Source: Dictyoglomus sp. (GTDB lineage Bacteria > Dictyoglomota > Dictyoglomia > Dictyoglomales > Dictyoglomaceae). From it: DNA of 64,000 nt. The stretch spans positions 62,001 through 126,000 of the forward strand of contig JANXBZ010000001.1 in the NCBI GenBank assembly GCA_025060475.1, written 5' to 3'. The notes below the pieces were generated by a model. That model made no database searches. It was not told the origin of the DNA and was given only the letters and a program-made list of their open reading frames with translations. The position numbers and the translations under genes were made by a program. This document shows positions 1-64,000 of this stretch, in pieces. How positions within the stretch are numbered: position 1 is the first letter of the stretch; the number at the start of each line of letters is the position of its first letter.

Positions 1-702
1 TGGATGAATACCTTCATTCCATAAAGTATCTAGTCCGCTAAGAAGTAAATATACATCTCTTTTATATAGAGCATCTAAAAAGGTAAAAAATGCTACTTCC
101 TTTGGGGATGAAACTTTCTTAAGATCTTCTAAAGTAACTTCTTTTCTTTCTCCAACAAAAGAAACCACTTTCTCTAGTTCTTTATATAAAAAAGCTAAAT
201 TGTCTCCCCACGATATGGTTAAAAAATACTGAGCGTCAGAATCTAATGTAATATTTAATTCCTTAAGCTTTTCATTTAGCCATCTCCTAACACCTTCTGC
301 CCTTAGTTTTGAAAATTCAACAATTCCATTTCCAGGAATAATCTTTTCCAAATAGTTTTTTTTCTTAATCTCTTCTTCCCCATTCGCCATGAAAACAATA
401 CAAGTATTCATAGGTTTTTTTAAAAGAGAAATAATCTTATCTTTTTCCTTTGGTTCCTTTAAATTTTGACAATGTCTTATAACTAGTAATTGATTTTCAA
501 AGAGAGGAGGAGCCTCCAGAAAAGGAATAATCTCTTTCCATGTTATATCTTCTCCAAAGAATACATGATAGGAGGCGCTCTTAAATCTATTTCTTAATGA
601 CTCTAATGCATCCTCCATAAGAAATTTTTCTTCTCCAATGAATAGATATACTAGTGGAATTTCCTTTTGTTTAATTAATTTTTTAAACTCCCAATAATTC
701 AT
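1..702 (-). CDS. holA: DNA polymerase III delta subunit (partial, C-terminus outside window)
   Basis: The gene runs off the left edge, so only about the first 234 residues are seen of a family usually near 330. The translation begins MNYWEFKKL and contains LVYLFIGEEKFLMEDAL, the typical opening of HolA, followed by VFFGED, a region of short strands typical of the clamp-loader Rossmann fold, and then a helical part with FLDALYKRDVYLLL. HolA opens the beta clamp during clamp loading. The start ATG lies inside the end of the upstream comEC gene (20-base overlap), so the two are probably translated together. The comEA-comEC-holA order is common in bacteria and supports the call. Confidence 0.85.
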   Translation of the reverse strand, partial: MNYWEFKKLIKQKEIPLVYLFIGEEKFLMEDALESLRNRFKSASYHVFFGEDITWKEIIPFLEAPPLFENQLLVIRHCQNLKEPKEKDKIISLLKKPMNTCIVFMANGEEEIKKKNYLEKIIPGNGIVEFSKLRAEGVRRWLNEKLKELNITLDSDAQYFLTISWGDNLAFLYKELEKVVSFVGERKEVTLEDLKKVSSPKEVAFFTFLDALYKRDVYLLLSGLDTLWNEGIHP

Positions 703-2023
703 TTCTTGTATTCTTTAAAATAAAAGGAAAAATAATAAGTATCAAACTTAGTATCAAACTAATTTTATAATTTATAAGTATAAATTGCAAACCAGAGAAA
801 AGTATATTTATAAGAAATTCAATAATGGATATTAGGAAAGAAGTGAATGGAAAAATATTCAAGAGAATTAATAAAAATGAAAGAAAAAGAATCAAATGAA
901 AAATTGGAATAGAAAAAAGATTCCCAATGAGAGATAAAATATGAACTCTTTCAAAAAAATAAATATTAAAAGGCATGAGAAAAATAAATAACCAAAAAGA
1001 AGATTTCCATAAGTCTTGATAGTATTTTTTAATTAAGGGAATTTTAAAAGATGGAGTCAATATAAGTCCAAGAGTTGCGAGATAAGATAACTGAAAACTA
1101 ATATTGAAAATATTTAAAGGTGAAAAAATTAGAGAGATTAAACAAACCATAAAGAAAGAATTAATAATATCTTCTTCTCTTATAAAATTTTTTGCTAAGA
1201 TACTATAAAAATACATAAATACTGCCCTCAATACAGGAGGTTTATTTCCAACTATAAAAGCATAGAAAAATAAGAATAAACTTATAACAAACCTTAAATT
1301 TTTAGAATTAATTAAAAAAACTAAAAAACTCACTAATAATGTAATATGAAGCCCAGAAATTGCTAAAATATGTATTGTTCCAGTATTTATAAAAAGATCC
1401 TTTACTTTTTTACTCACAATTCCACTTTCTCCTAAAATAACAGCTCTTAAAAAAGATGAAATTTCAGGTTTACTTAATAATAAAATATTTTTTATATAAT
1501 TTTTAACCCTAATTCTTAATAACTTAAGAAAAGAAAGTTTTTTCCCTACAACTTTAAAATATTTTGTATTTCCAAACAAAATTATTCCTTCCCCCCAAAA
1601 CTTGTAAATATTTTCTCTTCCTACTGGAAATACTTTCAATTCCTCTAGATAAATTATATCTCCTATATTTATCTCTCTATTCTTATCAACTGTGAGAAGA
1701 ATCTTCTCCTTCTCATTAAGAGGTCTAAAGATAACTTCTTTTATCTTTTCCCTTTCTTCTACTTCCTCAACTATTCCCTTAACTTTCTCAAGTTTAAAAC
1801 CTCTAAAATAACTAAATTCTGGAATAGAAGATTTAGAAAGAAAAAATCCTAAAAAAAGGAAAAATAAAAAAAGAGGTGTAAGAAATAAATATTTTTCTTT
1901 GATAAGTATAAGAGAAAAAATAAAAATAGCTAAAAAATAAATTAAATCTCCTCCAATCCTCTGAAGGAAAATCCCACAAATAAAATATATTAAAAAGAAA
2001 AAAGATGGTGGAAGTTTATCCAA
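683..2023 (-). CDS. comEC: ComEC/Rec2-type DNA uptake channel, short form
   Basis: An integral membrane protein of 446 residues with many hydrophobic helices. The first 150 residues match the DUF4131-type soluble region between early helices. From about residue 185 comes the competence domain, with the hallmark stretch around INTGTIHILAISGLHI. ComEC carries single-stranded DNA across the inner membrane during transformation. Many ComEC proteins have a C-terminal metallo-beta-lactamase domain of about 250 residues; this one stops after the last membrane helices and has none. It follows comEA directly (no gap) and overlaps holA, so it belongs to a comEA-comEC-holA unit. The function as a DNA channel is inferred from family and context. 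Confidence 0.9.
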   Translation of the reverse strand: MDKLPPSFFFLIYFICGIFLQRIGGDLIYFLAIFIFSLILIKEKYLFLTPLFLFFLFLGFFLSKSSIPEFSYFRGFKLEKVKGIVEEVEEREKIKEVIFRPLNEKEKILLTVDKNREINIGDIIYLEELKVFPVGRENIYKFWGEGIILFGNTKYFKVVGKKLSFLKLLRIRVKNYIKNILLLSKPEISSFLRAVILGESGIVSKKVKDLFINTGTIHILAISGLHITLLVSFLVFLINSKNLRFVISLFLFFYAFIVGNKPPVLRAVFMYFYSILAKNFIREEDIINSFFMVCLISLIFSPLNIFNISFQLSYLATLGLILTPSFKIPLIKKYYQDLWKSSFWLFIFLMPFNIYFFERVHILSLIGNLFSIPIFHLILFLSFLLILLNIFPFTSFLISIIEFLINILFSGLQFILINYKISLILSLILIIFPFILKNTRNELLGV

Positions 2024-2572
2024 TTACCACTCTATAAGATCTTTTATTTGCTCAATTTTTTTCTTACCAATTCCTCTTACTTTCTCAAGATCTTCTAAAC
2101 TTTTAAATGGACCATTTTGTTCTCTATACTCAACAATTTTCTTTGCCAGAGATGGACCGATACCTGGCAAATTTTCTAATTCTTTCTCAGAGGCAAAATT
2201 AATATTTATCTTGTTATTCGAAAAAACATTTCCTTTTATTGTGGAGGATAATGTGGGAGAGATAAATTTTTCAGGAACTAGTATTTTACTTCCATCTTCT
2301 AAATATTCTGCTAAATTTAATCTATCTAAATCAGCAGAAGGAAGTGCTCCTCCTGCTGCTTGAATTCCATCTATAACGCGAGAACCCTCTAATAATTTAT
2401 ATACTCCAGGATTTGCTACCGCTCCAGCTATATGAACTATTATAAAATTCTCAAAAATTGCTCTTTCTTCTTTTTCTTTTTGATTATTTCGAAAAAGACT
2501 TCCTAATATTAGAATTAGAACTAAAATTATTGAAAAGAATAGAATATATTTTTTATAATTATCTTCCATCAT
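2024..2572 (-). CDS. comEA: ComEA competence DNA-binding protein
   Basis: A 182-residue protein with one N-terminal membrane helix (about residues 8-28), an SLBB domain (about 43-103, with IIVHIAGAVANPGVYKL) and a C-terminal pair of helix-hairpin-helix motifs (about 122-182, with LENLPGIGPSLAKKIVEYR and VRGIGKKKIEQI). This is the classical ComEA layout: a membrane-anchored receptor that binds double-stranded DNA outside the inner membrane and hands it to ComEC, encoded next. The ATG overlaps the stop of ctpA by four bases. Two tandem ATG codons are present, so the start could be one residue later. Confidence 0.92.
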   Translation of the reverse strand: MMEDNYKKYILFFSIILVLILILGSLFRNNQKEKEERAIFENFIIVHIAGAVANPGVYKLLEGSRVIDGIQAAGGALPSADLDRLNLAEYLEDGSKILVPEKFISPTLSSTIKGNVFSNNKININFASEKELENLPGIGPSLAKKIVEYREQNGPFKSLEDLEKVRGIGKKKIEQIKDLIEW

Positions 2573-3831
2573 CCCTTTATTGTAACCTTCTTCCCTTCCT
2601 GGAGCTTTTTGTTACTTAAAGCTATTTGAAGTTTTAATACCTCTATAGCCTTATCTAACTGAATATCTCTCTCTTTTCCTACATTTTCAGGTGCCATTTC
2701 CACAATATAATCAGGAACTATTCCTTCATTATGTATACTTCTCCCTGAAGGAAGTAAATATCTTTCTGTTGTTATTATTAAAGCAGAACCATCGGACAAG
2801 GAAAAAATGCTCTGAACCACACCTTTTCCAAAAGTTTTCTCCCCAACTAATACTCCTTTTTGATAGTCTTTTATAGCTCCAGATAATATTTCTGAAGCAC
2901 TCGCAGAATATCTATTAACCAGAACTACAAGAGGTTTTTCCCAAATCAAATTACCAGTAGCATATTCTCCCCATCTATTTGCATCTCTATCTTCTCTATA
3001 AACTATAACCCCTTTTGATAAGAAGTTGCCTATAATCTTATTATTTTTATCCCTTATAACAGTTTGAACTTGATCTCTATTACTTATAAAGAAACTTGCA
3101 ATCTCTACAGCGGATCTTAAATCACCACCTGGATTATTTCTTAAATCCAAAATTAAACCCGAAATATTATTTCTTTTCATTTTTTCTATAGAGGCTCTCA
3201 ACTTTTCTGGAGAATTTTGTGTAAATTCATAAAATCTAATATAACCAATATTATCTTTTAAAATCTTATCTTCAACAACAGGTGCTTCTATTTTTACTCT
3301 TACCAATTCAAACTCATAAATTTTCTTTTCTGATTCTCTATATATCTTTATTTTTACTTTTTTACCTAACTCTCCTCTAATCATACTTACAACTTCATCA
3401 ATAGTCTTCCCTTCAACAGATTGATCATCTACAGCAATAATCTGATCGCCAGGTTTTATTCCAGCTTTATGAGCAGGTGTCCCTTCTATAGGGGTTACTA
3501 CAAAAATTTTGTCATCTTTTTGCTCCAATCTCATTCCTACCCCATAAAAAGTTCCTTTTATATCTTCACTAAAGGTCTTAAAAGCTTTTGGATCAAGAAA
3601 TCGAGAATAAGGGTCATTAAGCCCTTTAATCATTCCTTTTATTGCTTCATATTGCAATTTAGTATTATCTATATTTTTCTCAATAAAAGCATTTTTAATA
3701 TAAAAAAGCACTTCTAAAAAAGTTTTAATATCTTCATATACTATTTCTCTAGCAGCCCAAATTTTAGTTATGATAAATATAGAAATAACTAGAATAGTAA
3801 GACTTATAATAATCTTTCCTTTACTCTTCAT
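2569..3831 (-). CDS. C-terminal processing peptidase, S41 family (CtpA-like)
   Basis: A 420-residue exported serine protease. It has an N-terminal signal or anchor helix (about residues 7-25), the DPYSRF motif typical of S41A peptidases (73-79), a PDZ domain (about 92-170) and a peptidase core (about 190-370). The catalytic Ser lies in SASASE (309-314) and the Lys is K336 in TFGKG. Such enzymes trim or degrade envelope proteins from the C-terminus. Its neighbours are an EnvC-like factor and FtsX upstream, and CtpA-type proteases are known to control peptidoglycan hydrolases in other bacteria, so a role in wall turnover is plausible but inferred. Confidence 0.93.
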   Translation of the reverse strand: MKSKGKIIISLTILVISIFIITKIWAAREIVYEDIKTFLEVLFYIKNAFIEKNIDNTKLQYEAIKGMIKGLNDPYSRFLDPKAFKTFSEDIKGTFYGVGMRLEQKDDKIFVVTPIEGTPAHKAGIKPGDQIIAVDDQSVEGKTIDEVVSMIRGELGKKVKIKIYRESEKKIYEFELVRVKIEAPVVEDKILKDNIGYIRFYEFTQNSPEKLRASIEKMKRNNISGLILDLRNNPGGDLRSAVEIASFFISNRDQVQTVIRDKNNKIIGNFLSKGVIVYREDRDANRWGEYATGNLIWEKPLVVLVNRYSASASEILSGAIKDYQKGVLVGEKTFGKGVVQSIFSLSDGSALIITTERYLLPSGRSIHNEGIVPDYIVEMAPENVGKERDIQLDKAIEVLKLQIALSNKKLQEGKKVTIKG

Positions 3832-3853
3832 CAGTTTTCTCCTCCTAAAAATT

Positions 3854-4996
3854 TTATTTTAACCAAGATAATGGATCTTGGGGAATTCCATCAACTCTCA
3901 CTTCAAAATGTAAATGAGGTCCAGTACTCAAACCTGTACTTCCTACATATCCTACAATTTGACCTTCACTTACTTGCTCTTCTAATTCTACCACAATTCG
4001 AGAAAGATGAGCATATAATGTTGTTACTCCTCCTCCATGATCTAGTATTACTAGTTTACCGTATCCTCCATACCAATCCGCATAAATAACCTTTCCAGGA
4101 GCCACTGCCTTTACAGGAACGCCATAATCTGCCAATATATCAATTCCTGTATGCATCATATAAGCTCCACCTAAAAGGGGATGACGTCTTATTCCAAAAC
4201 CCGATGTTATAGCTCCAATAACAGGCCATGAAAGTTTCCCTTTTTGGGCTTTTTTCAATCTAGAGGCAGAAGCTAGTCTTCTAATCAATGCCTCAATTTC
4301 CTTTGATTCTCTTTCTAGAGTTGCAATTGTTTGTTGCTGTAATCTTTTCTGTCTTCTTATCTGCTCAAGATAAACACTCTTTTCTTTCTTTTTTCTTTCT
4401 ATATAAGCTTTTTTTTCTTCAATCTCTCTTACCAAGATCTCTATTTTTCTTTTTTCTTCTTCCCATTCCTTTCTTTTTTGAGCTAAATCTTTACATTGGT
4501 TATCTATTTTATCTAATCTCCTAGCCTCACTTTTAAAAATATTTTTAAGATAATAGGGAATTGCTAACAAATCAAAAGCAATTTTGTTTCCCCAGAAAAT
4601 CTCCCAATAATTCTCATTATTACTATTTTCTTTAAAAATTTCACTTAAGGCGATTTTATAATTTAGACTTCTATTTTTCAAATTCCTTTCCATAATTTTT
4701 AACTGAGTAGATATTACTATAAGATTTGCTTGAGCTTGTCCTAATCTTGCTTCCGCATTAACTAATTCTCTTTCTGTTTTTTCTAATTGCTGATCAATTT
4801 TACTTATTTCTCTTGCAATATTTAGTTCTTTAGTCTCTAAAATCTTAACCTGTTCCTTTAATAAAGTTATTTTTTGTTTTTTTTGTTTAAGCTCCTGTTG
4901 TTTCTTAGTCAAAAGGTCTGTAGTCTCTCCTACTTTAAATAAAAAAGATATAAACGATAATATAAAAATAAAAAAGATAATTTTTCTCTGAATCAT
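3854..4996 (-). CDS. EnvC-like murein hydrolase activator, M23 domain
   Basis: A 380-residue protein with an N-terminal signal helix (about 5-22), a long coiled coil of Lys/Glu/Leu-rich helices (about 25-240) and a C-terminal M23/LytM domain (about 258-380) starting near LSWPVIGAITSGFG. Zinc-binding residues of an active LytM enzyme appear present: an HxxxG-type HPLLGG, HTGID and HLHFE. It could therefore be an active endopeptidase and not only an activator. Its start overlaps the ftsX stop by four bases, which fits the known FtsX-EnvC partnership in which the FtsX outer loop controls the coiled coil. The start ATG has a hydrophobic leader right after it. Confidence 0.88.
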   Translation of the reverse strand: MIQRKIIFFIFILSFISFLFKVGETTDLLTKKQQELKQKKQKITLLKEQVKILETKELNIAREISKIDQQLEKTERELVNAEARLGQAQANLIVISTQLKIMERNLKNRSLNYKIALSEIFKENSNNENYWEIFWGNKIAFDLLAIPYYLKNIFKSEARRLDKIDNQCKDLAQKRKEWEEEKRKIEILVREIEEKKAYIERKKKEKSVYLEQIRRQKRLQQQTIATLERESKEIEALIRRLASASRLKKAQKGKLSWPVIGAITSGFGIRRHPLLGGAYMMHTGIDILADYGVPVKAVAPGKVIYADWYGGYGKLVILDHGGGVTTLYAHLSRIVVELEEQVSEGQIVGYVGSTGLSTGPHLHFEVRVDGIPQDPLSWLK

Positions 4997-5808
4997 TCTC
5001 TCAACCTATACCAGCCAATAAAGGCTGATGAAAAACTCAATATTAAGCTAGAAAGGAAAAAGAATAATCCCCAAAGAACAAAATGTCTTATGTTTATAAA
5101 AGAAATATAAGGAAGAATATTCGAAAAATTATCTTTTAAAAAATATAGAATATAATATAAAACAATAAGAGAAGATACAGAGGAAAAGAAAATTGTAAAG
5201 AAATTCTCAAGAATCTGAGATACAATAGAAAAATTAGGAAAAGCCACTTGAGAATGAGCCAAAAGCTCAATAATTATGATAACATAAGCAAGACTTCCTA
5301 TAAGAATAAATATTTTCTTTAGATTATTTGCAATTCTACTTATGTTAAGCCATTGATCTCGAAGCTCTAAAGAATATTTCACCTCCTCGACATTGGGATT
5401 AGATATGAGCCAAGAAACCAAGTCTTCCATTTTCTCAAGAGAATACAAACTTATTTCTAATGCTTTTGGCAGATTAGCAGGGGATACCCAAGCAAAAATT
5501 TCTTTTTCACCTCCAAGAGATTCCTTCAACCTTTTCCAAGCAGTATTTTGATCTATAAAATTTATATTCATTATAGGAAATTGAATTTTAATATCCCTTT
5601 GTATTCTAGATATATTCTCATCAGAAATATTTGACGGAAAAAAAGCATACACTTTAATTCTATCCTGCCATATGGACAGAGAACCATTAAGAGATGTTAT
5701 AAAAAAAATTAAAATAAGAAAAATTAAAAAAAACACAAAAAGACCTATAAACATGAAGAAGCTTTTTTTAGAGAAGCTATACCAACCTCTCCTCAATTCT
5801 TCCCACAT
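4993..5808 (-). CDS. ftsX: Cell division protein FtsX
   Basis: A 271-residue membrane protein with the FtsX plan: a cytoplasmic start, one helix (about 18-42), an extracytoplasmic region of about 110 residues, and three further helices (about 168-188, 200-225, 243-265). The outer region carries the family pattern KVYAFFPSNISDENI, with a later stretch NPNVEEVKYS resembling the usual loop. FtsX normally pairs with the ATPase FtsE and controls peptidoglycan hydrolases. Here FtsE is not beside it; the upstream gene encodes a DUF4321 protein. Downstream lies the EnvC-like gene with a four-base overlap. Confidence 0.85.
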   Translation of the reverse strand: MWEELRRGWYSFSKKSFFMFIGLFVFFLIFLILIFFITSLNGSLSIWQDRIKVYAFFPSNISDENISRIQRDIKIQFPIMNINFIDQNTAWKRLKESLGGEKEIFAWVSPANLPKALEISLYSLEKMEDLVSWLISNPNVEEVKYSLELRDQWLNISRIANNLKKIFILIGSLAYVIIIIELLAHSQVAFPNFSIVSQILENFFTIFFSSVSSLIVLYYILYFLKDNFSNILPYISFINIRHFVLWGLFFFLSSLILSFSSAFIGWYRLRE

Positions 5809-5824
5809 TTTCTCACCTTAAATA

Positions 5825-6070
5825 CTATATACTATAAAAAATTAATACTAAAAGGATTCCAATAGCACTACCCAAATTAAATCTAAGATTTAATCCAAAT
5901 GTCAAGTTTATAAAATAAAGATCTAAAGTCCAAGGAGAAAAACCAATATTTATGCCCTCAGTAAGAATTGGAATTTTGTCTTTTAGAGCCTCTGCAATAA
6001 CCCCTCCAATAATTACACCTAAAATTAATAGGAATATCAGTAATCTTATAGACCACTTATTCCTTCTCAT
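5825..6070 (-). CDS. DUF4321-type small membrane protein
   Basis: An 81-residue protein with two predicted membrane helices (about 8-28 and 64-80). It matches my memory of the DUF4321 family: a GxxxG-rich first helix (ILGVIIGGVIAE), a short outer loop with LDLYFINLTFGLNLRFNLG and a hydrophobic end. No function is known. It overlaps by one base with the stop of the upstream Gx transporter gene and lies 17 bases before ftsX, so it is part of the long operon. The family call is from pattern recall only. Confidence 0.6.
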   Translation of the reverse strand: MRRNKWSIRLLIFLLILGVIIGGVIAEALKDKIPILTEGINIGFSPWTLDLYFINLTFGLNLRFNLGSAIGILLVLIFYSI

Positions 6071-6594
6071 TAATTTCCTCCTAATATAAAGGACAATCTT
6101 TTAATTATCCAATTTGCTAAAATTCCGTTAAAGGTTCCTGTAGTTATAGCAAATATTAATAAAAAGGGAATATAGAAAAAAATACTTTTATGAGAGATAA
6201 AAAAGGATACTATCATTAATTGAGAAATATTATGAGAAAGAGCACCAAGTATACTTATAAAAGTAAGGCTAAGATCCTTCTTATTAAACAAAAAACCCAT
6301 AGTTAAAGCGCTAATTATTCCCCCCATTAAACTTAGAAAAAAAGAAAAACCAAAAAGACCTCCTAATATCATATTCACAATCAATACTCTAAGAATAGAG
6401 ATAATTAATCCTTCTTTTAGACCCCACCAATAAATTCCTATCAAAGTTATTATATTAGCTATTCCAAGTTTTGCTCCTGGAAGCGAAGATAAAGGATTTA
6501 GAAATAATGCTTCTAAATAATATAATATACAAGCAAGAGAAATCATAATTCCTAAAAAAGAAACAAAGTATATTCTATTTTTAAATTTTATCAT
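6070..6594 (-). CDS. Gx transporter family membrane protein
   Basis: A 174-residue protein made almost wholly of membrane helices. The segment LSSLPGAKLGIANIITLIG and the later IISALTMG and GALSHNISQL are typical of the Gx transporter family (once named heptaprenyl diphosphate synthase component I), which is related to small-molecule S-component-like carriers. Genes of this family often lie next to ApbE and Rnf genes, as here: the start overlaps the apbE stop by four bases. A role in supplying a flavin or precursor to ApbE/Rnf is a guess from context; no substrate can be read from the sequence. Confidence 0.7.
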   Translation of the reverse strand: MIKFKNRIYFVSFLGIMISLACILYYLEALFLNPLSSLPGAKLGIANIITLIGIYWWGLKEGLIISILRVLIVNMILGGLFGFSFFLSLMGGIISALTMGFLFNKKDLSLTFISILGALSHNISQLMIVSFFISHKSIFFYIPFLLIFAITTGTFNGILANWIIKRLSFILGGN

Positions 6595-7577
6595 TTTTCT
6601 TCTTCAAAATAAATATTATCAGACTTCCAGATTTTTCCATCCTTTTCTACAATAATTACTCCGACATCTCTAAATTTACTTTTCCAAAGATCCTTTCCTC
6701 TTTCTCCTAAAACAAAAAATAAAGTTGATAAAGCATCTGCAGTAATTCCATTCTTACTTATGATAGTTACACTCATTATTTCCGAAGAAGGAATTCCTGT
6801 CTTAGGATTAATAATATGGGGATATCTTTTACCATTGTTTACAAAGAATCTTTCATAATCTCCCGAAGTAGCTACTACTCCACTTTTAATTTTTATTTTT
6901 CCAATAATTCTTCCTTCTTTTCTTGGATGTTTAATTCCAATTATCCAATAATCTCCTTTTAAAGGCTTACCGTATACCCCAATAGTTCCACCTATATCTA
7001 AATAAACTCTTTGCAAATTAAGATTTTTAGAAATCTCCAAAAGTCTTTGAACTGCATACCCTTTTGCAATTCCTCCTAGATCTAATGACATTCCTTTTCT
7101 TTTAAGTCTCACTTTTCCTTCAGATATTTCTAGATCTTTCCAATTTACTTTACTTAAGGCTTCTTTTAATTCTTTATCGTTAGGAATATACAAACTTCCA
7201 TTATAAAATCCCCATAATTCCATTAGAGGCCCTATAGTTGGATCAAATAGACCTTCGGAAATTTGAGCATAGTATTTTGCTTCCTTAAGAACATCTTCAA
7301 CTTCTTTAGAGACCTCTATCCAATCTCCTGCTTTTTTATTTATTTTATAAACTTCACTTTGGGGATTGAATCTATTTAACTTTTGATCTAGTTCTTCTAA
7401 TTTTTTCCAGCAAATCTCTTTTGCTTTTTCGCTATCCTTTCCCCAAAAATAAATAGTTATAAAGGTATCCATTAGGATACCACTTTTTTGAGCTTCATAT
7501 TTAGAAAAATTCTCCCTTATTAGATAGGCGCCTATTAAGATTATAAATAAAAAAATTAAGCTTTTTAAAACTCTCAT
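6591..7577 (-). CDS. apbE: FAD:protein FMN transferase (ApbE)
   Basis: A 328-residue protein with an N-terminal anchor helix (about 5-20). ApbE moves FMN from FAD onto Thr or Ser of target proteins outside the membrane, using Mg2+. Family patterns seen: GILMDTFITIYFWG near the start, SLDLGGIAKGYAV, YLDIGGT, ATSGDYERFF and PHIINPKTG, then VTIISKNGITADALSTLFFVLG with the metal-binding Asp. It starts at the last base of rnfB, so it is translated with the Rnf genes. Its likely targets are RnfG and RnfD encoded upstream in the same operon, both of which carry flavin-attachment motifs. Confidence 0.95.
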   Translation of the reverse strand: MRVLKSLIFLFIILIGAYLIRENFSKYEAQKSGILMDTFITIYFWGKDSEKAKEICWKKLEELDQKLNRFNPQSEVYKINKKAGDWIEVSKEVEDVLKEAKYYAQISEGLFDPTIGPLMELWGFYNGSLYIPNDKELKEALSKVNWKDLEISEGKVRLKRKGMSLDLGGIAKGYAVQRLLEISKNLNLQRVYLDIGGTIGVYGKPLKGDYWIIGIKHPRKEGRIIGKIKIKSGVVATSGDYERFFVNNGKRYPHIINPKTGIPSSEIMSVTIISKNGITADALSTLFFVLGERGKDLWKSKFRDVGVIIVEKDGKIWKSDNIYFEEEK

Positions 7578-8380
7578 TACTTAGTTTTTAATAGAATTAG
7601 AGCCTTTGTAGGACATTTTTCTACACAAATTCCACATCCATCACAGATTTCATAATTTATCATAGGAAGTCTTCCTTGCATTGTTATAGCCCCTTTTGGA
7701 CATACTCGAGTACATATTCCACAACCAATACAAGCTCTTGAACACACCTGTCTTGCATCAGGCCCAGGTAAAATTGTTTTACATCCTAAAAGTAAAGGGA
7801 TATTAATAGGAAGAAGAGTCAAAATTCCCCTTGGGCATTCCTTAACACATAAACCACATCCCGTACACTTCGTAGAATCAATCTTTGGAAGTCCATCTTC
7901 TCCCATATATATTGCAGAAAAAGGACAGACCATAACACAGTCTCCATATCCAATACATCCATTGGGACATCCTTTCTCTCCTCCCTGAGTTAGATGTGAG
8001 GCCCTACAAGTTTTGATTCCTTTATATATAAACCTATTAACAGCTATTTCCTTTCCACCTTGGCAATTTAAAAAGGCAATATTTTTAGTTATTGTAATTT
8101 CTTCCTCCAAGCCTAAAACTTTTGCTACTTCCTTTGCAACTTTTTCTCCTCCAGCAACACAACCAGTACTTTTAGCTTTCCCTTCTATAATTGCTTGAGC
8201 TAATCCTTCACATCCAGGGTAACCACAAGCACCACAGTTAGTTCCTGGCAAAACTTTTAATATCTCAGAAAGTCTTGGATCAATTTCCACAGCAAATTTT
8301 TTTCCTGCAAAAGCAAGAGTGCTTCCAAAAACTAATCCTATTCCTCCTAATACTAATGCTGCTAATAAGACTATACTCAT
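7577..8380 (-). CDS. rnfB: Rnf complex iron-sulfur subunit RnfB
   Basis: A 267-residue subunit that passes electrons from ferredoxin into the Rnf ion pump. It has an N-terminal membrane helix (about 3-25), then a cluster-binding domain with TNCGACGYPGCEGL (about 46-60), and then several ferredoxin-type Cys groups: GCPNGCIGYGDCVMVCP, CTGCGLCVKECP, CIGCGICTRVCP and CDGCGICVEKCP. This gives more clusters than a minimal RnfB and resembles the form found in clostridia and Thermotogales. It is the last rnf gene and is followed at once by apbE. The call rests on motifs and on the complete rnfCDGEAB order. Confidence 0.96.
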   Translation of the reverse strand: MSIVLLAALVLGGIGLVFGSTLAFAGKKFAVEIDPRLSEILKVLPGTNCGACGYPGCEGLAQAIIEGKAKSTGCVAGGEKVAKEVAKVLGLEEEITITKNIAFLNCQGGKEIAVNRFIYKGIKTCRASHLTQGGEKGCPNGCIGYGDCVMVCPFSAIYMGEDGLPKIDSTKCTGCGLCVKECPRGILTLLPINIPLLLGCKTILPGPDARQVCSRACIGCGICTRVCPKGAITMQGRLPMINYEICDGCGICVEKCPTKALILLKTK

Positions 8381-8393
8381 AATTTCCCTCCTT

Positions 8394-8981
8394 TTAATGT
8401 GCCATTCCTTGGAATCCTAAAAATACAAGAGCTAATAATCCAGAAGTTATAAAAACTAAAGGATAACCTTTCCAAAAATCAGGGATATCTGAAAAAGCTA
8501 ATCTTTCTCTAATAGCAGCTAAAAGAAGAAGAGCAATAGTATAACCCACTGAAACTCCTAAAGAATAAATAATAACTTCCAAAAGATTATAAGCCATATC
8601 TATATTAATAAAAGTTACACCTAAAATAGCACAATTTGTTGTTATTAATGGCAAATATATTCCCATAGCCCTATATAGATAAGGAGAAGTTTTTCTTATT
8701 ACCATTTCCACAAGCTGAACTAATGCAGCAATGACTAGTATAAAGGCTATTATTTTTAAAAATATAAGATTTAAAGGCTGTAATATGTAGTAATATATGA
8801 AAAAAGTCACAACAGAAGCCATGACTGTTACAAAAGTAACAGCAATACCCATTCCTATAGAGGCATCATATTGAGAAGTCATTCCTACATAAGAACATAA
8901 GGCTAAAAATCGCATAAAGACAATATTATCTACTAAGGAAGCAAATAAGAATAATGTAAACAATTTTCCTAAAATTACCAT
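8394..8981 (-). CDS. rnfA: Rnf complex membrane subunit RnfA
   Basis: A 195-residue protein with about six membrane helices. It shows the RnfA/NqrE pattern: LASLVDNIVFMRFLALCSYVG near the start, with the conserved Cys of the first half, and LPLITTNCAILGVTF in the middle with the second Cys, then AIRERLAFSDIPDFWKG near the end. RnfA and RnfE form an inverted pair that holds an iron centre between them in the membrane. It lies 13 bases after rnfE and 13 before rnfB, in the standard operon order. Confidence 0.96.
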   Translation of the reverse strand: MVILGKLFTLFLFASLVDNIVFMRFLALCSYVGMTSQYDASIGMGIAVTFVTVMASVVTFFIYYYILQPLNLIFLKIIAFILVIAALVQLVEMVIRKTSPYLYRAMGIYLPLITTNCAILGVTFINIDMAYNLLEVIIYSLGVSVGYTIALLLLAAIRERLAFSDIPDFWKGYPLVFITSGLLALVFLGFQGMAH

Positions 8982-8994
8982 AGCTTCCTCCTAA

Positions 8995-9633
8995 TTATTT
9001 ATCATGAGGAGTAAATACTTTTTTTGAGATATTCTTCTTAATCTCTTTCATAGACCAGTTTAGTATACCTATCAATAGACCGATCCCCCAAAAAGCCCCA
9101 GGAGGCATAATGAAAGCAAGGGCAGGCTTAAAAAAAGAGGGCATTATAGGAATACCAAGAAGAGTTCCTGATCCTAAAAGTTCTCTTATACCTGCCAAAA
9201 CTGTTATACTCCAAAAGTAACCTATACTCATTCCTAAACCATCAGCTATAGAATTCAGAATATTATTCTTATAGGCAAAGGCCTCAGCTCTTCCAATAAT
9301 AATACAATTAACAACAATTAAAGGAATGAAAATACCTAGAGAATGATGAAGTTCAGGCATATATGCAGACATTACTAAATCAGTTATAGTAGTAAAAGTA
9401 CCAATAACAATAATAAATATAGGAATCCTTATATTGTAAGGTATTATCGGTCTAAGCAAAGACACAAAAATATTTGAAAATATCATCACAAAGGAAAAAG
9501 CAAATCCCATACCAATCCCATTCGCTAAATTTGTAGTAACCGCAAGAACAGAACATAATCCTATCATCAATATTAATACAGGATTTTCTTTAAAAATTCC
9601 ATTTACGAAATTTACCCAAAATTCCCTTGCCAT
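8995..9633 (-). CDS. rnfE: Rnf complex membrane subunit RnfE
   Basis: A 212-residue protein with about six membrane helices, related to RnfA and NqrD. Typical segments are NPVLILMIGLCSVLAVT near the start, IRIPIFIIVIGTFTT, LIVVNCIIIGRAEAFAYKN in the middle and AGIRELLGSGTLLG further on, with the conserved Cys in the two half-helices. It forms the membrane core of the Rnf complex with RnfA. Its position between rnfG and rnfA is the usual one, with gaps of 13-15 bases and a Shine-Dalgarno sequence in each gap. Confidence 0.96.
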   Translation of the reverse strand: MAREFWVNFVNGIFKENPVLILMIGLCSVLAVTTNLANGIGMGFAFSFVMIFSNIFVSLLRPIIPYNIRIPIFIIVIGTFTTITDLVMSAYMPELHHSLGIFIPLIVVNCIIIGRAEAFAYKNNILNSIADGLGMSIGYFWSITVLAGIRELLGSGTLLGIPIMPSFFKPALAFIMPPGAFWGIGLLIGILNWSMKEIKKNISKKVFTPHDK

Positions 9634-9648
9634 AAAAACTCCCCCTTA

Positions 9649-10182
9649 TTAATCCTTAATGACTAAAGCTTCTTTTACAGCTCTTAGTACTGCCCTTGAA
9701 GATATGGTAGCTCCAGTAATAGGTTGAATATCTTTTTTAAGTTCCATATTAGGAGAATTCTTACCAATGAACTGATTTAAAAATTCATCTTTAGTTATTT
9801 CCGCTCCTAAACCTGGTGTTTCTTGTTGAGAAATAATCTTAACTTTTGTGATCTTTCCTAGAGTATCTATACCCACTAAAAGATTAATATCACTACTATA
9901 TCCTCGAATAACTAATTCAACAACTTTTCCAACTTTTTGATTATTATTTTTTCCTTCATATACTCCTATAATTTTAACCATTTTATCTTTAGGTTTAGGA
10001 ATATCACTAATATTATCAAAGTGTTTTGCCAGAGGTAAAATTTCCTGAAGGGCTTGAAGCTTTTCTTTTTCTTTTTGCATTGCAATAATTTTTTGAGTCT
10101 GAATATAAACATAGGCTAAAGCTCCTGCTGCTATAGCACATATTATCATAAGAATCACTCCATAGAGAACTATTTCTTTCAT
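9649..10182 (-). CDS. rnfG: Rnf complex FMN-carrying subunit RnfG
   Basis: A 177-residue protein with an N-terminal membrane helix (about 5-27) and an exported FMN-binding domain. The covalent FMN attachment motif TGATIS is at residues 156-161, with S161 the expected acceptor (Ser in place of the more common Thr). The upstream stretch QQETPGLGAEI is also conserved in the family. ApbE, encoded in the same operon, would attach the FMN. The start overlaps the rnfD stop by four bases. Confidence 0.95.
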   Translation of the reverse strand: MKEIVLYGVILMIICAIAAGALAYVYIQTQKIIAMQKEKEKLQALQEILPLAKHFDNISDIPKPKDKMVKIIGVYEGKNNNQKVGKVVELVIRGYSSDINLLVGIDTLGKITKVKIISQQETPGLGAEITKDEFLNQFIGKNSPNMELKKDIQPITGATISSRAVLRAVKEALVIKD

Positions 10183-11117
10183 TTCTTCACCTCTCCAAAT
10201 TTATGAGGCTTAATACTTCTATCTATTAAAGGTGTAAGAGCATTCATGACTAATATCCCATATGTAACACCTTCTGGATAACTTCCAAATATCCGAATCA
10301 TTAGAGTCAGAAAACCTGCACCAATTCCAAAAATTAATCTACCTTTAGGAGTTAAAGGTGTTGTTACCCAATCGGTAGCCATAAAGAAGGCTCCTAAGAA
10401 AACTCCACCTGATAAAATTTGAAATATTGGATCCTTTCTGAATAACAAAGATAAAACCATTATTGATAGGATATAACTAATTGGAATTCTCCAATCAATT
10501 ATATTCTTGTAAATAAGCCAAATACCCCCAATAAGTAGAAAAAGAGCAGAAGTTTCTCCTATAGATCCTGAAACTTTTCCTATAAATAAATCCCAGTAAG
10601 AAGGTAAAGAATAAGGTAACTTTAACTTTTCTATTGCTAGTGGAGTTGCTGTAGAAACAGGAGTGGCAGAAGTTAATGGGTTTATCCAAGAAGTCATAAT
10701 TACTGGATAAGAGGTTAATAGAAAAGCTCTACCTACCAATGCTGGATTTAAAAAATTCCCTCCTAATCCACCAAAAATTTGTTTTGTTAATATTATTGCT
10801 ACTCCTGTTCCAATCACAGGAATCCATAAAGGAACTCGTGGTGGTAAGGTTAAGGCTAAGAGTAAACCTGTAACCACCGCACTAAAATCTAATAAGCTAT
10901 TTAAAGATTTTCTTCTAATTAAAAGAGCTAATCCCTCCCACATAACTGCGGAAACTATGCTTACAAGTATAACAAACAATGAATAAATACCAAAAAAATA
11001 AATTCCTGCTATAGTAGCAGGAATAAGAGACATAATCACATTTAACATTACTTTACTCACATCTTCATCAGCGAAAATGTGAGGTGAAGAAGATACAATT
11101 AACTCTTTTTCTTCCAT
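10179..11117 (-). CDS. rnfD: Rnf complex membrane subunit RnfD
   Basis: A 312-residue protein of the NqrB/RnfD family with about nine or ten membrane helices. It shows SSSPHIFADEDVSKVM at the start, KQIFGGLGGNFLNPALVGRA in the middle and FMATDWVTTPLTPKGR near residue 245. The stretch VSTATPLA (154-161) fits the flavinylation motif, with T158 the expected FMN-carrying Thr. RnfD lies in the ion path of the pump. It follows rnfC with a 12-base gap and overlaps rnfG by four bases. Confidence 0.96.
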   Translation of the reverse strand: MEEKELIVSSSPHIFADEDVSKVMLNVIMSLIPATIAGIYFFGIYSLFVILVSIVSAVMWEGLALLIRRKSLNSLLDFSAVVTGLLLALTLPPRVPLWIPVIGTGVAIILTKQIFGGLGGNFLNPALVGRAFLLTSYPVIMTSWINPLTSATPVSTATPLAIEKLKLPYSLPSYWDLFIGKVSGSIGETSALFLLIGGIWLIYKNIIDWRIPISYILSIMVLSLLFRKDPIFQILSGGVFLGAFFMATDWVTTPLTPKGRLIFGIGAGFLTLMIRIFGSYPEGVTYGILVMNALTPLIDRSIKPHKFGEVKK

Positions 11118-11129
11118 AGGATATTCCTC

Positions 11130-12440
11130 CTATTTTCTTCGCTTTTCAAAAATCTCAGATTTTGCCATTCTAATCCACTGAACTAAAGGTCTTCTAGAGG
11201 GACAAATATAACTACATGAACCACACTCCATACAATCCAGTGCTCCTTCTTTTTCTGCTAATTCTGTTTTCCTCAAACGAGAATACTCCGCAATAACAGT
11301 TGGAATAAGATTCATAGGACATACATCAAGACATCTTCCACAGCGAACACACGCAAGAGTATCATTGTTCTTTATAAAACTTCGTGGAAAGACTAAAACT
11401 CCAGAGGTTCCTTTTACAATGGGAGTTGCTAGGCTGTAGATAGTTACTCCCATCATAGGACCACCAAATATTACTTTTCCAGGCACATCTGAAAATCCTC
11501 CACATTCTTCTATAAGCTTGAATACTGGAGTTCCAATGCGAACATTAAGATTCTTAGGCTCCTTAATACCCTCCCCTGTTACTGTTACACCTCGCGATAT
11601 TAGTGGTAATCCTGTCTTAAAATGTTCAGCTATTGCACATGCTGTTCCCACATTATTAACTATAACTCCTACATCTAGAGGGAGACCTCCAGAGGGTACT
11701 TCTCTTCCCAAAATAGCTTTTATCAATTGTTTTTCAGAACCTTGTGGGTATTTTGTCTTTAAAACTACTATTTCCATATCTTTTTTTAGATATTTCTTTA
11801 AAATCTCTCCTGCATCCTTTTTATTATCTTCTATGGCAATAATTCCTTTTTTCACCCCTAAAACATACATTAATATCTGAAGACCTTCTATAATCAATTC
11901 TGGTTTCTCTAACATTAAACGATAATCAATAGTTAAATAAGGTTCACATTCTGCTCCATTTAAAATTACAACATCAATTTTTTTTTCAGGAGGTGGAGTT
12001 ATTTTAACATGAGTAGGAAAAGCAGCACCACCTAATCCAACAATTCCTGCCTCTCTTATTTTTCTTCTTATCTCATCAGGAGATAGATTTTCCCAAGAAA
12101 TTGGAGAAATATCAGGAAAAACCTCATCCTTTCCATCACTCTCTATTTCTATTGTTAAAACAGGTTTTCCTGTGGGATGTGGATGAAAACCAATTTTTCT
12201 CACAAATCCTGAGGTAGGAGCATGAATCGGTGACGTCACAAAACTTTGTGCATCCCCAATTTTTTGGCCTTTATAAACATAGTCTTTTACTTTCACTAAA
12301 GGCTGAGCAGGAGCACCTGTATGTTGTTGAGTTGGAATAAAAAATCTTTCAGGTAAAGCGATAGAAGTTATTGGCGAAGATTTTGATAAATCCTTTTTTG
12401 TTGGAGGATGAACGCCACCACGAAAAGTTAAAAAACCCAT
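11130..12440 (-). CDS. rnfC: Rnf complex NADH-reacting subunit RnfC
   Basis: A 436-residue soluble subunit that exchanges electrons with NAD(H). The opening FRGGVHPPTKKDLS is typical, followed by a barrel-like domain, the GLGGAAFPTHVKI stretch of the FMN/NADH-binding part, a SLBB-like region, and two ferredoxin groups near the end (CVRCGRCLDVCP and CMECGSCSYICP). It is the first gene of the complete rnfCDGEAB set. It begins 17 bases after valS with no terminator in the gap, so the set seems to be transcribed with the tig-clpPX-valS genes. Confidence 0.96.
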   Translation of the reverse strand: MGFLTFRGGVHPPTKKDLSKSSPITSIALPERFFIPTQQHTGAPAQPLVKVKDYVYKGQKIGDAQSFVTSPIHAPTSGFVRKIGFHPHPTGKPVLTIEIESDGKDEVFPDISPISWENLSPDEIRRKIREAGIVGLGGAAFPTHVKITPPPEKKIDVVILNGAECEPYLTIDYRLMLEKPELIIEGLQILMYVLGVKKGIIAIEDNKKDAGEILKKYLKKDMEIVVLKTKYPQGSEKQLIKAILGREVPSGGLPLDVGVIVNNVGTACAIAEHFKTGLPLISRGVTVTGEGIKEPKNLNVRIGTPVFKLIEECGGFSDVPGKVIFGGPMMGVTIYSLATPIVKGTSGVLVFPRSFIKNNDTLACVRCGRCLDVCPMNLIPTVIAEYSRLRKTELAEKEGALDCMECGSCSYICPSRRPLVQWIRMAKSEIFEKRRK

Positions 12441-12457
12441 ATATACCTCCTTAATTT

Positions 12458-15100
12458 TTACTCCAACATTTTCATTCTTTCTAACAGTACCTCTTTTTTT
12501 CTTAATAATTCTCTATACTTTTCTCTTTCTTTCTCAATTACATGAGAAGGAGCTTTTTCAATAAAGGATAAATTATTCAACCTTTCTTCTAGATTTTTTA
12601 TTACTCTTTCTAATTCTTCAATTTCTTTATTTATTTTTTCTTTTTCTCTTTCTAAATTTATTAAACCAGAAAGATAGATATAATAACTTGTATTATTTAC
12701 CAATACATGAGCAACATTTTTCTCATAAATCATATGCTCAGATTCTACAAGTTCTATCTTTGCTAAGTTAGTAAAATATCCAGAAAATCCCTTTAAAAGA
12801 ATTTTCTCCTTAATGTTATCAGTAAAGAAAAATACTTTTATTCTTTCAGAGATAGGAATATTAAACTCTGCTCTTAAGGCTCTTATTTTTCTTATAGATT
12901 CTTTTATAAATTCCATATTTATTTCACTTTCTTCGTCAATAAAATCTTCCTCATAATTAGGCCAAGGATTTATCATTATACTTTCTGAATGATAGGGAAG
13001 CTTCTGCCAAATTTCTTCAGTTATAAAAGGCATTACAGGATGTAATAGTAAGAGATTTGTTGTTAACACTTTCCACAAAATAGATTGAGCAATAAGCTTA
13101 CTTTCAGGATCCTCTTTATTAGACAATCTTGGTTTTACTAATTCTATATACCAATCACAAAATTCAGACCAAAAGAAATTGTAAATGGTCTTTACATATT
13201 CACTAAATCTATAATTTTCTAAGTGTTCTGTTACTTCTTTTATTTCTTTTTGAAGTATACTAAGAATCCATTTATCCGAAAGAGATAACAAATGAGCCTT
13301 TAAATCAACTTTAGAATAATCTTTATCCTCCAAATTCATAAGCACAAATCGAGAAGCATTCCATAGCTTATTAGCAAAATTCTTAGTGTTTTCAAAATTC
13401 TCTTCATGAAATCTTAAATCTTGCATCTCTGTACACTGAACTGCAAGGCTAAATCTTGTAATATCCGCCCCATATTTCTCAATAAGCTCTAATGGATCCA
13501 CCCCTGTACCCTTTGATTTACTCATTCTTTTACCTTCCTTTGTAAGAACAGTAGGATGTATATAAACATGATAAAAAGGAACATCCTTTTTAAATTCTAA
13601 ACCCATCATTATCATCCGAGCAACCCAAAGATTAATAATGTCCCTTGCAGTACTCAAAACAGAAGTAGGATAATAGTATTCTAAATCAGGATTTTCCTCA
13701 GGCCATTTCAAAGTTCCAAGAGGCCATAAAGCAGAACTAAACCATGTATCTAATACATCTTCATCTTGTTTTAAGTTCAATGAACCACACTTTTCACAGT
13801 TTTTTGGTGACTCTTCTTTAACATTAACATGTCCACAATCGTTACAATACCATGCAGGAATTCTATGTCCCCACCATAATTGTCGCGAAAGACACCAGTC
13901 TTTTATATTATACATCCAGTCAAAATATATTTTCTTCCACCTATCAGGAATAAATTTAACTTTACCTTCCTCAACTACTTTTATAGCTTCCTTTGCAATC
14001 TCATCCATTCTCATAAACCATTGTTTAGATATTAATGGTTCTATAGAGGTACCACATCTATCACAAGTTGCTAAATCATGAGTATATGGCTCTTTCTTAA
14101 CAAGATAGCCTTTTTGAGTTAATAATTTTTCAATTTCCTTTCTCGCAGAATAAACATCTAATCCCTTAAACTCTCCCGCATTTTCATTCATATAACCTCT
14201 TTCATCTATAACTGTAATAAAGGGAAGATTATGTCTCTTTCCTATTTCAAAATCATCAGGATCATGAGCTGGAGTAACTTTCAACACCCCAGTTCCGAAT
14301 TCTGGATTTACAGCCTTATCGGCAATTATTGGAATTTTTCTTCCTACTAAAGGCAGAGTAACATTTTTACCAATAAAAGATCTATATCTCTCATCTTCTG
14401 GATGAACTGCTACTCCTGTATCTCCCAACATAGTTTCAGGTCGTGCAGTAGCAATTACCAAATAACCTTCTTCCTCTACTAAAGGATATCTTATATACCA
14501 AAGAAAAGATTCTTCTTCAATATATTTGACTTCTAAATCTGAAATTGCAGTCCTACAACGGGGGCACCAATTAATAATTCTCTCTCCCCTATATATATAT
14601 CCTTTATTATAAAGGTCTACAAAAGCTTTTATTACAGCTCTTGAATAAACATCATCCATAGTAAATCTTAGTCTATCCCAGTCACAAGAAACTCCTAATT
14701 TTTTAAGTTGTTCAATTATAGTTTGACCATATTTTTCTTTCCACTGCCATACTCTTTCTAAAAACTTTTCTCTTCCTAAATCCCATCTACTTTTTCCTTC
14801 TTTTAATAATTCTCTCTCCACTACTGCCTGAGTTGCAATTCCTGCATGATCCGTTCCAGGTATCCATAAAGCATTAAATCCTTGCATTCTTTTCCATCTA
14901 ATAAGAATATCCTGAATTGTAGCATTCAGAGCATGGCCTAAATGCAAAGAACCTGTAATATTAGGAGGTGGTAAAACAATGGTAAACGGATTTTTAGTAT
15001 AATCTACATAAGAGTTAAAATATCTCTTCTCTAACCAAAAAGAATACCATCTGTTTTCTACTTTTTTAAAATCATATATACTTGGAAGCTCCTCTTTCAT
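12458..15100 (-). CDS. valS: Valyl-tRNA synthetase
   Basis: An 880-residue class I aminoacyl-tRNA synthetase. Motifs in order: PPPNITGSLHLGHALN (HIGH-type ATP motif, about 40-55), the editing domain with ATARPETMLGDTGVAVHP (about 218-235), Cys pairs of a zinc-type insert, KMSKSKGTGVDP (KMSKS motif, about 520-530), a WNASRF tRNA-binding region and a C-terminal coiled coil of about 65 residues typical of ValRS. The length is normal. It attaches Val to tRNA-Val and edits Thr. It sits between clpX (12-base gap) and rnfC. Confidence 0.97.
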   Translation of the reverse strand: MKEELPSIYDFKKVENRWYSFWLEKRYFNSYVDYTKNPFTIVLPPPNITGSLHLGHALNATIQDILIRWKRMQGFNALWIPGTDHAGIATQAVVERELLKEGKSRWDLGREKFLERVWQWKEKYGQTIIEQLKKLGVSCDWDRLRFTMDDVYSRAVIKAFVDLYNKGYIYRGERIINWCPRCRTAISDLEVKYIEEESFLWYIRYPLVEEEGYLVIATARPETMLGDTGVAVHPEDERYRSFIGKNVTLPLVGRKIPIIADKAVNPEFGTGVLKVTPAHDPDDFEIGKRHNLPFITVIDERGYMNENAGEFKGLDVYSARKEIEKLLTQKGYLVKKEPYTHDLATCDRCGTSIEPLISKQWFMRMDEIAKEAIKVVEEGKVKFIPDRWKKIYFDWMYNIKDWCLSRQLWWGHRIPAWYCNDCGHVNVKEESPKNCEKCGSLNLKQDEDVLDTWFSSALWPLGTLKWPEENPDLEYYYPTSVLSTARDIINLWVARMIMMGLEFKKDVPFYHVYIHPTVLTKEGKRMSKSKGTGVDPLELIEKYGADITRFSLAVQCTEMQDLRFHEENFENTKNFANKLWNASRFVLMNLEDKDYSKVDLKAHLLSLSDKWILSILQKEIKEVTEHLENYRFSEYVKTIYNFFWSEFCDWYIELVKPRLSNKEDPESKLIAQSILWKVLTTNLLLLHPVMPFITEEIWQKLPYHSESIMINPWPNYEEDFIDEESEINMEFIKESIRKIRALRAEFNIPISERIKVFFFTDNIKEKILLKGFSGYFTNLAKIELVESEHMIYEKNVAHVLVNNTSYYIYLSGLINLEREKEKINKEIEELERVIKNLEERLNNLSFIEKAPSHVIEKEREKYRELLRKKEVLLERMKMLE

Positions 15101-15112
15101 AATTAAAGCCTC

Positions 15113-16339
15113 CTATCCTACACTCCTCAATAAGTTCTCCCATGAAAACATTCTACGATTATATACCATCTCAGGGGTTACAATAAATTTCTTGATATTT
15201 AATTTAGGTAATTCATACATTATTTCTAACATAAGTTCTTCCATTACTGCTCGTAATCCCCGTGCTCCCGTCCCCTTTTCTTGAGCTTCTTTTACAACTG
15301 CTCTAAGTGCTTCAACTGAAAACTCCAATTCAATTCCGTCTAAAGCTAGAAGAGCTTGATATTGTTTTACCAAGGCATTTTTAGGTTCAATAAGAATTCT
15401 AAACAACTCTTCATCATCCAAAGGATCTAAAACAGTAACAATAGGAAATCTTCCTACAAACTCAGGAATCATCCCAAATTTTAAAAGATCCTCAGGAAGA
15501 ATTTCCTTTAAGATAGAACTCAAGTTTCTTTTTTTCTTAGGTTCAATTTTAGAACCAAAACCAATATTACTTACATCTAATCTTTTTTCGATAATTTTTT
15601 CAATACCCTCGAAAGATCCTCCTGCTATAAATAGAATATCCTTGGTATTAATCTGAATAAATTCCTGATAGGGATGTTTTCTCCCACCTTGAGGAGGAAC
15701 ATTAGCAATAGTTCCTTCTACGATTCTTAAAAGTGCTTGTTGTACTCCTTCCCCAGAAACATCTCGTGTTATGGAGGGATTTTCAGATTTTCTCGAAATT
15801 TTATCGATTTCATCAATATATATAATTCCTTTTTCAGCTCTCTTTATGTCCCAATTGGCATTTTGAATTAATCTTAAAAGAATATTTTCTACGTCTTCTC
15901 CCACATATCCTGCCTCTGTCAGGGTTGTTGCGTCCGCTATAGCAAAAGGAACCTTTAAAAATTTAGCAAGAGTTTCTGCAAGAAGAGTTTTACCTACACC
16001 TGTAGGACCAATAAGAAGAATATTACTTTTTTGAAGTTCAACATCGCCTCTTAATCTATCTCTGTAAAAGATTCTCTTATAGTGATTATATACAGCAACA
16101 GAAATAACTTTTTTCGCTTTTTCTTGGCCAATAACATATTGATCCAAAAAAGCCTTTATTTCTGAGGGAGTTGGTAATCTAAACTCCTCTTTCACTTTCT
16201 CTTCTTCATTTTGAGAGATTAAATTATGGCAAATTTCTACACATTCATCACATATAAAAACTCCTGGACCTGAAATTATCTTCTTTACTTCCTTTTGAGC
16301 CTTACCACAGAAAGAACATCTTATTTCTTTTGTCCCCAT
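15113..16339 (-). CDS. clpX: ATP-dependent protease ATPase ClpX
   Basis: A 408-residue AAA+ unfoldase. It has the N-terminal zinc domain (CSFCGK and CDECVEIC, residues 9-37), Walker A GPTGVGKT (about 112-119), Walker [11 protein letters not shown], the GRFPIV region and the GARGLRA sensor 2. ClpX unfolds tagged proteins and feeds them to ClpP, encoded just upstream with a 14-base gap. The order tig-clpP-clpX is the classical one. Confidence 0.98.
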
Positions 16340-16353
16340 GACTCACTCCTATT

Positions 16354-16941
16354 TTACAATTTTTTGCTTTCTAAGATTTCATCTATAATTCCATACTCCT
16401 TCGCCTCTTTTGCAGACATAAAGAAATCTCTGTCAGTATCTCTTTGAATCTTTTCTAAAGGTTGCCCTGTATGATAAGCAAGAATTTCATTTAAAGTTTG
16501 ACGAAGCTTCAATATTTCTCTTGTATGAATTTCTAGATCTGAAGCAGGTCCATATATTCCTCCTAATGGTTGATGGATCATAACCCTTGAATTAGGAAGA
16601 GCATATCTTTTTCCTCTATCTCCTGCAGAAAGAAGTATTGCAGCCATACTTGCGGCTTGGCCTACACAGACTGTAGCTACTTTTGGTTTTATATGCCTTA
16701 TGGTATCATATATAGCTAGACCTGCAGAGACTTCACCACCTGGACTATTTATATAAAGGTAAATATCTTTTTCGGGATCTTCGGATTCTAAAAAAAGAAG
16801 TTGAGCTATAACTAAATTGGCAACTTCATCATTAATAGCAGTTCCCAAAAAAACAATTCTGCTTTTTAAAAGTCGAGAGTAAATGTCATAAGCTCTTTCT
16901 CCTCGAGGTGTTTGTTCTATAACTATAGGAATTAAAGTCAT
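16354..16941 (-). CDS. clpP: ClpP protease subunit
   Basis: A 195-residue serine peptidase with the complete triad: S98 in GQAASMA, H123 in MIHQPLGG and D172 in DRDFF. Length and motifs are standard for ClpP, which forms the two-ring proteolytic barrel that works with ClpX. The ATG overlaps the tig stop by four bases, so translation is probably coupled. Confidence 0.98.
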
Positions 16942-18239
16942 TCAGATCCTCCCCCTTCATTTTTCATATTTTCTTCTATCAAAAATTCTTTGACTTTATT
17001 AATAAGTATTCTCTTCCTTAGATCTTCAATTAATCCTTCTCTATTTAAAACTCTCTTTAATTCTTTTACATCTTTATTTTCAGATCTTGCCATTTCTTCT
17101 ATATATTCTTCTAGCTCTTCATCACTTACCTTTATATTCTCTTTTTCAGCAATATAATTTAACAAGTAATCCACTTTGATTCTTGTCTTAGCAGATGATT
17201 TGAGATCTTCAATAAACTCTTCTTCACTTTTTCCAATACTTTCCAAATACTCTTGGAAAGTCTTTCCTTGTCTTTCTAAATCTCCTATTATACTTTTTAA
17301 AGAGGTTTCTACAACTGATAACACCATACTCTGGGGAGGATCTATTTCACTTCTTTCTAAAATTAATTTTAAAATTTCACCAAAAACTCTATCCTTTTCT
17401 CTTTCACGTTTCTCAAGAAGAATTCTCTCTCTTATACCTTTATATAAATCATCAAGTGTTTCATAACCTAACATTTTAGACAGAGTCTCATCACTTATAA
17501 GATCGTAAGCCCAAATCTTTTTAACTCTCCAAATTAAAGGGATAACTCTTCCTGCAAATTTACTATTAGGATAATCCTCAGGAAATTTTGTTTCAATTAT
17601 TTTATGCTCAGCAACCTTCATACCTACAAGTTCTTTTTCTATTTCAGGATTATATTCCCCATTAATTCTTATCCATAAAGGTTCTAGTCTTTCTCCTTCT
17701 TTTGTTTCCCTTTCCACATATACTAGATCTCCCTCTATAACTTCTCTATCTTCTACTGGTTTTAATTTACTATACTTCAATCTTAACTGTTCCATGACCT
17801 TATTTATTTCTTCTTCATTTACCTCAATATTATTCATCTTAATATCAAATCCCTTATATTCACCTATTTTAATCTCCGGAACAATTTCAAGAGAAAAAGA
17901 TATCTTAATTTTCTCATTTTCATTCCAAGATTGAGGTAAATTAAAGATAGGAGACGAGTATGGTTTTATCTTTTCCTTTTCTAAAACAAGTTTATACGCC
18001 TCTCTTGCAGCAATCTTTATAGCCTCAACATAAAAATCCTCACCCAAAAATTTTTCTAAAATTACTCTTGGAGCTTTACCTCTTCTAAATCCGGGGATAT
18101 TAACTCTATGTATTAAATATTTATATGTTTCTTCTAAAACAATTTCCCTCTGAGAAGAGTCTATTTCTAAATCTACTGTTAATATACTTCCTTCTTCTTT
18201 TTTAAATGTATAATTTATTGCTTCTTCTCTGATAACCAT
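16938..18239 (-). CDS. tig: Trigger factor (ribosome-associated chaperone)
   Basis: A protein of about 433 residues with the trigger factor plan: N-terminal ribosome-binding domain with the signature GFRRGKAP, a FKBP-like prolyl isomerase domain (about 150-240) and a helical C-terminal arm. I place the start at 18239 (MVIREEAIN), because the in-frame ATG at 18254 has its GGAGG a few bases downstream, where it would serve as the ribosome binding site for the 18239 start. The FKBP part lacks an obvious strong active-site match, so isomerase activity is uncertain. It heads the long run to holA. Confidence 0.95.
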
Positions 18240-18266
18240 CTTTCTTCCTCCCATAAAATAAATAAT

Positions 18267-18287
18267 ACCTCAGATTCTCTCTGAGGT
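18267..18287 (-). terminator. Hairpin between tRNA cluster and tig
   Basis: On the minus strand an 8-bp stem (ACCTCAGA with TCTGAGGT) with a GAGAA loop is followed by an imperfect T-rich stretch. It could end the tRNA transcript. A TATAAT on the minus strand at 18292-18297 would place a start near 18285, in which case the hairpin would instead sit at the very 5' end of the tig mRNA. Both readings are possible. Confidence 0.5.
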
Positions 18288-18310
18288 CTTAATTATATAA
18301 TCTTTGTTAT

Positions 18311-18385
18311 TGGAGCGGGAGACGGGATTTGAACCCGCGGCCTTCTCCTTGGCAAGGAGACGCTCTACCCCTGAGCTACTCCCGC
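18311..18385 (-). tRNA. tRNA-Gly (anticodon GCC)
   Basis: A 75-base cloverleaf on the minus strand with encoded CCA. The anticodon stem CTCCT/AGGAG encloses TTGCCAA, giving anticodon GCC. The T-arm contains GGGTTTGAACCC. It is the last gene of the eight-tRNA cluster. Confidence 0.96.
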
Positions 18386-18394
18386 ATATAAAAT

Positions 18395-18479
18395 TGGTGC
18401 GAGGGGCGGGAGTTGAACCCGCACGGGTTTTCCCCACTAGATCCTAAGTCTAGCGCGTCTGCCTTTCCGCCACCCTCGC
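18395..18479 (-). tRNA. tRNA-Leu (anticodon TAG)
   Basis: An 85-base class II tRNA with long variable arm and encoded CCA. The anticodon stem CTAGA/TCTAG encloses CTTAGGA, giving anticodon TAG. The acceptor stem is GCGAGGG/CCCTCGC with discriminator A. Confidence 0.96.
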
Positions 18480-18490
18480 ATTAAAAAAGC

Positions 18491-18566
18491 TGGTGAGCCG
18501 TGCAGGAATCGAACCTGCAACCCCCTGATTAAGAGTCAGGTGCTCTACCTGTTGAGCTAACGGCTC
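18491..18566 (-). tRNA. tRNA-Lys (anticodon CTT)
   Basis: A 76-base tRNA with encoded CCA. The anticodon stem CCTGA/TCAGG encloses CTCTTAA, giving CTT. The acceptor stem is GAGCCGT/ACGGCTC. Confidence 0.96.
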
Positions 18567-18575
18567 ACCCACATA

Positions 18576-18652
18576 TGGCGCGCCCGGGAGGATTCGAACC
18601 TCCGGCCCACGGATTAGAAGTCCGTTGCTCTGTCCTACTGAGCTACGGGCGC
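18576..18652 (-). tRNA. tRNA-Arg (anticodon TCT)
   Basis: A 77-base tRNA with encoded CCA. The anticodon stem ACGGA/TCCGT encloses CTTCTAA, giving TCT, which reads the AGA codon that dominates Arg usage in this window. Confidence 0.96.
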
Positions 18653-18658
18653 TTAACT

Positions 18659-18736
18659 TGGGGTGAACGACGGGATTCGAACCCGCGACCACTGGGGCCA
18701 CAACCCAGCGCTCTACCAAACTGAGCTACGTTCACC
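18659..18736 (-). tRNA. tRNA-His (anticodon GTG)
   Basis: The anticodon stem CTGGG/CCCAG encloses TTGTGGC, giving GTG. The acceptor stem is GTGAACG/CGTTCAC with discriminator C and encoded CCA. An extra encoded G stands at the -1 position (18736), as expected for tRNA-His. Confidence 0.96.
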
Positions 18737-18751
18737 ATATTTGTCAAAGTT

Positions 18752-18828
18752 TGGCGCGCCCAGGAGGACTTGAACCCCCGGCCCGCAGATTCGAAGTCTG
18801 CCGCTCTATCCAGCTGAGCTATGGGCGC
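18752..18828 (-). tRNA. tRNA-Arg (anticodon TCG)
   Basis: A 77-base tRNA with encoded CCA. The anticodon stem GCAGA/TCTGC encloses CTTCGAA, giving TCG. A U34 tRNA for CGN codons, rather than the common ACG anticodon, is a little unusual for a bacterium. Confidence 0.96.
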
Positions 18829-18834
18829 AAGCAA

Positions 18835-18911
<77 letters not shown>

Positions 18912-18917
18912 CCATTC

Positions 18918-18994
18918 TGGTCGGGGCAGCTGGATTTGAACCAGCGACCTCCTGGTCCCAAACCAGGCGCGCTCATCCTCTGCGCCATGCCCCG
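18918..18994 (-). tRNA. tRNA-Pro (anticodon TGG)
   Basis: A 77-base tRNA with encoded CCA. The anticodon stem CCTGG/CCAGG encloses TTTGGGA, giving TGG. The acceptor stem is CGGGGCA/TGCCCCG. It is the first gene of the minus-strand tRNA cluster. Confidence 0.96.
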
Positions 18995-19006
18995 CTGGCT
19001 AATAAA

Positions 19007-19035
19007 ATGATATATAAAAATACTTGCTTAGTCAA
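19007..19035 (-). promoter_or_regulatory. Promoter of the eight-tRNA operon
   Basis: On the minus strand, TTGACT (19030-19035) and TATCAT (19007-19012) are separated by 17 bases. The predicted start near 19000 is only a few bases before tRNA-Pro at 18994. No other promoter is seen inside the cluster, so the eight tRNAs are probably one transcript. Confidence 0.7.
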
Positions 19036-19102
19036 GGGGGCAATAAATCTATTTCTAATTATTTTCTTGTTTGTTCTAGTAGAGAAGTATAAAAATTTAT
19101 TG

Positions 19103-19108
19103 TATAAT
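19103..19108 (+). promoter_or_regulatory. -10 element directly before the MEMO-like gene
   Basis: A perfect TATAAT lies eight bases before the ATG at 19116, with no Shine-Dalgarno sequence between. The expected transcript start coincides with the ATG, so the mRNA would be leaderless. No good -35 is seen at the normal distance. Confidence 0.55.
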
Positions 19109-19115
19109 TATACTC

Positions 19116-19910
19116 ATGAAAAGATTACCACAGGTAGCAGGATATTTTTATCCGAGAGATAAGGAAGAACTTATTAAATACTTAGAAAAATTTATAAAAA
19201 GAGAAGAAAAAACTATAAGAGCTAAAGGCTGTATCTCTCCCCATGCAGGATATATATATTCGGGTTCTATTGCAGGAAAAGTTTATTCAGGTATAGATAT
19301 TCCCGATAAAGTTATTCTGTTAGGACCTAATCATCATGGTTTAGGTTATCCTTCATCTATTTATTCTAAGGGTTCTTGGTCTACTCCTCTAGGAGAAACC
19401 GAAATTGATGAAGATTTGGCTAATAAAATATTGAAAAATTCAAAATATTTAAAGGAAGATTTCTCCGCTCATTCTTTAGAACATTCTCTTGAAGTTCAAC
19501 TGCCATTCCTCCAATATCTGAATCCAAAGGTTAAGATAGTTCCAATAAATATATATGATTATAACTGGAATAATTTAGAAGATTTAGCTACTGCTATAAA
19601 AAATAGCATAGATAGAGATATATTAATTGTTGCAAGTTCAGACTTTTCCCACTATGAACCTCATGAGATAGCTAAAGAAAAAGATTACTACGCAATAGAG
19701 GCTATTTTAAATATAGATCCAAAAGAATTTTATGAAAGAGTTAAAAAAAGAAAAATAAGTATATGTGGAATTGGGCCTATTATTACATTGCTTTTAGTCC
19801 TTAATAGTCTAGGAATTAAAAATTCAAAGCTTGTAGATTACAAGACTTCAGGTGATGTAACTGAAGAATATGAAGCTGTAGTAGGATATGCAGGAATAAT
19901 ATTTTTCTAA
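19116..19910 (+). CDS. MEMO1 family protein (AmmeMemoRadiSam system protein B)
   Basis: A 264-residue protein of the MEMO family, a fold related to extradiol dioxygenases. Seen patterns: VAGYFYPRDKEEL near the start, SPHAGYIYSGSIAGKVYS (about 42-59) with a conserved His, LLGPNHHG (about 70-77), HSLEVQLPFLQYL (about 125), VASSDFSHYEP (about 182) and CGIGPI (about 215). In some genomes it is grouped with an AMMECR1 domain and a radical SAM protein; neither is nearby here. The biochemical role in bacteria is not established. It is the first gene of the plus-strand series and ends one base before pth. Confidence 0.88.
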   Translation: MKRLPQVAGYFYPRDKEELIKYLEKFIKREEKTIRAKGCISPHAGYIYSGSIAGKVYSGIDIPDKVILLGPNHHGLGYPSSIYSKGSWSTPLGETEIDEDLANKILKNSKYLKEDFSAHSLEHSLEVQLPFLQYLNPKVKIVPINIYDYNWNNLEDLATAIKNSIDRDILIVASSDFSHYEPHEIAKEKDYYAIEAILNIDPKEFYERVKKRKISICGIGPIITLLLVLNSLGIKNSKLVDYKTSGDVTEEYEAVVGYAGIIFF

Positions 19911-20492
19911 ATGACTGAGAGATTAGCTATTATAGGCTTAGGAAATCCAGGCTTTGAATACTCTAGAACCCGTCATAATATTGGTTTTATGATTGTAGAT
20001 TATCTACAAAATTACTTTAATTTCCCTAAATACCAGATTAAAGCTTTATATCATGTCACCTTTAAAGAAATTTTAAACAAGAAAATATACTTAATAAAAC
20101 CGCAAACATACATGAATTTAAGTGGTATTGGAGTGAAAGAATTTCTTCTTTATCAGTCTCTTGATCTTAGAGAAATTCTTGTGGTTCATGATGACTTAGA
20201 TTTGGAGTTGGGAAGAATAAGAATTAGATATAACGGTAAAGACGGTGGACATAAGGGAATCAAATCTATAATTGAGGAATTAAATTCTAAAGATTTTTAT
20301 AGAATGCGAATTGGGATAGGAAGGCCTAGATCTAAAGAAGAAATAGTAGAATATGTACTTTCGAATTTCAAAGATGAAGAGATAGAAATTATCCATAAAG
20401 TTATTAAATTGACTCCTGAAATAGTTAAAGTTATTTTAGAGGAGGGATGGGAAAAAGCACAAAACATCTTTAATAGAAAATGTTTACCTTGA
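19911..20492 (+). CDS. pth: Peptidyl-tRNA hydrolase
   Basis: A 193-residue enzyme that releases peptides from peptidyl-tRNA dropped by ribosomes. Family motifs: IIGLGNPGFEYSRTRHNIGF (residues 6-25, including the catalytic His), KPQTYMNLSG (about 64-73), VVHDDLDLELG (about 93) and GKDGGHKGIKSI (about 107). The length is standard. The ATG starts directly after the stop of the MEMO gene, and the end overlaps mfd by 13 bases. Confidence 0.96.
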   Translation: MTERLAIIGLGNPGFEYSRTRHNIGFMIVDYLQNYFNFPKYQIKALYHVTFKEILNKKIYLIKPQTYMNLSGIGVKEFLLYQSLDLREILVVHDDLDLELGRIRIRYNGKDGGHKGIKSIIEELNSKDFYRMRIGIGRPRSKEEIVEYVLSNFKDEEIEIIHKVIKLTPEIVKVILEEGWEKAQNIFNRKCLP

Positions 20493-23400
20493 AAAAGTAT
20501 ATTAATGAAGATGAAGACTTAAAGACCCTTTTAGAAGAAATTAAAAATAAGAAAGAGATAAAAATTGCTGGTATTTGTGAAGGATTTTTCCCTCTTTTTT
20601 TATATTTTCTGAATTCTAATTATAACTCACATATTTTGTGGATTGTAAACAATGAAGATAAATTAGAATCATGGAATTTTCTTTCTCAGTATATAGAAAA
20701 TTTTTATACTTTTTTACCATTTGTCCATCTTCCTTATGAAAAACCATTAAGATCTCCTACTACAGAAAGTAAAAGAATTAAAGTTCTTGAAAAAATTTTA
20801 AAAAACGAAAAGTCTTTTATCTTAGCACCCCTAAAGTCATTGATTTATCCGTTACTTTCTCCTCAAAAGTTAAAAGAAAGTTTTATTTTGCTAAAAAAGG
20901 GCACAGAGATTAAAAGAGAAAAAATCTTAGAATATTTACTAACAAATTCTTATGAAAAAACTGATAGAGTAGAGAGAATGGGACAATTTAGCATAAGAGG
21001 GGGAATCATAGATATATTTTCCCCTTCGAGCTCTCTTCCTTTAAGAATTGAGTTTCTAGGTGATGAAATAGAATCTTTAAGATTTTTTGACCATGAGACT
21101 CAAAGATCTGTGAGATTAATTGACGAATTCTCTCTGTCACCTCTTAATGAATTATTAGGAGAAAAAAATGAAGAAAAATTGTTCCATAAAGAGGAAAAAT
21201 TTACTTTCTTTGATTATTTACCTTCTAACACTCTAATAATATTGGAAGATCTTAATGAGAGTATTAAAATACTTGAATTATGGGAAAATAAAGGAAAAGA
21301 AAACTTCGAAAGAAGAATATCTTACAAAGAGAAACTACCTAAAGACTTATATTTAAATAAGCTCATCTTCTCTAGATATATTGAAAATTTTCCTAGAATC
21401 TTAATAAACTCCTATTGGAATCCTGATATTATCTTTTCTTTTTCTTCCCCACCTACTTATAGGGGAAAGATTGAAATCCTAGAAAAAGACTTAGAAAGAT
21501 ATTTGACTGAGGGATGGAATATATATATCCAAAGTTATTATAAAGAAATTTTAGAAGAAAAAACTAAAAAAATTGCAAACAAAATAAAATTTTTAATTTC
21601 TGAAGAACTACAAGAGGGATTTATCTGGGAGAAACTAAAAATCTTATTATTAACGGATAAAGAAATATTTGGATGGAAAAAGAAAAAACCTATAAAGGTT
21701 ATTAAAAGTAATAATAAAGTAGATTTAAGTCATTTCGAAATTGGAGATTATATTGTACATATAAATTATGGTATAGGTAGGTTTTTAGGTTTAAAAAAAC
21801 TAACAATAAAGGGTGAAACTAAAGAATACATTCAATTAGAATATGCAGATCAAACTTACGTATTTGTTCCTTTAGAAGAAATGCATTTAATTCAAAAGTA
21901 TGTTTCTCCCAGTGGACAAAACCCAGTATTAAGCAGATTAGGAACAAAATCTTGGGAAGAAACAAAAAAGAAAGTGAAAGAATCAGTAAAAGAAATCGCA
22001 CGAGAATTAATAAAAATGTATGCAAAAAGAGAAATAGAGGAGGGTTATGCTTTTTCTCAAGATACTGAATGGCAAAGAGAATTAGAAGCAAGTTTTCCAT
22101 ACGAGGAAACTGAAGATCAAATAAAAGCTCTTTACGAGATTAAGAAAGATATGGAATCTAAAAAACCAATGGAAAGAGTTTTAATTGGAGATGTTGGCTT
22201 TGGAAAAACAGAATTGGCTTTAAGAGCAAGCTTTAAAGCAGTTCTAGATGGAAAACAAGTAGCAATATTAGTTCCCACCACTCTTCTTGCCTTCCAACAT
22301 TGGAGAGTTTTTAAAGAAAGATTAAATGCTTTTCCTGTAAATGTAGAAGTCTTAAGTAGATTAAAATCTAGTTCAGAACAAAAGAAAATTTTAAAAAGAT
22401 TAAAAAAAGGAGAAATAGATATTTTAATTGGAACTCATAGAATTTTGCAAAAGGATGTAGAATTTAAAGACTTAGGATTAATAATAGTAGATGAAGAACA
22501 TAGATTCGGCGTTTTTCAGAAAGAAGGATTCAAAAAGAAATATCCTAATGTGGATATTCTTTATCTTTCTGCTACCCCAATACCACGAACTCTTTCTATG
22601 GTACTGAGTGGGATAAGACAATTTTCTGTTTTAGAAACACCTCCCCAAAATAGACTTCCTATAGAGACTTTTGTTGTGGAATTTAATCCTCAGATAATTC
22701 GAGAAGGAATCAAGAGAGAATTAGAAAGAAATGGACAGGTATATTATATCTGTAACGATATATCTCGTTTAGAGTCTATTGCTAAAATGCTAAATAATTT
22801 AGTTCCAGAAGCAAGAATTGGTATTGTCCATGGAAAAATGGAAGAAAAAGAATTAACAAAGACAATGTCAGAGTTTTATGAAGGGAAAATTGATATTCTT
22901 ATTGCAACAACAATTGTAGAATCAGGTCTAGATGTTCCCAATGCTAATACTCTAATTGTTGAAAATGCAGAACATATGGGATTAGCGCAACTTTATCAAC
23001 TGAGAGGAAGAATAGGAAGATCATCGAGAAAGGCTTATGCATATTTCTTACATTCTCCCTTGAAATCATTATCTACAGAAGGCATAAAAAGATTAGAAGC
23101 TTTAAAAGAATTTTCTGCCTTAGGTTCAGGCTTAAGATTAGCATTAAGAGATTTAGAAATAAGAGGGGCAGGAAATTTATTAGGAAAAGAACAACACGGA
23201 CATATGGAAGAAGTTGGATTCTATCTTTATATGCAGATGTTAGAAGAAGCAATTAAAGAGTTGAAACAAGAAAAAGAGGAAAAAATAGATTGCAGAATAT
23301 CTTTACCTTATTCTGTGTTTATTCCTGAAAATTATATCTCAAATGCAAGTGAAAGAATTTATTATTATCAAAAACTCGTAAAACTCGAAAATTTAGAATC

Positions 23401-23665
23401 TCTAGAAGAAATAAAAGAAGAAATGGAAGATATTTATGGAAAGATACCTAAAGAGATTCAAGTCTTATTTATCTTAGCAGAGATAAAATATAGGGCTCAG
23501 AAGATGAAAATTTCTAAGATTGATATTTCAAGAGACAAGGCTATATTTTATTTCTCCAATGGGAAAAGAGAACTTTCTTTACCAAATGGAGATTTTATTA
23601 TCCAAGGTAAGTTTATAATTAAATTTTTAAGCGAGATCTCACTAGTTTATGGAAAAAAACCGTGA
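20480..23665 (+). CDS. mfd: Transcription-repair coupling factor Mfd
   Basis: A 1061-residue DNA translocase that removes stalled RNA polymerase and recruits UvrA. Layout: UvrB-like N-terminal part with RMGQFSIRGGIIDIFSP (about 155-175), the RNA polymerase interaction domain starting at IGDYIVHINYGIGRF (about 420), helicase motifs GDVGFGKTELALRA (about 570), DEEHRFG (about 673), SATPIPRTLSM and the TRG motif near QLYQLRGRIGRS (about 835), then the TRCF C-terminal domain. It is slightly shorter than Mfd of E. coli or B. subtilis. It overlaps pth by 13 bases, a conserved pairing in Firmicutes. Confidence 0.97.
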   Translation: MFTLKKYINEDEDLKTLLEEIKNKKEIKIAGICEGFFPLFLYFLNSNYNSHILWIVNNEDKLESWNFLSQYIENFYTFLPFVHLPYEKPLRSPTTESKRIKVLEKILKNEKSFILAPLKSLIYPLLSPQKLKESFILLKKGTEIKREKILEYLLTNSYEKTDRVERMGQFSIRGGIIDIFSPSSSLPLRIEFLGDEIESLRFFDHETQRSVRLIDEFSLSPLNELLGEKNEEKLFHKEEKFTFFDYLPSNTLIILEDLNESIKILELWENKGKENFERRISYKEKLPKDLYLNKLIFSRYIENFPRILINSYWNPDIIFSFSSPPTYRGKIEILEKDLERYLTEGWNIYIQSYYKEILEEKTKKIANKIKFLISEELQEGFIWEKLKILLLTDKEIFGWKKKKPIKVIKSNNKVDLSHFEIGDYIVHINYGIGRFLGLKKLTIKGETKEYIQLEYADQTYVFVPLEEMHLIQKYVSPSGQNPVLSRLGTKSWEETKKKVKESVKEIARELIKMYAKREIEEGYAFSQDTEWQRELEASFPYEETEDQIKALYEIKKDMESKKPMERVLIGDVGFGKTELALRASFKAVLDGKQVAILVPTTLLAFQHWRVFKERLNAFPVNVEVLSRLKSSSEQKKILKRLKKGEIDILIGTHRILQKDVEFKDLGLIIVDEEHRFGVFQKEGFKKKYPNVDILYLSATPIPRTLSMVLSGIRQFSVLETPPQNRLPIETFVVEFNPQIIREGIKRELERNGQVYYICNDISRLESIAKMLNNLVPEARIGIVHGKMEEKELTKTMSEFYEGKIDILIATTIVESGLDVPNANTLIVENAEHMGLAQLYQLRGRIGRSSRKAYAYFLHSPLKSLSTEGIKRLEALKEFSALGSGLRLALRDLEIRGAGNLLGKEQHGHMEEVGFYLYMQMLEEAIKELKQEKEEKIDCRISLPYSVFIPENYISNASERIYYYQKLVKLENLESLEEIKEEMEDIYGKIPKEIQVLFILAEIKYRAQKMKISKIDISRDKAIFYFSNGKRELSLPNGDFIIQGKFIIKFLSEISLVYGKKP

Positions 23666-23712
23666 TATAATCCCAAGAGATTTAAAAAATAAATTGAAGA
23701 GGTGATAGGAAC

Positions 23713-24783
23713 ATGGATTTAAAAGGAACTTTTCAAAAAATTTTTATCATTCTTACTATTATTGGTGCGTTAATAGGAATTTCTATTGCTTTCATTTATT
23801 ATCAGATGAATAATTATCCCGTAGTAAAAGTAAATGGACTTAATATTTCTAGAGCAGATTATAAAGATCAATTTAAAAGAGTTAAGGATCAATATGCAAT
23901 TTATTTTGGTGTCGATTTTACTACTACTGATGGCAAAAAGCTCTTATCTACAGTAAAAAACGAGGCTATAAAAAGTTTAGCTCAATGGAAAATAATAGAA
24001 GCTGAGGCAAAGAAAAGAGAAATAAGTGTAAGTAATAGAGAAGTTGAAGATAAGTTCAAAGAAATCGAAAAACAATTTTCAACAAAACTTCAATTTGAAA
24101 TGGCATTAGCTCAATATGGATTAACTCCAAGCTCCTTTAAAAGAGAAATTAAGAAAAGTCTATTATCCTCTAAGCTTATGGCAGAAATTGGGAAAGATGA
24201 AAAAGTCAACGAGAATGAGATGAAAAAATATTATGAAGAGAATAAATATCTTTTCGAAAATCCTAAACAATATAAGGTTTCAATAATATTAATTAAGGAT
24301 GAAAAGAAAGCAAAAGAGGTTGCGAAAGAAATAAAAGATAAAAAAATATCTTTTGCTGACGCTGCTAAAAAGTATTCTGAGGATTCTTCAACTAAGGACA
24401 AGGGTGGAGATTTAGGTTATATTTCTTCAGGATATCTACCAGCAGAAGTGGAAAAAGTTACTTTTACTCTTCCTTTAAATCAAGTAAGTAATCCAATAAA
24501 AACAGATCAAGGATATTACATAACAACGGTAAGTGAAATAAAAGAAGCATATACTCTTCCATATATCCAGGCAAAACCAGAAATAGAAAAAACTCTTCTT
24601 AATGAGAAAAGAAGCAAAGTATTCAACAAATGGTTAGAAGAACAGTATAAAAAAGCAAAGATAGAAAAAGATTTCTCTGATAAAGATATATGGATGAGGC
24701 TATGGAGAAAATTGATTCAATTCCAGCAAATCTTTTATAGATCGGAAGCAAAAACCCCCTTACCATCCACAGAAGAGTTGTAG
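23713..24783 (+). CDS. PpiC-type peptidyl-prolyl isomerase / foldase (SurA/PrsA-like)
   Basis: A 356-residue exported foldase. It has an N-terminal membrane anchor (about 8-30; no lipobox Cys seen), a SurA_N-like helical chaperone part starting at VVKVNGLNISRADYK (about 37-170) and a parvulin domain (about 182-275) with ISFADAAKKYSEDSSTKDKGGDLGYIS-like sequence split over residues 212-238. It helps exported proteins to fold at the outer face of the membrane. A similar gene follows mfd in Bacillus and related groups. Start: ATG with GAGGTGATAGG upstream. Confidence 0.88.
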   Translation: MDLKGTFQKIFIILTIIGALIGISIAFIYYQMNNYPVVKVNGLNISRADYKDQFKRVKDQYAIYFGVDFTTTDGKKLLSTVKNEAIKSLAQWKIIEAEAKKREISVSNREVEDKFKEIEKQFSTKLQFEMALAQYGLTPSSFKREIKKSLLSSKLMAEIGKDEKVNENEMKKYYEENKYLFENPKQYKVSIILIKDEKKAKEVAKEIKDKKISFADAAKKYSEDSSTKDKGGDLGYISSGYLPAEVEKVTFTLPLNQVSNPIKTDQGYYITTVSEIKEAYTLPYIQAKPEIEKTLLNEKRSKVFNKWLEEQYKKAKIEKDFSDKDIWMRLWRKLIQFQQIFYRSEAKTPLPSTEEL

Positions 24784-24869
24784 TTAAAAATCAAGAAAAA
24801 ATAATAGTTCTAAACTATAGAAAAAAGCTTTTTTTGGCATAAAAAACTTAAAAAAATATTGGGTATCTC

Positions 24870-24897
24870 TTGTTTTTTTTAAAGGTAATGCTATAAT
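24870..24897 (+). promoter_or_regulatory. Promoter before mazG
   Basis: TTGTTT (24870-24875) and TATAAT (24892-24897) are separated by 16 bases, giving a start near 24904 and a leader of about 45 bases before the mazG ATG. A weak hairpin and T-tract (about 24807-24835) just upstream could end the previous transcript. Confidence 0.6.
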
Positions 24898-24948
24898 TAT
24901 AGAGAAAATCGAAGGAATTTTAGCGATATAAAATATAGGTAGGTTCAA

Positions 24949-25716
24949 ATGGAAGAATTATGTAAAAATTTTATAGAATTGGTAAATATTCTTCAGAAAG
25001 TGAGGAGAGAATGTCCTTGGGACAAGAAACAAACCCCTTATTCTCTCTTGACATACTTCTTAGAGGAAACTTACGAACTTGTAGAGAGTATTCAAGAAAA
25101 TAAGGAAGAAAATATAAAGGAAGAACTAGGAGATGTTCTTATCCATGTAATTATGCAAAGTATAATGGCAGAAGAGAGAAAAAGTTTTAATTTATCTGAT
25201 GTATTAAAACTTGTCAAAGATAAACTTATAACAAGACATCCCCATATTTTTGGAGAAAAAGAAGTTAAGAATGTAGAGGAAGTTCTAGTTAATTGGGAAA
25301 ACATAAAACAAGAAGAAAATAATAAGGGAATTTTAGATGGAGTTCCCAAAACATTACCCTCACTTCTTGCTTCCCTAAGAATTCAAGAAAAAGTATCTCA
25401 TGTTGGATTTGACTGGAAAAATGTTCACGAAGTATTTCCTAAACTAAAAGAAGAATTAGCCGAATTAGAGGATGCATTGAGTACTGAGAGAAAAGAAAAA
25501 ATAGAAGAGGAGATCGGTGATCTATTATTTAGTATTGTAAACCTTTCTCGACATTTAGGAATAAATCCTGAATTTGCCTTAAAAAACACTAATAAAAAGT
25601 TTATTGAAAGATTTAAATTCGTAGAAAAAAAAGTAAAAGAAACAGGAAGAAACTGGGAAGATCTGACCTTAGAAGAGATGGATAAATGGTGGGAATCTTC
25701 TAAAAATCTTTTTTAA
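24949..25716 (+). CDS. mazG: Nucleoside triphosphate pyrophosphohydrolase MazG
   Basis: A 255-residue protein with two MazG-type repeats. The first has CPWDKKQTPYSLLTYFLEETYELVE (split at residues 21-45) and ELGDVLIHVIMQ (about 58-70), with the EExxE/ExxD metal-binding pattern. The second begins near KVSHVGFDW and has EEIGDLLFSIVNLSRHLG (about 185). It hydrolyses nucleoside triphosphates, probably cleaning unusual ones. It lies 28 bases before the HU gene, an order also known from Bacillus. Confidence 0.95.
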   Translation: MEELCKNFIELVNILQKVRRECPWDKKQTPYSLLTYFLEETYELVESIQENKEENIKEELGDVLIHVIMQSIMAEERKSFNLSDVLKLVKDKLITRHPHIFGEKEVKNVEEVLVNWENIKQEENNKGILDGVPKTLPSLLASLRIQEKVSHVGFDWKNVHEVFPKLKEELAELEDALSTERKEKIEEEIGDLLFSIVNLSRHLGINPEFALKNTNKKFIERFKFVEKKVKETGRNWEDLTLEEMDKWWESSKNLF

Positions 25717-25744
25717 AACCTGCCTGGAAAGGGGGTGAAAAAGA

Positions 25745-26020
25745 ATGAAGAAGGCAGAATTTATCTCTAAAGTAGCAGAAAAAGCAAAAATTACAAAGAA
25801 AGAAGCCGCAAAAGTGGTTAATAGCGTAATAGAAACCATAACTGAGACTCTTGCAAAAGGAGAGCCAGTTCAATTTGTAGGTTTTGGAACTTTCTCCGTT
25901 AGAAAAAGAGCAGCAAGAGAAGGAAGAAATCCTCGTACACAACAACCAATTAAAATTCCTGCAACAAAGGTACCAGTTTTTCGTGCTGGAAAAGAATTAA
26001 GAGAAGCTGTGAAGAAATAA
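25745..26020 (+). CDS. hup: DNA-binding protein HU
   Basis: A 91-residue histone-like protein with the standard HU sequence: KAEFISKVAEKAKITKKEA at the start, VQFVGFGTFSVRKRAAREGRN in the middle and the DNA-binding arm NPRTQQPIKIPATKVPVFRAG. It bends and compacts DNA. The start ATG is preceded by a strong AAAGGGGGTGA. A strong terminator follows within 15 bases. Confidence 0.97.
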   Translation: MKKAEFISKVAEKAKITKKEAAKVVNSVIETITETLAKGEPVQFVGFGTFSVRKRAAREGRNPRTQQPIKIPATKVPVFRAGKELREAVKK

Positions 26021-26033
26021 ATATTCGCCTTTT

Positions 26034-26064
26034 CAGGCTGGGGAATCCCCAGCCTGATTTTTTT
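26034..26064 (+). terminator. Strong intrinsic terminator between HU and gcvT
   Basis: An almost perfect palindrome (CAGGCTGGGG with CCCCAGCCTG, 26034-26056) is followed by seven T residues (26058-26064). The next gene, gcvT, starts only 18 bases later, with no promoter in the gap. Confidence 0.9.
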
Positions 26065-26081
26065 CACAAAGGGGTGAAATT

Positions 26082-27173
26082 ATGGCAAAGAGGCTCTATT
26101 TAGAAGAAGAACATGCTAAATTAAACCCCAAATTTATAGAGTTTGCAGGATGGTATATGCCTTTAGAATACCAGGGAATAATTAAAGAACATCTTCAAGT
26201 AAGGACTAAATCAGGTATATTTGATATCTCTCATATGGGAAGAATAAGAATTAAGGGAAAAAGCTCTTATGAATTTCTTCAAAGAATTACCTCCAATGAT
26301 CTTGATAAATTATATCCAGGAAAAGCTCAATATTCCTTGATTTTATCTCCTAAAGGAACCATTTTAGATGATGTTATCCTTTACATGATAAATAAAGAAG
26401 AATACCTTTTAGTAGTTAATGCAGGAAATAAGGATAAGATTTTATCTTGGATAGAGGAGAATAAATCTAAGGATATTGAAATTGAGGATCAAAGTGAATT
26501 TCTGATCTTATTTGCATTACAAGGACCTTTATCAGAATCTATTCTTCAACCCCTCATAAAAGAGGACCTTTCAAAATTAAAATATTACCATTTTTATATA
26601 ACTCAAATATTTGAAACTCAAGTAATCCTTTCAAGAACTGGCTATACGGGAGAAGATGGCTTTGAAATTTTTATCCCCAAATATAAAGCTAAGGAGCTTT
26701 GGAGATACTTCCTAGAAAATCCCAATGTCCTTCCTTGTGGTCTAGGAGCAAGAGACTCTTTGAGAATAGAAATGGGATATCCTTTATATGGGCATGAAAT
26801 TGATGAAAATACAACTCCCTGGGAAGCTAATCTTTCTTTTACTGTAAAACTTGATAAATCTTATGATTTTATTGGAAGAAAGGCATTGCTCGAGTTAAAA
26901 GATAAAAAAACTAAATTTCTTATCGCCTTTGAACTTTTAGAGACGAGTATACCAAGAAAAGGACATGAAATTTTTTATAATGATGAAAAATTTGGCTGGG
27001 TCACTAGTGGTACTTTTTCTCCAATATTAAAAAAGGGAATTGGAATGGGATATTTAAAAAAAGAATTTCTAGAAGGAAATTTAGAGGTTGCAATTAGAGA
27101 CAAAAAAGTTAAGATAAAAATAGTTAAACTTCCATTTATTAAAAATACCTCAATTAAGAAAGGAGTGAAATAA
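26082..27173 (+). CDS. gcvT: Glycine cleavage system T protein (aminomethyltransferase)
   Basis: A 363-residue tetrahydrofolate-dependent enzyme that takes the aminomethyl group from the lipoyl arm of GcvH and gives methylene-THF and ammonia. Family patterns: EFAGWYMPLEY (about 20-30), GIFDISHMGRI (about 45), NDLDKLYPGKAQYSLIL (about 70), RTGYTGEDGFEIF (about 187), GARDSLRIEMGYPLYGHEI (about 223-241) and the C-terminal IPRKGHEI barrel. The length is normal. First gene of the gcv cluster, with SD AAAGGGGTGA close to the terminator hairpin. Confidence 0.97.
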   Translation: MAKRLYLEEEHAKLNPKFIEFAGWYMPLEYQGIIKEHLQVRTKSGIFDISHMGRIRIKGKSSYEFLQRITSNDLDKLYPGKAQYSLILSPKGTILDDVILYMINKEEYLLVVNAGNKDKILSWIEENKSKDIEIEDQSEFLILFALQGPLSESILQPLIKEDLSKLKYYHFYITQIFETQVILSRTGYTGEDGFEIFIPKYKAKELWRYFLENPNVLPCGLGARDSLRIEMGYPLYGHEIDENTTPWEANLSFTVKLDKSYDFIGRKALLELKDKKTKFLIAFELLETSIPRKGHEIFYNDEKFGWVTSGTFSPILKKGIGMGYLKKEFLEGNLEVAIRDKKVKIKIVKLPFIKNTSIKKGVK

Positions 27174-27551
27174 ATGTATCCTGAAGATAGAAAATATTCA
27201 AAAGAACATGAGTGGGTAAAAATAGAAGGCAAAGAAGCTATGATTGGAATCACATATTATGCTCAAAAAGAATTGGGAGATGTAGTTTATGTAGAGCTTC
27301 CAGAGCTTGGAAAAGAAATAAAGCAGGGAGAAGTTATTGCTACTTTGGAATCTGTAAAAACTGCGTCTGAAGTTTATTCTCCACTTTCAGGAAAAATTAT
27401 TAAAATAAATGAAAAATTAAAAGATAAACCTGAATTAATAAACGAAGATCCATATAACAATGGATGGATAGTAGTACTAGAAATCTCTAATCCCCAGGAA
27501 TATAATAATCTATTATCTTGTGAAGAATACAAAAAGTTTATAGAGGAATAA
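27174..27551 (+). CDS. gcvH: Glycine cleavage system H protein (lipoyl carrier)
   Basis: A 125-residue carrier protein. The lipoylated Lys is K62 in TLESVKTASEVYSP. Start MYPEDRKYSKEHEWV and end NPQEYNNLLSCEEYKKFI are typical. The ATG starts immediately after the gcvT stop. The octanoyl/lipoyl group would be made by LipB (54283) and, I infer, the two radical SAM proteins encoded at 30333-32101 in the same operon. Confidence 0.97.
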   Translation: MYPEDRKYSKEHEWVKIEGKEAMIGITYYAQKELGDVVYVELPELGKEIKQGEVIATLESVKTASEVYSPLSGKIIKINEKLKDKPELINEDPYNNGWIVVLEISNPQEYNNLLSCEEYKKFIEE

Positions 27552-27553
27552 AT

Positions 27554-28909
27554 ATGCCTTATTTTCCCCATACCTCAAAAGAAATAAAAGAAATGCTTGA
27601 TTTCCTGGGGATTAAAAGTATAGAGGAACTTTTTGAAGATATTCCAAAATCCATAAGAGAAAAGGCAAGAAAAAATTTTAAATTACCAGAAGCGTTATCA
27701 GAAATAGAAATTTACAAAAAAATAGAAGAAATTTCAAATAAAAATACGGGTAAAGATTATATATCCTTTTTAGGTGGAGGAGCATATTATCATTATATTC
27801 CTCCTGTTGTAAAGCATATCATATCATATCCTACTTTTTATACTTCCTATACTCCATATCAAGCAGAAATAAGTCAAGGATTTCTTCAAGCTATGTTTGA
27901 ATACCAAAGTCTTATATGTGAACTAACAGGTATGGAAGTCGCAAATTCCTCCTTATATGAAGCAGGTTCAGGAATAGCAGAAGCAAGTCTAATGGCTCAT
28001 AGAATAAATGGAAGAAAAGAGATCCTTATATCAAAAGGAGTTCATCCTGAATATAGAGAAGTTTTGAAAACATATATTAATGGTATGAAATTGAATTATA
28101 AGGAAATTTCTTTAGATGAAAAGGGAGAAACTGATCTAAATATTTTAAAAGAATCCTTGTCCAATGAAACCTCGTGTCTTATTATTCAAAGTCCTAACTT
28201 CTTTGGAGTAATAGAAACAAAACTTAAGGAAATTTCCGAATTGCTTCATCAAAACAATTCTTTATTTATTTGTAGTGTATATCCCATATCTCTTGGAATA
28301 TTAAAACCTCCAGGAGAATATAAGGCAGATATAGTAGTAGGAGAAGGCCAATGTCTTGGTTCTCCCCTAAACTTTGGTGGACCATATCTAGGAATATTTG
28401 CCACGAAAAGAGAATTTATAAGACAAATTCCAGGAAGATTGGTTGGAGAAACTAAGGATTTAGAAGGAAAAAGAGGTTATGTATTAACATTACAAACAAG
28501 GGAACAACATATAAAAAGATCAAGAGCAACCTCTAATATCTGCACCAATGAAGCCCTTACCGCTTTAGCAACTACTGTTTATCTCTCTCTTTTAGGGAAA
28601 AAAGGGCTAAGAAAAGTTGCGGAGTTGTGCTATGATAGAGCTCATTATGCCAAAAAAAGACTTTTAGAAAGCATTAATACACTAGAATTAACTTATCCTT
28701 CTTATTTTTTCAATGAATTTGTAATAAAACTTAATAAACCTGTAAAAACTGTTTATCAAGCCCTAAAAGATAAAAAAATTCTTGCTGGAATTCCCTTAGA
28801 AAAATTTTTTCCAGAAAGAGATAAAGAATTGCTTTTAGCTTTCACAGAGATGAACACTAAAGAAGAAATTGATTATCTAGTGAAAAGTATGAAGGAGGCC
28901 TTAGAATGA
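27554..28909 (+). CDS. gcvPA: Glycine dehydrogenase (decarboxylating) subunit 1
   Basis: A 451-residue N-terminal-type half of the P protein. Patterns: [17 protein letters not shown] at the start, [15 protein letters not shown] (about 74-88), [21 protein letters not shown] (about 97-117; the classical substrate/PLP region) and [14 protein letters not shown] (about 322). It binds with GcvPB to form the PLP enzyme that decarboxylates glycine. The split form is usual in Firmicutes, Thermotogales and archaea. It overlaps gcvPB by four bases. Confidence 0.97.
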
Positions 28910-30342
28910 AAGAAATTCCTTTATTATCAGAAATTTCTGAGGAAGGCAGAGAGACTATTTCTCTTCCCAATGATATTGAATTCTCTCCTTACAAAGAACT
29001 TCCAAAGGAACTCTTAAGGGAAAATTTACCTTTACCTCAAATAAGTGAAGTAGAAATAGTAAGACATTTTACAAACCTTTCTTTGAGAAACTTTGGGGTG
29101 GACTTAGGATTTTATCCTCTAGGTTCTTGTACGATGAAATATAATCCTAAAATAAATGAAGATTTAGCAAATCTTCCTGGGTTTACTAAGCTTCATCCCT
29201 ATACTCCTGAAGATTTAAGTCAAGGAGCTCTCCAAATAATTTATGAACTAGAAAAATTATTATGTAATATAACTGGAATGGACAGATTTACATTTCAACC
29301 TTCTGCTGGAGCCCACGGAGAACTTACGGGTCTTTTGATTATAAAGGCCTACTTAAAAGACAAAGGTGAGAATAGGAATACAGTATTAGTTCCTGACTCT
29401 GCTCATGGAACAAATCCTGCTAGTGCAGCTATGGCTGGTTTTAAAACTCTAGAAATTCCATCAGATGAAAGAGGATTAGTTGATCCTAATATACTAAAAA
29501 ACTACGTAAATGAAGATACAGCTGTATTAATGCTAACAAATCCTAATACTCTTGGCCTATTTGAAAAAGATATAGAAAAAATTGCAGACATCATTCATCA
29601 AAAGGGGGCATTATTATATTATGATGGTGCAAATTTAAATGGGATTATGGGATATGCAAGACCTGGAGATATGGGATTCGATGTAATTCATCTAAATCTC
29701 CATAAAACCTTTTCCACACCCCATGGTGGAGGAGGACCTGGTGCAGGACCTGTAGGAGTTAAAAGCTTTCTAACTCCTTATCTACCAAAACCCGTGGTAG
29801 ATTTTAACGGAGAAAAATATTACTTAAACTTTAATATTCCAAAAAGCATTGGAAGAGTTAGGAGTTTCTATGGAAATTTTTCTGTTATTCTTAAGGCATA
29901 TATTTATATCAGATTAATGGGAGAAGAAGGATTAAAGAAAACTACAGAGATGGCAGTACTCAATGCTAATTATCTAAAGGAAAAATTAAAAGCTATATTC
30001 TATCTTCCATATCCAACCCTATGCAAACACGAGTTTGTATTATCATGTAAAAAGCAGAAAGAAAAAGGAGTAAAAACTATAGATATTGCCAAAAGAATAT
30101 TAGATTTTGGAATTCATGCTCCAACTATATATTTTCCTTTAATAGTAGAGGAAGCCTTAATGATAGAACCTACAGAAACAGAGACAAAATATACATTGGA
30201 TAATTTTGTTTCTATTTTAGAGGAAATAAATAAAGAAATTGAAGAAAATATAGAGATAATAAAAACAGCCCCTCACAATACACCTATAAAAAGATTAGAT
30301 GAAACCTTAGCAGCTAAAAATTTAAAGGTAAAATGGGAATAA
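28906..30342 (+). CDS. gcvPB: Glycine dehydrogenase (decarboxylating) subunit 2
   Basis: A 478-residue half of the P protein that carries PLP. The Schiff-base Lys is K267 in [20 protein letters not shown] (the classical glycine-rich stretch). Other patterns: [15 protein letters not shown] (about 68-82), [10 protein letters not shown] (about 131) and [16 protein letters not shown] (about 164). The length is standard. Its stop overlaps the next radical SAM gene by 10 bases, so the latter is translationally close to the gcv genes. Confidence 0.97.
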
Positions 30343-31145
30343 CAATTGTAAAGCCTATAAACACATTACCTTTAAGTATAACTGGCGAAAAATGTGTTCT
30401 TAGATGTAATCACTGTAAAGGACACTATCTCAAAGGAATGATAGCTCTTTCTAAAGTTGAGAGAAAAATTCAGAAAAATAATTATAAAAGTATATTGATA
30501 AGTGGAGGATTTGACCTTAATGGAAAATTAGAAAACATATCTAAAGATATTTTAGAGAGCTTGAAAAAGAAAGGATTTAAACTAAACTGCCATTTAGGAC
30601 TAATTGGAGAAGAAGATATTAAAGATATTATGGGACTTATAGATGAAATTTCTTTTGATCTTATTTTAGATGAAGCTGTAATTCAAAAGGTTTTTCATCT
30701 AAAAAAAACTCCTGAAGATTTTAAAGATACTTTTAAACTTTTGAAAAATCACTTTTCAGTAAATCCCCATATAGTTGTAGGATTAAATTGTGGAAAAATT
30801 GAAAAAGAATATGAAGCCATTGATTTTTTGTCAAAATTTCAACCTCTAAATATAATTTTCATTATTTTTACTCCCATTAAAAATACTCCTATGGAACACA
30901 TTTCTCCACCTTCCATAAATATGCTTAAAAAATTTTTCCTTTATACAAAAGAAAAAATTCCAAAGGCAAATCTTTATTTAGGTTGTGTAAGACCATCTAG
31001 CGATTATAGAGAAAAAACTGATTTCTTAGCATATGAGCTAGGATTTAAAGCAATTGTAAATCCTCATCCCAAGGTTTTAGAGTACCTTAAAAAATCTGAT
31101 TTAATAGAAAATTATTTTTATGAATGCTGTGCATTTTTGAAATGA
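30333..31145 (+). CDS. Radical SAM protein, probable subunit of LipS1/LipS2-type lipoyl synthase
   Basis: A 270-residue radical SAM protein with the cluster motif C21-x3-C25-x2-C28 ([17 protein letters not shown]). Further Cys residues include GCVRPSSDY (about 228) and a CC pair near the end. It is encoded 10 bases inside the end of gcvPB and overlaps the next radical SAM gene by four bases. In Thermococcus kodakarensis two radical SAM proteins formerly annotated as biotin synthases together make lipoate from the octanoyl form and replace LipA. The gene pair, size, motif and place in the gcv operon fit that system. Which of LipS1 or LipS2 this is cannot be settled by eye. Alternatives: another GCS-linked radical SAM enzyme. 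Confidence 0.65.
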
Positions 31146-32101
31146 AAATTGGTATATCCTATGGATGCTTAGAAATTCTAAAGAAAGGTAAGATAAGAGA
31201 AGATTCGCCAAAAACTTTATATCTTCTGGCTTCAGGAAAATGTCAAAAAAACTGTGCTTTTTGTACTCAAGCAAGAGAAAGTAATGATAGTCTCTACCTT
31301 TCTCGAATAATATGGCCAAATATAGAAGAAGAGGAATTGTTTTCTCTATTAAAGGCAAAAAGAGATTTCTTCTATAGAATATGCATACAAACCACAAAAA
31401 CAGAATTTTGGAAAAAGAATATAAAATCTCTAATTTCTAAATTGAAAATATTTAATTTACCCATTTCTCTATCCGCGCCCGTGGAAAATATGAAGGAAGT
31501 CGATGAATTATTCGAATTAGGAATCGAAAGAATGAATATTTCTATTGATGTTGCTGATAGGGAGTTGTATTTTAAAATAAAAGAGCAATTATGGGAAGAT
31601 AAAATAAATCTAATAAAGAATGCAAGTAAGAAATATAAAGAAAGAATAACTACTCATATAATAGTTGGCTTGGGAGAGAAAGAGAAATTTCTATTAGAAA
31701 TAATTAATGAACTAATAAAGAATAAAATAACTATTGCTTTATTTGCCTTTACTCCATTACCAGGAACAAAACTAGAAAATAAAACTCCTCCAGATTACTT
31801 AACCTACAGAAAGATTCAGATTATAACTTTTCTTTTACAGAGAAATTTAATAAATTTTGAGAACTTGAGATTTGATAAAAAAGAAAGATTAATAATTGAG
31901 GACTGGTGGTTAAATAAATCTTACTATTACTTTCAAGAAATATTTTTAACTATGGGATGTCCTAATTGCAATAGACCTTATTATAATGAATCTCCAAGAA
32001 TAACTCCCTATAATTTCCCAAGAGAAATAAAACAAGAAGAAATAATTACGATAAAAAATCTTTTAAATAAAGGAAAATGTTTCAACTTAAGAAAAATTTA
32101 A
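31142..32101 (+). CDS. Radical SAM protein, biotin synthase-like, probable second subunit of LipS1/LipS2-type lipoyl synthase
   Basis: A 319-residue radical SAM protein, counted from the ATG at 31142, which overlaps the previous stop in an ATGA; an in-frame upstream ATG at 31124 is less likely. The cluster motif is C34-x3-C38-x2-C41 in GKCQKNCAFCTQAR, much like BioB. It also has FTPLPGTKLE (about 205) and a C-terminal CPNCNRPYYNESPRI (about 275) that may bind an auxiliary cluster, the sulfur source in such enzymes. Known: paired radical SAM proteins of this kind are lipoyl synthases in Thermococcus. Inferred: this pair lipoylates GcvH. A true BioB is unlikely, as no biotin genes are near. Confidence 0.65.
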   Translation: MKIGISYGCLEILKKGKIREDSPKTLYLLASGKCQKNCAFCTQARESNDSLYLSRIIWPNIEEEELFSLLKAKRDFFYRICIQTTKTEFWKKNIKSLISKLKIFNLPISLSAPVENMKEVDELFELGIERMNISIDVADRELYFKIKEQLWEDKINLIKNASKKYKERITTHIIVGLGEKEKFLLEIINELIKNKITIALFAFTPLPGTKLENKTPPDYLTYRKIQIITFLLQRNLINFENLRFDKKERLIIEDWWLNKSYYYFQEIFLTMGCPNCNRPYYNESPRITPYNFPREIKQEEIITIKNLLNKGKCFNLRKI

Positions 32102-33474
32102 TAGAAGTTTTTATTACTCTACATACTTTAACAGAAGACAAAGTAAAAATATATTTAGTAGGGGGCTTTATAAGAGATTATTTTCTTGGTAAAGAAAGTA
32201 GAGATTTAGACTTTATTATATATCCCTTTTCTTATAAGATTTTAGACTATTTTTCAAAAAGTGTTAGTGGGAAAATTTTTCCTTTAGACGAAAATAGAAA
32301 ATATTTTAGGATCATCGCAAAATTGAACAATGAAAATTATATTTTTGATTTTACCCCACCCCAAGAAGAGAATTTACTGGGAGAAATTAAAAGAAGAGAT
32401 TTCACAATAAATTCCATCCTTTTAGATCTTAGTAATCTTAGACTTATTGATCTTCTTGGAGGTATAAAGGATTTAAAGGAAAACAAATTAAAGGTTTGCT
32501 CAGAATACAGTATTTCAGAAGATCCCTTGAGAATTCTTCGAGGCTTTAGATTTGCTTCTAATTTAGGATTTAAACTTACCTCTTTTACAGAGAAGATGAT
32601 GATAGAAAATAAAAAAAATTTAAAAAGGATAAAAGGAGAAAGAATTCATGATGAGATTTATAGAATTCTAAGATCTTCCTTTACCAAAGATTTTTGGATA
32701 AAGATGTATAAATTAGGTATATTAGAAGAAATTCTTCCAGAATTAACAGCTCTTGAGAGTATTCCCTGGACTAATCCTCATCATACAAATCCTTTATTTC
32801 ATTCTTTCGAAGCCCTTGGAATTTTTGAATATATTTATTACTATCTTGACAAAATCTTCCCAGAAAATTATGTAATTCTTAAAGAATATCTCAATAAAGA
32901 ATTTTATTCTGAATTTACAAAGAAAGAATTATTAAAATTCTCAATCTTAATTCATGATATAGGAAAGGAAAAAACCTTTTCTAAGGATGAGAAAGGAAAA
33001 GTTCACTACTATGACCATGAAAGGATTGGAACTATGATATTAGAAAATATCTCAGAAAGATTAAGATTTAGTAGAAAAGAAGAAGAATACATAAAAAAAA
33101 TGATTAAATATCATCTCTATCCTTCTTTTATTTTTAAAGATGAGAAAAGTAATAAATCTAGAATTATCAATAAACTAAAAGATGAAACTTTAGGCTTAAT
33201 GCTATTATTCTTAGCGGACCAATTTTCAATAAAACCTTCAGAACAATTACTCGCTTTTTTCCAGGAAGTTATTAACTTATATTTAAAAGCTAAAGAAACT
33301 AAAACTCTCCTCTCAGGAGAGGAGATTATGCAATATTTTTCTTTAAAACCATCTCCATTAATTGGAAAACTCAAAGAATCTTTAATACAAGCTCAACAAG
33401 AAGGAAAAGTAATGAACAAAAAAGAAGCCTTAGAATTTTTAGAGAGTATATTAAAAAATGAAAACAATTCCTGA
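32077..33474 (+). CDS. cca: CCA tRNA nucleotidyltransferase / poly(A) polymerase family
   Basis: A 465-residue class II nucleotidyltransferase. The N-terminal domain has YLVGGFIRDYFLG (about 26-38) and SRDLDFIIYP (DxD metal site, about 41-50), then RRDFTINSIL (about 109) and EDPLRILRGFRFAS (about 148), and an HD domain with LIHDIGKEKTFSKDE (about 291) and YDHE. It adds or repairs the tRNA CCA end, or adds poly(A). All nine tRNA genes in the window already encode CCA, so repair or tailing is the likely job. The start overlaps the upstream radical SAM gene by 25 bases. Confidence 0.85.
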   Translation: MFQLKKNLIEVFITLHTLTEDKVKIYLVGGFIRDYFLGKESRDLDFIIYPFSYKILDYFSKSVSGKIFPLDENRKYFRIIAKLNNENYIFDFTPPQEENLLGEIKRRDFTINSILLDLSNLRLIDLLGGIKDLKENKLKVCSEYSISEDPLRILRGFRFASNLGFKLTSFTEKMMIENKKNLKRIKGERIHDEIYRILRSSFTKDFWIKMYKLGILEEILPELTALESIPWTNPHHTNPLFHSFEALGIFEYIYYYLDKIFPENYVILKEYLNKEFYSEFTKKELLKFSILIHDIGKEKTFSKDEKGKVHYYDHERIGTMILENISERLRFSRKEEEYIKKMIKYHLYPSFIFKDEKSNKSRIINKLKDETLGLMLLFLADQFSIKPSEQLLAFFQEVINLYLKAKETKTLLSGEEIMQYFSLKPSPLIGKLKESLIQAQQEGKVMNKKEALEFLESILKNENNS

Positions 33475-34162
33475 AAAGATTATTGATAAGGTCTTCGATA
33501 AATTTTTTAATAATATTTTTTTCCCTTTTACATGGGGAAAGGAAACTCTTAAACTTTTAAATTATTATCAAAGGAAAGAAGAAGAGAAATTATTGAGAAC
33601 TTTTAATGAGATTAAAAATTTCCAAGCTTGGATAAGCAATAATCAGAATATTTTAGATGTTTTCATCAGAATGTTAAATGAGATTAAAGATTTAAGAGAA
33701 ATTTTCTTAATAAAAAGTAGAGAGTTTAAAGAAGAACTAGAGGTCTTATATTTATGGAATAATATAATAAGTTTCATTGAAAAAAATAAAATACCTTTGG
33801 CATCAGAATTATTAAATTTTCCCAATGAAAAAATAGGTTTTCAAAATCTTCTTTGGGAAATTCTAAGCTGGTATTTAAAAGTCTCTAAATTTATAACTTT
33901 TTCCCTAAACTTTTACAACTTTCCTAATCTAAACTCAGGATTTTATTTTGAAGGAAACAAAGTCTATCAACCAAGTAAATATTACATCTTAGAGGAAGAA
34001 AAAGATTTTCTAGTAAATCTTCTTATCAATCTTTCAGGATTTCCCTCTAGGGAAGGCATAAAAGAGTTTTCCCTTCCCCAGAGGATAATTATAAAAAGAA
34101 GTAAGAGAGATTATTTCTTTTTAGATTCTAAAAACCTAAGTTTAATTTTTTATCTTTCATAA
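33458..34162 (+). CDS. Unknown protein
   Basis: I do not recognise this 234-residue protein. It is rich in Lys, Asn, Phe, Leu and Ile, has no signal peptide, no clear membrane helix and no metal motif. The first half looks helical (ETLKLLNYYQRKEEEKLL; IRMLNEIKDLREIFLIKSR). The second half has aromatic stretches and a basic end with IIIKRSKRDYFFLDS. It overlaps cca by 17 bases at its start and the convergent gene at 34150 by 13 bases at its end. It is probably the last gene of the gcv-lipS-cca run. Confidence 0.6.
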   Translation: MKTIPEKIIDKVFDKFFNNIFFPFTWGKETLKLLNYYQRKEEEKLLRTFNEIKNFQAWISNNQNILDVFIRMLNEIKDLREIFLIKSREFKEELEVLYLWNNIISFIEKNKIPLASELLNFPNEKIGFQNLLWEILSWYLKVSKFITFSLNFYNFPNLNSGFYFEGNKVYQPSKYYILEEEKDFLVNLLINLSGFPSREGIKEFSLPQRIIIKRSKRDYFFLDSKNLSLIFYLS

Positions 34163-34644
34163 ACTATAATTTCGACATTTTTTAACCATAATTCTCCATT
34201 TGCTTCTTTTTCTAATCTTATTTCTATTTTATTTGTAGAACCCTTTAGCCAATATAGAGTTATATCGAAGGAAGGTGATATATAAATGTTGCTTCCAATA
34301 TCCCATCCCCGGACTATGCTCTTATCGTTTATTAATATTTCTATAGGAGTCCAATTTTCAGCATATGGGAGAAGAGGTGTCATTAAGGAAATCCTTAGAA
34401 TAACTCTAAAAGGACTTAAGTCTTTACTCACAGGAGTATATAGCCTAAGAAAGCTTTCTGGTCTTAGAAAGGCTAAATGGTAAGAACTATTTTCTCTTTC
34501 CTTTCTTACCCCCTTTGATATCTCATAAATTAAATTTCCAGAAGTTGTCTCTTTTGAGAAATCTAAATAATAAATATCCTTAGCTATTCCTAAGTTAATA
34601 ATTAATAAAATAAGAAAATAAATAATAATAAATTTTCCTTTCAC
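34150..34644 (-). CDS. Unknown exported protein
   Basis: A 164-residue protein with a clear signal peptide (about 1-22, ending near NLGIAKD). The mature part looks like a beta-sandwich: SFLRLYTP, FRVILRISLMTP, PIEILINDKSIVRGWDIG, SFDITLYWLKGSTNKIEIRL and ELWLKNVEIIVYE. The form is reminiscent of carbohydrate-binding jelly rolls, but I find no diagnostic motif. It is the last gene of the dprA-topA-trmFO-xer run, with SD AGGAGGG, 21 bases after the recombinase gene. Confidence 0.6.
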   Translation of the reverse strand: MKGKFIIIYFLILLIINLGIAKDIYYLDFSKETTSGNLIYEISKGVRKERENSSYHLAFLRPESFLRLYTPVSKDLSPFRVILRISLMTPLLPYAENWTPIEILINDKSIVRGWDIGSNIYISPSFDITLYWLKGSTNKIEIRLEKEANGELWLKNVEIIVYER

Positions 34645-34665
34645 AAAAAACCCTCCTTTTTAGCA

Positions 34666-35550
34666 TTATTCCTTTTTCGCTCGAGGATGGAAAGAAGAAT
34701 ATACCTTCTGAATCTGTTCCTTTGTTATATGAGTATAAATTTGAGTCGTAGAAATTCTGGCATGTCCCAATAACTCTTGGACAGATCTTAAATCTGCACC
34801 GCTTTCTAATAAATGGGTAGCAAAAGTATGTCTTAGAGTGTGAGGAGTAAATTTTCTTTTCAATATCTTAGAATACTTAGAAATAATTAATCTTACCCCT
34901 CTATCTGACAATGGCTTACCTTTAGCGTTAAGAAATAAAATATCAGTTTTAGTTTTTAAAAGCTTTGGTCTGACTTTTTCACAATAGATTTTTAAAATTC
35001 GAAGAGTCTCTTCACCTAAAATTACAATTCTTTCCCTTACCCTTTTTCCTAAAACTTTAATTTCTCCTAATTCCCAATTAATATCTCTTTCTTTTATTTT
35101 TATAAGCTCCCCTACCCTAATTCCTGTAGCATATAAAATTTCTATAATAGCCCTATCTCTTATCTCCAAAGACTTTTCTAAGGATGGAAGAGATAATAAT
35201 TTATCTATTTCATCTTGGGAAAGAAAATTAGGAAGTTTTTTCTCAATCTTAGGCGTAGAAAGATAAATAGATAAGTCCTCTTTGAGTTTATCATATTTAA
35301 AAAGATATATTAAAAAACTTCGAAGACTTATTATTTTTCTTGCAAGAGTTGTTCTCTTATATTCTTTTTGAGATAAGTAATGTAAAAAATTTCTTACAGT
35401 TCTCTTATTTTCAAAATCTAAATTATTTTCTTTACAAAAATTATAAAAATCAGAAAGATCTACTCTATAACTCCTCAACGTATTTTCCGAGTAGTTTTTC
35501 TCAAATCTTAAATAATTTAAAAACTCTTTTATTTCTTCTAAAAGTTCCAT
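34666..35550 (-). CDS. xerC: Tyrosine recombinase, XerC/XerD family
   Basis: A 294-residue recombinase with the N-terminal SAM-like core-binding domain (about 5-85) and the catalytic domain (about 105-290). All active-site residues are present: R145 in ATGIRVGE, K169, H237 and R240 in HTLRHTFATH, H263 in LLGHARIS, and Y272 in TQIYTH. It resolves chromosome dimers at dif. Its place after trmFO matches the xerC/codV gene of Bacillus, so xerC is the better name, but it may be the only Xer of this organism. Confidence 0.9.
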   Translation of the reverse strand: MELLEEIKEFLNYLRFEKNYSENTLRSYRVDLSDFYNFCKENNLDFENKRTVRNFLHYLSQKEYKRTTLARKIISLRSFLIYLFKYDKLKEDLSIYLSTPKIEKKLPNFLSQDEIDKLLSLPSLEKSLEIRDRAIIEILYATGIRVGELIKIKERDINWELGEIKVLGKRVRERIVILGEETLRILKIYCEKVRPKLLKTKTDILFLNAKGKPLSDRGVRLIISKYSKILKRKFTPHTLRHTFATHLLESGADLRSVQELLGHARISTTQIYTHITKEQIQKVYSSFHPRAKKE

Positions 35551-35552
35551 TT

Positions 35553-36866
35553 CTAAATATTGAATCTTTTTATTATATCATGAAGAGATTCTAATGCTCT
35601 TTTTGCCATAATCTCATGTTTCAATCTTTTATCCTTTATGGGTTTATTTAATGGAGGTAACAATCCAAAATTTGCATTCATGGGTTGATAATTATTTATA
35701 GGAATTGGCGAGGATATGTAATTTAAAAGAGCACCAATCATGGTATCTTCGGGGAAGATTATTAAAGGTTTTTCCTTTATTAATCTATAGGCATTTATTC
35801 CAGCAACTATCCCCATACTTGCAGATTCCATATATCCTTCTACTCCAATAATCTGTCCTGCAAAAAATATTCTTTTATCTTTCTTAAATTGAAGAGTTGG
35901 TTCTAAAAATTTAGGAGCATAAAAATAGGTATTCCTATGCATAACTCCATATCTTACAAATTCTGCTCTTTCTAAACCTGGTATCATCCTAAAAATTCTC
36001 TTTTGCTCTAACCATCTTAAACGAGTTTGAAATCCAACTAAACTATAAAGAGTCTTATACTTATTCTCAGGTCTTAATTGAACTACAGCATAAGGTTCCT
36101 TACCTGTTCTTGGATCAGGAAGCCCTACAGGTCTCATTGGACCAAATCTCAAAGTATCAATTCCTCTTTTTGCCATAACTTCAATAGGAAGACATCCTTC
36201 AAAAAATCTTTCTTCTCCTTCAATATGGGGTTCAACTACTTCCGCTTTTATTAGTTCTTCTACAAATCTTTTATATTCTTCTTCATTTAAGGGTGCATTA
36301 AGATAATCTTCCTCACCTTTTCCATAACGGGAAGCAAAATATAATTTATCAAAGTCTAAAGAATCTGCAGAAACTATAGGTGAAACTGCATCATAAAAAT
36401 ATAAAAATTCGGTATCTAAAAGGTCTTGAAGTTTTTTTGAAAATTCAGGAGAAGTAAGTGGTCCTGTAGCTATAATAACAATTCCTTCTGTTGGAATTTC
36501 TTTTATTTCCTCCCTTATTATAGTTATATAAGGATTTTGAGAAAGAATTTCTTCTACTCTCTTTGAAAATAGCTCCCTATCAACAGCTAAAGCAGTTCCT
36601 GCTGGAATTTTAGTTTCTTCAGCAACTTTTAAGAGAAGAGAATCTAGAATTTTCATTTCCTCTTTTAATAAACCAGAAGCATTAGTTATCTCTTTGGATT
36701 TGAAGGAATTACTACAAACGAGTTCTGCTAGATATCCTGTCTTATGTGCAGGTGTTAAGACTTTTGGCCTCATTTCATAAATTTCTACAGGAATTTTTCT
36801 TTTTGCAATTTGCCAAGCAGCCTCGCAACCGGCAAGTCCTCCACCAATAATCTTTACAGGTATCAC
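35553..36866 (-). CDS. trmFO: Folate-dependent tRNA (uracil-54-C5)-methyltransferase TrmFO
   Basis: A 437-residue flavoprotein that makes m5U54 in tRNA using methylene-THF. Patterns: VKIIGGGLAGCEAAWQIAKR (FAD site, residues 4-23), LVCSNSFKSKEITNASGLLKEEM (split, about 49-71), CLPIEVMAKRGIDTLRFGPMRPVGL (about 224-248) and FFAGQIIGVEGYMESASMG (about 335). The methyl donor could come from the glycine cleavage system encoded in this window. The start overlaps the topA stop by four bases. Confidence 0.97.
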   Translation of the reverse strand: MIPVKIIGGGLAGCEAAWQIAKRKIPVEIYEMRPKVLTPAHKTGYLAELVCSNSFKSKEITNASGLLKEEMKILDSLLLKVAEETKIPAGTALAVDRELFSKRVEEILSQNPYITIIREEIKEIPTEGIVIIATGPLTSPEFSKKLQDLLDTEFLYFYDAVSPIVSADSLDFDKLYFASRYGKGEEDYLNAPLNEEEYKRFVEELIKAEVVEPHIEGEERFFEGCLPIEVMAKRGIDTLRFGPMRPVGLPDPRTGKEPYAVVQLRPENKYKTLYSLVGFQTRLRWLEQKRIFRMIPGLERAEFVRYGVMHRNTYFYAPKFLEPTLQFKKDKRIFFAGQIIGVEGYMESASMGIVAGINAYRLIKEKPLIIFPEDTMIGALLNYISSPIPINNYQPMNANFGLLPPLNKPIKDKRLKHEIMAKRALESLHDIIKRFNI

Positions 36867-38941
36867 TGTTTTTTTCTCCTTTTAGTCCAAATAATATAGT
36901 CACAAGAAGTGTTAGAACATTTTAAAAAGATTTTTCCTTTTAGAAGAATATTTCCACATTTTGGACATTCTCTATCTATAGGTTCATAAGAAGATGCAAA
37001 GGAACATTCAGGATACTTGCTGCAGCCCCAAAACTTATTATTTTTCCCATTTTTCTTTGATATTCTTCTTACAACAGGAGCTCCACATAAGGGACAATTC
37101 CCTTTTGCATATTCGTAGATAGGTTCTGTATATTCACAATTTGGATAATTAGAACATGCATAAAATTTTCCATATTTATTTTCTCTTAAAAATAAAAAAT
37201 TTCCACATTTTGGACATATTTTTTCAGTTTTTTCCAAGAGAGATACTTTTTTTGTTTCCTCATAAGCCTTATCTAGTTCCTCCTTAAAAGATGGATAAAA
37301 TTCCTTAAGAACTTCCTCACTTTGAATTTTCCCCTCTTCAACCTTATCCAAATTCTCTTCCATATTTGCAGTAAATTTTATATCAATAAGATGAGGAAAT
37401 TTATCTACTAAAAGATCATTCACTATTTTCCCTAGGGTTGTAGGAATTAAGAATTTATCTTTTAATTCTACATATTTTCTTTCTTTAAGGGTAGAAATTA
37501 TTACTGCATAAGTACTGGGTCTTCCTACACCATTTCTTTCTAATGTTCTTACTAAAGTGGCTTCTGTATAGCGAGAAGGAGGTTGAGTAAAAAACTGTTT
37601 TGGCTCCAGTTTTTTTAGTAGTAATTTCTGAGCTAACTCTAAAGGAAAAGGAAGAAGTAATTCTTTTTCTTCTTCATCATCTTTATAGATAGCTAAATAT
37701 CCCTTAAATTTTAGAGTTTTCCCCTTTACTTTAAATAGGTAATCTCCCGCTGAAATATCTACCTCCAACACATCATAAACTGCAGGGGACATTTGGCTAA
37801 CTAAAAATCTTTCCCATATTAAGGAATATAATTTATATTGATCTAAAGTTAAATAATTCTTTATAATTTCTGGCTCTCTATATAACGAAGTAGGACGAAT
37901 AGCCTCGTGGGCTCCTTGAACTCCTAGCTTCTTTTTTTCTTTTCTTTCCCTACCTAAATAATCTTCTCCGTATTTCTCTATGATAAATTTCTCTGCTTCT
38001 TCTCTTGCTTCTTCTGCTATTCTTGTTGAATCTGTTCTCATATATGTTATTAACCCAATTCTTTCTTCTCCTATATCTATTCCTTCATATAAACTTTGGG
38101 CAATCCTCATAGTTTTCTCTACAGGGAAACCGAATCTTTTTCCTGCTTCTTGTTGCATTGTGCTAGTTATAAAAGGAAGAGGTGGATTTTTCTTCTCTTC
38201 CTTAGGAATAAGATTTTTAACTATAAAATCCTTATTTTTAATTTCATTTATTATTCTCTCTACAGACTCTAAATTTTTAATTTCAATTTCCTTATCTCTA
38301 AAAGAAATCAATCTTGCAACCAATTCTTCCTTCTCATCCTCGTTAGTTAAATAGGCCCAAATTTGCCAGTATTCCTGAGGAACAAAATTTTCAATTTCTC
38401 TTTCTCTTTCACAAACCAATCTTAAAGCAACAGATTGGACCCTTCCTGCAGAAAGCCCTTTTTTCACTTTGTTCCATAAAAAAGGACTTAATTCGTATCC
38501 TACAATTCTATCTAAAATTCTTCGAGTCTGTTGAGCACTAATTTTATTCCAATCCAATTTCCTAGGAGATTCCAAAGCTAATCTTACTGCTTTTGGGGTT
38601 ATCTCATGGAATTCAATTCTGGAGAATTTTTCTTCATTTATCTTTAAAACTTCCGTTATATGCCACGCAATAGCTTCTCCTTCTCTATCAGGATCCGTTG
38701 CTAAGTATAAATGATCAGCATTTTTAACTTCTTCTTTTAAATTTTTTATTATCTTTTCTTTTCCAGGAAGAATAATATATTTGGGCTTAAAATTTTCTTT
38801 TATCTCTATACCCATCTCTTTATCAGGTAAATCTCTGATATGACCATAAGAAGCAATAACTTTAAACTCATTACCTAATATTTTTTCTATAGTTTTTGCT
38901 TTAGCAGGTGATTCTACAATAATTATTTTCTTCTTTTCCAT
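36863..38941 (-). CDS. topA: DNA topoisomerase I
   Basis: A 692-residue type IA topoisomerase that relaxes negative supercoils. Toprim domain with IIVESPAKAKTIEKILG (6-22) and DPDREGEAIAWH (83-94). The active-site Tyr is Y300 in GLITYMRTDST. At the C-terminus are three zinc ribbons (from about 575): two with CPKCG...CSNYPNC and CPLCG...CSKYPEC, and a third with CPKCGNILLK...CSNTSC. The length is normal. Downstream of dprA with a 2-base gap. Confidence 0.97.
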   Translation of the reverse strand: MEKKKIIIVESPAKAKTIEKILGNEFKVIASYGHIRDLPDKEMGIEIKENFKPKYIILPGKEKIIKNLKEEVKNADHLYLATDPDREGEAIAWHITEVLKINEEKFSRIEFHEITPKAVRLALESPRKLDWNKISAQQTRRILDRIVGYELSPFLWNKVKKGLSAGRVQSVALRLVCEREREIENFVPQEYWQIWAYLTNEDEKEELVARLISFRDKEIEIKNLESVERIINEIKNKDFIVKNLIPKEEKKNPPLPFITSTMQQEAGKRFGFPVEKTMRIAQSLYEGIDIGEERIGLITYMRTDSTRIAEEAREEAEKFIIEKYGEDYLGRERKEKKKLGVQGAHEAIRPTSLYREPEIIKNYLTLDQYKLYSLIWERFLVSQMSPAVYDVLEVDISAGDYLFKVKGKTLKFKGYLAIYKDDEEEKELLLPFPLELAQKLLLKKLEPKQFFTQPPSRYTEATLVRTLERNGVGRPSTYAVIISTLKERKYVELKDKFLIPTTLGKIVNDLLVDKFPHLIDIKFTANMEENLDKVEEGKIQSEEVLKEFYPSFKEELDKAYEETKKVSLLEKTEKICPKCGNFLFLRENKYGKFYACSNYPNCEYTEPIYEYAKGNCPLCGAPVVRRISKKNGKNNKFWGCSKYPECSFASSYEPIDRECPKCGNILLKGKIFLKCSNTSCDYIIWTKRRKKQ

Positions 38942-38943
38942 TC

Positions 38944-40023
38944 CTATACACTCCTTTTTACTGCATATCTATTTCCTGGATATTCTTCTACAATTCCCTT
39001 TGCTTGTAAAGATATTAAAATGAACATTAGCTTTGAAATAGAGATATCTAATTCTTTTACTATATCCTCAATAAATATAGGATCAAGAGATAATTTTTGC
39101 AATACCATTTCCTCTTCAGAAGTAAGATTAATTTTTTGTTTTTTCTCTAAATAAGGAATTCTAAATTCCTCTAGAATATCCTTAACTTCTAAAACCATTT
39201 TTGCTCCATCTTGAATTAATTTATTAGTTCCAAAGCTCTTTTCATCAATCAGTCTTCCTGGAATTGCAAATACTTCTCTTCCTTGATCTAGTGCAAAACT
39301 TGCGGTAATTAATGCTCCACTCTTCTCTCCTGCCTCAACTACTAAAACCCCTTGAGATATTCCACTAATAATTCTATTTCTTTGAGGAAAAGTATAATAG
39401 GAAGGTTTTGTACCTAAGGGATATTCAGATATTAAGGCTCCATTTTCCTTTATTTTTTCTGCTAATCTTTGGTTTCCTTTTGGATAAATATAATCTAAAG
39501 AGCTTCCTAGAACCGCCCAAGTTTTTCCCGTCTCTAGAGCCCCCTCATGAGCAAAAGTATCAATTCCGTAAGCTAAGCCACTTACTATGATAAACCCGAG
39601 AGAGGAAAGTTCTCTTGCAAAATCTCTTGCTATTTTTATTCCATAAGAAGTAGGTCTTCTAGTACCTACAACAGCAATAAACTTTTCTCCCTCTAAATTA
39701 CCTTGATAAAGAAGATAAAGAGGAGGATTTTTAATTTCTTTTAAAAGGGAAGGATAGTTAATTTCCTCTAAAACTACCATTCTTATTTCTCTTTTTATTA
39801 GATCCTCCCAAAATTTTTCCCAGGAAGTTTTTCTTCTAAAAACTAAAAATTCTTGAATTATAGATGAATAAGAAAAAATTTCTAATAATTCTTTTTCTGG
39901 TAGTAAAAATAACTCTTTAAGGGAAACAAATTTTTTCCATTCTCCCCATCTTCTGAAAAGGGGTGGAAAAAAACTTAAAGCATACAGAAAAGGTTTCTCT
40001 TCATACTTTAGATCGTTATACAT
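38944..40023 (-). CDS. dprA: DNA-processing protein DprA
   Basis: A 359-residue protein that loads RecA onto incoming DNA in transformation. It has an N-terminal helical part (about 1-95), the Rossmann-like core with AVVGTRRPTSYGIKIARDFA (about 118-137), GLAYGIDTFAHEGAL, YPLGTKPSYYTFPQRNRIISG and VVEAGEKSGALITASFALDQGREVFAIPG-like sequence, and a C-terminal winged helix (about 298-355). No Shine-Dalgarno sequence precedes the ATG; see the promoter entry. First gene of the dprA-topA-trmFO-xer unit. Confidence 0.96.
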   Translation of the reverse strand: MYNDLKYEEKPFLYALSFFPPLFRRWGEWKKFVSLKELFLLPEKELLEIFSYSSIIQEFLVFRRKTSWEKFWEDLIKREIRMVVLEEINYPSLLKEIKNPPLYLLYQGNLEGEKFIAVVGTRRPTSYGIKIARDFARELSSLGFIIVSGLAYGIDTFAHEGALETGKTWAVLGSSLDYIYPKGNQRLAEKIKENGALISEYPLGTKPSYYTFPQRNRIISGISQGVLVVEAGEKSGALITASFALDQGREVFAIPGRLIDEKSFGTNKLIQDGAKMVLEVKDILEEFRIPYLEKKQKINLTSEEEMVLQKLSLDPIFIEDIVKELDISISKLMFILISLQAKGIVEEYPGNRYAVKRSV

Positions 40024-40030
40024 CTTGCGT

Positions 40031-40060
40031 ATTTTAACATAAAGAACAAAAGATCTTCAA
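40031..40060 (-). promoter_or_regulatory. Candidate promoter of dprA operon, possibly leaderless
   Basis: On the minus strand TTGAAG (40055-40060) and TAAAAT (40031-40036) are 18 bases apart. The expected start (about 40024) is next to the dprA ATG at 40023, and no ribosome binding site is seen. Confidence 0.45.
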
Positions 40061-40075
40061 ACATTTTAGAGTTTG

Positions 40076-41590
40076 TTATGAAATAAAATCCTCAAGTCCC
40101 CTATAAGATACTGCTTCTGCTAAGTGGTCTACTTTGATATCTTCGCTTTCTTCTAGATCTGCAATAGTTCTTGCTACCTTTATCACTCTATCAAGTCCTC
40201 GGAGAGAAAGATTTATTTTATCTATTATATTTGAAAGGAAAATCTTGGCTTCATTAGATAATGGACAATATTTCTTAATATATTTGGGACTCATTTGAGA
40301 ATTGGTAGAGATTTTTTCTTTTTTAAATCTTTCTTCTTGAATTCTTCTTGCCCTTTCCACTCTTTTCCTTATTTCTGTAGAGCTCTCACTTTTTTCGTCC
40401 TTAAAAATTTTGTTTTTTTCTACTCTTCCCACATAAATTCTGATATCAAATCTATCAAGTAGAGGGCCAGATATCTTATGCCAATAATTTCTAACCTCGT
40501 ATGGAGAACAAATGCAATTTTTCTCCTTATCCCCAAAATAACCACATTTACAAGGATTCATACTACCAACAAGAATAAATTGGGCAGGATAAGAAACAGT
40601 ATATTTAGAACGAGATATAATTACTCTTCCCTCTTCTAGAGGTTGTCTTAATGCTTCTAACACATCTCTTCTGAACTCAGGAAGTTCATCTAAAAACAAT
40701 ACTCCTCTATGGGCAAGACTTATTTCTCCTACCTGAGGAGTAGATCCACCTCCGAGGAGTCCTGCATAGGATATAGTATGATGAGGATTTCTGAAGGGTC
40801 TTTTCTGAATAAGATATTCATTATTCAAAAGTCCCGCAATACTATAAATCTGAGTTACTTCAAAGGCCTCTTCATAAGTTAAAGGAGGAAGAATGGAAGG
40901 GAGAGATTTTGCAAGAAGAGTTTTGCCAGTCCCAGGAGGGCCTACTAATAAGATATTATGTCCACCTGATGCGGATATTTCCATTGCTCTTTTTGCTACC
41001 TCTTGTCCCTTTATCATAGAAAAATCTTCGTCAAAGAAAAAACTATATGATGGAATTTTAAATTCTAATGGTAGTATACTTTGATTTCCTGTGAGAAAAT
41101 TTATAACCTGAGTAAGATTTTCTACTGGATATATCTCGGCATCTTTTACTAAACTACATTCTGTTTCATTTTCTTTAGGGATTATAATCTTTTTAAATCC
41201 CTTATTTTTAAGTCCCCAAACTAAGGGTAATAATCCTTTTCCTTTTCTTACTCTTCCATCTAGAGCTAATTCTCCTAAAAAAGCAATATCTTCAGAATCA
41301 ATATTGAAATTGAATTGACAAGATAAAATACCTATAGCGATGGGTAGGTCAAGTAAAGAACTGTCCTTTCTTAAATCAGCTGGTGCAAGATTTACTGTTA
41401 TTCTCCTTAATGGAAATTCAAAGTTACTGTTTTTTATAGCAGATCTTACTCTTTCTTTTGCTTCTTGTATAGCTTGTTCTGCCAAGCCTACAATATTAAA
41501 ACTAGGAACACCAGAGGAGATGTCTACTTCAACTTCTACCTTATAACATTCTAATCCTAAAAGTACTGCAGAGGAAATCTTAGAAAGCAT
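40076..41590 (-). CDS. comM: ComM/YifB family AAA+ protein (Mg-chelatase-like)
   Basis: A protein of about 504 residues with an N-terminal Lon-protease-like domain (VEVEVDISSGVPSFNIVGL, near residue 18), Walker A LVGPPGTGKTLLAKSLP (about 212), HRGVLFLDELPEF (Walker B, about 293) and Cys pairs CKCGYFGDKEKNC. In competent bacteria ComM is a helicase that extends recombination during transformation. I use the ATG at 41590 (MLSKISSAVLLG), the usual family start; a TTG five codons upstream is possible. It overlaps the end of yraN by 11 bases. Confidence 0.94.
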   Translation of the reverse strand: MLSKISSAVLLGLECYKVEVEVDISSGVPSFNIVGLAEQAIQEAKERVRSAIKNSNFEFPLRRITVNLAPADLRKDSSLLDLPIAIGILSCQFNFNIDSEDIAFLGELALDGRVRKGKGLLPLVWGLKNKGFKKIIIPKENETECSLVKDAEIYPVENLTQVINFLTGNQSILPLEFKIPSYSFFFDEDFSMIKGQEVAKRAMEISASGGHNILLVGPPGTGKTLLAKSLPSILPPLTYEEAFEVTQIYSIAGLLNNEYLIQKRPFRNPHHTISYAGLLGGGSTPQVGEISLAHRGVLFLDELPEFRRDVLEALRQPLEEGRVIISRSKYTVSYPAQFILVGSMNPCKCGYFGDKEKNCICSPYEVRNYWHKISGPLLDRFDIRIYVGRVEKNKIFKDEKSESSTEIRKRVERARRIQEERFKKEKISTNSQMSPKYIKKYCPLSNEAKIFLSNIIDKINLSLRGLDRVIKVARTIADLEESEDIKVDHLAEAVSYRGLEDFIS

Positions 41591-41936
41591 TAGAAATGTG
41601 CTCAAAGGATTTAATTTTATTATCTTTGTCTAAAAGAATAGAAAAAACGTCAAATCTTATTTGATAATCTTTAATTTTTCTTTTCGAGAGATAATAATCA
41701 GCAATAAATCTTATTTTCTCTTGTTTTCTCTTATTTATTGCCTCAATAGGGCTTCCAAATTCTAAAGATTTTCTCGTTTTAACCTCGACAAAAATCAAAA
41801 GATTTCCCTTTTTAACGATTAAATCAATTTCTCCAAAATTAGTTTTATAATTTCTCTCCCAAATTTCAAATCCCCTTTTCTTAAAATATTCCAGTGCAAA
41901 ATCTTCCCCAAGTCTTCCTCTTATTTTCTTATCCAT
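41580..41936 (-). CDS. YraN family (UPF0102) nuclease-like protein
   Basis: A 118-residue protein with the restriction-endonuclease-like pattern of YraN: RLGEDFALEYFKKRGFEIWERNY at the start, FGEIDLIVKKGNLLIFVEVKTR (D, ExK type site, about 34-55) and the FDVFSI stretch near the end. The activity of the family is not well defined; a link with RNase HII, DNA uptake and recombination is suggested by conserved neighbourhood. It lies between rnhB (1-base overlap) and comM. Confidence 0.9.
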   Translation of the reverse strand: MDKKIRGRLGEDFALEYFKKRGFEIWERNYKTNFGEIDLIVKKGNLLIFVEVKTRKSLEFGSPIEAINKRKQEKIRFIADYYLSKRKIKDYQIRFDVFSILLDKDNKIKSFEHISNAF

Positions 41937-42547
41937 TATATTAATTTAAAAGTCTTTCTATGAATTTCCGAAGGACCATAACAGATAATATTTTTTCTAT
42001 GCTCTTTAGTAGGATAACCTTTGTGTTTTCTAAATCCATAAAAAGGATATTCTTTATCTAATTTCTCCATAAATTCATCTCTTAAAACTTTAGCAACTAT
42101 AGAAGCTCCAGAAATACATTTACAAAATCTATCTCCTTTAACTATTGCTTCTTGAGGAATTTCTAATTTTGGTATTAGCTGATTTCCATCAACTAAAACA
42201 AAATCAGGTTTTATTTTCAGGCTTTCAATTGCTCTTTTCATTGCCAATAATACTGCTTTTAAAATTCCCAATTTTTCAATTTCCTCAACTGTAGAAACTC
42301 CATAACTCCAATCTAAAGCCTCTTCTTTAATCAATAAAAAAAACTCTTTTCTTTCTTTTGGTTTAAGAAGTTTAGAATCTTTCAAAGGTAATGAGGAAAA
42401 AGGAGGAAGAATTACAGCCCCAGCAAAAACAGGTCCTGCCAATGCTCCTCTTCCAGCTTCGTCCACTCCTGCAATCTTTTCGTATTTTTGCCAAAGCTGT
42501 AATTCTTTACTCCTCAATGAATAACTTGAATTCTTTGAGGTGGCCAT
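41936..42547 (-). CDS. rnhB: Ribonuclease HII
   Basis: A 203-residue enzyme that removes ribonucleotides from DNA-RNA hybrids. Motifs: AGVDEAGRGALAGPVFAGAVIL (D29 and E30, about 26-47), PDFVLVDGNQ (about 114), CISGASIVAKVLRDEFM (about 143) and YPFYGFRKHKGYPTKEH (about 162). The ATG at 42547 lies 34 bases inside the end of lepB; the N-terminal 22 residues before the core are not typical, so a later non-ATG start cannot be excluded. Confidence 0.95.
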   Translation of the reverse strand: MATSKNSSYSLRSKELQLWQKYEKIAGVDEAGRGALAGPVFAGAVILPPFSSLPLKDSKLLKPKERKEFFLLIKEEALDWSYGVSTVEEIEKLGILKAVLLAMKRAIESLKIKPDFVLVDGNQLIPKLEIPQEAIVKGDRFCKCISGASIVAKVLRDEFMEKLDKEYPFYGFRKHKGYPTKEHRKNIICYGPSEIHRKTFKLI

Positions 42548-43098
42548 AACAGTAAAATTGCTTTTCCTACAAGATTTTTCTTAGGAACAAATCCCCAATA
42601 TCTACTATCCACACTAACAGGTCTATTATCCCCTAAAACAAAATAACTATCTTTAGGAACCTTTATAGGACCATAATTGTCATCACTTTTTCTCTTTACA
42701 TAATTTTCTTCCAAAAGTTTTCCATTAATGTACACATTCCCTTTCTTAATTTCTACGGTATCTCCGGGCAAACCTATAAGTCTTTTTACATACTCCTTAG
42801 ATGGATCTAAGGGATACTTAAAAACAATAACTTCTCCTCTCACAGGCTCTCTAAAATAATAAGGTATTCTCACCACTAAAACAGCCTCGCCGTCGTTTAA
42901 TGTAGGAATCATGGATCCTGTTGGAATATAAGATATTTGTAGTATAAAGCTTTTAATAAGAAAAGCTAAAACAAAAGCAAAAAGAATCGTTTCAACAAAA
43001 TCATACCACTCCTTACCTTTCAATTCCTGTCTTTTTGATAATAAAAAATCTATCTTATCCTTAAACCAAAAAACTACCTCCTCAAGCTTTTCCTTCAT
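42514..43098 (-). CDS. lepB: Signal peptidase I
   Basis: A 194-residue membrane protease that cuts signal peptides. It has a short cytoplasmic start, one membrane helix (about 36-52), the catalytic Ser S62 in [11 protein letters not shown], the Lys K105 in [11 protein letters not shown] and a third box with [18 protein letters not shown] (about 151). The single-helix Gram-positive-like form. It overlaps rplS by four bases upstream. Confidence 0.96.
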
Positions 43099-43448
43099 TC
43101 TTCCACCCTTTCAGCTATTTTTGCTTTTTTCCCACGCAAACCACGTAAATAATAGAGTTTTGCCCTTCTTACTTTTCCTCTTCTTACTACCTCAATCTTT
43201 TCTACAAAAGGAGAATATAAAGGAAATATTCTTTCTACTCCAACTCCTTGAACTACTTTCCTTACAGTAATCGTTTCTCTTAATCCTCCATGTTTTTTAG
43301 AAATCACAATACCTTCGTAAACTTGTATTCTTTCTTTTTCTCCTTCTACTATTTTATAGTGAACTCTAACAGTATCTCCTGGCCAAATCTCAGGAATTTC
43401 TTTGTTTTTCATTAATTCCTTCTCCACATTTTGGATAATCAAATCCAT
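43095..43448 (-). CDS. rplS: Ribosomal protein L19
   Basis: A 117-residue ribosomal protein with [40 protein letters not shown] and [20 protein letters not shown]. The ATG at 43448 is confirmed by a full AAAGGAGGT seven bases upstream and by the N-terminal [14 protein letters not shown], which matches other L19 proteins. The gene start lies 59 bases inside trmD, in another frame. Confidence 0.97.
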
Positions 43449-44184
43449 ATTTTACCTCCTTTCCTAATTCTTCTTCTATTTCTTTCAATAGAATATAATC
43501 CTCTTCTGTGAGAACTGCTTTTCTTAGAAGATCTGGTCTTCTTAATAGCGTCCTCTTCAAAGCTTCTTTTCTTCGCCACCTCCTTATTTTCTCATGATTT
43601 CCAGAAAGTAAAACCTCTGGAACTTCCATTCCCTCAAAATTCCTTGGATGAGTATATTGAGGATACTCTAATAACCCTCCCTGAAAAGATTCCTCCCTTA
43701 AAGAATCGGGATCTCCTACAACTCCAGGCAACAATCTCACAATAGAATCAATAATAACCAACGCAGGAAGCTCTCCTCCACTTAAAATATAATCTCCAAT
43801 TGAAATTTCTCGAGTAACAATACTTCTTACTCTCTCATCTATTCCTTCGTATCTTCCACATATAAATATTAGATGTTCTTTCTTTGATAATTCTTCTGCA
43901 ATTCTTTGATTATAAACTTCTCCCTGAGGTGTGAGAAGAATTACCTCGGAAACATCCTTTTTTAGACTTCTAACACATCTAAAAATAGGCTCAGGTTTCA
44001 TAACCATTCCCGCTCCGCCACCATAAGGATAATCATCAACACTTCTATGTTTATCAGTAGTATAATCTCTTAAATTATGAACATTAATTTCCACAATACC
44101 TTTATCTCTTGCTCGTTTTAAAATACTTATATTTAATGGTCCTTCAAACATCTCTGGAAATATAGTTATTATATCTATTTTCAT
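43390..44184 (-). CDS. trmD: tRNA (guanine-37-N1)-methyltransferase TrmD
   Basis: A 264-residue SPOUT methyltransferase that makes m1G37. Patterns: [22 protein letters not shown] at the start (3-24), [17 protein letters not shown] (about 50-66), [22 protein letters not shown] (about 110), [18 protein letters not shown] and [15 protein letters not shown] (about 202). The C-terminal 20 residues lie in the region shared with rplS and extend a little beyond typical TrmD. It overlaps rimM by four bases. Confidence 0.97.
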
Positions 44185-44696
44185 AATTCTTGTATCAATT
44201 CAACAACTATTTTTTTCTCTTTAATATTCACTTCTTTAATAACATGTTTTATAAAAGGCAATAATAATTCTTTACCTTGGTTTTCTACCACAAAAACATC
44301 ATTACTTCCTGTTTGTATTATCTCTCTAACAGTTCCTAAAAATTCGCCATTTAAATCATAAACAGATAATCCTAAAATTTGAAAGAAATAAAAAGAACCT
44401 TCAGGCAACTCAAGAAGCAAATCTTCTTCTAATAAAAGCCAGTTTCCTCTTAATTTCTCTATTGAATTTCTATCTTTAAATTCTTCAAAGTATACTACAT
44501 ATCCTTTCCCATGAAAATGTATATTTTCAAGCGTAACTTCTTTTTTTATGTATTCTGTATCTCCCTCCGCAATATATAATTTTTGTCCTTTTCTTAATTT
44601 GAAAATATAATCATAAAAAGAGTATATTTTTATTCCACCTCTTATACCAAACGGTTCTCCTAACTTTGCAATTCTTATTAACCTTCTTTCATTCAT
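44181..44696 (-). CDS. rimM: 16S rRNA processing protein RimM
   Basis: A 171-residue ribosome maturation factor with the two beta-barrel domains: [18 protein letters not shown] at the start (6-23) and the PRC-barrel (about 100-165) with [27 protein letters not shown] and [12 protein letters not shown]. It binds S19 and helps 30S head assembly. The order rpsP-khpA-rimM-trmD-rplS is classical. Confidence 0.94.
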
Positions 44697-44697
44697 T

Positions 44698-44928
44698 CTA
44701 TTGGAGTACTTCTATAACTACTTTTTTACCCTTTTTTAATCCTGCAACTCTAACAATAGTCTGCAAAGCTTTAACAGTCTGACCTTGTTTTCCAATCACT
44801 CTGCCTCTATCTTCTGGCGCAACTTTTACTTCAAGAATCACAGACTTTGTTCCTTCTACCTCTCTTACTTCTACTTCCTCAGGATGCTGAACAATAGCCT
44901 TAATAATATATTCCAACAATTCTTTCAT
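44698..44928 (-). CDS. khpA: KH-domain RNA-binding protein KhpA
   Basis: A 76-residue RNA-binding protein: MKELLEYIIKAIVQHPEEV at the start and the KH motif GRVIGKQGQTVKALQTIVR (about 43-61). I place the start at 44928, because AAGGGGGAT lies 9 bases upstream; a longer reading from a TTG at 44961 would swallow that site. KhpA works with Jag/KhpB on RNA in Gram-positive bacteria. It lies between rpsP and rimM as expected. Confidence 0.93.
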   Translation of the reverse strand: MKELLEYIIKAIVQHPEEVEVREVEGTKSVILEVKVAPEDRGRVIGKQGQTVKALQTIVRVAGLKKGKKVVIEVLQ

Positions 44929-44967
44929 TAAAACCAAATCCCCCTTTTTATTCTTTACCAAAATTAT

Positions 44968-45210
44968 TTAACCAATTATACCTAATTTTCTCAATATTTT
45001 TTCTACAGCTTCCGAGGGTTGAGCTCCTACACTCAACCAGTACTTAACTCTATCTTCCTTTAATTGCACAGTTTCTGGATTAGTCTTAGGATCATAAAAT
45101 CCTAAAATTTCCAAATGTTTTCCCTCTCGTGGTCTTTTACTATCTATGGCAACAATTCTATATACTGGTCTATTTTTTGCTCCAATCCTTGTCAATCTTA
45201 TTTTTACCAT
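44968..45210 (-). CDS. rpsP: Ribosomal protein S16
   Basis: An 80-residue ribosomal protein with the standard opening VKIRLTRIGAKNRPVYRIV, the middle LGFYDPKTNPE and the helix DRVKYWLSVGAQPSEAVEKIL. It lies 26 bases after ffh with a good GGAGGTGA site before the ATG. Confidence 0.98.
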   Translation of the reverse strand: MVKIRLTRIGAKNRPVYRIVAIDSKRPREGKHLEILGFYDPKTNPETVQLKEDRVKYWLSVGAQPSEAVEKILRKLGIIG

Positions 45211-45236
45211 TACTTCACCTCCTCTCTATGAGAATA

Positions 45237-46544
45237 CTATATAAAAGGGAAAATATTTTTCTTTGCTTTAGAGAAGTTTTTAATAATCTCTAAAGTTTGG
45301 AAATATTGTTTCAGAAGCCTATTTACATCCTGTACCGTTGTACCACTTCCTTTTGCAATTCTTATTTTTCTGCTTCCATTAATAATAGAAGGGTTTCTTC
45401 TCTCTTCTCTTGTCATAGAATCAATAATTGCTAAAAACTTTTTTACTTCTTTCTCATTTACTTCAGGCTTTATCTTATTTTTAGGAATACCTGGTAACAT
45501 ATCCAAAATTTGCTCAAAAGTTCCTATTTTTGTAATTTCTTTAAGTTGTATATAAAAATCTTCTAAATCGAACTTTGCTTTTTTTAATTTTTCTTGAATT
45601 CTTTCTTGCTTTTCTAATTCAATATTTGCTTCAATTCTCTCAATTAAGGTAGCAATGTCTCCCATTCCTAAAATTCTTCCTGCAAGACGATCAGGATAAA
45701 AGTACTCTAAATCATTAATCTTTTCTCCTATTCCTATAAATTTAATAGGCTTTCCTGTCACCGCTCTAACAGATAATGCAGAACCACCTCTTGCATCCCC
45801 ATCTAATTTAGTAAGAATAATCCCTGTTATTGAAATTCTCTGATTAAATTTCTCTGCAATATTTATGGCATCCTGACCTGTCATGCCATCTAATACTAAA
45901 AGAACCTCAGAAGGATTAAAAGTATTAGTTAAATCTTCTAACTCTTTCATCATATCTTCGTCTACATGAAGACGCCCTGTGGTATCTACTATAAGTATAT
46001 CCATAAGTCTTTCTCTTCCAATTCTTATTGCATTTTCTATTATCTCTTTTGAAGAATTTCCTTCTTGTACTACAGGAATTTTTATTTTTTCTCCTAAGAC
46101 TTCTAATTGCTTTTTTGCCGCAGGTCTAAAAGTATCTCCTGCAACTAACATAACCCTTTTTTGTTCTTGAAGAAGTTTATAAGCAAGCTTAGCACAAGTA
46201 GTTGTTTTCCCAGAGCCCTGTAATCCTACAAGAAATATGAGAGATGGTTTTTTATTACCAAGATTTATTCCCACTTTTTCTTTTCCTAAAAGATCTACTA
46301 ACTCCTCATAAAGAATCTTTAAAACTTGCTGAAAAGGAGATACACTTTTAAGAACCTCTTCCTTAAGGGCTTTTTCTTTTACTTTATTTAAAAGCTCTTT
46401 TACTACTCTATAATGAACATCCGCTTCAAGAAGAGCTTGTCTTATCTCTCTTAAAGCTTCTTCTATGTCTTTTTCAGAAAGTAAACCTCTATTTCTTAAT
46501 CTTTTGAAAATATTTTGTAAACGATCTGTTAAGCTCTCAAACAT
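45237..46544 (-). CDS. ffh: Signal recognition particle protein Ffh
   Basis: A 435-residue GTPase of the signal recognition particle. N domain (about 1-85), G domain with LVGLQGSGKTTTCAKLA (about 106), DTFRPAAKKQLEVL, DTTGRLHVDEDMM (about 187) and TKLDGDARGGSALSV (about 245), and a helical M domain from about 325 with GIPKNKIKPE, RNPSIINGSRKIRIAKGSG. It targets nascent membrane proteins. First gene of the run to comM, with a good promoter upstream. Confidence 0.97.
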   Translation of the reverse strand: MFESLTDRLQNIFKRLRNRGLLSEKDIEEALREIRQALLEADVHYRVVKELLNKVKEKALKEEVLKSVSPFQQVLKILYEELVDLLGKEKVGINLGNKKPSLIFLVGLQGSGKTTTCAKLAYKLLQEQKRVMLVAGDTFRPAAKKQLEVLGEKIKIPVVQEGNSSKEIIENAIRIGRERLMDILIVDTTGRLHVDEDMMKELEDLTNTFNPSEVLLVLDGMTGQDAINIAEKFNQRISITGIILTKLDGDARGGSALSVRAVTGKPIKFIGIGEKINDLEYFYPDRLAGRILGMGDIATLIERIEANIELEKQERIQEKLKKAKFDLEDFYIQLKEITKIGTFEQILDMLPGIPKNKIKPEVNEKEVKKFLAIIDSMTREERRNPSIINGSRKIRIAKGSGTTVQDVNRLLKQYFQTLEIIKNFSKAKKNIFPFI

Positions 46545-46580
46545 AATTAACTTCCTTTTGACTTAATTTATACTTAGCAT

Positions 46581-46609
46581 ACTATAGACAATATTAAAAC
46601 CATTGTCAA
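46581..46609 (-). promoter_or_regulatory. Promoter of the ffh-rpsP-rimM-trmD operon
   Basis: On the minus strand TTGACA (46604-46609) and TATAGT (46581-46586) are separated by 17 bases, giving a start near 46574, about 30 bases before the ffh ATG. Confidence 0.75.
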
Positions 46610-46704
46610 TCATTTTTTTATTCTCAAAATTATTATATAAATTTAAATTTTTTATGTTAAAATATCTTTAAAATAAAATTATTAAAGAAAGGAGGTGGAT
46701 AATC

Positions 46705-47031
46705 ATGAGAAATAATAAAAATATACAAAAAGAAATTTCTGAAGAAATGCTACAAAGTATTGCAGAAGTTTTAAATTCCTTAGCCCATCCCCTCCGATTA
46801 AAAATTATACTTTATCTTTATGAACATCCTGCTTCTGTTTCAGAAATGTTACAAATATTAAATGTAAGACAGCCTAATCTATCTCAGCATTTAAACCTCT
46901 TAAAAAGATTAAAAATTTTAAAAACAAAAAGACAAGGAAGAATGATTTATTATCATCTTAACTGTCCTGAGCTTAGAGACTATATCATAAACATTATTGA
47001 GCTTCTAAATAAATTAAAACTTATCGTATAG
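46705..47031 (+). CDS. ArsR-family winged-helix transcription regulator
   Basis: A 108-residue regulator: LNSLAHPLRLKIILYLYEHP (about 23-42) and the recognition helix RQPNLSQHLNLLKRLKIL (about 57-74) are typical. The metal-binding ELCVCDL pattern of ArsR/SmtB is replaced by SVSEMLQI and only one Cys (NCPEL) is seen, so it does not look like a metal sensor of that type. No transporter gene is beside it. A strong AAAGGAGGTGG precedes the ATG. The target and signal are unknown. Confidence 0.88.
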   Translation: MRNNKNIQKEISEEMLQSIAEVLNSLAHPLRLKIILYLYEHPASVSEMLQILNVRQPNLSQHLNLLKRLKILKTKRQGRMIYYHLNCPELRDYIINIIELLNKLKLIV

Positions 47032-47130
47032 TAAAGGAAAAATATTTCTCAAAAATTATTCTAACTCTTTATTCTTTCTTCTATTAATAAGACAAAAGTA
47101 GAATTTTTCGTATATTTCATAACATTTTTC

Positions 47131-47158
47131 TTGTCAAAAATAGATAATACATTAAAAT
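47131..47158 (+). promoter_or_regulatory. Promoter before tRNA-Leu(CAG)
   Basis: TTGTCA (47131-47136) and TAAAAT (47153-47158) are 16 bases apart. The predicted start near 47165 is 12 bases before the tRNA. Confidence 0.55.
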
Positions 47159-47176
47159 ATATCTTAGACGATTATT

Positions 47177-47262
47177 GCGGATGTGGCGGAATGGCAGACG
47201 CACAAGACTCAGGATCTTGTGGGGTATTCCCCGTGGGGGTTCAAATCCCCCCATCCGCACCA
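47177..47262 (+). tRNA. tRNA-Leu (anticodon CAG)
   Basis: An 86-base class II tRNA with encoded CCA. The anticodon stem CAAGA/TCTTG encloses CTCAGGA, giving CAG. The acceptor stem is GCGGATG/CATCCGC with discriminator A. It lies alone on the plus strand, 22 bases before a protein gene with no terminator between. Confidence 0.96.
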
Positions 47263-47284
47263 AGCTAATTTGTAGGGGGAGTAT

Positions 47285-47488
47285 ATGGAAAGAATTTCTT
47301 ATATTATCCTAATCACAATCTCAGTGATATGGTTATTAGCTGTAGTATTTGGTTTTATTATGGCTTTTCCTTACGGAATAATTGGAATTTTCCTTATTAT
47401 TGCTCTAGGACTATTATTTATTAAGGTTATTAAAGAAAAATTAGAAAGAAAAAGTGAGGAAGACAAATATAAAAATGTTAAATGGTAA
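47285..47488 (+). CDS. Small membrane protein upstream of YbjQ
   Basis: A 67-residue protein with two close membrane helices (about 5-26 and 29-47) and a basic/acidic tail KEKLERKSEEDKYKN. The ATG has TAGGGGGAG upstream. It is followed 16 bases later by a YbjQ-family gene; small membrane proteins often accompany that family. No function can be given. Confidence 0.75.
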   Translation: MERISYIILITISVIWLLAVVFGFIMAFPYGIIGIFLIIALGLLFIKVIKEKLERKSEEDKYKNVKW

Positions 47489-47504
47489 AAAGGGGGTATC
47501 TTAA

Positions 47505-47828
47505 GTGATAATCACAACTACCGATCATATTCCTGGATATGAAATTATTGAAATTATTGGAATAGTAAAGGGAAGTTCTGCAAGAGCAAGACATCTAGGA
47601 AAGGATATTTTAGCAGCTTTAAGAAATATTGTTGGAGGAGAAGTATTAGAATATACAAAACTTATAGGAGAATCTAGAGAACAAGCTATTGAGCGAATGA
47701 TTCAAGAAGCAGAAAATTTAGGGGCAGATGCAATAATTGGTGTAAGATTTGGCACTACGCAGATTATGCAAGGAGTAGCGGAAATTCTTGCTTATGGTAC
47801 CGCAGTAAAGTTAAAGAAAAAAGAATAA
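47505..47828 (+). CDS. YbjQ family (UPF0145) heavy-metal-binding domain protein
   Basis: A 107-residue protein that starts with GTG after AAAGGGGGT. It shows the YbjQ signature: TTTDHIPGYEI, GIVKGSSARARHLGKDI (about 20-36), AIERMIQEAENLGADAIIGVRF (about 67-88) and AYGTAVKL at the end. The family forms pentamers; its role is unknown despite the domain name. Probably cotranscribed with the small membrane protein. Confidence 0.92.
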   Translation: MIITTTDHIPGYEIIEIIGIVKGSSARARHLGKDILAALRNIVGGEVLEYTKLIGESREQAIERMIQEAENLGADAIIGVRFGTTQIMQGVAEILAYGTAVKLKKKE

Positions 47829-47913
47829 AGAAAATATTCTTAAAATTAATGAAATCTTGAGTTTTTTCTAATAGTCTTATTATTAATAATTATCACCTAA
47901 AATTTAAAAAAAT

Positions 47914-47941
47914 TTGACATTGAATTTCTTTTTTATATAAT
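47914..47941 (+). promoter_or_regulatory. Promoter of the GH16 laminarinase gene
   Basis: TTGACA (47914-47919) and TATAAT (47936-47941) are both perfect with a 16-base spacer. The predicted start is near 47948, giving a leader of about 108 bases before the coding region at 48056. Confidence 0.8.
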
Positions 47942-47976
47942 TTCTCATGGAAACTAATAATAAAGGAGGAATTTAT

Positions 47977-47982
47977 ATGTAA
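47977..47982 (+). other. Start-stop minimal ORF (ATG-TAA) in GH16 leader
   Basis: A full AAAGGAGG (about 47962-47969) is followed after a normal spacer by ATG and at once TAA. It lies inside the leader between the promoter and the real gene start. It may be a regulatory start-stop site or the remnant of a lost gene start. Confidence 0.5.
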
Positions 47983-48055
47983 TCAATTTAATAAAAATTT
48001 TAAAATTCACGATTAATATTTCTTTCAGAAAGTAATTAGAAAGGGGGTATAAAAA

Positions 48056-49930
48056 TTGAAGCCCAGAGTATTTTTTTTACTCTTTTTAATTCTTCTTCCT
48101 CTTATAATAGGATATGCTACACAGCCTGCTCCTCCCCCAGTAACAGAAGAAAATATACTCAAAAATGGTGATTTTTCCAAACCAATTTTATATATAACCC
48201 CAGACTATCCAGAAATTCCAACAGGAGACTTTGATACAAAAGGTACTTGGCTTTTTAGAACTGGAGATGGTGCCCAAGCAACAGGAATCTTAGAAAATGG
48301 AGTTTTAAAAGTCTCAATCACAAATGGTGGACCTAATTCTTGGTCGGTACAGGTATTGCAATCTCCTATAACAATTGAATATTTAGGAATATATAAAGTG
48401 GAATTTGAAGCATGGGCGGATAAAGCAAGAAAGATTGGAGTAAAAATTGGAGGAACCGCAGGAAGAGGATGGCCTGCTTATAATCCAGGACCTTCTGGAC
48501 AAGTTGATCAATCGGGAGGATATGCAATAAATATTACAACAGAGAAAAAAGTTTATACTTTTGAATTTACTATGAAACAAGACACGGACAATAAAGCAAG
48601 ATTTGAATTTCAACTGGGACAAGACACAGGAAATATATATATTGATAATGTAAAACTAAAAAGAATAGGAACAGCAGAGCCCCCTGCTCCACCACCTGCC
48701 CTAGGAGAAAAATACTGGTATGAGGTAGTATGGCAAGAAAATTTTGATGGACCTTCCATTAATGAAAATATTTGGAGTTTTGAAATAGGAAATGGTCATG
48801 CCCAAGGAATCCCAGGATGGGGTAATGCAGAGTTACAGTATTACAAAAAAGAGAATGCTTATATAGAGAATGGAGTATTAGTAATTGAAGCAAAGAAAGA
48901 AACTGTTAGTGATGCTTATGGAACCTACAATTACACTTCTGCAAGAATGAAAACTCAAGGAAAATTTAATGTAAAATTTGGAAGAATAGAATTTAGGGCA
49001 AAACTTCCAAAGGGGAAAGGAATATGGCCAGCATTATGGACTCTAGGAGAAGATATTACTCAAGTGGGATGGCCTGCTTGTGGAGAGATTGATGTAATGG
49101 AGCTTTTAGGACATGAACCCAATAAAGTATATGGAACAGTTCATGGACCAGGATACTCTGGAGCTCAAAGTGTTGGTGGAAACTATAAGCTTCCTTCTGG
49201 AGATTTTACGCAAGATTTTAATATTTTTGCAGTAGAGTGGGATCCCATTGGAATCAAATGGTATGTTAATAACGTAAAATTCTTCCAAGTAACTAAACCT
49301 GAGTTAGATTTTAAAGGAGGATGGGTATTTAACAAACCTTTCTTTATTATAATGAATGTAGCAGTTGGTGGATACTGGCCAGGGTATCCTGACAAAACCA
49401 CAGTATTTCCACAAAAAATGTATGTAGATTATATAAAGGTTTATAAAGGTGTAACCATGGGAGCAATTGATAATGGCAATTTTGAATATCCATTAACTAA
49501 TGATCAAACAAACTGGCCCGATGATTGGTTCGTATGGTTTGGTTCACAATATGGAATGGGAGGAACTGCTACAGCAAAAGTTGAGAATAAAGTTGCGGTA
49601 GTTAATGTTGAAAACTATGGAGGGGAACCTTGGCATGTACAATTCAATCAATGGGTAGGACTTTCTAAAGGAAAAACTTATAAACTAACATTTAAAGCAA
49701 AAGCAGAAAATGGGAGAGATATTAATGTAAAATTCTTACATCCTACAAATTATACTCCATATGCTATAAAAACTTTTACTTTAACCTCAGATTGGCAGAA
49801 TTTCGATTTACAGTTTTCCTTTAATGCGGACTATCCTGTTGCAAATCTATCTATTGAACTTGGAAAAACCTCAAATCCTACAACAGGAAAAGTTTACTTT
49901 GATGATTTCCTCCTTACAGAAGTTCAATAA
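48056..49930 (+). CDS. Secreted GH16 endo-beta-1,3-glucanase (laminarinase) with carbohydrate-binding modules
   Basis: A 624-residue secreted enzyme starting at a TTG with AAAGGGGGT upstream. Layout: signal peptide (about 1-22), a CBM4/9-like beta-sandwich (about 33-205), a proline-rich linker (PPAPPPALG), the GH16 domain (about 220-465) and a second CBM4/9-like module (about 470-624). The catalytic motif is GEIDVMELLG with nucleophile E344 and acid/base E349, the insertion-type ExDxxE of laminarinases. It cleaves beta-1,3-glucans outside the cell. No lipobox or surface-anchor motif is seen. Confidence 0.92.
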   Translation: MKPRVFFLLFLILLPLIIGYATQPAPPPVTEENILKNGDFSKPILYITPDYPEIPTGDFDTKGTWLFRTGDGAQATGILENGVLKVSITNGGPNSWSVQVLQSPITIEYLGIYKVEFEAWADKARKIGVKIGGTAGRGWPAYNPGPSGQVDQSGGYAINITTEKKVYTFEFTMKQDTDNKARFEFQLGQDTGNIYIDNVKLKRIGTAEPPAPPPALGEKYWYEVVWQENFDGPSINENIWSFEIGNGHAQGIPGWGNAELQYYKKENAYIENGVLVIEAKKETVSDAYGTYNYTSARMKTQGKFNVKFGRIEFRAKLPKGKGIWPALWTLGEDITQVGWPACGEIDVMELLGHEPNKVYGTVHGPGYSGAQSVGGNYKLPSGDFTQDFNIFAVEWDPIGIKWYVNNVKFFQVTKPELDFKGGWVFNKPFFIIMNVAVGGYWPGYPDKTTVFPQKMYVDYIKVYKGVTMGAIDNGNFEYPLTNDQTNWPDDWFVWFGSQYGMGGTATAKVENKVAVVNVENYGGEPWHVQFNQWVGLSKGKTYKLTFKAKAENGRDINVKFLHPTNYTPYAIKTFTLTSDWQNFDLQFSFNADYPVANLSIELGKTSNPTTGKVYFDDFLLTEVQ

Positions 49931-49939
49931 AAGTTTTAA

Positions 49940-49970
49940 GGGAGAGGTAAAAACCTCTCCCTTATTCTTT
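49940..49970 (+). terminator. Terminator after the laminarinase gene
   Basis: A 9-bp stem (GGGAGAGGT with ACCTCTCCC) with an A-rich loop is followed by a T-rich stretch. It lies in the 44-base gap between the convergent GH16 and metallo-beta-lactamase genes. Confidence 0.85.
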
Positions 49971-49974
49971 TTCT

Positions 49975-50706
49975 TTAGATATTTTCAGGATTATATACAA
50001 CAGTTGCAGATTCATAAGTTACAAATAACCCTCTAAAACTACTATAAGGATATGGCTCCCCCTTTATCTCCCCTTTTATTATTTTTTCTACAGCTATAAT
50101 TAGATCTTTCAGGTATTTTATATTTAATGGTCCATTGTCTCCTAAATGGCCATGATAAATTTTTTTATAATCTTTTATTCTTTCATAAAAATTGTAGAGA
50201 TTTATTATATATTCCTTTAAAGGTAAACATCCTGGAAGGTGCATCCAAGTATGGCCAGCTCCTATTGCATCACCAGTAAAAACAATTTTATTTTTGTCAT
50301 CGAGTAATACTATAGATCCTGGCGTATGACCAGGAACTTCCATAATTTCTAAAACTCTATCTCCCAAATCAAATATATCTTTAGTCTTTACATCTATAAA
50401 ATTAGAATAATCAATATTAATGTTAAATATTTTTATAATCTCAACTTCTTTATGATTCATATAAACTTTCTCAAATTGATGTGCTTGCATTATGTGATCC
50501 CAATGAGCATGAGAGATTATAACCTCAATGGGTTTATTAGTTAAGTTTTTTAAATAATCTTTCAAAGCACCTGTTCCCATACCTGTATCAAAAAGAATTG
50601 CTTTTTCTTTGCCCTCTATTAGGTACATACTATCCTTTCTATAATCAAAAATATGCCAAATTTGAGGCTCAATTAAGATAGAATTATAAATATCAGTATT
50701 TTTCAT
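49975..50706 (-). CDS. Metallo-beta-lactamase fold hydrolase
   Basis: A 243-residue protein with the metal motif SHAHWDHIMQ (about 86-95; HxHxDH), VPGHTPGSIVLLDD (about 127-140) and FTGDAIGAGHTW (about 147-158). It is a general zinc- or iron-binding hydrolase of the MBL superfamily; the substrate cannot be read from sequence. No ABC or redox domain is attached. SD AGGAGGAAT before the ATG, with a TATAAT on the minus strand at 50739-50744. It is the only minus-strand gene in this stretch. Confidence 0.88.
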   Translation of the reverse strand: MKNTDIYNSILIEPQIWHIFDYRKDSMYLIEGKEKAILFDTGMGTGALKDYLKNLTNKPIEVIISHAHWDHIMQAHQFEKVYMNHKEVEIIKIFNINIDYSNFIDVKTKDIFDLGDRVLEIMEVPGHTPGSIVLLDDKNKIVFTGDAIGAGHTWMHLPGCLPLKEYIINLYNFYERIKDYKKIYHGHLGDNGPLNIKYLKDLIIAVEKIIKGEIKGEPYPYSSFRGLFVTYESATVVYNPENI

Positions 50707-50767
50707 TTAATTCCTCCTAAAAATATATTTTATTAATTATTATAGCTCTTTTGATCATATAAAAATA

Positions 50768-50795
50768 TTGACACATAAAAATTAAGAGATATAAT
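50768..50795 (+). promoter_or_regulatory. Promoter of the substrate-binding protein gene
   Basis: TTGACA (50768-50773) and TATAAT (50790-50795) are perfect with a 16-base spacer, the same form as the laminarinase promoter. The expected start near 50802 touches the palindrome that follows. Confidence 0.85.
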
Positions 50796-50802
50796 TTAAT
50801 AT

Positions 50803-50826
50803 AAAAGCGTATGCGCAAACGCTTTT
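50803..50826 (+). promoter_or_regulatory. LacI-type operator palindrome overlapping the transcription start
   Basis: A 24-base inverted repeat (AAAAGCG...CGCTTTT) centred on GCGC, with only one mismatched pair between the two halves. It starts 8 bases after the -10 element, the place where a repressor would block initiation. The form (AAAGCG...CGCTTT with central CG) is like LacI/GalR-family operators. No LacI-family gene is in the window. Confidence 0.7.
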
Positions 50827-50843
50827 AAAAGGAGGTGTTTTTA

Positions 50844-52769
50844 ATGAAGACTTCCCTCAGAAAAGTTTTGCTTCTTTTATTTTTACTTCTCCTTTTAACT
50901 AGCCACCATTTAGCCCAGAAGAAGTATAATGAATCTCCAATGCTTGCTCAGCTTGTAAAGCAAGGTAAACTACCTCCAGTAGAACAAAGACTTCCTAAAA
51001 ATCCCGTGGTGATTAAACCTACAGAAGAAATTGGACAATATGGAGGTACATGGAGAAGAGCTTGGCTTGGAGCTGGTGACAGATGGGGTATTGCAAGAAT
51101 CTCCATTAGTGCTTCAAATTTACTAAGATTTAGCTCTGATGGTAAAAAAGTTATTCCTTGGCTTGTAGATAAATATACTGTATCTCCTGATGGAAAGATA
51201 TATACTTTTCATATAAGAGAGGGATTAAAATGGTCTGATGGAACACCTTTTACTGCTGACGATGTAATCTTTTGGTACGAAGATATAATATGCAATAAAG
51301 AAATTACTCCAACAATGCCATCCCAATTTGTTGGATCTGATGGAAAATCTATTGCAAAATTTGAAAAAATTGACACTTATACTTTTAGGATTGTATTCCC
51401 TGATCCTAAACCACTATTCATATATGACATTCCTGCTCAAGGATGGTATATAGATACTACTCATGGATCTTTATCCTACTATGCACCCAAACACTATCTT
51501 AAACAATTCCATCCTAAATATACCCCTCAAGAACAACTAGAAAAGATGGCAAAAGAAGCAGGATTTTCAAGATGGTATGAATTATTTAAATTTAAGGCAG
51601 ATTGGCTACAGAATCCCGATCTTCCCTTAACTGCTCCATGGAAAGTAGTAAGTAAAAGTCCCAATGAGCCAGTATTTGTAATGGAAAGAAATCCATATTA
51701 TTTTGCAGTGGATCCTGAAGGAAATCAATTACCATATATAGATAGAATTGTACATTACTTAGTAAGTGATGCAGAAATGATCAATATGAAAGCTATTGCA
51801 GGAGAAATTGATTGTCAAGACAGGCATATGAGAGTATCAAATTACTCTCTATTTATGGAAAACGCAGGAAGAGGCAATTACAGAGTACTTCGATGGGCAT
51901 CTGCTGTAGGATCTGACCCTGCATTATATATCAACCAAAATGTGAAAGATCCTATAAAAAGAAAATTATTCCAAGATGTGAGATTTAGACAAGCTTTGTC
52001 CCTTGCAATTAACAGAAGTGAGATAAATAAGATGCTTTATATGGGACTTGGAACTCCTATGCAAGCATCAATACCTAAAGGTGCAGCTTATTATGATGCT
52101 TCCTGGGAAAAAGCCTATGCACAATATGATCCTCAAAAGGCTAAAAAGATTTTAGATAGTATGGGATTAAAAATGGGAAAAGATGGATTCAGAGTTGGAC
52201 CTGATGGAAAAACTATAGAATTAATTATAAGTTTTACTACTTATCCTGGAAATGCCAATATAAATGTTATGGAACTTATTAAAAGTTACTGGGAGAATAT
52301 AGGAATAAAGACAATCATAAATCAAATTGACAGAAGCTTATATGTAACTAATTGTAACTCTGGAGATATAGAAATTGGTGTATGGGTAATGGACAGATGT
52401 TCCAACTTTATCTTAAGTCCTGGAAGAATTTTAGGCACCATAACTGATGGTCCTTGGGCTCCTCTCTATGCAAGATGGTATTGGACAAAAGGTAAAGAAG
52501 GAGAAGAACCTACAGGGGATATAAGAAAATTATATGAGCTTTGGGATCAAGTTAATCAAACTATAGATGCAAGAAAAAGAGATCAATTAATAAGAGAGAT
52601 AGTTTCACTACATAAGAAAAACATATGGATAATTGGAACTGTAGGAGCTTTACCTTCTCTTTGTATTGTGAAAAATAACTTTAGAAATGTACCTGAATAT
52701 TTGATAAGTGATGCACCTCTGTTTACACCTCTTAATGCATATCCAGAACAATTCTTTATAAAACAATAA
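50844..52769 (+). CDS. Extracellular solute-binding protein, family 5 (oligosaccharide/peptide)
   Basis: A 641-residue secreted binding protein. Signal peptide about 1-25 without a clear lipobox, then the family pattern MLAQLVKQGKLPPVEQRLP (about 34-53), YTFHIREGLKWSDGTPFTADDVIFW (about 131-155), and FRQALSLAINRSEINKMLY (about 385-403), typical of SBP_bac_5. I use the ATG at 50844; a GTG at 50835 lies in the ribosome binding site. No permease or ATPase genes are near. In Thermotogales many family 5 proteins bind beta-glucan fragments, so the nearby laminarinase makes such sugars a reasonable guess. Confidence 0.9.
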   Translation: MKTSLRKVLLLLFLLLLLTSHHLAQKKYNESPMLAQLVKQGKLPPVEQRLPKNPVVIKPTEEIGQYGGTWRRAWLGAGDRWGIARISISASNLLRFSSDGKKVIPWLVDKYTVSPDGKIYTFHIREGLKWSDGTPFTADDVIFWYEDIICNKEITPTMPSQFVGSDGKSIAKFEKIDTYTFRIVFPDPKPLFIYDIPAQGWYIDTTHGSLSYYAPKHYLKQFHPKYTPQEQLEKMAKEAGFSRWYELFKFKADWLQNPDLPLTAPWKVVSKSPNEPVFVMERNPYYFAVDPEGNQLPYIDRIVHYLVSDAEMINMKAIAGEIDCQDRHMRVSNYSLFMENAGRGNYRVLRWASAVGSDPALYINQNVKDPIKRKLFQDVRFRQALSLAINRSEINKMLYMGLGTPMQASIPKGAAYYDASWEKAYAQYDPQKAKKILDSMGLKMGKDGFRVGPDGKTIELIISFTTYPGNANINVMELIKSYWENIGIKTIINQIDRSLYVTNCNSGDIEIGVWVMDRCSNFILSPGRILGTITDGPWAPLYARWYWTKGKEGEEPTGDIRKLYELWDQVNQTIDARKRDQLIREIVSLHKKNIWIIGTVGALPSLCIVKNNFRNVPEYLISDAPLFTPLNAYPEQFFIKQ

Positions 52770-52773
52770 TTTT

Positions 52774-52803
52774 TTGACATAAAAATATTCTTCGATTTAT
52801 AAT
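52774..52803 (+). promoter_or_regulatory. Candidate promoter before the MATE gene
   Basis: TTGACA (52774-52779) and TATAAT (52798-52803) are perfect, with an 18-base spacer. It starts five bases after the stop of the binding-protein gene and gives a leader of about 85 bases before the MATE ATG. Confidence 0.6.
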
Positions 52804-52824
52804 AAACTACACCCCCCTCCTTAT

Positions 52825-52866
52825 AGGCGGCTGGGAAAAAAGGAACTCTCCCAGTCGCCTCTTTTT
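52825..52866 (+). terminator. Terminator hairpin, either of the binding-protein gene or within the MATE leader
   Basis: A 12-base stem (AGGCGGCTGGGA with TCCCAGTCGCCT, one mismatch) is followed by CTTTTTG. It lies downstream of the candidate MATE promoter and 29 bases before the MATE start, so it may both end the upstream transcript and act as an attenuator for MATE. Confidence 0.85.
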
Positions 52867-52894
52867 GTTAAAAATATTCATAGAGGTTTTTAAG

Positions 52895-54268
52895 ATGAAA
52901 GTTTTGGATTTATGGAATAATGGAGATATAAATATAAGAAAAAGGTTATTAAATCTTGCTATTCCTGTTTTTATAGAAAACATCTTTCAACTCTTATTCA
53001 GTTTTGTAGATATGTTTTTTGTAGGATTCTTAGGAAATGTTGCTCTCTCAGCTGTTGGATTAGGAGGTCAAATAGTCAATATATTCATAGCTATATTAGC
53101 CTCTCTAACTACAGGAACTTTAGTAATGATAGCTCACAGCATTGGGGCTAAAAAGTACAAAGCTGCTCAAGATTATCTTAGAAATTCACTATCTCTTGGA
53201 ATAGTTTTATCAACATTCTTGTTTCTCTTTGGACTTTTTTTTATAGATCCTTTTTTATCTCTTTTAGGAGCTAAAGAAAGTTTAGCAAGGCTTACGTCTA
53301 TGTATCTTAAATACATACTAATTCCTGGATTTCTCCTCGTTTTTATCCCTATAATTTCCGCTGGTTTAAGAGGGGCAGGAGATACAAAGACACCTTTATA
53401 TGTGACTATAGTGGCTAATATTTTAAACATATTTGGAGATTACGTTTTAGTCTTCGGAAAACTAGGTTTTCCTGCTATGGGAGTTGCTGGTGCTGCATTA
53501 GCTTCTTCTCTATCAAGATTTATTGCTTTAATCTATCTTTTTATTATTTTATATCACAAAAGTTCCCTATTTAATTTTCGACTTATGGAAATATTAAATC
53601 TTCAAAAGGAAAAAATGTTTCAAATATTAAAAATAGGAATTCCTACTTCTCTAGAGCAATTATTTTTTTCAATTGGAGCTTTAATTTATGCTACAATTGT
53701 TCTTCAATTAGGCACAAAGGCCTATGCTGCACATAGAATTGCATTAAATATTGAATCTTTATCTTTTCAGCCAGGGTTTGCTTTTGCTGTTGCCGTAACA
53801 ACTCTTGTGGGACAATTTAGAGGAGCTAAAGAAGATGATAATGCCTACAAAGCTTCTCTAGAAGCCTGGAAAATTGCTGTAACTTTTATGGGAATAATAG
53901 GAGTAACTTTATTTTTGTTTCCTGTATATTTAGTAAAGATATTCAGTAGAGAAAAAGATGTTATAAATATGGCAGTTTTAGCACTAAAGATTATTGCTTT
54001 TATACAGCCCTTATTAGCTACTAATATGGTTATGGCAGGTTCTCTAAGAGGATCTGGGATGTCAAAACTCCCTATGATTTCCAATGGCTTGGGAATGTGG
54101 CTCATTAGAATTCCGCTTACATATTTTTTTATAAATATAATGAAAGTAGGCTTTCCTGGCGCATGGATTGCAATGGCACTTGATATAACCTTTAAAGCTC
54201 TTGTAAATTTCTATTTCTTCGTTATAAGAAAATCTTGGAAAAAGTTAGTAGTAAAGGTATCCCTTTAA
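52895..54268 (+). CDS. MATE family efflux transporter
   Basis: A protein of about 457 residues with about twelve membrane helices in two halves. Typical: FIENIFQLLFSFVDMFFVGFLG near the start, RGAGDTKTPLYVTIVANILNIFGDYVLVFG (about 160-190, split) and SLRGSGMSKLPMISNG near residue 385. It exports drugs, cations or metabolites using Na+ or H+. The start at 52895 is chosen because of AGAGG upstream; the longer TTG start would begin in the terminator T-tract. The substrate is unknown. Confidence 0.92.
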   Translation: MKVLDLWNNGDINIRKRLLNLAIPVFIENIFQLLFSFVDMFFVGFLGNVALSAVGLGGQIVNIFIAILASLTTGTLVMIAHSIGAKKYKAAQDYLRNSLSLGIVLSTFLFLFGLFFIDPFLSLLGAKESLARLTSMYLKYILIPGFLLVFIPIISAGLRGAGDTKTPLYVTIVANILNIFGDYVLVFGKLGFPAMGVAGAALASSLSRFIALIYLFIILYHKSSLFNFRLMEILNLQKEKMFQILKIGIPTSLEQLFFSIGALIYATIVLQLGTKAYAAHRIALNIESLSFQPGFAFAVAVTTLVGQFRGAKEDDNAYKASLEAWKIAVTFMGIIGVTLFLFPVYLVKIFSREKDVINMAVLALKIIAFIQPLLATNMVMAGSLRGSGMSKLPMISNGLGMWLIRIPLTYFFINIMKVGFPGAWIAMALDITFKALVNFYFFVIRKSWKKLVVKVSL

Positions 54269-54282
54269 GGAGAGTCTAAGAC

Positions 54283-54984
54283 TTGATTTTAAAAGTTTTA
54301 GATTTACCCTGTTTAGAATATAGAAAGGCTTGGGACTTACAAAAGTTTCTCCATTCTTATAGAGTAAAAGAATGTATTCCAGATGTTCTTATTCTTTTAG
54401 AGCATCCTCCAGTAATAACCTTAGGAAGATTTGGAAAATTGGAAAATCTTTTAAAATCAAGGGAAGAATTAGAAAGATTAAAAATAGATTTCTATAAAAT
54501 TGAAAGGGGAGGAGATATAACTTACCATGGACCTGGACAACTCATAGGATATTTTATTTTTAAGATAAAAAGTATAAAAAAACTAATCTTCTCTGTGGAA
54601 GAATCAATTCAGAAACTTTTAAAAAAATATGGAATAAACTCTCAAATCCTAGAAAAATATCCTGGAGTTTGGATAGAAGATAAGAAAATTTGTTCTATTG
54701 GTATGACAGTAAGAGCGGGGGTCTCTTTTCATGGCTTTGCTTTAAATATAACCAACGATTTAACTCCCTTTTCTTATATTATTCCTTGTGGTCTAAAAGA
54801 TAAAAAAATCACTTCAATATATGAAGAGACAAAAATTTCTCTTCCTTTAATAAAAGTAAAGAGAGATTTTGTAGAAATTTTCTTTCAAATTTATGGCTTT
54901 GAAAATTTTGTTATTATTGATACTTTTGACGATAAGGTAGACCAAAACCTCGAAAAGCTTTTGGAGGTCCTAAAATCTCCATAA
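54283..54984 (+). CDS. lipB: Lipoyl(octanoyl) transferase LipB
   Basis: A 233-residue enzyme, TTG start after AAGGAGAG. It moves the octanoyl group from acyl carrier protein to target Lys, such as K62 of GcvH. Motifs: LLEHPPVITLGRFG (about 38-51), ERGGDITYHGPGQLIGYF (74-91), the Lys K135 in KKICSIGM and the Cys C169 in IIPCGLKDKKITSI. No LipA gene is next to it, in contrast to many genomes. It would provide the substrate for the two radical SAM proteins at 30333-32101. The 3' end overlaps a convergent gene by 71 bases. Confidence 0.95.
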   Translation: MILKVLDLPCLEYRKAWDLQKFLHSYRVKECIPDVLILLEHPPVITLGRFGKLENLLKSREELERLKIDFYKIERGGDITYHGPGQLIGYFIFKIKSIKKLIFSVEESIQKLLKKYGINSQILEKYPGVWIEDKKICSIGMTVRAGVSFHGFALNITNDLTPFSYIIPCGLKDKKITSIYEETKISLPLIKVKRDFVEIFFQIYGFENFVIIDTFDDKVDQNLEKLLEVLKSP

Positions 54985-55285
54985 GAATAATAGCTTCAGG
55001 CAATCTTTCTTTTAAATCTTTTTCCAAAAATATAAATGGTTTTTCTTCAGACTTTATCTTTTTAGTTACTGTTAATGTTTCTTTAGCATCCTTTGGCTCA
55101 ATTCTTACTTTTTGAATTTCTCTTTTTACTTTCTCCTCAACACCTTTTTCTAATCTTTCTTCTTGAGTATATAATTCAATCTTTTTAGGGATATTTACCT
55201 TTTGTTTTTGAAGCTCTTTTATTGCAGAAGTTATACCCATTAAGATTACAAAAAGAATATATACCCAAAATATCCAGTCCATCAT
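54914..55285 (-). CDS. Small membrane-anchored unknown protein of the floA operon
   Basis: A 123-residue protein with one N-terminal membrane helix (about 4-22) and a charged tail rich in Lys and Glu. The end [14 protein letters not shown] has the look of a conserved tail motif. Its ATG overlaps the floA stop by four bases, which supports it as a real gene although its last 71 bases run opposite to the end of lipB. No function can be given; a role with FloA/NfeD at the membrane is inferred from context only. Confidence 0.65.
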
Positions 55286-56265
55286 TCTCTACCTTCCTCT
55301 GTCTTTTTTCCCAATTGAGCTATGGCTTCTCTCATTGCAGTATCTGCCATTATATTTTTTAAAGTATAGTAATCTAGAACTCCAAGCTTTCCTTCTCTAA
55401 AGGCTTGAGCTATAGCGAGAGGAATCTCTCTTTCCGCCTCAATAACTTTTGCTCTCATCTCCTGAGTCAATGCTCTCATTTCTTGTTCCCTAGCAATAGC
55501 TAAAGCCCTTCTACTTTCCGCTTGAGCCTGCGCTATCCTCATATCAGCCTCTGCTTGATCACTCTTTAATCTTGCTCCTACATTACTTCCTACATCTACA
55601 TCTGCAATATCTATAGAAACAATTTCAAAAGCAGTTCCTGCATCTAATCCTTTTGCGAGAACTGTTCTTGAAATACTATCAGGATTCTCTAAAACCTCTT
55701 TATAACTTTCCGCAGATCCAATAGTTGTAACAATTCCTTCCCCTACTCTTGCTATTACTGTTGCTTCTCCTGCTCCTCCCACTAGTCTTTCGATATTTGC
55801 CCTTACTGTCACTCTTGCCTTTGCTTTCAACTCAATACCATCTTTCGCTACTGCTGCAACTACTGGAGTTTCAATAACCTTTGGATTTACACTCATTTGA
55901 ACTGCTTCTAATACATCTCTTCCTGCCAAGTCAATAGCTGCTGCTTTTTCAAAACTTAAAGGGATTCCTGCTCTCTGGGCTGCAATTAAAGCGTTTACAA
56001 CCCTGTCTACATTTCCACCAGCAAGATAATGAGCTTCTAATTTATCCAAAGTAAGATTTAAACCTGCTTTATGAGCTTTTATCATTGATGTTATTATTAT
56101 TCCTGGTGGAACCCTTCTTAATCTCATACCAATAAGATCAAAAATTCTTATAGATACACCTGCTGCCAACGCAGAAATCCAAAGTCCCAAAGGAACAAAA
56201 GTAAAAAATATGGAGAAGAAAATTATTACTAATATAAAGATAAACAATGCATATACTAAATTCAT
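55282..56265 (-). CDS. floA: Flotillin-like protein FloA
   Basis: A 327-residue SPFH-family membrane scaffold. It has one or two N-terminal hydrophobic stretches (about 3-40), [20 protein letters not shown] (about 52), the SPFH core with [20 protein letters not shown] and [22 protein letters not shown], and a C-terminal Ala/Glu-rich coiled region (about 235-300) with [19 protein letters not shown]. FloA organises membrane microdomains. It is encoded 1 base after the NfeD gene; floA with nfeD is a conserved pair. Confidence 0.96.
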
Positions 56266-56266
56266 G

Positions 56267-57523
56267 TTAAACCCTCCTTACAAAAATTTTATTTCCCTCT
56301 ACTCTCACAACAATAACCTCTGTCTCTGGGGGTAAATATTCAGATTCCGAATAAACTTCTAATTTTTCTCCCTCTATTTCTGCAAAACCAGTAGGTCTCA
56401 ACATAGTAAGAGCCCTTCCTTTCTTTCCTATTAAATCAGTTCTTTCTCTTACTGCGATGTATCCTAAATCTCTTTTTTGATCTTCTGGAATACTTAATTT
56501 ATTCCAAGCTTTACTTTTAGGAAGATAGAAAGCCAAAAATATAATTAAAGATGCTACAGAAAAAAGAGCAGTCAATGTCGCTTGAAAAGTAGTTCCTGAA
56601 CTACTCACAAGCCAGAAGATACTGAAAAATATAGATGCACTTCCAGCTATTCCCGCAATTCCAAATCCTGGTGTATGCATTTCAATAAATAAAAGAATTA
56701 AACCTAAGATAAAAAGAAGTAAAGGCTCAAAACCAGCCAGTCCTGCAAAGATATGTCCTCCAAAGAATAATCCTAAACATATAAGAGATAGAAGTTCAGG
56801 AAATCCTAATCCCGGTGTTAAAACGGCCACGTATAAACTTAATAATCCCACAGTTAAAAGAATACTTGAAAATGTTGGGTCAGTTATAAACCTTGTTAAA
56901 TTCTCAGACCATGTGGGATACAATTTCTTTAGAGGTTCCTTATCTAATTTATAAAATTTTAGCAAGCTATTTAAATCTTCTAAAATAACATCAGCATATT
57001 TCCATTTCTTTGCTTGATTAGCAGAAAGACTTAAAATTGTACCTTCTTTTTTAAGATTTGGAATTACAATTGTCTTATCAACCATTCCTCCAGCAATTCT
57101 TGGATCCCTTTTTCTTCTTTCTGCAGTACTTTCAAATTCTGATCTCAAAGCAGAAATAGTTTTCTCATCTGCAGGTCTTGGCTCTGCAGAACCTATACTT
57201 CCCGATGGAGACATTACTATTTTTTCACAAGAAATAGCAATTAAAGCTCCAGCAGACCAGGCTCTATCTTTTATAAAGGCAATAGTTAAAATTGAAGTAT
57301 TAAGAATAGCATCTCTTATTTTAACAGCTGCATCAACTCTGCCTCCAAAGGTATCTATCTCAAATATAAAGGCTTTCGCATTGGAGTTTTCTCTTATACA
57401 TCTTTCTACAAAGGAGGCTAAACCAAGATCTATAGTGCCTTTTATAGGGATTAAATATACAAAACCTCCTTGAGCAAATAGAGGTAAAATAACTAGGAAA
57501 ACAGTCAATAAAATTTTCTTCAA
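56267..57523 (-). CDS. NfeD family protein with ClpP-class serine protease domain
   Basis: A 418-residue membrane protein. Signal peptide (about 1-18), an extracytoplasmic ClpP-like domain (about 23-200) with the catalytic region [30 protein letters not shown]-like sequence around residues 85-115, four or five membrane helices (about 215-335) and an NfeD OB-fold at the end (about 360-418). The long NfeD form works with SPFH partners such as FloA, encoded next. It forms one unit with FloA and the small unknown protein. Confidence 0.93.
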
Positions 57524-57529
57524 AAGATT

Positions 57530-57994
57530 TTAACCTCCTTTCTCATTTTTATAGTATATACCAATATAGGGAATTAGAAAAGAAAAAGGAAGAAGAGAAA
57601 AGCAAATTTCAAGGGTAATATATGGAGTTATAAACAAAGAAAAACATAATAAAATAAACCAAGACAGAATACTTAAAAGATAAGCAAAGATATATCTATT
57701 GAATATGACCTCTTTTATTACAGGAAAAAACATTAAAAATAAAAATTTTGTTTCCATTCCTCTTATAAGAGCAAAAAGAAAAAATACAAAAATCTCATCA
57801 ATAAGCGATATTATAAAGGATTCTTTTATAATTTTCCTTTTAAAAAAGTAAAATAAAAGAAAATTATATAGAAAAAAAAGAAAAAAATATAGTTTTATCT
57901 CAGAAGAGTCAAACACAACACCAGAATAGATAAAAAAAGCAAAAAGGAGAATTGTAATTAAAAATCTTATCCTAGTTAATATTACTTCATTCAT
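57530..57994 (-). CDS. Unknown integral membrane protein
   Basis: A 154-residue, very hydrophobic protein with about five membrane helices and many Phe, Leu and Ile residues. I recognise no family motif. It resembles in size and pattern the membrane sensor part of some signal proteins (IDEIFVFFLFALIRGMETKF), but no signalling domain follows. Its start overlaps the ABC ATPase stop by four bases and it ends 6 bases before the NfeD gene, so it joins the ABC and floA units into one operon. Confidence 0.65.
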   Translation of the reverse strand: MNEVILTRIRFLITILLFAFFIYSGVVFDSSEIKLYFFLFFLYNFLLFYFFKRKIIKESFIISLIDEIFVFFLFALIRGMETKFLFLMFFPVIKEVIFNRYIFAYLLSILSWFILLCFSLFITPYITLEICFSLLPFSFLIPYIGIYYKNEKGG

Positions 57995-59274
57995 GATTCT
58001 CTCTCCATACTTAAAACTTCTGGTAGATAAAGCTCATCTTTATTATCATCATATTCAAAAATTTCAGCATATCTTCCCCAATCAATCAATACATCTAATT
58101 GTTTTTCTGCTTCTTGAGCAGAAAGATGCTGCTTAAGAAGATCAAGGAAAAAATCTCGGGGTGCTTTATGATTTGATTTTGACTGTAAAACTCTTACTAT
58201 TTGTTTTATAAAAGGAACCTTCTCAAGGGCCAATTCCTTAAATATTTCCTTTCTTTCTAAAACATCTGCCTCTGCAAACTTTTTGCCTGAATTCGTAAGA
58301 ACAAAATCTCCTTCTTTAACTTCTGCTAGACCTAATATTTCTGAGGCTTCGACTATAGGTAATAAATCCTCTATATCCATCAATAATTCTTCTCCTAGTT
58401 TATATATATCTACAGGACCCTCTAAATCATTTACTAATTCTATTAATCCTGTGATAGCTCCAACTCCAGCTTGAGGAATGAAAAGATGTTTCTTTTCTCG
58501 AAAAGCAAGTTTTTCCATAGGTTTTCCTGTTAGAAAACTGTAAATCATATCAACTAAATTTAAAAACTCTTTAGATTTTTTATCTCTCCAATGAGGCAAT
58601 TCTATTTCTACTTCTTTTATTATTCTTCCTGGATCCTTACTTAATAATAAAACTCTATCCGCTATATATACTGCTTCCTCAATACTATGAGTTACGAGAA
58701 TCATAGCTTTTGTGGGAATTCTTTTCTCTATCCATAATTCTATCAGGTCATTTCTTAAGTTTTCTGCTGTCAATACATCAAGAGCAGAAAAAGGCTCGTC
58801 CAGAAGAAGTATATCAGGTTCCATAACTAAAGCCCGAGCAAAACCTACTCTTTGTTTCATTCCCCCTGATAATTCTTTAGGATAGGCATTTTCGAAACCA
58901 TCAAGCCCTATTAAATCTATAGCCTTTAAAGCCTTCTCTCTTCTTATTTCTTGCGGTATTCCTAGAGCCTTTAGTCCTAATTCTACATTTTCTAAGACTG
59001 TTAGCCAAGGAAAAAGAGCAAAGTTTTGAAATACCATAGCAACTCCAGGATTTATATCTTTCATTTCTTCCCCTTTATAATAAACTTTACCCTCTTGAGG
59101 TTTTAATAAACCAGCGATTATTCTTAATATTGTAGATTTTCCTGAGCCCGATGGACCTAAAAGAGAGACAATTTCTCCTTCTTCTACACTAAAATTTATT
59201 TTATCTAAAACCTTTATTTCTCCCTCAGGAAATTTAAAACTTAAAGAAACATTTTCCAATCTCAGAAGTTCCAT
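57991..59274 (-). CDS. ABC transporter ATPase, nitrate/sulfonate/taurine type, with C-terminal AAA-associated domain
   Basis: A 427-residue protein. The ABC domain (about 1-245) has Walker A GPSGSGKST (about 39-47), signature LSGGMKQR (about 135), Walker B ILLLDEPFSALD (about 156) and the H-loop THSIEEAV. The remaining 160-180 residues form a domain found on some ABC ATPases of this group (AAA-associated C-terminal domain), here predicted winged-helix-like with VGAITGLIELVND and SGKKFAEADVLERK. This part may sense or regulate. It partners the permease gene directly upstream (1-base gap). No binding-protein gene is near. Confidence 0.9.
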   Translation of the reverse strand: MELLRLENVSLSFKFPEGEIKVLDKINFSVEEGEIVSLLGPSGSGKSTILRIIAGLLKPQEGKVYYKGEEMKDINPGVAMVFQNFALFPWLTVLENVELGLKALGIPQEIRREKALKAIDLIGLDGFENAYPKELSGGMKQRVGFARALVMEPDILLLDEPFSALDVLTAENLRNDLIELWIEKRIPTKAMILVTHSIEEAVYIADRVLLLSKDPGRIIKEVEIELPHWRDKKSKEFLNLVDMIYSFLTGKPMEKLAFREKKHLFIPQAGVGAITGLIELVNDLEGPVDIYKLGEELLMDIEDLLPIVEASEILGLAEVKEGDFVLTNSGKKFAEADVLERKEIFKELALEKVPFIKQIVRVLQSKSNHKAPRDFFLDLLKQHLSAQEAEKQLDVLIDWGRYAEIFEYDDNKDELYLPEVLSMERES

Positions 59275-59275
59275 A

Positions 59276-60997
59276 CTAACCTCCCTGATGACTGAATTTC
59301 TCCTCAGACAATTTAAACAATTTTTTCCAAAAGAATCTATTTATTAAAACCACCATAATAGCCATAACCAAAGTAGAACCTGCAAGAAGAGCATTATTTC
59401 CTGTAGAGGAAGCTTCTGTAATTAATGCACCAAGTCCTTTTGTTTTTATCACTTTATTACCAAAAACTATATATTCAGAGACAATACTTGAGTTAAAAGC
59501 TCCACCCATAGCAGTTATTCCACCGGTTACAAGATATGGAAATATACAGGGGAAAATTAAATTTTTCCATTTTTCCCATTTTTTCATTCTCATCAAATTG
59601 GAAACTTCCAAAAGATCTTTTGGAATAGACATTGCTCCTGCAATTATATTGAAAAGAAGATACCATTGAGTGCCTAATAACATTAGTAAAATACTTGCAA
59701 TATTGAGTCCTCCTGAAATATTTATTAAAAATATCAGAATTATAGGAAAAATTGCTGTAGCTGGAATTGATGCTAAAATTTGAACAATAGGTTGAATTAT
59801 TTTAGATAATTTAGGATTTGTTCCAACTTTTACTCCTATTGGTAAAGTCCACATTAGACCAATTAAAACCGCAGTACATACTCTCAAAAAAGTAATCAAA
59901 GCAGATGATATAATAGTTTTCCAACTATCAAAAGGAAGTTTTAAAATTAAAGATCCTAAACCTATAAATCCTCTTAAAATTAACAGAATTATTATGGCTA
60001 TTATAAAACCATTAAATATTTTTACTATATTCGAAGAAAAAGAAGAAGTTTTTATTTTTTTATATCTTTCATTGAAATATTGGTTAAGCTTTTCCCTTAA
60101 AGGAGAACTAAAATTGTCTCTTAAAAAATTTAATATTTGAGATCTTCTATACCAAAGAAGGATCGTAGATTCGAAACCTTCTTCACTTTCAGTAAATTCA
60201 AATTTAAACTTCTGAGACCAAGCAATTAAAGGTCTCCAAATTAGTTGATCAATGAGAATAATTAGTAATATGAGAGCAAAAAGCCCTAATAAAATCCTTG
60301 AAATATCTCCATTCATAGAAGCAAAAGAAAGATAAGAGCCAAGGCCAGGAAGTATAAAGTCTTGATTAGTAATTGTAAACATTTCACAAGCCATTAAGAA
60401 AAACCATCCACCTGCTATAGACATCATACTATTCCACAGGAGTCCAATAGCCGAATAAGGAAGCTCCAAATGTAAAAATCTTTGCCATGGGTTAAGTCTC
60501 ATAATTTTTGCAGCTTCTCTCAAATCTTTAGGAATTGAAATTAAAGATTGATAGAAACTAAAGACCATATTCCAAACTTGACCAGTAAAAATTAAAATTA
60601 TCGAGGTAATTTCTAAACCTATTCTAGAACCAGGAAAAAGTGCTAACACTGCCATAAAAACAGGAGGCAAAAAGGATAAAACAGGTATGGATTGTAGAAT
60701 GTCTAATAAAGGAATAAGAATTTTCTCTAATTTTTTATTATATGCTGCAGTATAACCGTAAATTAGAGTAAATATAAAGGCTAGAATATAGGCAAAAAAT
60801 ACTCTTAATAAGGAATATAGAGAATAAAGGGGAAGTTTAGATGGAGAAAGATCGAAAGATAAAGGTTCAGAAGGTCTTGTATAGTAAGTATTTAAAGATG
60901 ATATAGCATATATGATACTTCCAATAAAAAGAAGTATTAATATATCTCCAATGGAAAATTTTCGATAGGATATAGGAGACCACTCTAGTCTTTTCAT
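59276..60997 (-). CDS. ABC transporter permease, two fused membrane domains (nitrate/taurine type)
   Basis: A 573-residue membrane protein with two copies of the permease domain. Each copy carries an EAA loop: LREAAKIMRLNPWQRFLHLE (about 155-175) and LLEVSNLMRMKKWEKWKNLI (about 460-480). The two halves are joined by a charged linker (about 275-325). One polypeptide would therefore make the full membrane channel with two copies of the ATPase. The substrate is unknown; relatives carry anions such as sulfonates or nitrate. The ATG overlaps the stop of a 22-codon ORF in the leader. Confidence 0.92.
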   Translation of the reverse strand: MKRLEWSPISYRKFSIGDILILLFIGSIIYAISSLNTYYTRPSEPLSFDLSPSKLPLYSLYSLLRVFFAYILAFIFTLIYGYTAAYNKKLEKILIPLLDILQSIPVLSFLPPVFMAVLALFPGSRIGLEITSIILIFTGQVWNMVFSFYQSLISIPKDLREAAKIMRLNPWQRFLHLELPYSAIGLLWNSMMSIAGGWFFLMACEMFTITNQDFILPGLGSYLSFASMNGDISRILLGLFALILLIILIDQLIWRPLIAWSQKFKFEFTESEEGFESTILLWYRRSQILNFLRDNFSSPLREKLNQYFNERYKKIKTSSFSSNIVKIFNGFIIAIIILLILRGFIGLGSLILKLPFDSWKTIISSALITFLRVCTAVLIGLMWTLPIGVKVGTNPKLSKIIQPIVQILASIPATAIFPIILIFLINISGGLNIASILLMLLGTQWYLLFNIIAGAMSIPKDLLEVSNLMRMKKWEKWKNLIFPCIFPYLVTGGITAMGGAFNSSIVSEYIVFGNKVIKTKGLGALITEASSTGNNALLAGSTLVMAIMVVLINRFFWKKLFKLSEEKFSHQGG

Positions 60998-61062
60998 AAT
61001 TTCTGGTCTCCTTCTCTTGATAATTTAAAACCAAAGTTGGGAGAAAACCTGATAAGCTCCAT
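60994..61062 (-). CDS. Possible 22-residue leader peptide before the ABC permease
   Basis: The sequence reads MELIRFSPNFGFKLSREG and four more residues to a TGA that overlaps the permease ATG (ATGA). A purine-rich GAGAAAGGAG precedes the ATG. The position, after a good promoter and with a coupled stop, is that of a leader peptide, but a short ORF of this kind can also arise by chance. Confidence 0.35.
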   Translation of the reverse strand: MELIRFSPNFGFKLSREGDQKL

Positions 61063-61192
61063 TGTTTTTTTTCTCCTTTCTCTAAGTTTTTATGAAAATC
61101 ACGCCTTGGAACTTGCTCTCCTTCTTTTGTACTCATACAGTTTTAGGCTTTCTCCCTCCTTTCTTTAATGATAACTTTCACTCTGTTTTTTA

Positions 61193-61221
61193 AATATAAT
61201 CCTACTAAATTTAAGTGTCAA
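61193..61221 (-). promoter_or_regulatory. Promoter of the ABC-nfeD-floA operon
   Basis: On the minus strand TTGACA (61216-61221) and TATATT (61193-61198) are 17 bases apart. The start near 61187 gives a long leader of about 190 bases (60998-61187) that holds an AGGAGG at about 61160 and the short ORF at 60994-61062; no known riboswitch fold was recognised. Confidence 0.7.
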
Positions 61222-61241
61222 TGAAAAATTATAAATTGAGT

Positions 61242-61247
61242 TATAAT
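61242..61247 (+). promoter_or_regulatory. -10 element of the GH57 gene
   Basis: A perfect TATAAT lies 45 bases before the GH57 ATG. No good -35 is seen at the normal distance; the region overlaps the divergent promoter at 61193-61221. Confidence 0.45.
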
Positions 61248-61291
61248 ATTTAGGAAAGTTGAAAAATTATATTTAATTAAGGAGAAAAAAT

Positions 61292-63919
61292 ATGGCAGAT
61301 AAGATTTACTTAGCTTTTGTTTGGCATATGCATCAACCTTATTACAAGGATAAACAAAAAAATATATATCTTTTTCCTTGGGTAAGGCTTCATGCTATTA
61401 AAAATTACTATAATATGGTAAGTATTCTTAAAGACTTTCCCAAAATAAAGCAAACTTTTAATCTTGTTCCTTCTCTAATCCTTCAATTAGAAGATTACAT
61501 ATATAACAATGCAAAAGATTTGTGGCTTGAAAAAACTCTTATTCCAGCAGGAGATTTATCTGAAGAAGATAAGGAATTTATTCTTGATAAATTTTTTTGG
61601 CTTAATTTAGAAAAAATGGCATTAATACATCCAAGATATAGAGAATTATGGGAAAAAAAGCAGAAAAGAGAAAAATATAATGTTCAAGACTTCTTAGATC
61701 TTCAGGTTCTTTATAATCTTTGTTGGTTTGATCCGGAATATAGAGAAAAAGATGAATTTTTAAAAAATCTATGGAAAAAAGGCAAATTTTATTCTGAAGG
61801 AGAAAAATATGAGGTTATTAAAAAGCAATGGGAAATCATGGAGAAAATTATTCCTTTATATAAAGAATTACAAGATAAAGAACAAATTGAGATCATTTTT
61901 TCCCCATTCTTTCATCCAATATTACCTTTAATTTGCGATACTAATTCTGCCAAAATATCTACCCCAGATATTTTGTTACCATCTTTTCCTTTTTGTTATC
62001 CTCAAGATGCAAGGGAGCAAATTAGATTAGGAATAGAATTCTTTCAAAAACATTTTGATAGATATCCTAAAGGCATGTGGCCTTCTGAGCAAGCAGTGAG
62101 TCCTGAAATTGTTGAAATTTCTGCAGATTTAAATATTAAATGGCTAATAAGTGACGAAAAAATATTGTTTAAAAGCGTAAATAAAGAACTTATAAGAGAT
62201 CCAGATGGATATATTATAGAACCCAATATACTATATAAACCCTACAAGATCAATATAAAGGGTAAATCTATATACATGATATTTAGAGATGCTTTTCTTT
62301 CAGACAAGATTGGATTTGTTTATATGCACTACTCCTCTAAAGATGCGGTAATGGATTTTTATAATAGAATTCTAAATATAAAGAAAAAATTACCCTCAGA
62401 TTATCCCTATCTTTTAACTATAGCTTTAGATGGGGAAAATTGCTGGGAGTATTATGATAATGATGGAAGAGATTTTTTAAGAAATCTTTATACTTTATTA
62501 TCAGAAACCCATGAAATTGAAACTATAAAGGTAAGCGAGTATCTTGAAAGATTTCCTCCAAGAGACGAACTATACTATTTACATACAGGCTCTTGGATAG
62601 AAGGAAATTTAACTACATGGATAGGAGAAAAAGAAGAAAATATTGCTTGGAATTACCTAAGAATAGTGAGAGATTTTATCGAAGATAAAATTAGGAAAAA
62701 TCCTGAAATAAAAAATAAATTGGATTGGATTTCGTTATATGCAGGAGAAGGAAGTGATTGGTTTTGGTGGTTTGGAGATGATCAAGACTCAGGAAGAGAT
62801 GAGATTTTTGATTACATATTTAGACTACATTTGAAAAATGTCTATTTATCTCTTAAAGAAGATCCACCTTCTTTTCTTAGTGTTCCTATAGTAATTAAAA
62901 AACCTATATGGATTGAGAAAGAGCCCTTGATTATAACTCCTAATATTGATGGGATTATAACTAATGATGAGGAATGGAAATATTGTTCTTTGAATCTGAT
63001 AAAGGGAGATGGAAGAATTATTAAAGGAATTTATTACGCCTACGATTTGAATAATCTTTACCTAAGAATTGACTTAAGCATTTCTCCTTTAGAATTTTTT
63101 AATCAAGAATTCTATATTGATTTCTATTTCTCCCATCCCCAAGAAACTGCAAGAAATATTTATGCAAGAGAAGAAAAGAGAATTTTAGGATATCCCCTAG
63201 CTTTAAATATAAGAATAAAAAATGGGAAAGAATACGAACTGTGGAAAGCCATAGGGGAGGAAAGATGGAGATTAATTGATAGAAGAAGCAATATCAAGGT
63301 AAGGGATATACTTGAACTTGCAATACCTTTAAATTATTTTGATGCAAGAAAGGGAGAAAAAATTTGTTTTTCTTTTGCGGTCTTAAAAGAAAGAAAAATT
63401 ATAGAATTTTTCCCTAAAGAAAATGGATTTAATTTTATTATCCCTGGACTATTAGAAGAAATTATTACAAAAGTAATTAAAAATAAAGATAAAAATTTAG
63501 ATTTTAATATATACCTTACATCTTTTCTTATTCCCAATAAAATTAAACTCTATCATGCTTACTCTAAGATTATCATAACTAAAGACAAAAATCTTCCAGA
63601 AGAAGAGGAAAAACTATCTCCAGGATTAATTGTCAGAAAATACTTAACAATAGAAGATTTCTGGCTTATCCTTCAAGGAATAAGAGATTTAAGAAATTTT
63701 TCCATTGGGAATTATCAGGTAAGCTTTGGATTGAAAAAAGTCGAAAAAAGGAATGAAAAATATATTCTAATTCCAAGAGACACATTGAGATTTTTTACAT
63801 GTCTTTATTTATCTCAACAAAAAGTAGAAATCTTTAAAAAATTTTTAGAAATTTTAGGACGAGTTCCTAATGGAAAAGAAGACATCTCGTGGGGAGCTAT
63901 TGAAATTGTTGGATTATAA
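61292..63919 (+). CDS. Glycoside hydrolase family 57 protein with C-terminal beta-sandwich domain
   Basis: An 875-residue protein without signal peptide, so likely cytoplasmic. The start LAFVWHMHQPYY (8-19) is the first GH57 motif. The probable nucleophile is E266 in GMWPSEQAVSPE, and the probable acid/base D380 is in IALDGENCWEYY, followed by the fifth motif region with YAGEGSDWFWWFGDD (about 490). After the barrel and helical part, residues about 550-760 look like a DOMON-type beta-sandwich (IDGIITNDEEWKY, LYLRIDLS). GH57 enzymes act on alpha-glucans; whether this is an amylase, pullulanase or other cannot be told. Confidence 0.9.
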   Translation: MADKIYLAFVWHMHQPYYKDKQKNIYLFPWVRLHAIKNYYNMVSILKDFPKIKQTFNLVPSLILQLEDYIYNNAKDLWLEKTLIPAGDLSEEDKEFILDKFFWLNLEKMALIHPRYRELWEKKQKREKYNVQDFLDLQVLYNLCWFDPEYREKDEFLKNLWKKGKFYSEGEKYEVIKKQWEIMEKIIPLYKELQDKEQIEIIFSPFFHPILPLICDTNSAKISTPDILLPSFPFCYPQDAREQIRLGIEFFQKHFDRYPKGMWPSEQAVSPEIVEISADLNIKWLISDEKILFKSVNKELIRDPDGYIIEPNILYKPYKINIKGKSIYMIFRDAFLSDKIGFVYMHYSSKDAVMDFYNRILNIKKKLPSDYPYLLTIALDGENCWEYYDNDGRDFLRNLYTLLSETHEIETIKVSEYLERFPPRDELYYLHTGSWIEGNLTTWIGEKEENIAWNYLRIVRDFIEDKIRKNPEIKNKLDWISLYAGEGSDWFWWFGDDQDSGRDEIFDYIFRLHLKNVYLSLKEDPPSFLSVPIVIKKPIWIEKEPLIITPNIDGIITNDEEWKYCSLNLIKGDGRIIKGIYYAYDLNNLYLRIDLSISPLEFFNQEFYIDFYFSHPQETARNIYAREEKRILGYPLALNIRIKNGKEYELWKAIGEERWRLIDRRSNIKVRDILELAIPLNYFDARKGEKICFSFAVLKERKIIEFFPKENGFNFIIPGLLEEIITKVIKNKDKNLDFNIYLTSFLIPNKIKLYHAYSKIIITKDKNLPEEEEKLSPGLIVRKYLTIEDFWLILQGIRDLRNFSIGNYQVSFGLKKVEKRNEKYILIPRDTLRFFTCLYLSQQKVEIFKKFLEILGRVPNGKEDISWGAIEIVGL

Positions 63920-64000
63920 AAAGTACTTTGAATTTAGAAACATAAAAGAGGCTAAGAAGCTTCAAAAATTCTTAGCAAGTAAAATAATCCTTAGAGATAC
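63909..64000 (+). CDS. Probable endonuclease V (partial, C-terminus outside window)
   Basis: Only about 30 residues are visible before the right edge. From a TTG at 63909 they read MDYKKYFEFRNIKEAKK and LQKFLASKIILRD. This opening resembles that of Thermotoga endonuclease V (MDYRQLHRWDL, EEAIKVQNEL), which cuts DNA at deaminated bases. An ATG at 63870 in the same frame is a possible longer start within the GH57 gene. The call is tentative because the catalytic part is not in the window. Confidence 0.45.
   Translation, partial: MDYKKYFEFRNIKEAKKLQKFLASKIILRD

Follow-up and report, generated by a model that had tools for sequence, protein, structure and literature searches.

An Rnf operon of Dictyoglomus with its own maturation genes, probably set in an old gene order in varied form

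Why should the genes of a respiratory-type ion pump lie in the middle of genes for protein quality control, wall remodelling, competence and the clamp loader, and what are the two small membrane proteins encoded beside its flavin-attaching enzyme? The locus that raises these questions lies in a 64,000-nucleotide stretch from the genome of a heat-loving bacterium, Dictyoglomus sp. (contig JANXBZ010000001.1, positions 62,001 to 126,000; hereafter the window), whose source assembly (G000) comprises 1.72 Mb in 81 contigs. Our preferred reading, to which we give a probability of roughly 0.8, takes the locus for an ordinary Rnf operon accompanied by the genes for its maturation. The gene order around it would be an old one in altered form, its cell-shape end having been replaced, and the DUF4321 protein encoded at the end of the unit would belong to the cell-shape side.

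Nine open reading frames between 5825 and 12440, all on the minus strand, were assigned from the ORF list and family profiles as rnfCDGEAB-apbE-gx-DUF4321, and the profiles matched all nine families that the earlier note had named from the sequence. Rnf is a ferredoxin:NAD+ oxidoreductase that moves ions, and its six subunits, RnfA, B, C, D, E and G, are encoded together here, each above its NCBIfam TIGR cut-off: rnfC (11130..12440; TIGR01945, 568.8 bits against a cut-off of 245.95, with RnfC_N, Complex1_51K, SLBB and Fer4 domains), rnfD (10179..11117; TIGR01946, 335.2 bits), rnfG (9649..10182; TIGR01947, 133 bits, with FMN_bind), rnfE (8995..9633; TIGR01948, 229.8 bits), rnfA (8394..8981; TIGR01943, 242.3 bits) and rnfB (7577..8380; TIGR01944, 120.8 bits against a cut-off of 68.7, with FeS and Fer4 domains). 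They are followed by apbE, encoding FAD:protein FMN transferase (6591..7577; PF02424, 277 bits, above cut-off), gx (6070..6594; PF07456, 135 bits against a cut-off of 30) and the gene for the DUF4321 protein of 81 residues (5825..6070; PF14209, 54.4 bits against a gathering cut-off of 27). The complex resembles known Rnf complexes in its six subunits, the CDGEAB order, the Fe-S domains and the intact FMN-acceptor motifs, whereas the placement of apbE and gx directly after rnfB is different.

The flanks likewise agreed with the earlier description by their family profiles, valS, clpX, clpP and tig lying upstream (12458..18254, minus strand) and ftsX-like, EnvC-like M23, ctpA, comEA and comEC genes downstream (683..5808, minus strand), followed by holA, inside which the window ends. 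The housekeeping run as such was thus correctly described, but its length had been given slightly short as 17.5 kb; it measures ~18.25 kb when counted from tig (18254) as far as the edge of the window within holA. A tRNA array (18311-18994) lies ahead of tig, and a hairpin between the two (18267..18287, minus strand) is a candidate upstream boundary of the run. Among the six nearest relatives compared (G001-G006, one family with two genera), the order tig-clpP-clpX-valS-rnfCDGEAB-apbE-gx-DUF4321-ftsX-M23-ctpA-comEA-comEC was whole in four (G001-G004, which span both genera), and the pieces on cut contigs of the other two agree with it, with protein identities across the run ranging from 96% down to about 40%. 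The same eight-tRNA array precedes tig in the window, G001, G003 and G004, and parts of it lie on cut ends of G002 and G005; in G003 the run terminates with holA, opposite a convergent rpsT-like gene (both named by eye).

The ftsX-like gene (4993-5808) encodes a protein of 271 residues with an FtsX_ECD domain and lies with the EnvC-like M23 gene, with no FtsE gene adjacent. Its product scores far under the FtsX equivalog cut-offs, and the FtsE profile TIGR02673 gave nothing above cut-off in G000 or G001-G004 (best score, 224.4 against 264.85). Here FtsX may do without the ATPase that usually partners it, or may use a different one.

All 17 junctions from tig to comEC measure between -4 and 22 bases, and such short gaps would fit shared transcription of the run. 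Terminator-like sites (11 observed against 10.2 expected in shuffled sequence) and promoter-like sites (79 against 78.8) were about as numerous as in shuffles, and the scans are therefore uninformative on internal promoters, for or against. Within rnfD lies one strong hairpin accompanied by a T-run (11002-11024), which might have been an attenuator. We rejected this, for the hairpin follows conserved codons and several sister genomes have lost part of it; most likely it arises by chance from the coding sequence.

If the run were a single transcription unit in which selection had tied protein quality control and wall remodelling to energy conservation, the tight junctions would be expected, as would the retention of the order even where protein identity has dropped to about 40%. 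We regard this as unlikely; the promoter and terminator scans lend it nothing, and elsewhere the pieces of the run are found in other combinations. In a Nitrospirae locus (L216), rnfC directly follows tig-clpP-clpX, with no valS among them. In L185, L233 and L248, and also in G019 (folC by eye), valS with a folC-type ligase gene stands ahead of rnfC, and in L185 and L233 it is other genes than in the window that precede valS. The mix of rnf and housekeeping genes looks like an inherited gene order and not like the sign of a functional link.

In our preferred reading, the old order would have been valS(-folC)-rnf-(apbE, eetA, eetB)-DUF4321-maf-radC-mreBCD, and its retention in Dictyoglomota in a varied form, with ftsX-M23-ctpA in place of the cell-shape end, would account for the Rnf unit lying among housekeeping genes. 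The old order fits that of Bacillus subtilis, which we take to be tig-clpX ... valS-folC ... maf-radC-mreBCD-minCD without rnf. The nearest outside match to the Dictyoglomota order is L233, a Caldisericia locus in which valS-folC, rnfCDGEAB, a gene for a 931-residue protein, apbE, gx, mreB and further genes stand in one line (1363-20595). The rnf-eetAB-DUF4321-maf-radC-mreBCD neighbourhood that we found in Clostridia shares the order of rnfCDGEAB, eetB and DUF4321 with the window, whereas Dictyoglomota have ftsX-M23-ctpA at the place of maf-radC-mreBCD. The cell-shape end appears to have been exchanged, probably in the direction from maf-radC-mreBCD to ftsX-M23-ctpA. It counts against our reading that maf, radC and mreB are absent beside DUF4321 in the Dictyoglomota genomes, mreB lying on another contig in G000 and about 300 kb off in G003, so that precisely the genomes examined here lack the cell-shape link. 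In the open-licence literature we found no description of a link of rnf to mreB, radC, valS, folC or maf, and the available part of a study of essential genes in Clostridioides difficile (PMC12548448) does not mention a shared locus; that of PMC6085437 has no bearing on the matter.

The place of DUF4321 in this order was examined in three surveys. The first covered 290 genomes spread over families, with counts made by hand and matches on different contigs taken as misses. DUF4321 was present in 65 of the 290 genomes, 16 of which had no ApbE match, and 59 of the 65 lie outside Dictyoglomaceae. Among these 59, it lay within 10 kb of ApbE in three genomes and of Gx in the same three (G019, G107 and G167). 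Its proximity within 10 kb to rnfD in only one (G212) and to mreB in only seven of the 59 counts against our reading, as does the variety of other genes (mostly named by eye) beside which many DUF4321 genes stand. In the small phylum of G212, DUF4321 is present in six of nine genomes, and rnfB lies in its available flank only in G212 and G071 of these six, one locus (L173) ending at a contig end. In G071, a genome of 1.0 Mb, an extra rnfB lies between ftsZ and DUF4321 (L147, 3397-5921), DUF4321 overlapping the end of this rnfB, and rnfD is on another contig. In four loci from two other families (L112, L113, L121 and L124), DUF4321 lies near or just ahead of genes that look by eye like those of NfnAB, another ferredoxin enzyme.

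The second survey took the best 80 of 564 confirmed rnfB loci, which skews it towards the query and gives Clostridia-type organisms a large share; at least 5 kb after rnfB was present in only 52 of the 80. DUF4321 occurred in 6 of these 80 loci, gx in 21, eetA in 19, apbE in 12 and mreB in 15. All six DUF4321 loci run from rnfB (through eetB in two) to DUF4321 and on to maf and/or radC, with several other genes separating rnfB from DUF4321 in one (L213), and mreB follows wherever the contig continues. Pfam confirmed DUF4321 in the four of these loci tested, and also Maf, RadC, NusG_II and folC-type ligases; the order rnf ... DUF4321-maf-radC-mreB was seen in Fusibacter, Alkaliphilus and other Clostridia loci.

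The third survey covered 149 genomes of the phylum of G058. DUF4321 was present in 65, of which 29 have rnfD, and the two genes share a contig in 20 of the 29. They lie within 10 kb of each other in 13 of the 29 genomes against 0.32 expected (uniform placement, uncorrected for genome relatedness) and within 15 kb in 17, always on the same strand with DUF4321 downstream. The earlier note had stated that its view would be refuted if DUF4321 had no wider link with rnf genes; given these counts the link is real, and it reaches into other phyla, so that the view is not refuted on this point. Among the best-scoring 30 of the 65 DUF4321 loci, 26 have maf/radC/mreB downstream within 1.5 kb. Eighteen of these 30 come from genomes without rnfD, and 16 of the 18 keep maf/radC/mreB downstream, 14 of the 16 with no flavin or rnf gene in the 1.5 kb upstream. 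Because the cell-shape genes stay where rnf is missing, DUF4321 goes primarily with them, and with rnf where rnf-eetAB precede them; its link to rnf looks second-hand. On such loci we also rejected DUF4321 as a protein of Rnf only.

The earlier note had proposed both small proteins as candidates for flavin or cofactor supply. For DUF4321 this would mean an accessory that helps to assemble Rnf or passes FAD from Gx to ApbE, and its position can be read that way: it adjoins gx in Dictyoglomota, G019, G167, G107 and two Alkaliphilus loci, follows rnfB immediately in G212 and G071, and lies close downstream of rnfD in the 13 genomes counted above. Nevertheless, the proposal is unlikely, as the genomes lacking an ApbE match speak against it, and it is left unsupported by the loci in which DUF4321 stays with maf/radC/mreB while rnf and flavin genes are missing. 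A model built from seven sequences (pLDDT 82.9) has a helix at 5-28, four short strands and a helix at 66-80, both helices being predicted to be transmembrane, and as the N terminus is positive, the strands would probably face outward; no solved relative was found by sequence up to E 10 or by Foldseek at E 0.001, and the literature searched contained no paper on DUF4321. In our preferred reading, DUF4321 would most likely be a small protein of the envelope that belongs to the cell-shape side. It is a long shot that it is a cell-elongation membrane protein which works with Maf and MreBCD, is made together with Rnf and the flavin exporter in many anaerobes, and itself links wall growth, physically or by regulation, to the energising of the membrane.

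The FMN-acceptor motifs of RnfG and RnfD are both intact, and we take the acceptor residues within them to be RnfG S161 (codon 9700-9702, in TGATISS) and RnfD T158 (codon 10644-10646, in STATPL), the two residues singled out by the earlier note, which the alignments indeed place at the motif positions. Across 11 aligned rows, RnfG position 161 is Ser or Thr in all 11, being Ser here and Thr in three aligned relatives, and RnfD A157, T158, P159 and L160 are invariant. ApbE has a single match in the whole assembly and a hydrophobic stretch at its N terminus (2-20), which may be an anchor or a signal. Once RnfCDGEAB are made, a membrane-anchored ApbE would attach FMN to S161 and T158 on the outer side of the membrane. 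Flavin attachment to Ser or Thr is described in the available part of PMC9973259.

For Gx the flavin-supply proposal held up. The PF07456 family profile matched RibU 3p5n (E 7.4e-6) as its sole match up to E 1, and a predicted model (pLDDT 92.8, from an alignment that left out the mis-framed row L232) has the fold of an ECF S component, its best Foldseek matches being TmRibU and its first 18 all ECF S components or ECF complexes, among which we count 4huq and 4muu on the assumption that they are such. In the available text of Rivera-Lugo et al. 2023 (PMC9973259), EetB (PF07456) is an FAD-binding ECF S component that is required in Listeria to export FAD for the ApbE-like FmnB, failed to replace RibU in uptake, and adjoins Rnf genes in 572 Clostridia genomes. 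PF07456 formerly went by the name of heptaprenyl diphosphate synthase, and genes so named had already been noted near rnf clusters (PMC7074142, available part). From profile and predicted fold, we conclude that Gx is EetB, the S component of an FAD exporter feeding ApbE, with the direction of transport presumed from the family. That Gx instead imports riboflavin for the cell is very unlikely, for although its nearest solved folds are RibU importers, the behaviour of EetB in Listeria and the adjacency of gx to apbE both speak for export.

FAD would then leave the cytoplasm through Gx joined to a general EcfA-EcfA'-EcfT module, which G000 encodes in one cluster away from the run (ATPases TIGR04520, 361.6 bits, and TIGR04521, 344.8 bits, both above cut-off; T subunit above the cut-off of PF02361, though under that of the CbiQ equivalog). 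Another ECF cluster includes CbiM and is of the cobalt type. The unit had been called self-contained, and Rnf, apbE and Gx do stand together, but this word requires a caveat, as the genes for the A, A' and T subunits lie in another part of the genome. Like the Listeria monocytogenes EetB-FmnA-EcfAA' exporter (PMC9973259, available part), the system has a PF07456 protein with an ECF S fold beside apbE; unlike it, the run has no dedicated T subunit (FmnA) and no EetA (NusG_II) gene, the latter counting against our reading. The available parts of two flavinylation papers (PMC8238504 and PMC11334425) mention neither Dictyoglomota nor FmnA or EetB by name.

Taken overall, the run is ordinary. What had seemed a puzzling mix of genes gives way to a simple account, a known pump with known maturation enzymes in an inherited order, and DUF4321 moves from a flavin helper towards a neighbour of the cell-shape genes.

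What the first reader, a model, noticed from the sequence alone, without database searches (positions are those of the whole stretch)
30333..32101. Tandem radical SAM genes in the gcv operon: a bacterial LipS1/LipS2-type lipoyl synthase
Two consecutive radical SAM genes follow gcvPB with 10- and 4-base overlaps. Both have CxxxCxxC motifs; the second is BioB-like and has an extra CPNC near its end. In Thermococcus kodakarensis two such proteins, once annotated as biotin synthases, replace LipA. The window has GcvH and a LipB octanoyltransferase but no LipA. Together they would form a complete lipoylation route in a bacterium: LipB plus a two-protein synthase, cotranscribed with the lipoylated target.
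Basis: partly seen in the sequence, partly recalled or inferred. Interest (0 to 1): 0.78.

Follow-up and report, generated by a model that had tools for sequence, protein, structure and literature searches.

The report
Two-protein lipoyl synthase in Dictyoglomota
Two neighbouring genes in the glycine-cleavage operon of a Dictyoglomota bacterium encode LipS1 and LipS2, a known two-protein replacement for the usual lipoyl synthase LipA; the enzymes are a described kind, and only their pairing with the octanoyltransferase LipB as the sole route of a whole phylum adds something modest.

Summary
ORFs 30333-31145 and 31142-32101 follow gcvPB with 10- and 4-base overlaps and both carry CxxxCxxC. They pass the curated NCBIfam cut-offs for LipS1 (248 against 230 bits) and LipS2 (311 against 270). 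They fail the BioB and LipA cut-offs. Every residue shown by mutagenesis to matter in the Thermococcus enzymes (radical-SAM Cys triad, auxiliary-cluster Cys, His of LipS1) is present, and invariant across the distant bacterial relatives sampled.

LipA is absent from the window's genome (99.6% complete) and from all seven Dictyoglomota genomes, two of them single-contig. gcvPB-lipS1-lipS2 synteny holds in six. LipB in the window is a true LipB, and ACP, GcvH, an E2 and dihydrolipoamide dehydrogenase are encoded.

However, bacterial LipS1/LipS2 is already published (Tanabe 2023; Neti 2022), including octanoyltransferase-fed versions, named there with LipM. What remains is the pairing: LipB with LipS1/S2 and no LipA was seen only in Dictyoglomota among the LipS2-positive genomes sampled. 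The other LipA-less ones carry LplA/LipM-type proteins instead.

Verdict: new member of a known kind, with a slightly unusual partner. Activity is untested.

The parts
26033..26057 (+). terminator-like hairpin (11-pair stem, T-run) between the upstream small HU-type DNA-binding ORF and gcvT; likely upstream boundary of the gcv-lipS operon
26082..27173 (+). gcvT, aminomethyltransferase
   Evidence: TIGR00528 390 bits, cut-off 235.85
27174..27551 (+). gcvH, lipoylated H protein (target)
   Evidence: TIGR00527 162 bits, cut-off 115.85
27554..28909 (+). gcvPA, glycine dehydrogenase subunit 1
   Evidence: NF001696 631 bits, cut-off 364
28906..30342 (+). gcvPB, glycine dehydrogenase subunit 2
   Evidence: NF003346 750 bits, cut-off 441
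30333..31145 (+). lipS1, radical SAM lipoyl synthase subunit 1 (predicted second, C6 sulfur insertion); Cx3Cx2C C21/C25/C28, auxiliary ligands C218, C265, C266, His146
   Evidence: NF053742 248.4 bits, cut-off 230; invariant residues
31142..32101 (+). lipS2, radical SAM lipoyl synthase subunit 2 (predicted first, C8 sulfur insertion); Cx3Cx2C C34/C38/C41, auxiliary ligands C81, C273, C276, invariant His172
   Evidence: NF053743 311.2 bits, cut-off 270; invariant residues
32077..33474 (+). next overlapping gene (poly(A) polymerase / CCA-transferase-like by sequence reading), also next to lipS2 in relatives; probably in the same transcript, not part of the lipoylation route
54283..54984 (+). lipB, octanoyl-ACP:protein octanoyltransferase (predicted supplier of octanoyl-lysine)
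   Evidence: TIGR00214 155 bits, cut-off 83.55; PDB 2qht E 9e-51 with aligned Lys and PCG Cys motifs; LipB clade

Best explanation
The two genes encode LipS1 and LipS2, which together replace LipA. Inferred route: LipB (54283-54984) moves octanoate from octanoyl-ACP to the lipoyl lysine of GcvH (and probably of the E2 subunit encoded elsewhere in the genome). LipS2 then inserts sulfur at C8 and LipS1 at C6. Each uses a radical-SAM [4Fe-4S] cluster to make a 5'-deoxyadenosyl radical and sacrifices an auxiliary [4Fe-4S] cluster as sulfur source. lipS1/lipS2 are co-expressed with the glycine cleavage genes. Shown here: family membership, ligand residues, absence of LipA, synteny, and the presence of LipB, ACP, GcvH, E2 and E3. 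Inferred: activity, reaction order (transferred from Thermococcus), octanoyl source, co-transcription.
For: Both pass curated equivalog cut-offs, while BioB scores 61 against a 225 cut-off and LipA 16 against 310 for LipS2. The mapped ligands of T. kodakarensis LipS1 (C27/31/34, C230, C276, C277, H159) and LipS2 (C39/43/46, C85, C276, C279; PMC9585515) have matching residues at matching spacing, and all are invariant in the distant bacterial rows wherever the row covers the position. LipA: no match over cut-off in 7 of 7 Dictyoglomota genomes, against 10 of 14 control genomes over it; the only weak hit in the own genome is a MiaB-like protein. gcvPB-lipS1-lipS2 synteny in six genomes. True LipB. 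ACP, lipoamide dehydrogenase, GcvH and E2 as targets.
Against: No biochemical evidence in this organism. lipB is 22 kb from the operon. The own genus has an additional LplA-like protein (L044) that might attach octanoate or lipoate. AlphaFold models are only moderate (pLDDT 70.1 and 68.5), with the cluster loops unresolved, so cluster geometry was not tested.
Confidence: 0.93

Rival explanations
1. The second gene is a biotin synthase (BioB) and the first an unrelated radical SAM enzyme, sitting by chance next to gcv genes.
For: LipS2 is BioB-like: bioB profile E 1.1e-16, and 8vdw biotin synthase is the only PDB sequence match, E 3.3e-07.
Against: BioB score 61 bits against a 225 cut-off, LipS2 311 against 270. 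The BioB CSGG strand reads TTHI here. The LipS-type auxiliary Cys are present. gcv and lipS1 synteny is conserved.
Confidence: 0.02
2. LipS1/LipS2 are the lipoyl synthase, but octanoate (or lipoate) is attached mainly by the second LplA-like protein of this genus, giving a ligase-type route, with LipB serving another lipoyl domain.
For: L044 (226 aa) has the LplA-B_cat domain and ligase-like RRxSGGG and KISG motifs, 84.8 bits to lipoate-protein ligase. Most published bacterial LipS1/S2 systems pair with Lpl(AB) (PMC10332631).
Against: L044 is far below the ligase cut-off (280) and lacks the accessory domain. The two single-contig genomes of the sister genus have LipB only, with the same lipS operon.
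Confidence: 0.12
3. The genes are pseudo- or repurposed paralogues and the organism scavenges lipoate.
For: No activity data.
Against: Intact frames, all ligands conserved and synteny kept across two genera at 49-70% LipS1 and 54-59% LipS2 identity, implying purifying selection. The sister genus has no ligase to scavenge with.
Confidence: 0.02

Closest known systems
LipS1/LipS2 of Thermococcus kodakarensis (PMC9585515)
   Same: Two radical SAM proteins, same profile families, same radical-SAM and auxiliary-cluster ligand set at matching spacing; GcvH as likely target.
   Different: Bacterial host; genes joined to a full gcv operon; octanoyltransferase LipB instead of the bipartite LplAB ligase.
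Bacterial sLpl(AB)-LipS1/S2 pathway of sulfur oxidisers (Tanabe et al. 2023, PMC10332631)
   Same: Bacterial LipS1/S2 synthase acting on octanoylated carrier protein.
   Different: No sLpl(AB) ligase; GcvH-linked rather than sHdr/LbpA-linked; no LipA in the phylum.
LipM plus LipS1/S2 genomes (Schekmanbacteria, Synergistota, Thermotogota; PMC10332631)
   Same: Transferase-fed LipS1/S2 without ligase.
   Different: Transferase here is LipB (clade 1 of that paper), not LipM.
LipB/LipA pathway of E. coli
   Same: LipB step.
   Different: LipA replaced by a two-protein synthase of very different sequence; opposite order of sulfur insertion predicted (C8 first).

Membership tests
LipS1 lipoyl synthase (NF053742) | Passes curated equivalog cut-off | tested here: met
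   248.4 bits against 230
LipS1 lipoyl synthase (NF053742) | Cx3Cx2C plus auxiliary ligands equivalent to TK C230, C276, C277 and H159 | tested here: met
   C21/25/28, C218, C265, C266, H146, invariant wherever the row covers the position
LipS1 lipoyl synthase (NF053742) | Converts 8-mercaptooctanoyl-lysine to lipoyl-lysine | not testable with these tools
   needs in vitro assay
LipS2 lipoyl synthase (NF053743) | Passes curated equivalog cut-off | tested here: met
   311.2 bits against 270
LipS2 lipoyl synthase (NF053743) | Cx3Cx2C plus auxiliary ligands equivalent to TK C85, C276, C279 | tested here: met
   C34/38/41, C81, C273, C276, invariant wherever the row covers the position
LipS2 lipoyl synthase (NF053743) | Inserts sulfur at C8 of octanoyl-lysine | not testable with these tools
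   needs in vitro assay
Biotin synthase BioB (TIGR00433) | Passes curated cut-off | tested here: not met
   61 bits against 225
Lipoyl synthase LipA (TIGR00510) | Passes curated cut-off; N-terminal Cx4Cx5C | tested here: not met
   16.1 bits against 310; no Cx4Cx5C in either sequence; no LipA over cut-off in the genome
Octanoyltransferase LipB (TIGR00214), ORF 54283-54984 | Passes cut-off; conserved Lys and PCG Cys; groups with LipB not LipM/Lpl | tested here: met
   155 bits against 83.55; alignment to 2qht; tree 100/100
sLpl(AB)-LipS1/S2 pathway | Lpl(AB) ligase accompanies LipS1/S2 | tested here: not met
   no full Lpl(AB); LipB only in the two single-contig sister-genus genomes; a short LplA-like protein in the own genus

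The most novel reading that the evidence does not exclude
A whole bacterial phylum (Dictyoglomota) depends on LipB feeding LipS1/LipS2, with no LipA and, in the sister genus with single-contig genomes, no ligase or LipM at all: a pairing of the classical bacterial transferase with the archaeal-type synthase, serving both GcvH and a 2-oxoacid dehydrogenase E2.
Probability: 0.75. Interest if true: 0.4.

Novelty: new member of a known kind. Interest (0 to 1): 0.3.

Why it matters
It extends LipS1/S2 as a sole lipoyl synthase to a phylum not mentioned in the main texts I could read, and supplies a minimal thermophilic LipB plus LipS1/S2 set. That set would test whether LipS2 accepts octanoyl domains made by LipB. 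The conserved His of LipS2, aligned with the LipS1 His proposed as a cluster ligand, gives a concrete candidate for the unassigned fourth auxiliary-cluster ligand.

Tried and rejected
BioB and LipA identities were rejected on cut-offs and motifs. The weak LipA hit in the genome is MiaB-like. The PF03099 hit is a BirA-like biotin ligase. The genome-contig scan with the Dictyoglomota LipS2 alignment returned only two loci, both very close relatives, so distant relatives came from the genome search instead. No LipS2 relatives on plasmids. No Rfam match in the operon. Promoter-like sites were no more frequent than in shuffles. AlphaFold models from 2- or 3-row alignments had poor cluster loops; Foldseek gave generic radical SAM matches (HydE, BioB, human LIAS), consistent with the fold but not decisive.

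Full report
WHAT IS THERE. The window lies in a 1.72 Mb, 99.6% complete genome of the phylum Dictyoglomota. A contig that matches relative G001 in length and match position is titled Dictyoglomaceae (L051). After a strong terminator-like hairpin at 26033-26057, gcvT, gcvH, gcvPA and gcvPB follow, then two radical SAM genes with 10-base (30333-30342) and 4-base (31142-31145) overlaps.

IDENTITY. Against NCBIfam, protein 1 scores 248.4 bits to LipS1 (cut-off 230) and protein 2 311.2 bits to LipS2 (cut-off 270). Protein 2 reaches only 61 bits to BioB (cut-off 225) and 16 to LipA (cut-off 310). Both models are curated equivalogs.

RESIDUE TEST. Neti et al. (PMC9585515) mapped essential residues of the T. 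kodakarensis enzymes: LipS1 C27/C31/C34, C230, C276, C277 and H159; LipS2 C39/C43/C46, C85, C276, C279. The window proteins have counterparts at matching spacing: LipS1 C21/C25/C28, C218, C265, C266, H146; LipS2 C34/C38/C41, C81, C273, C276. The correspondence was made by motif and spacing, since the Thermococcus sequence itself was not in hand. In alignments of 27 rows each (some rows repeat a locus or are fragments) from Dictyoglomota and distant bacteria, these are exactly the Cys that never vary where the row covers the position. Profile alignment places LipS1 H146 on LipS2 H172, which is also invariant. In the alignment with biotin synthase 8vdw this strand carries the BioB CSGG segment. 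H172 is therefore a candidate fourth ligand of the LipS2 auxiliary cluster; this is inference.

NO LIPA. The lipA profile finds only a MiaB-like protein in the genome and nothing over cut-off in seven Dictyoglomota genomes, two of them single contigs, while 10 of 14 control genomes pass the cut-off. From memory, the contig lengths 1,959,987 and 1,855,560 fit D. thermophilum and D. turgidum.

CONSERVATION. gcvPB, lipS1, lipS2 and the following poly(A) polymerase-like gene keep their order in six Dictyoglomota genomes of two genera (in one, split over contig ends). The seventh is 72% complete and lacks LipS2 in the assembly.

OCTANOYL SUPPLY. ORF 54283-54984 is a LipB: TIGR00214 155 bits against 83.55, and aligned to the LipB structures 2qht/2qhs (E about 1e-50) including the Lys and PCG-Cys motifs. 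In the tree it falls in a 100/100 clade with other LipBs, apart from LplA/LipM types. Single-contig genomes G003 and G004 have one LplA-B_cat protein only, this LipB. The window's own genus has a second, 226-residue LplA-like protein (L044-L046) of unknown role. ACP, lipoamide dehydrogenase and a second lipoyl target, a 322-residue E2, are encoded.

HOW COMMON. In a sample of 386 genomes, 20 had LipS2 at E<=1e-50, 14 of them outside Dictyoglomota. Nine of these 14 lack LipA at E<=1e-20. The representatives of those nine that were scanned have LplA/LipM-type proteins and none matches the LipB profile; L068, L081 and L083 were placed by the tree and motifs only. The two LipB-bearing outsiders (G048, G325) also have LipA. 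So LipB plus LipS1/S2 without LipA was seen only in Dictyoglomota here. This is a small sample.

WHAT IS KNOWN. Tanabe et al. 2023 (PMC10332631) proved LipS1/S2 lipoylation in bacteria, mapped it over GTDB, and described LipM with LipS1/S2 in some phyla without ligase. LipA co-occurrence is called common in LipS1/S2 bacteria. Their main text does not mention Dictyoglomota or name LipB with LipS1/S2; the supplementary tables, which may list it, could not be opened. Neti et al. reported that bacterial LipS1/LipS2 neighbourhoods include GcvH.

VERDICT. The find is a new member of a known kind, with a less usual octanoyltransferase partner. Steps shown: sequence membership, residues, gene content, synteny. 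Steps inferred: activity, order of sulfur insertion, co-transcription, LipB as supplier.

Noticed in passing
L044:1450-2130 (own genome, contig C12): Second LplA-like catalytic-domain protein (226 aa, no accessory domain, motif KISGCGSYL) in all three genomes of the window's genus but absent from the single-contig sister-genus genomes; could be a ligase or an amidotransferase between GcvH and E2.
   Followed up: partly
L048:763-1728 (own genome, contig C9): Short E2 (322 aa) with lipoyl and catalytic domains but no E3-binding domain hit, next to an E1-like gene.
   Followed up: partly
31142-32101: LipS2 H172 is invariant in distant LipS2 proteins and aligns with LipS1 H146 (TK H159), a candidate fourth auxiliary-cluster ligand.
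   Followed up: partly
52865-54984: A MATE-type transporter-like gene precedes lipB and this neighbourhood is conserved in Dictyoglomota.
   Followed up: no
7577-12440: Rnf-type electron transport cluster, with an ApbE-like flavin transferase gene (6591-7577) beside it; in other bacteria (L052-L054) lipS2 sits next to an rnfC-like gene.
   Followed up: no
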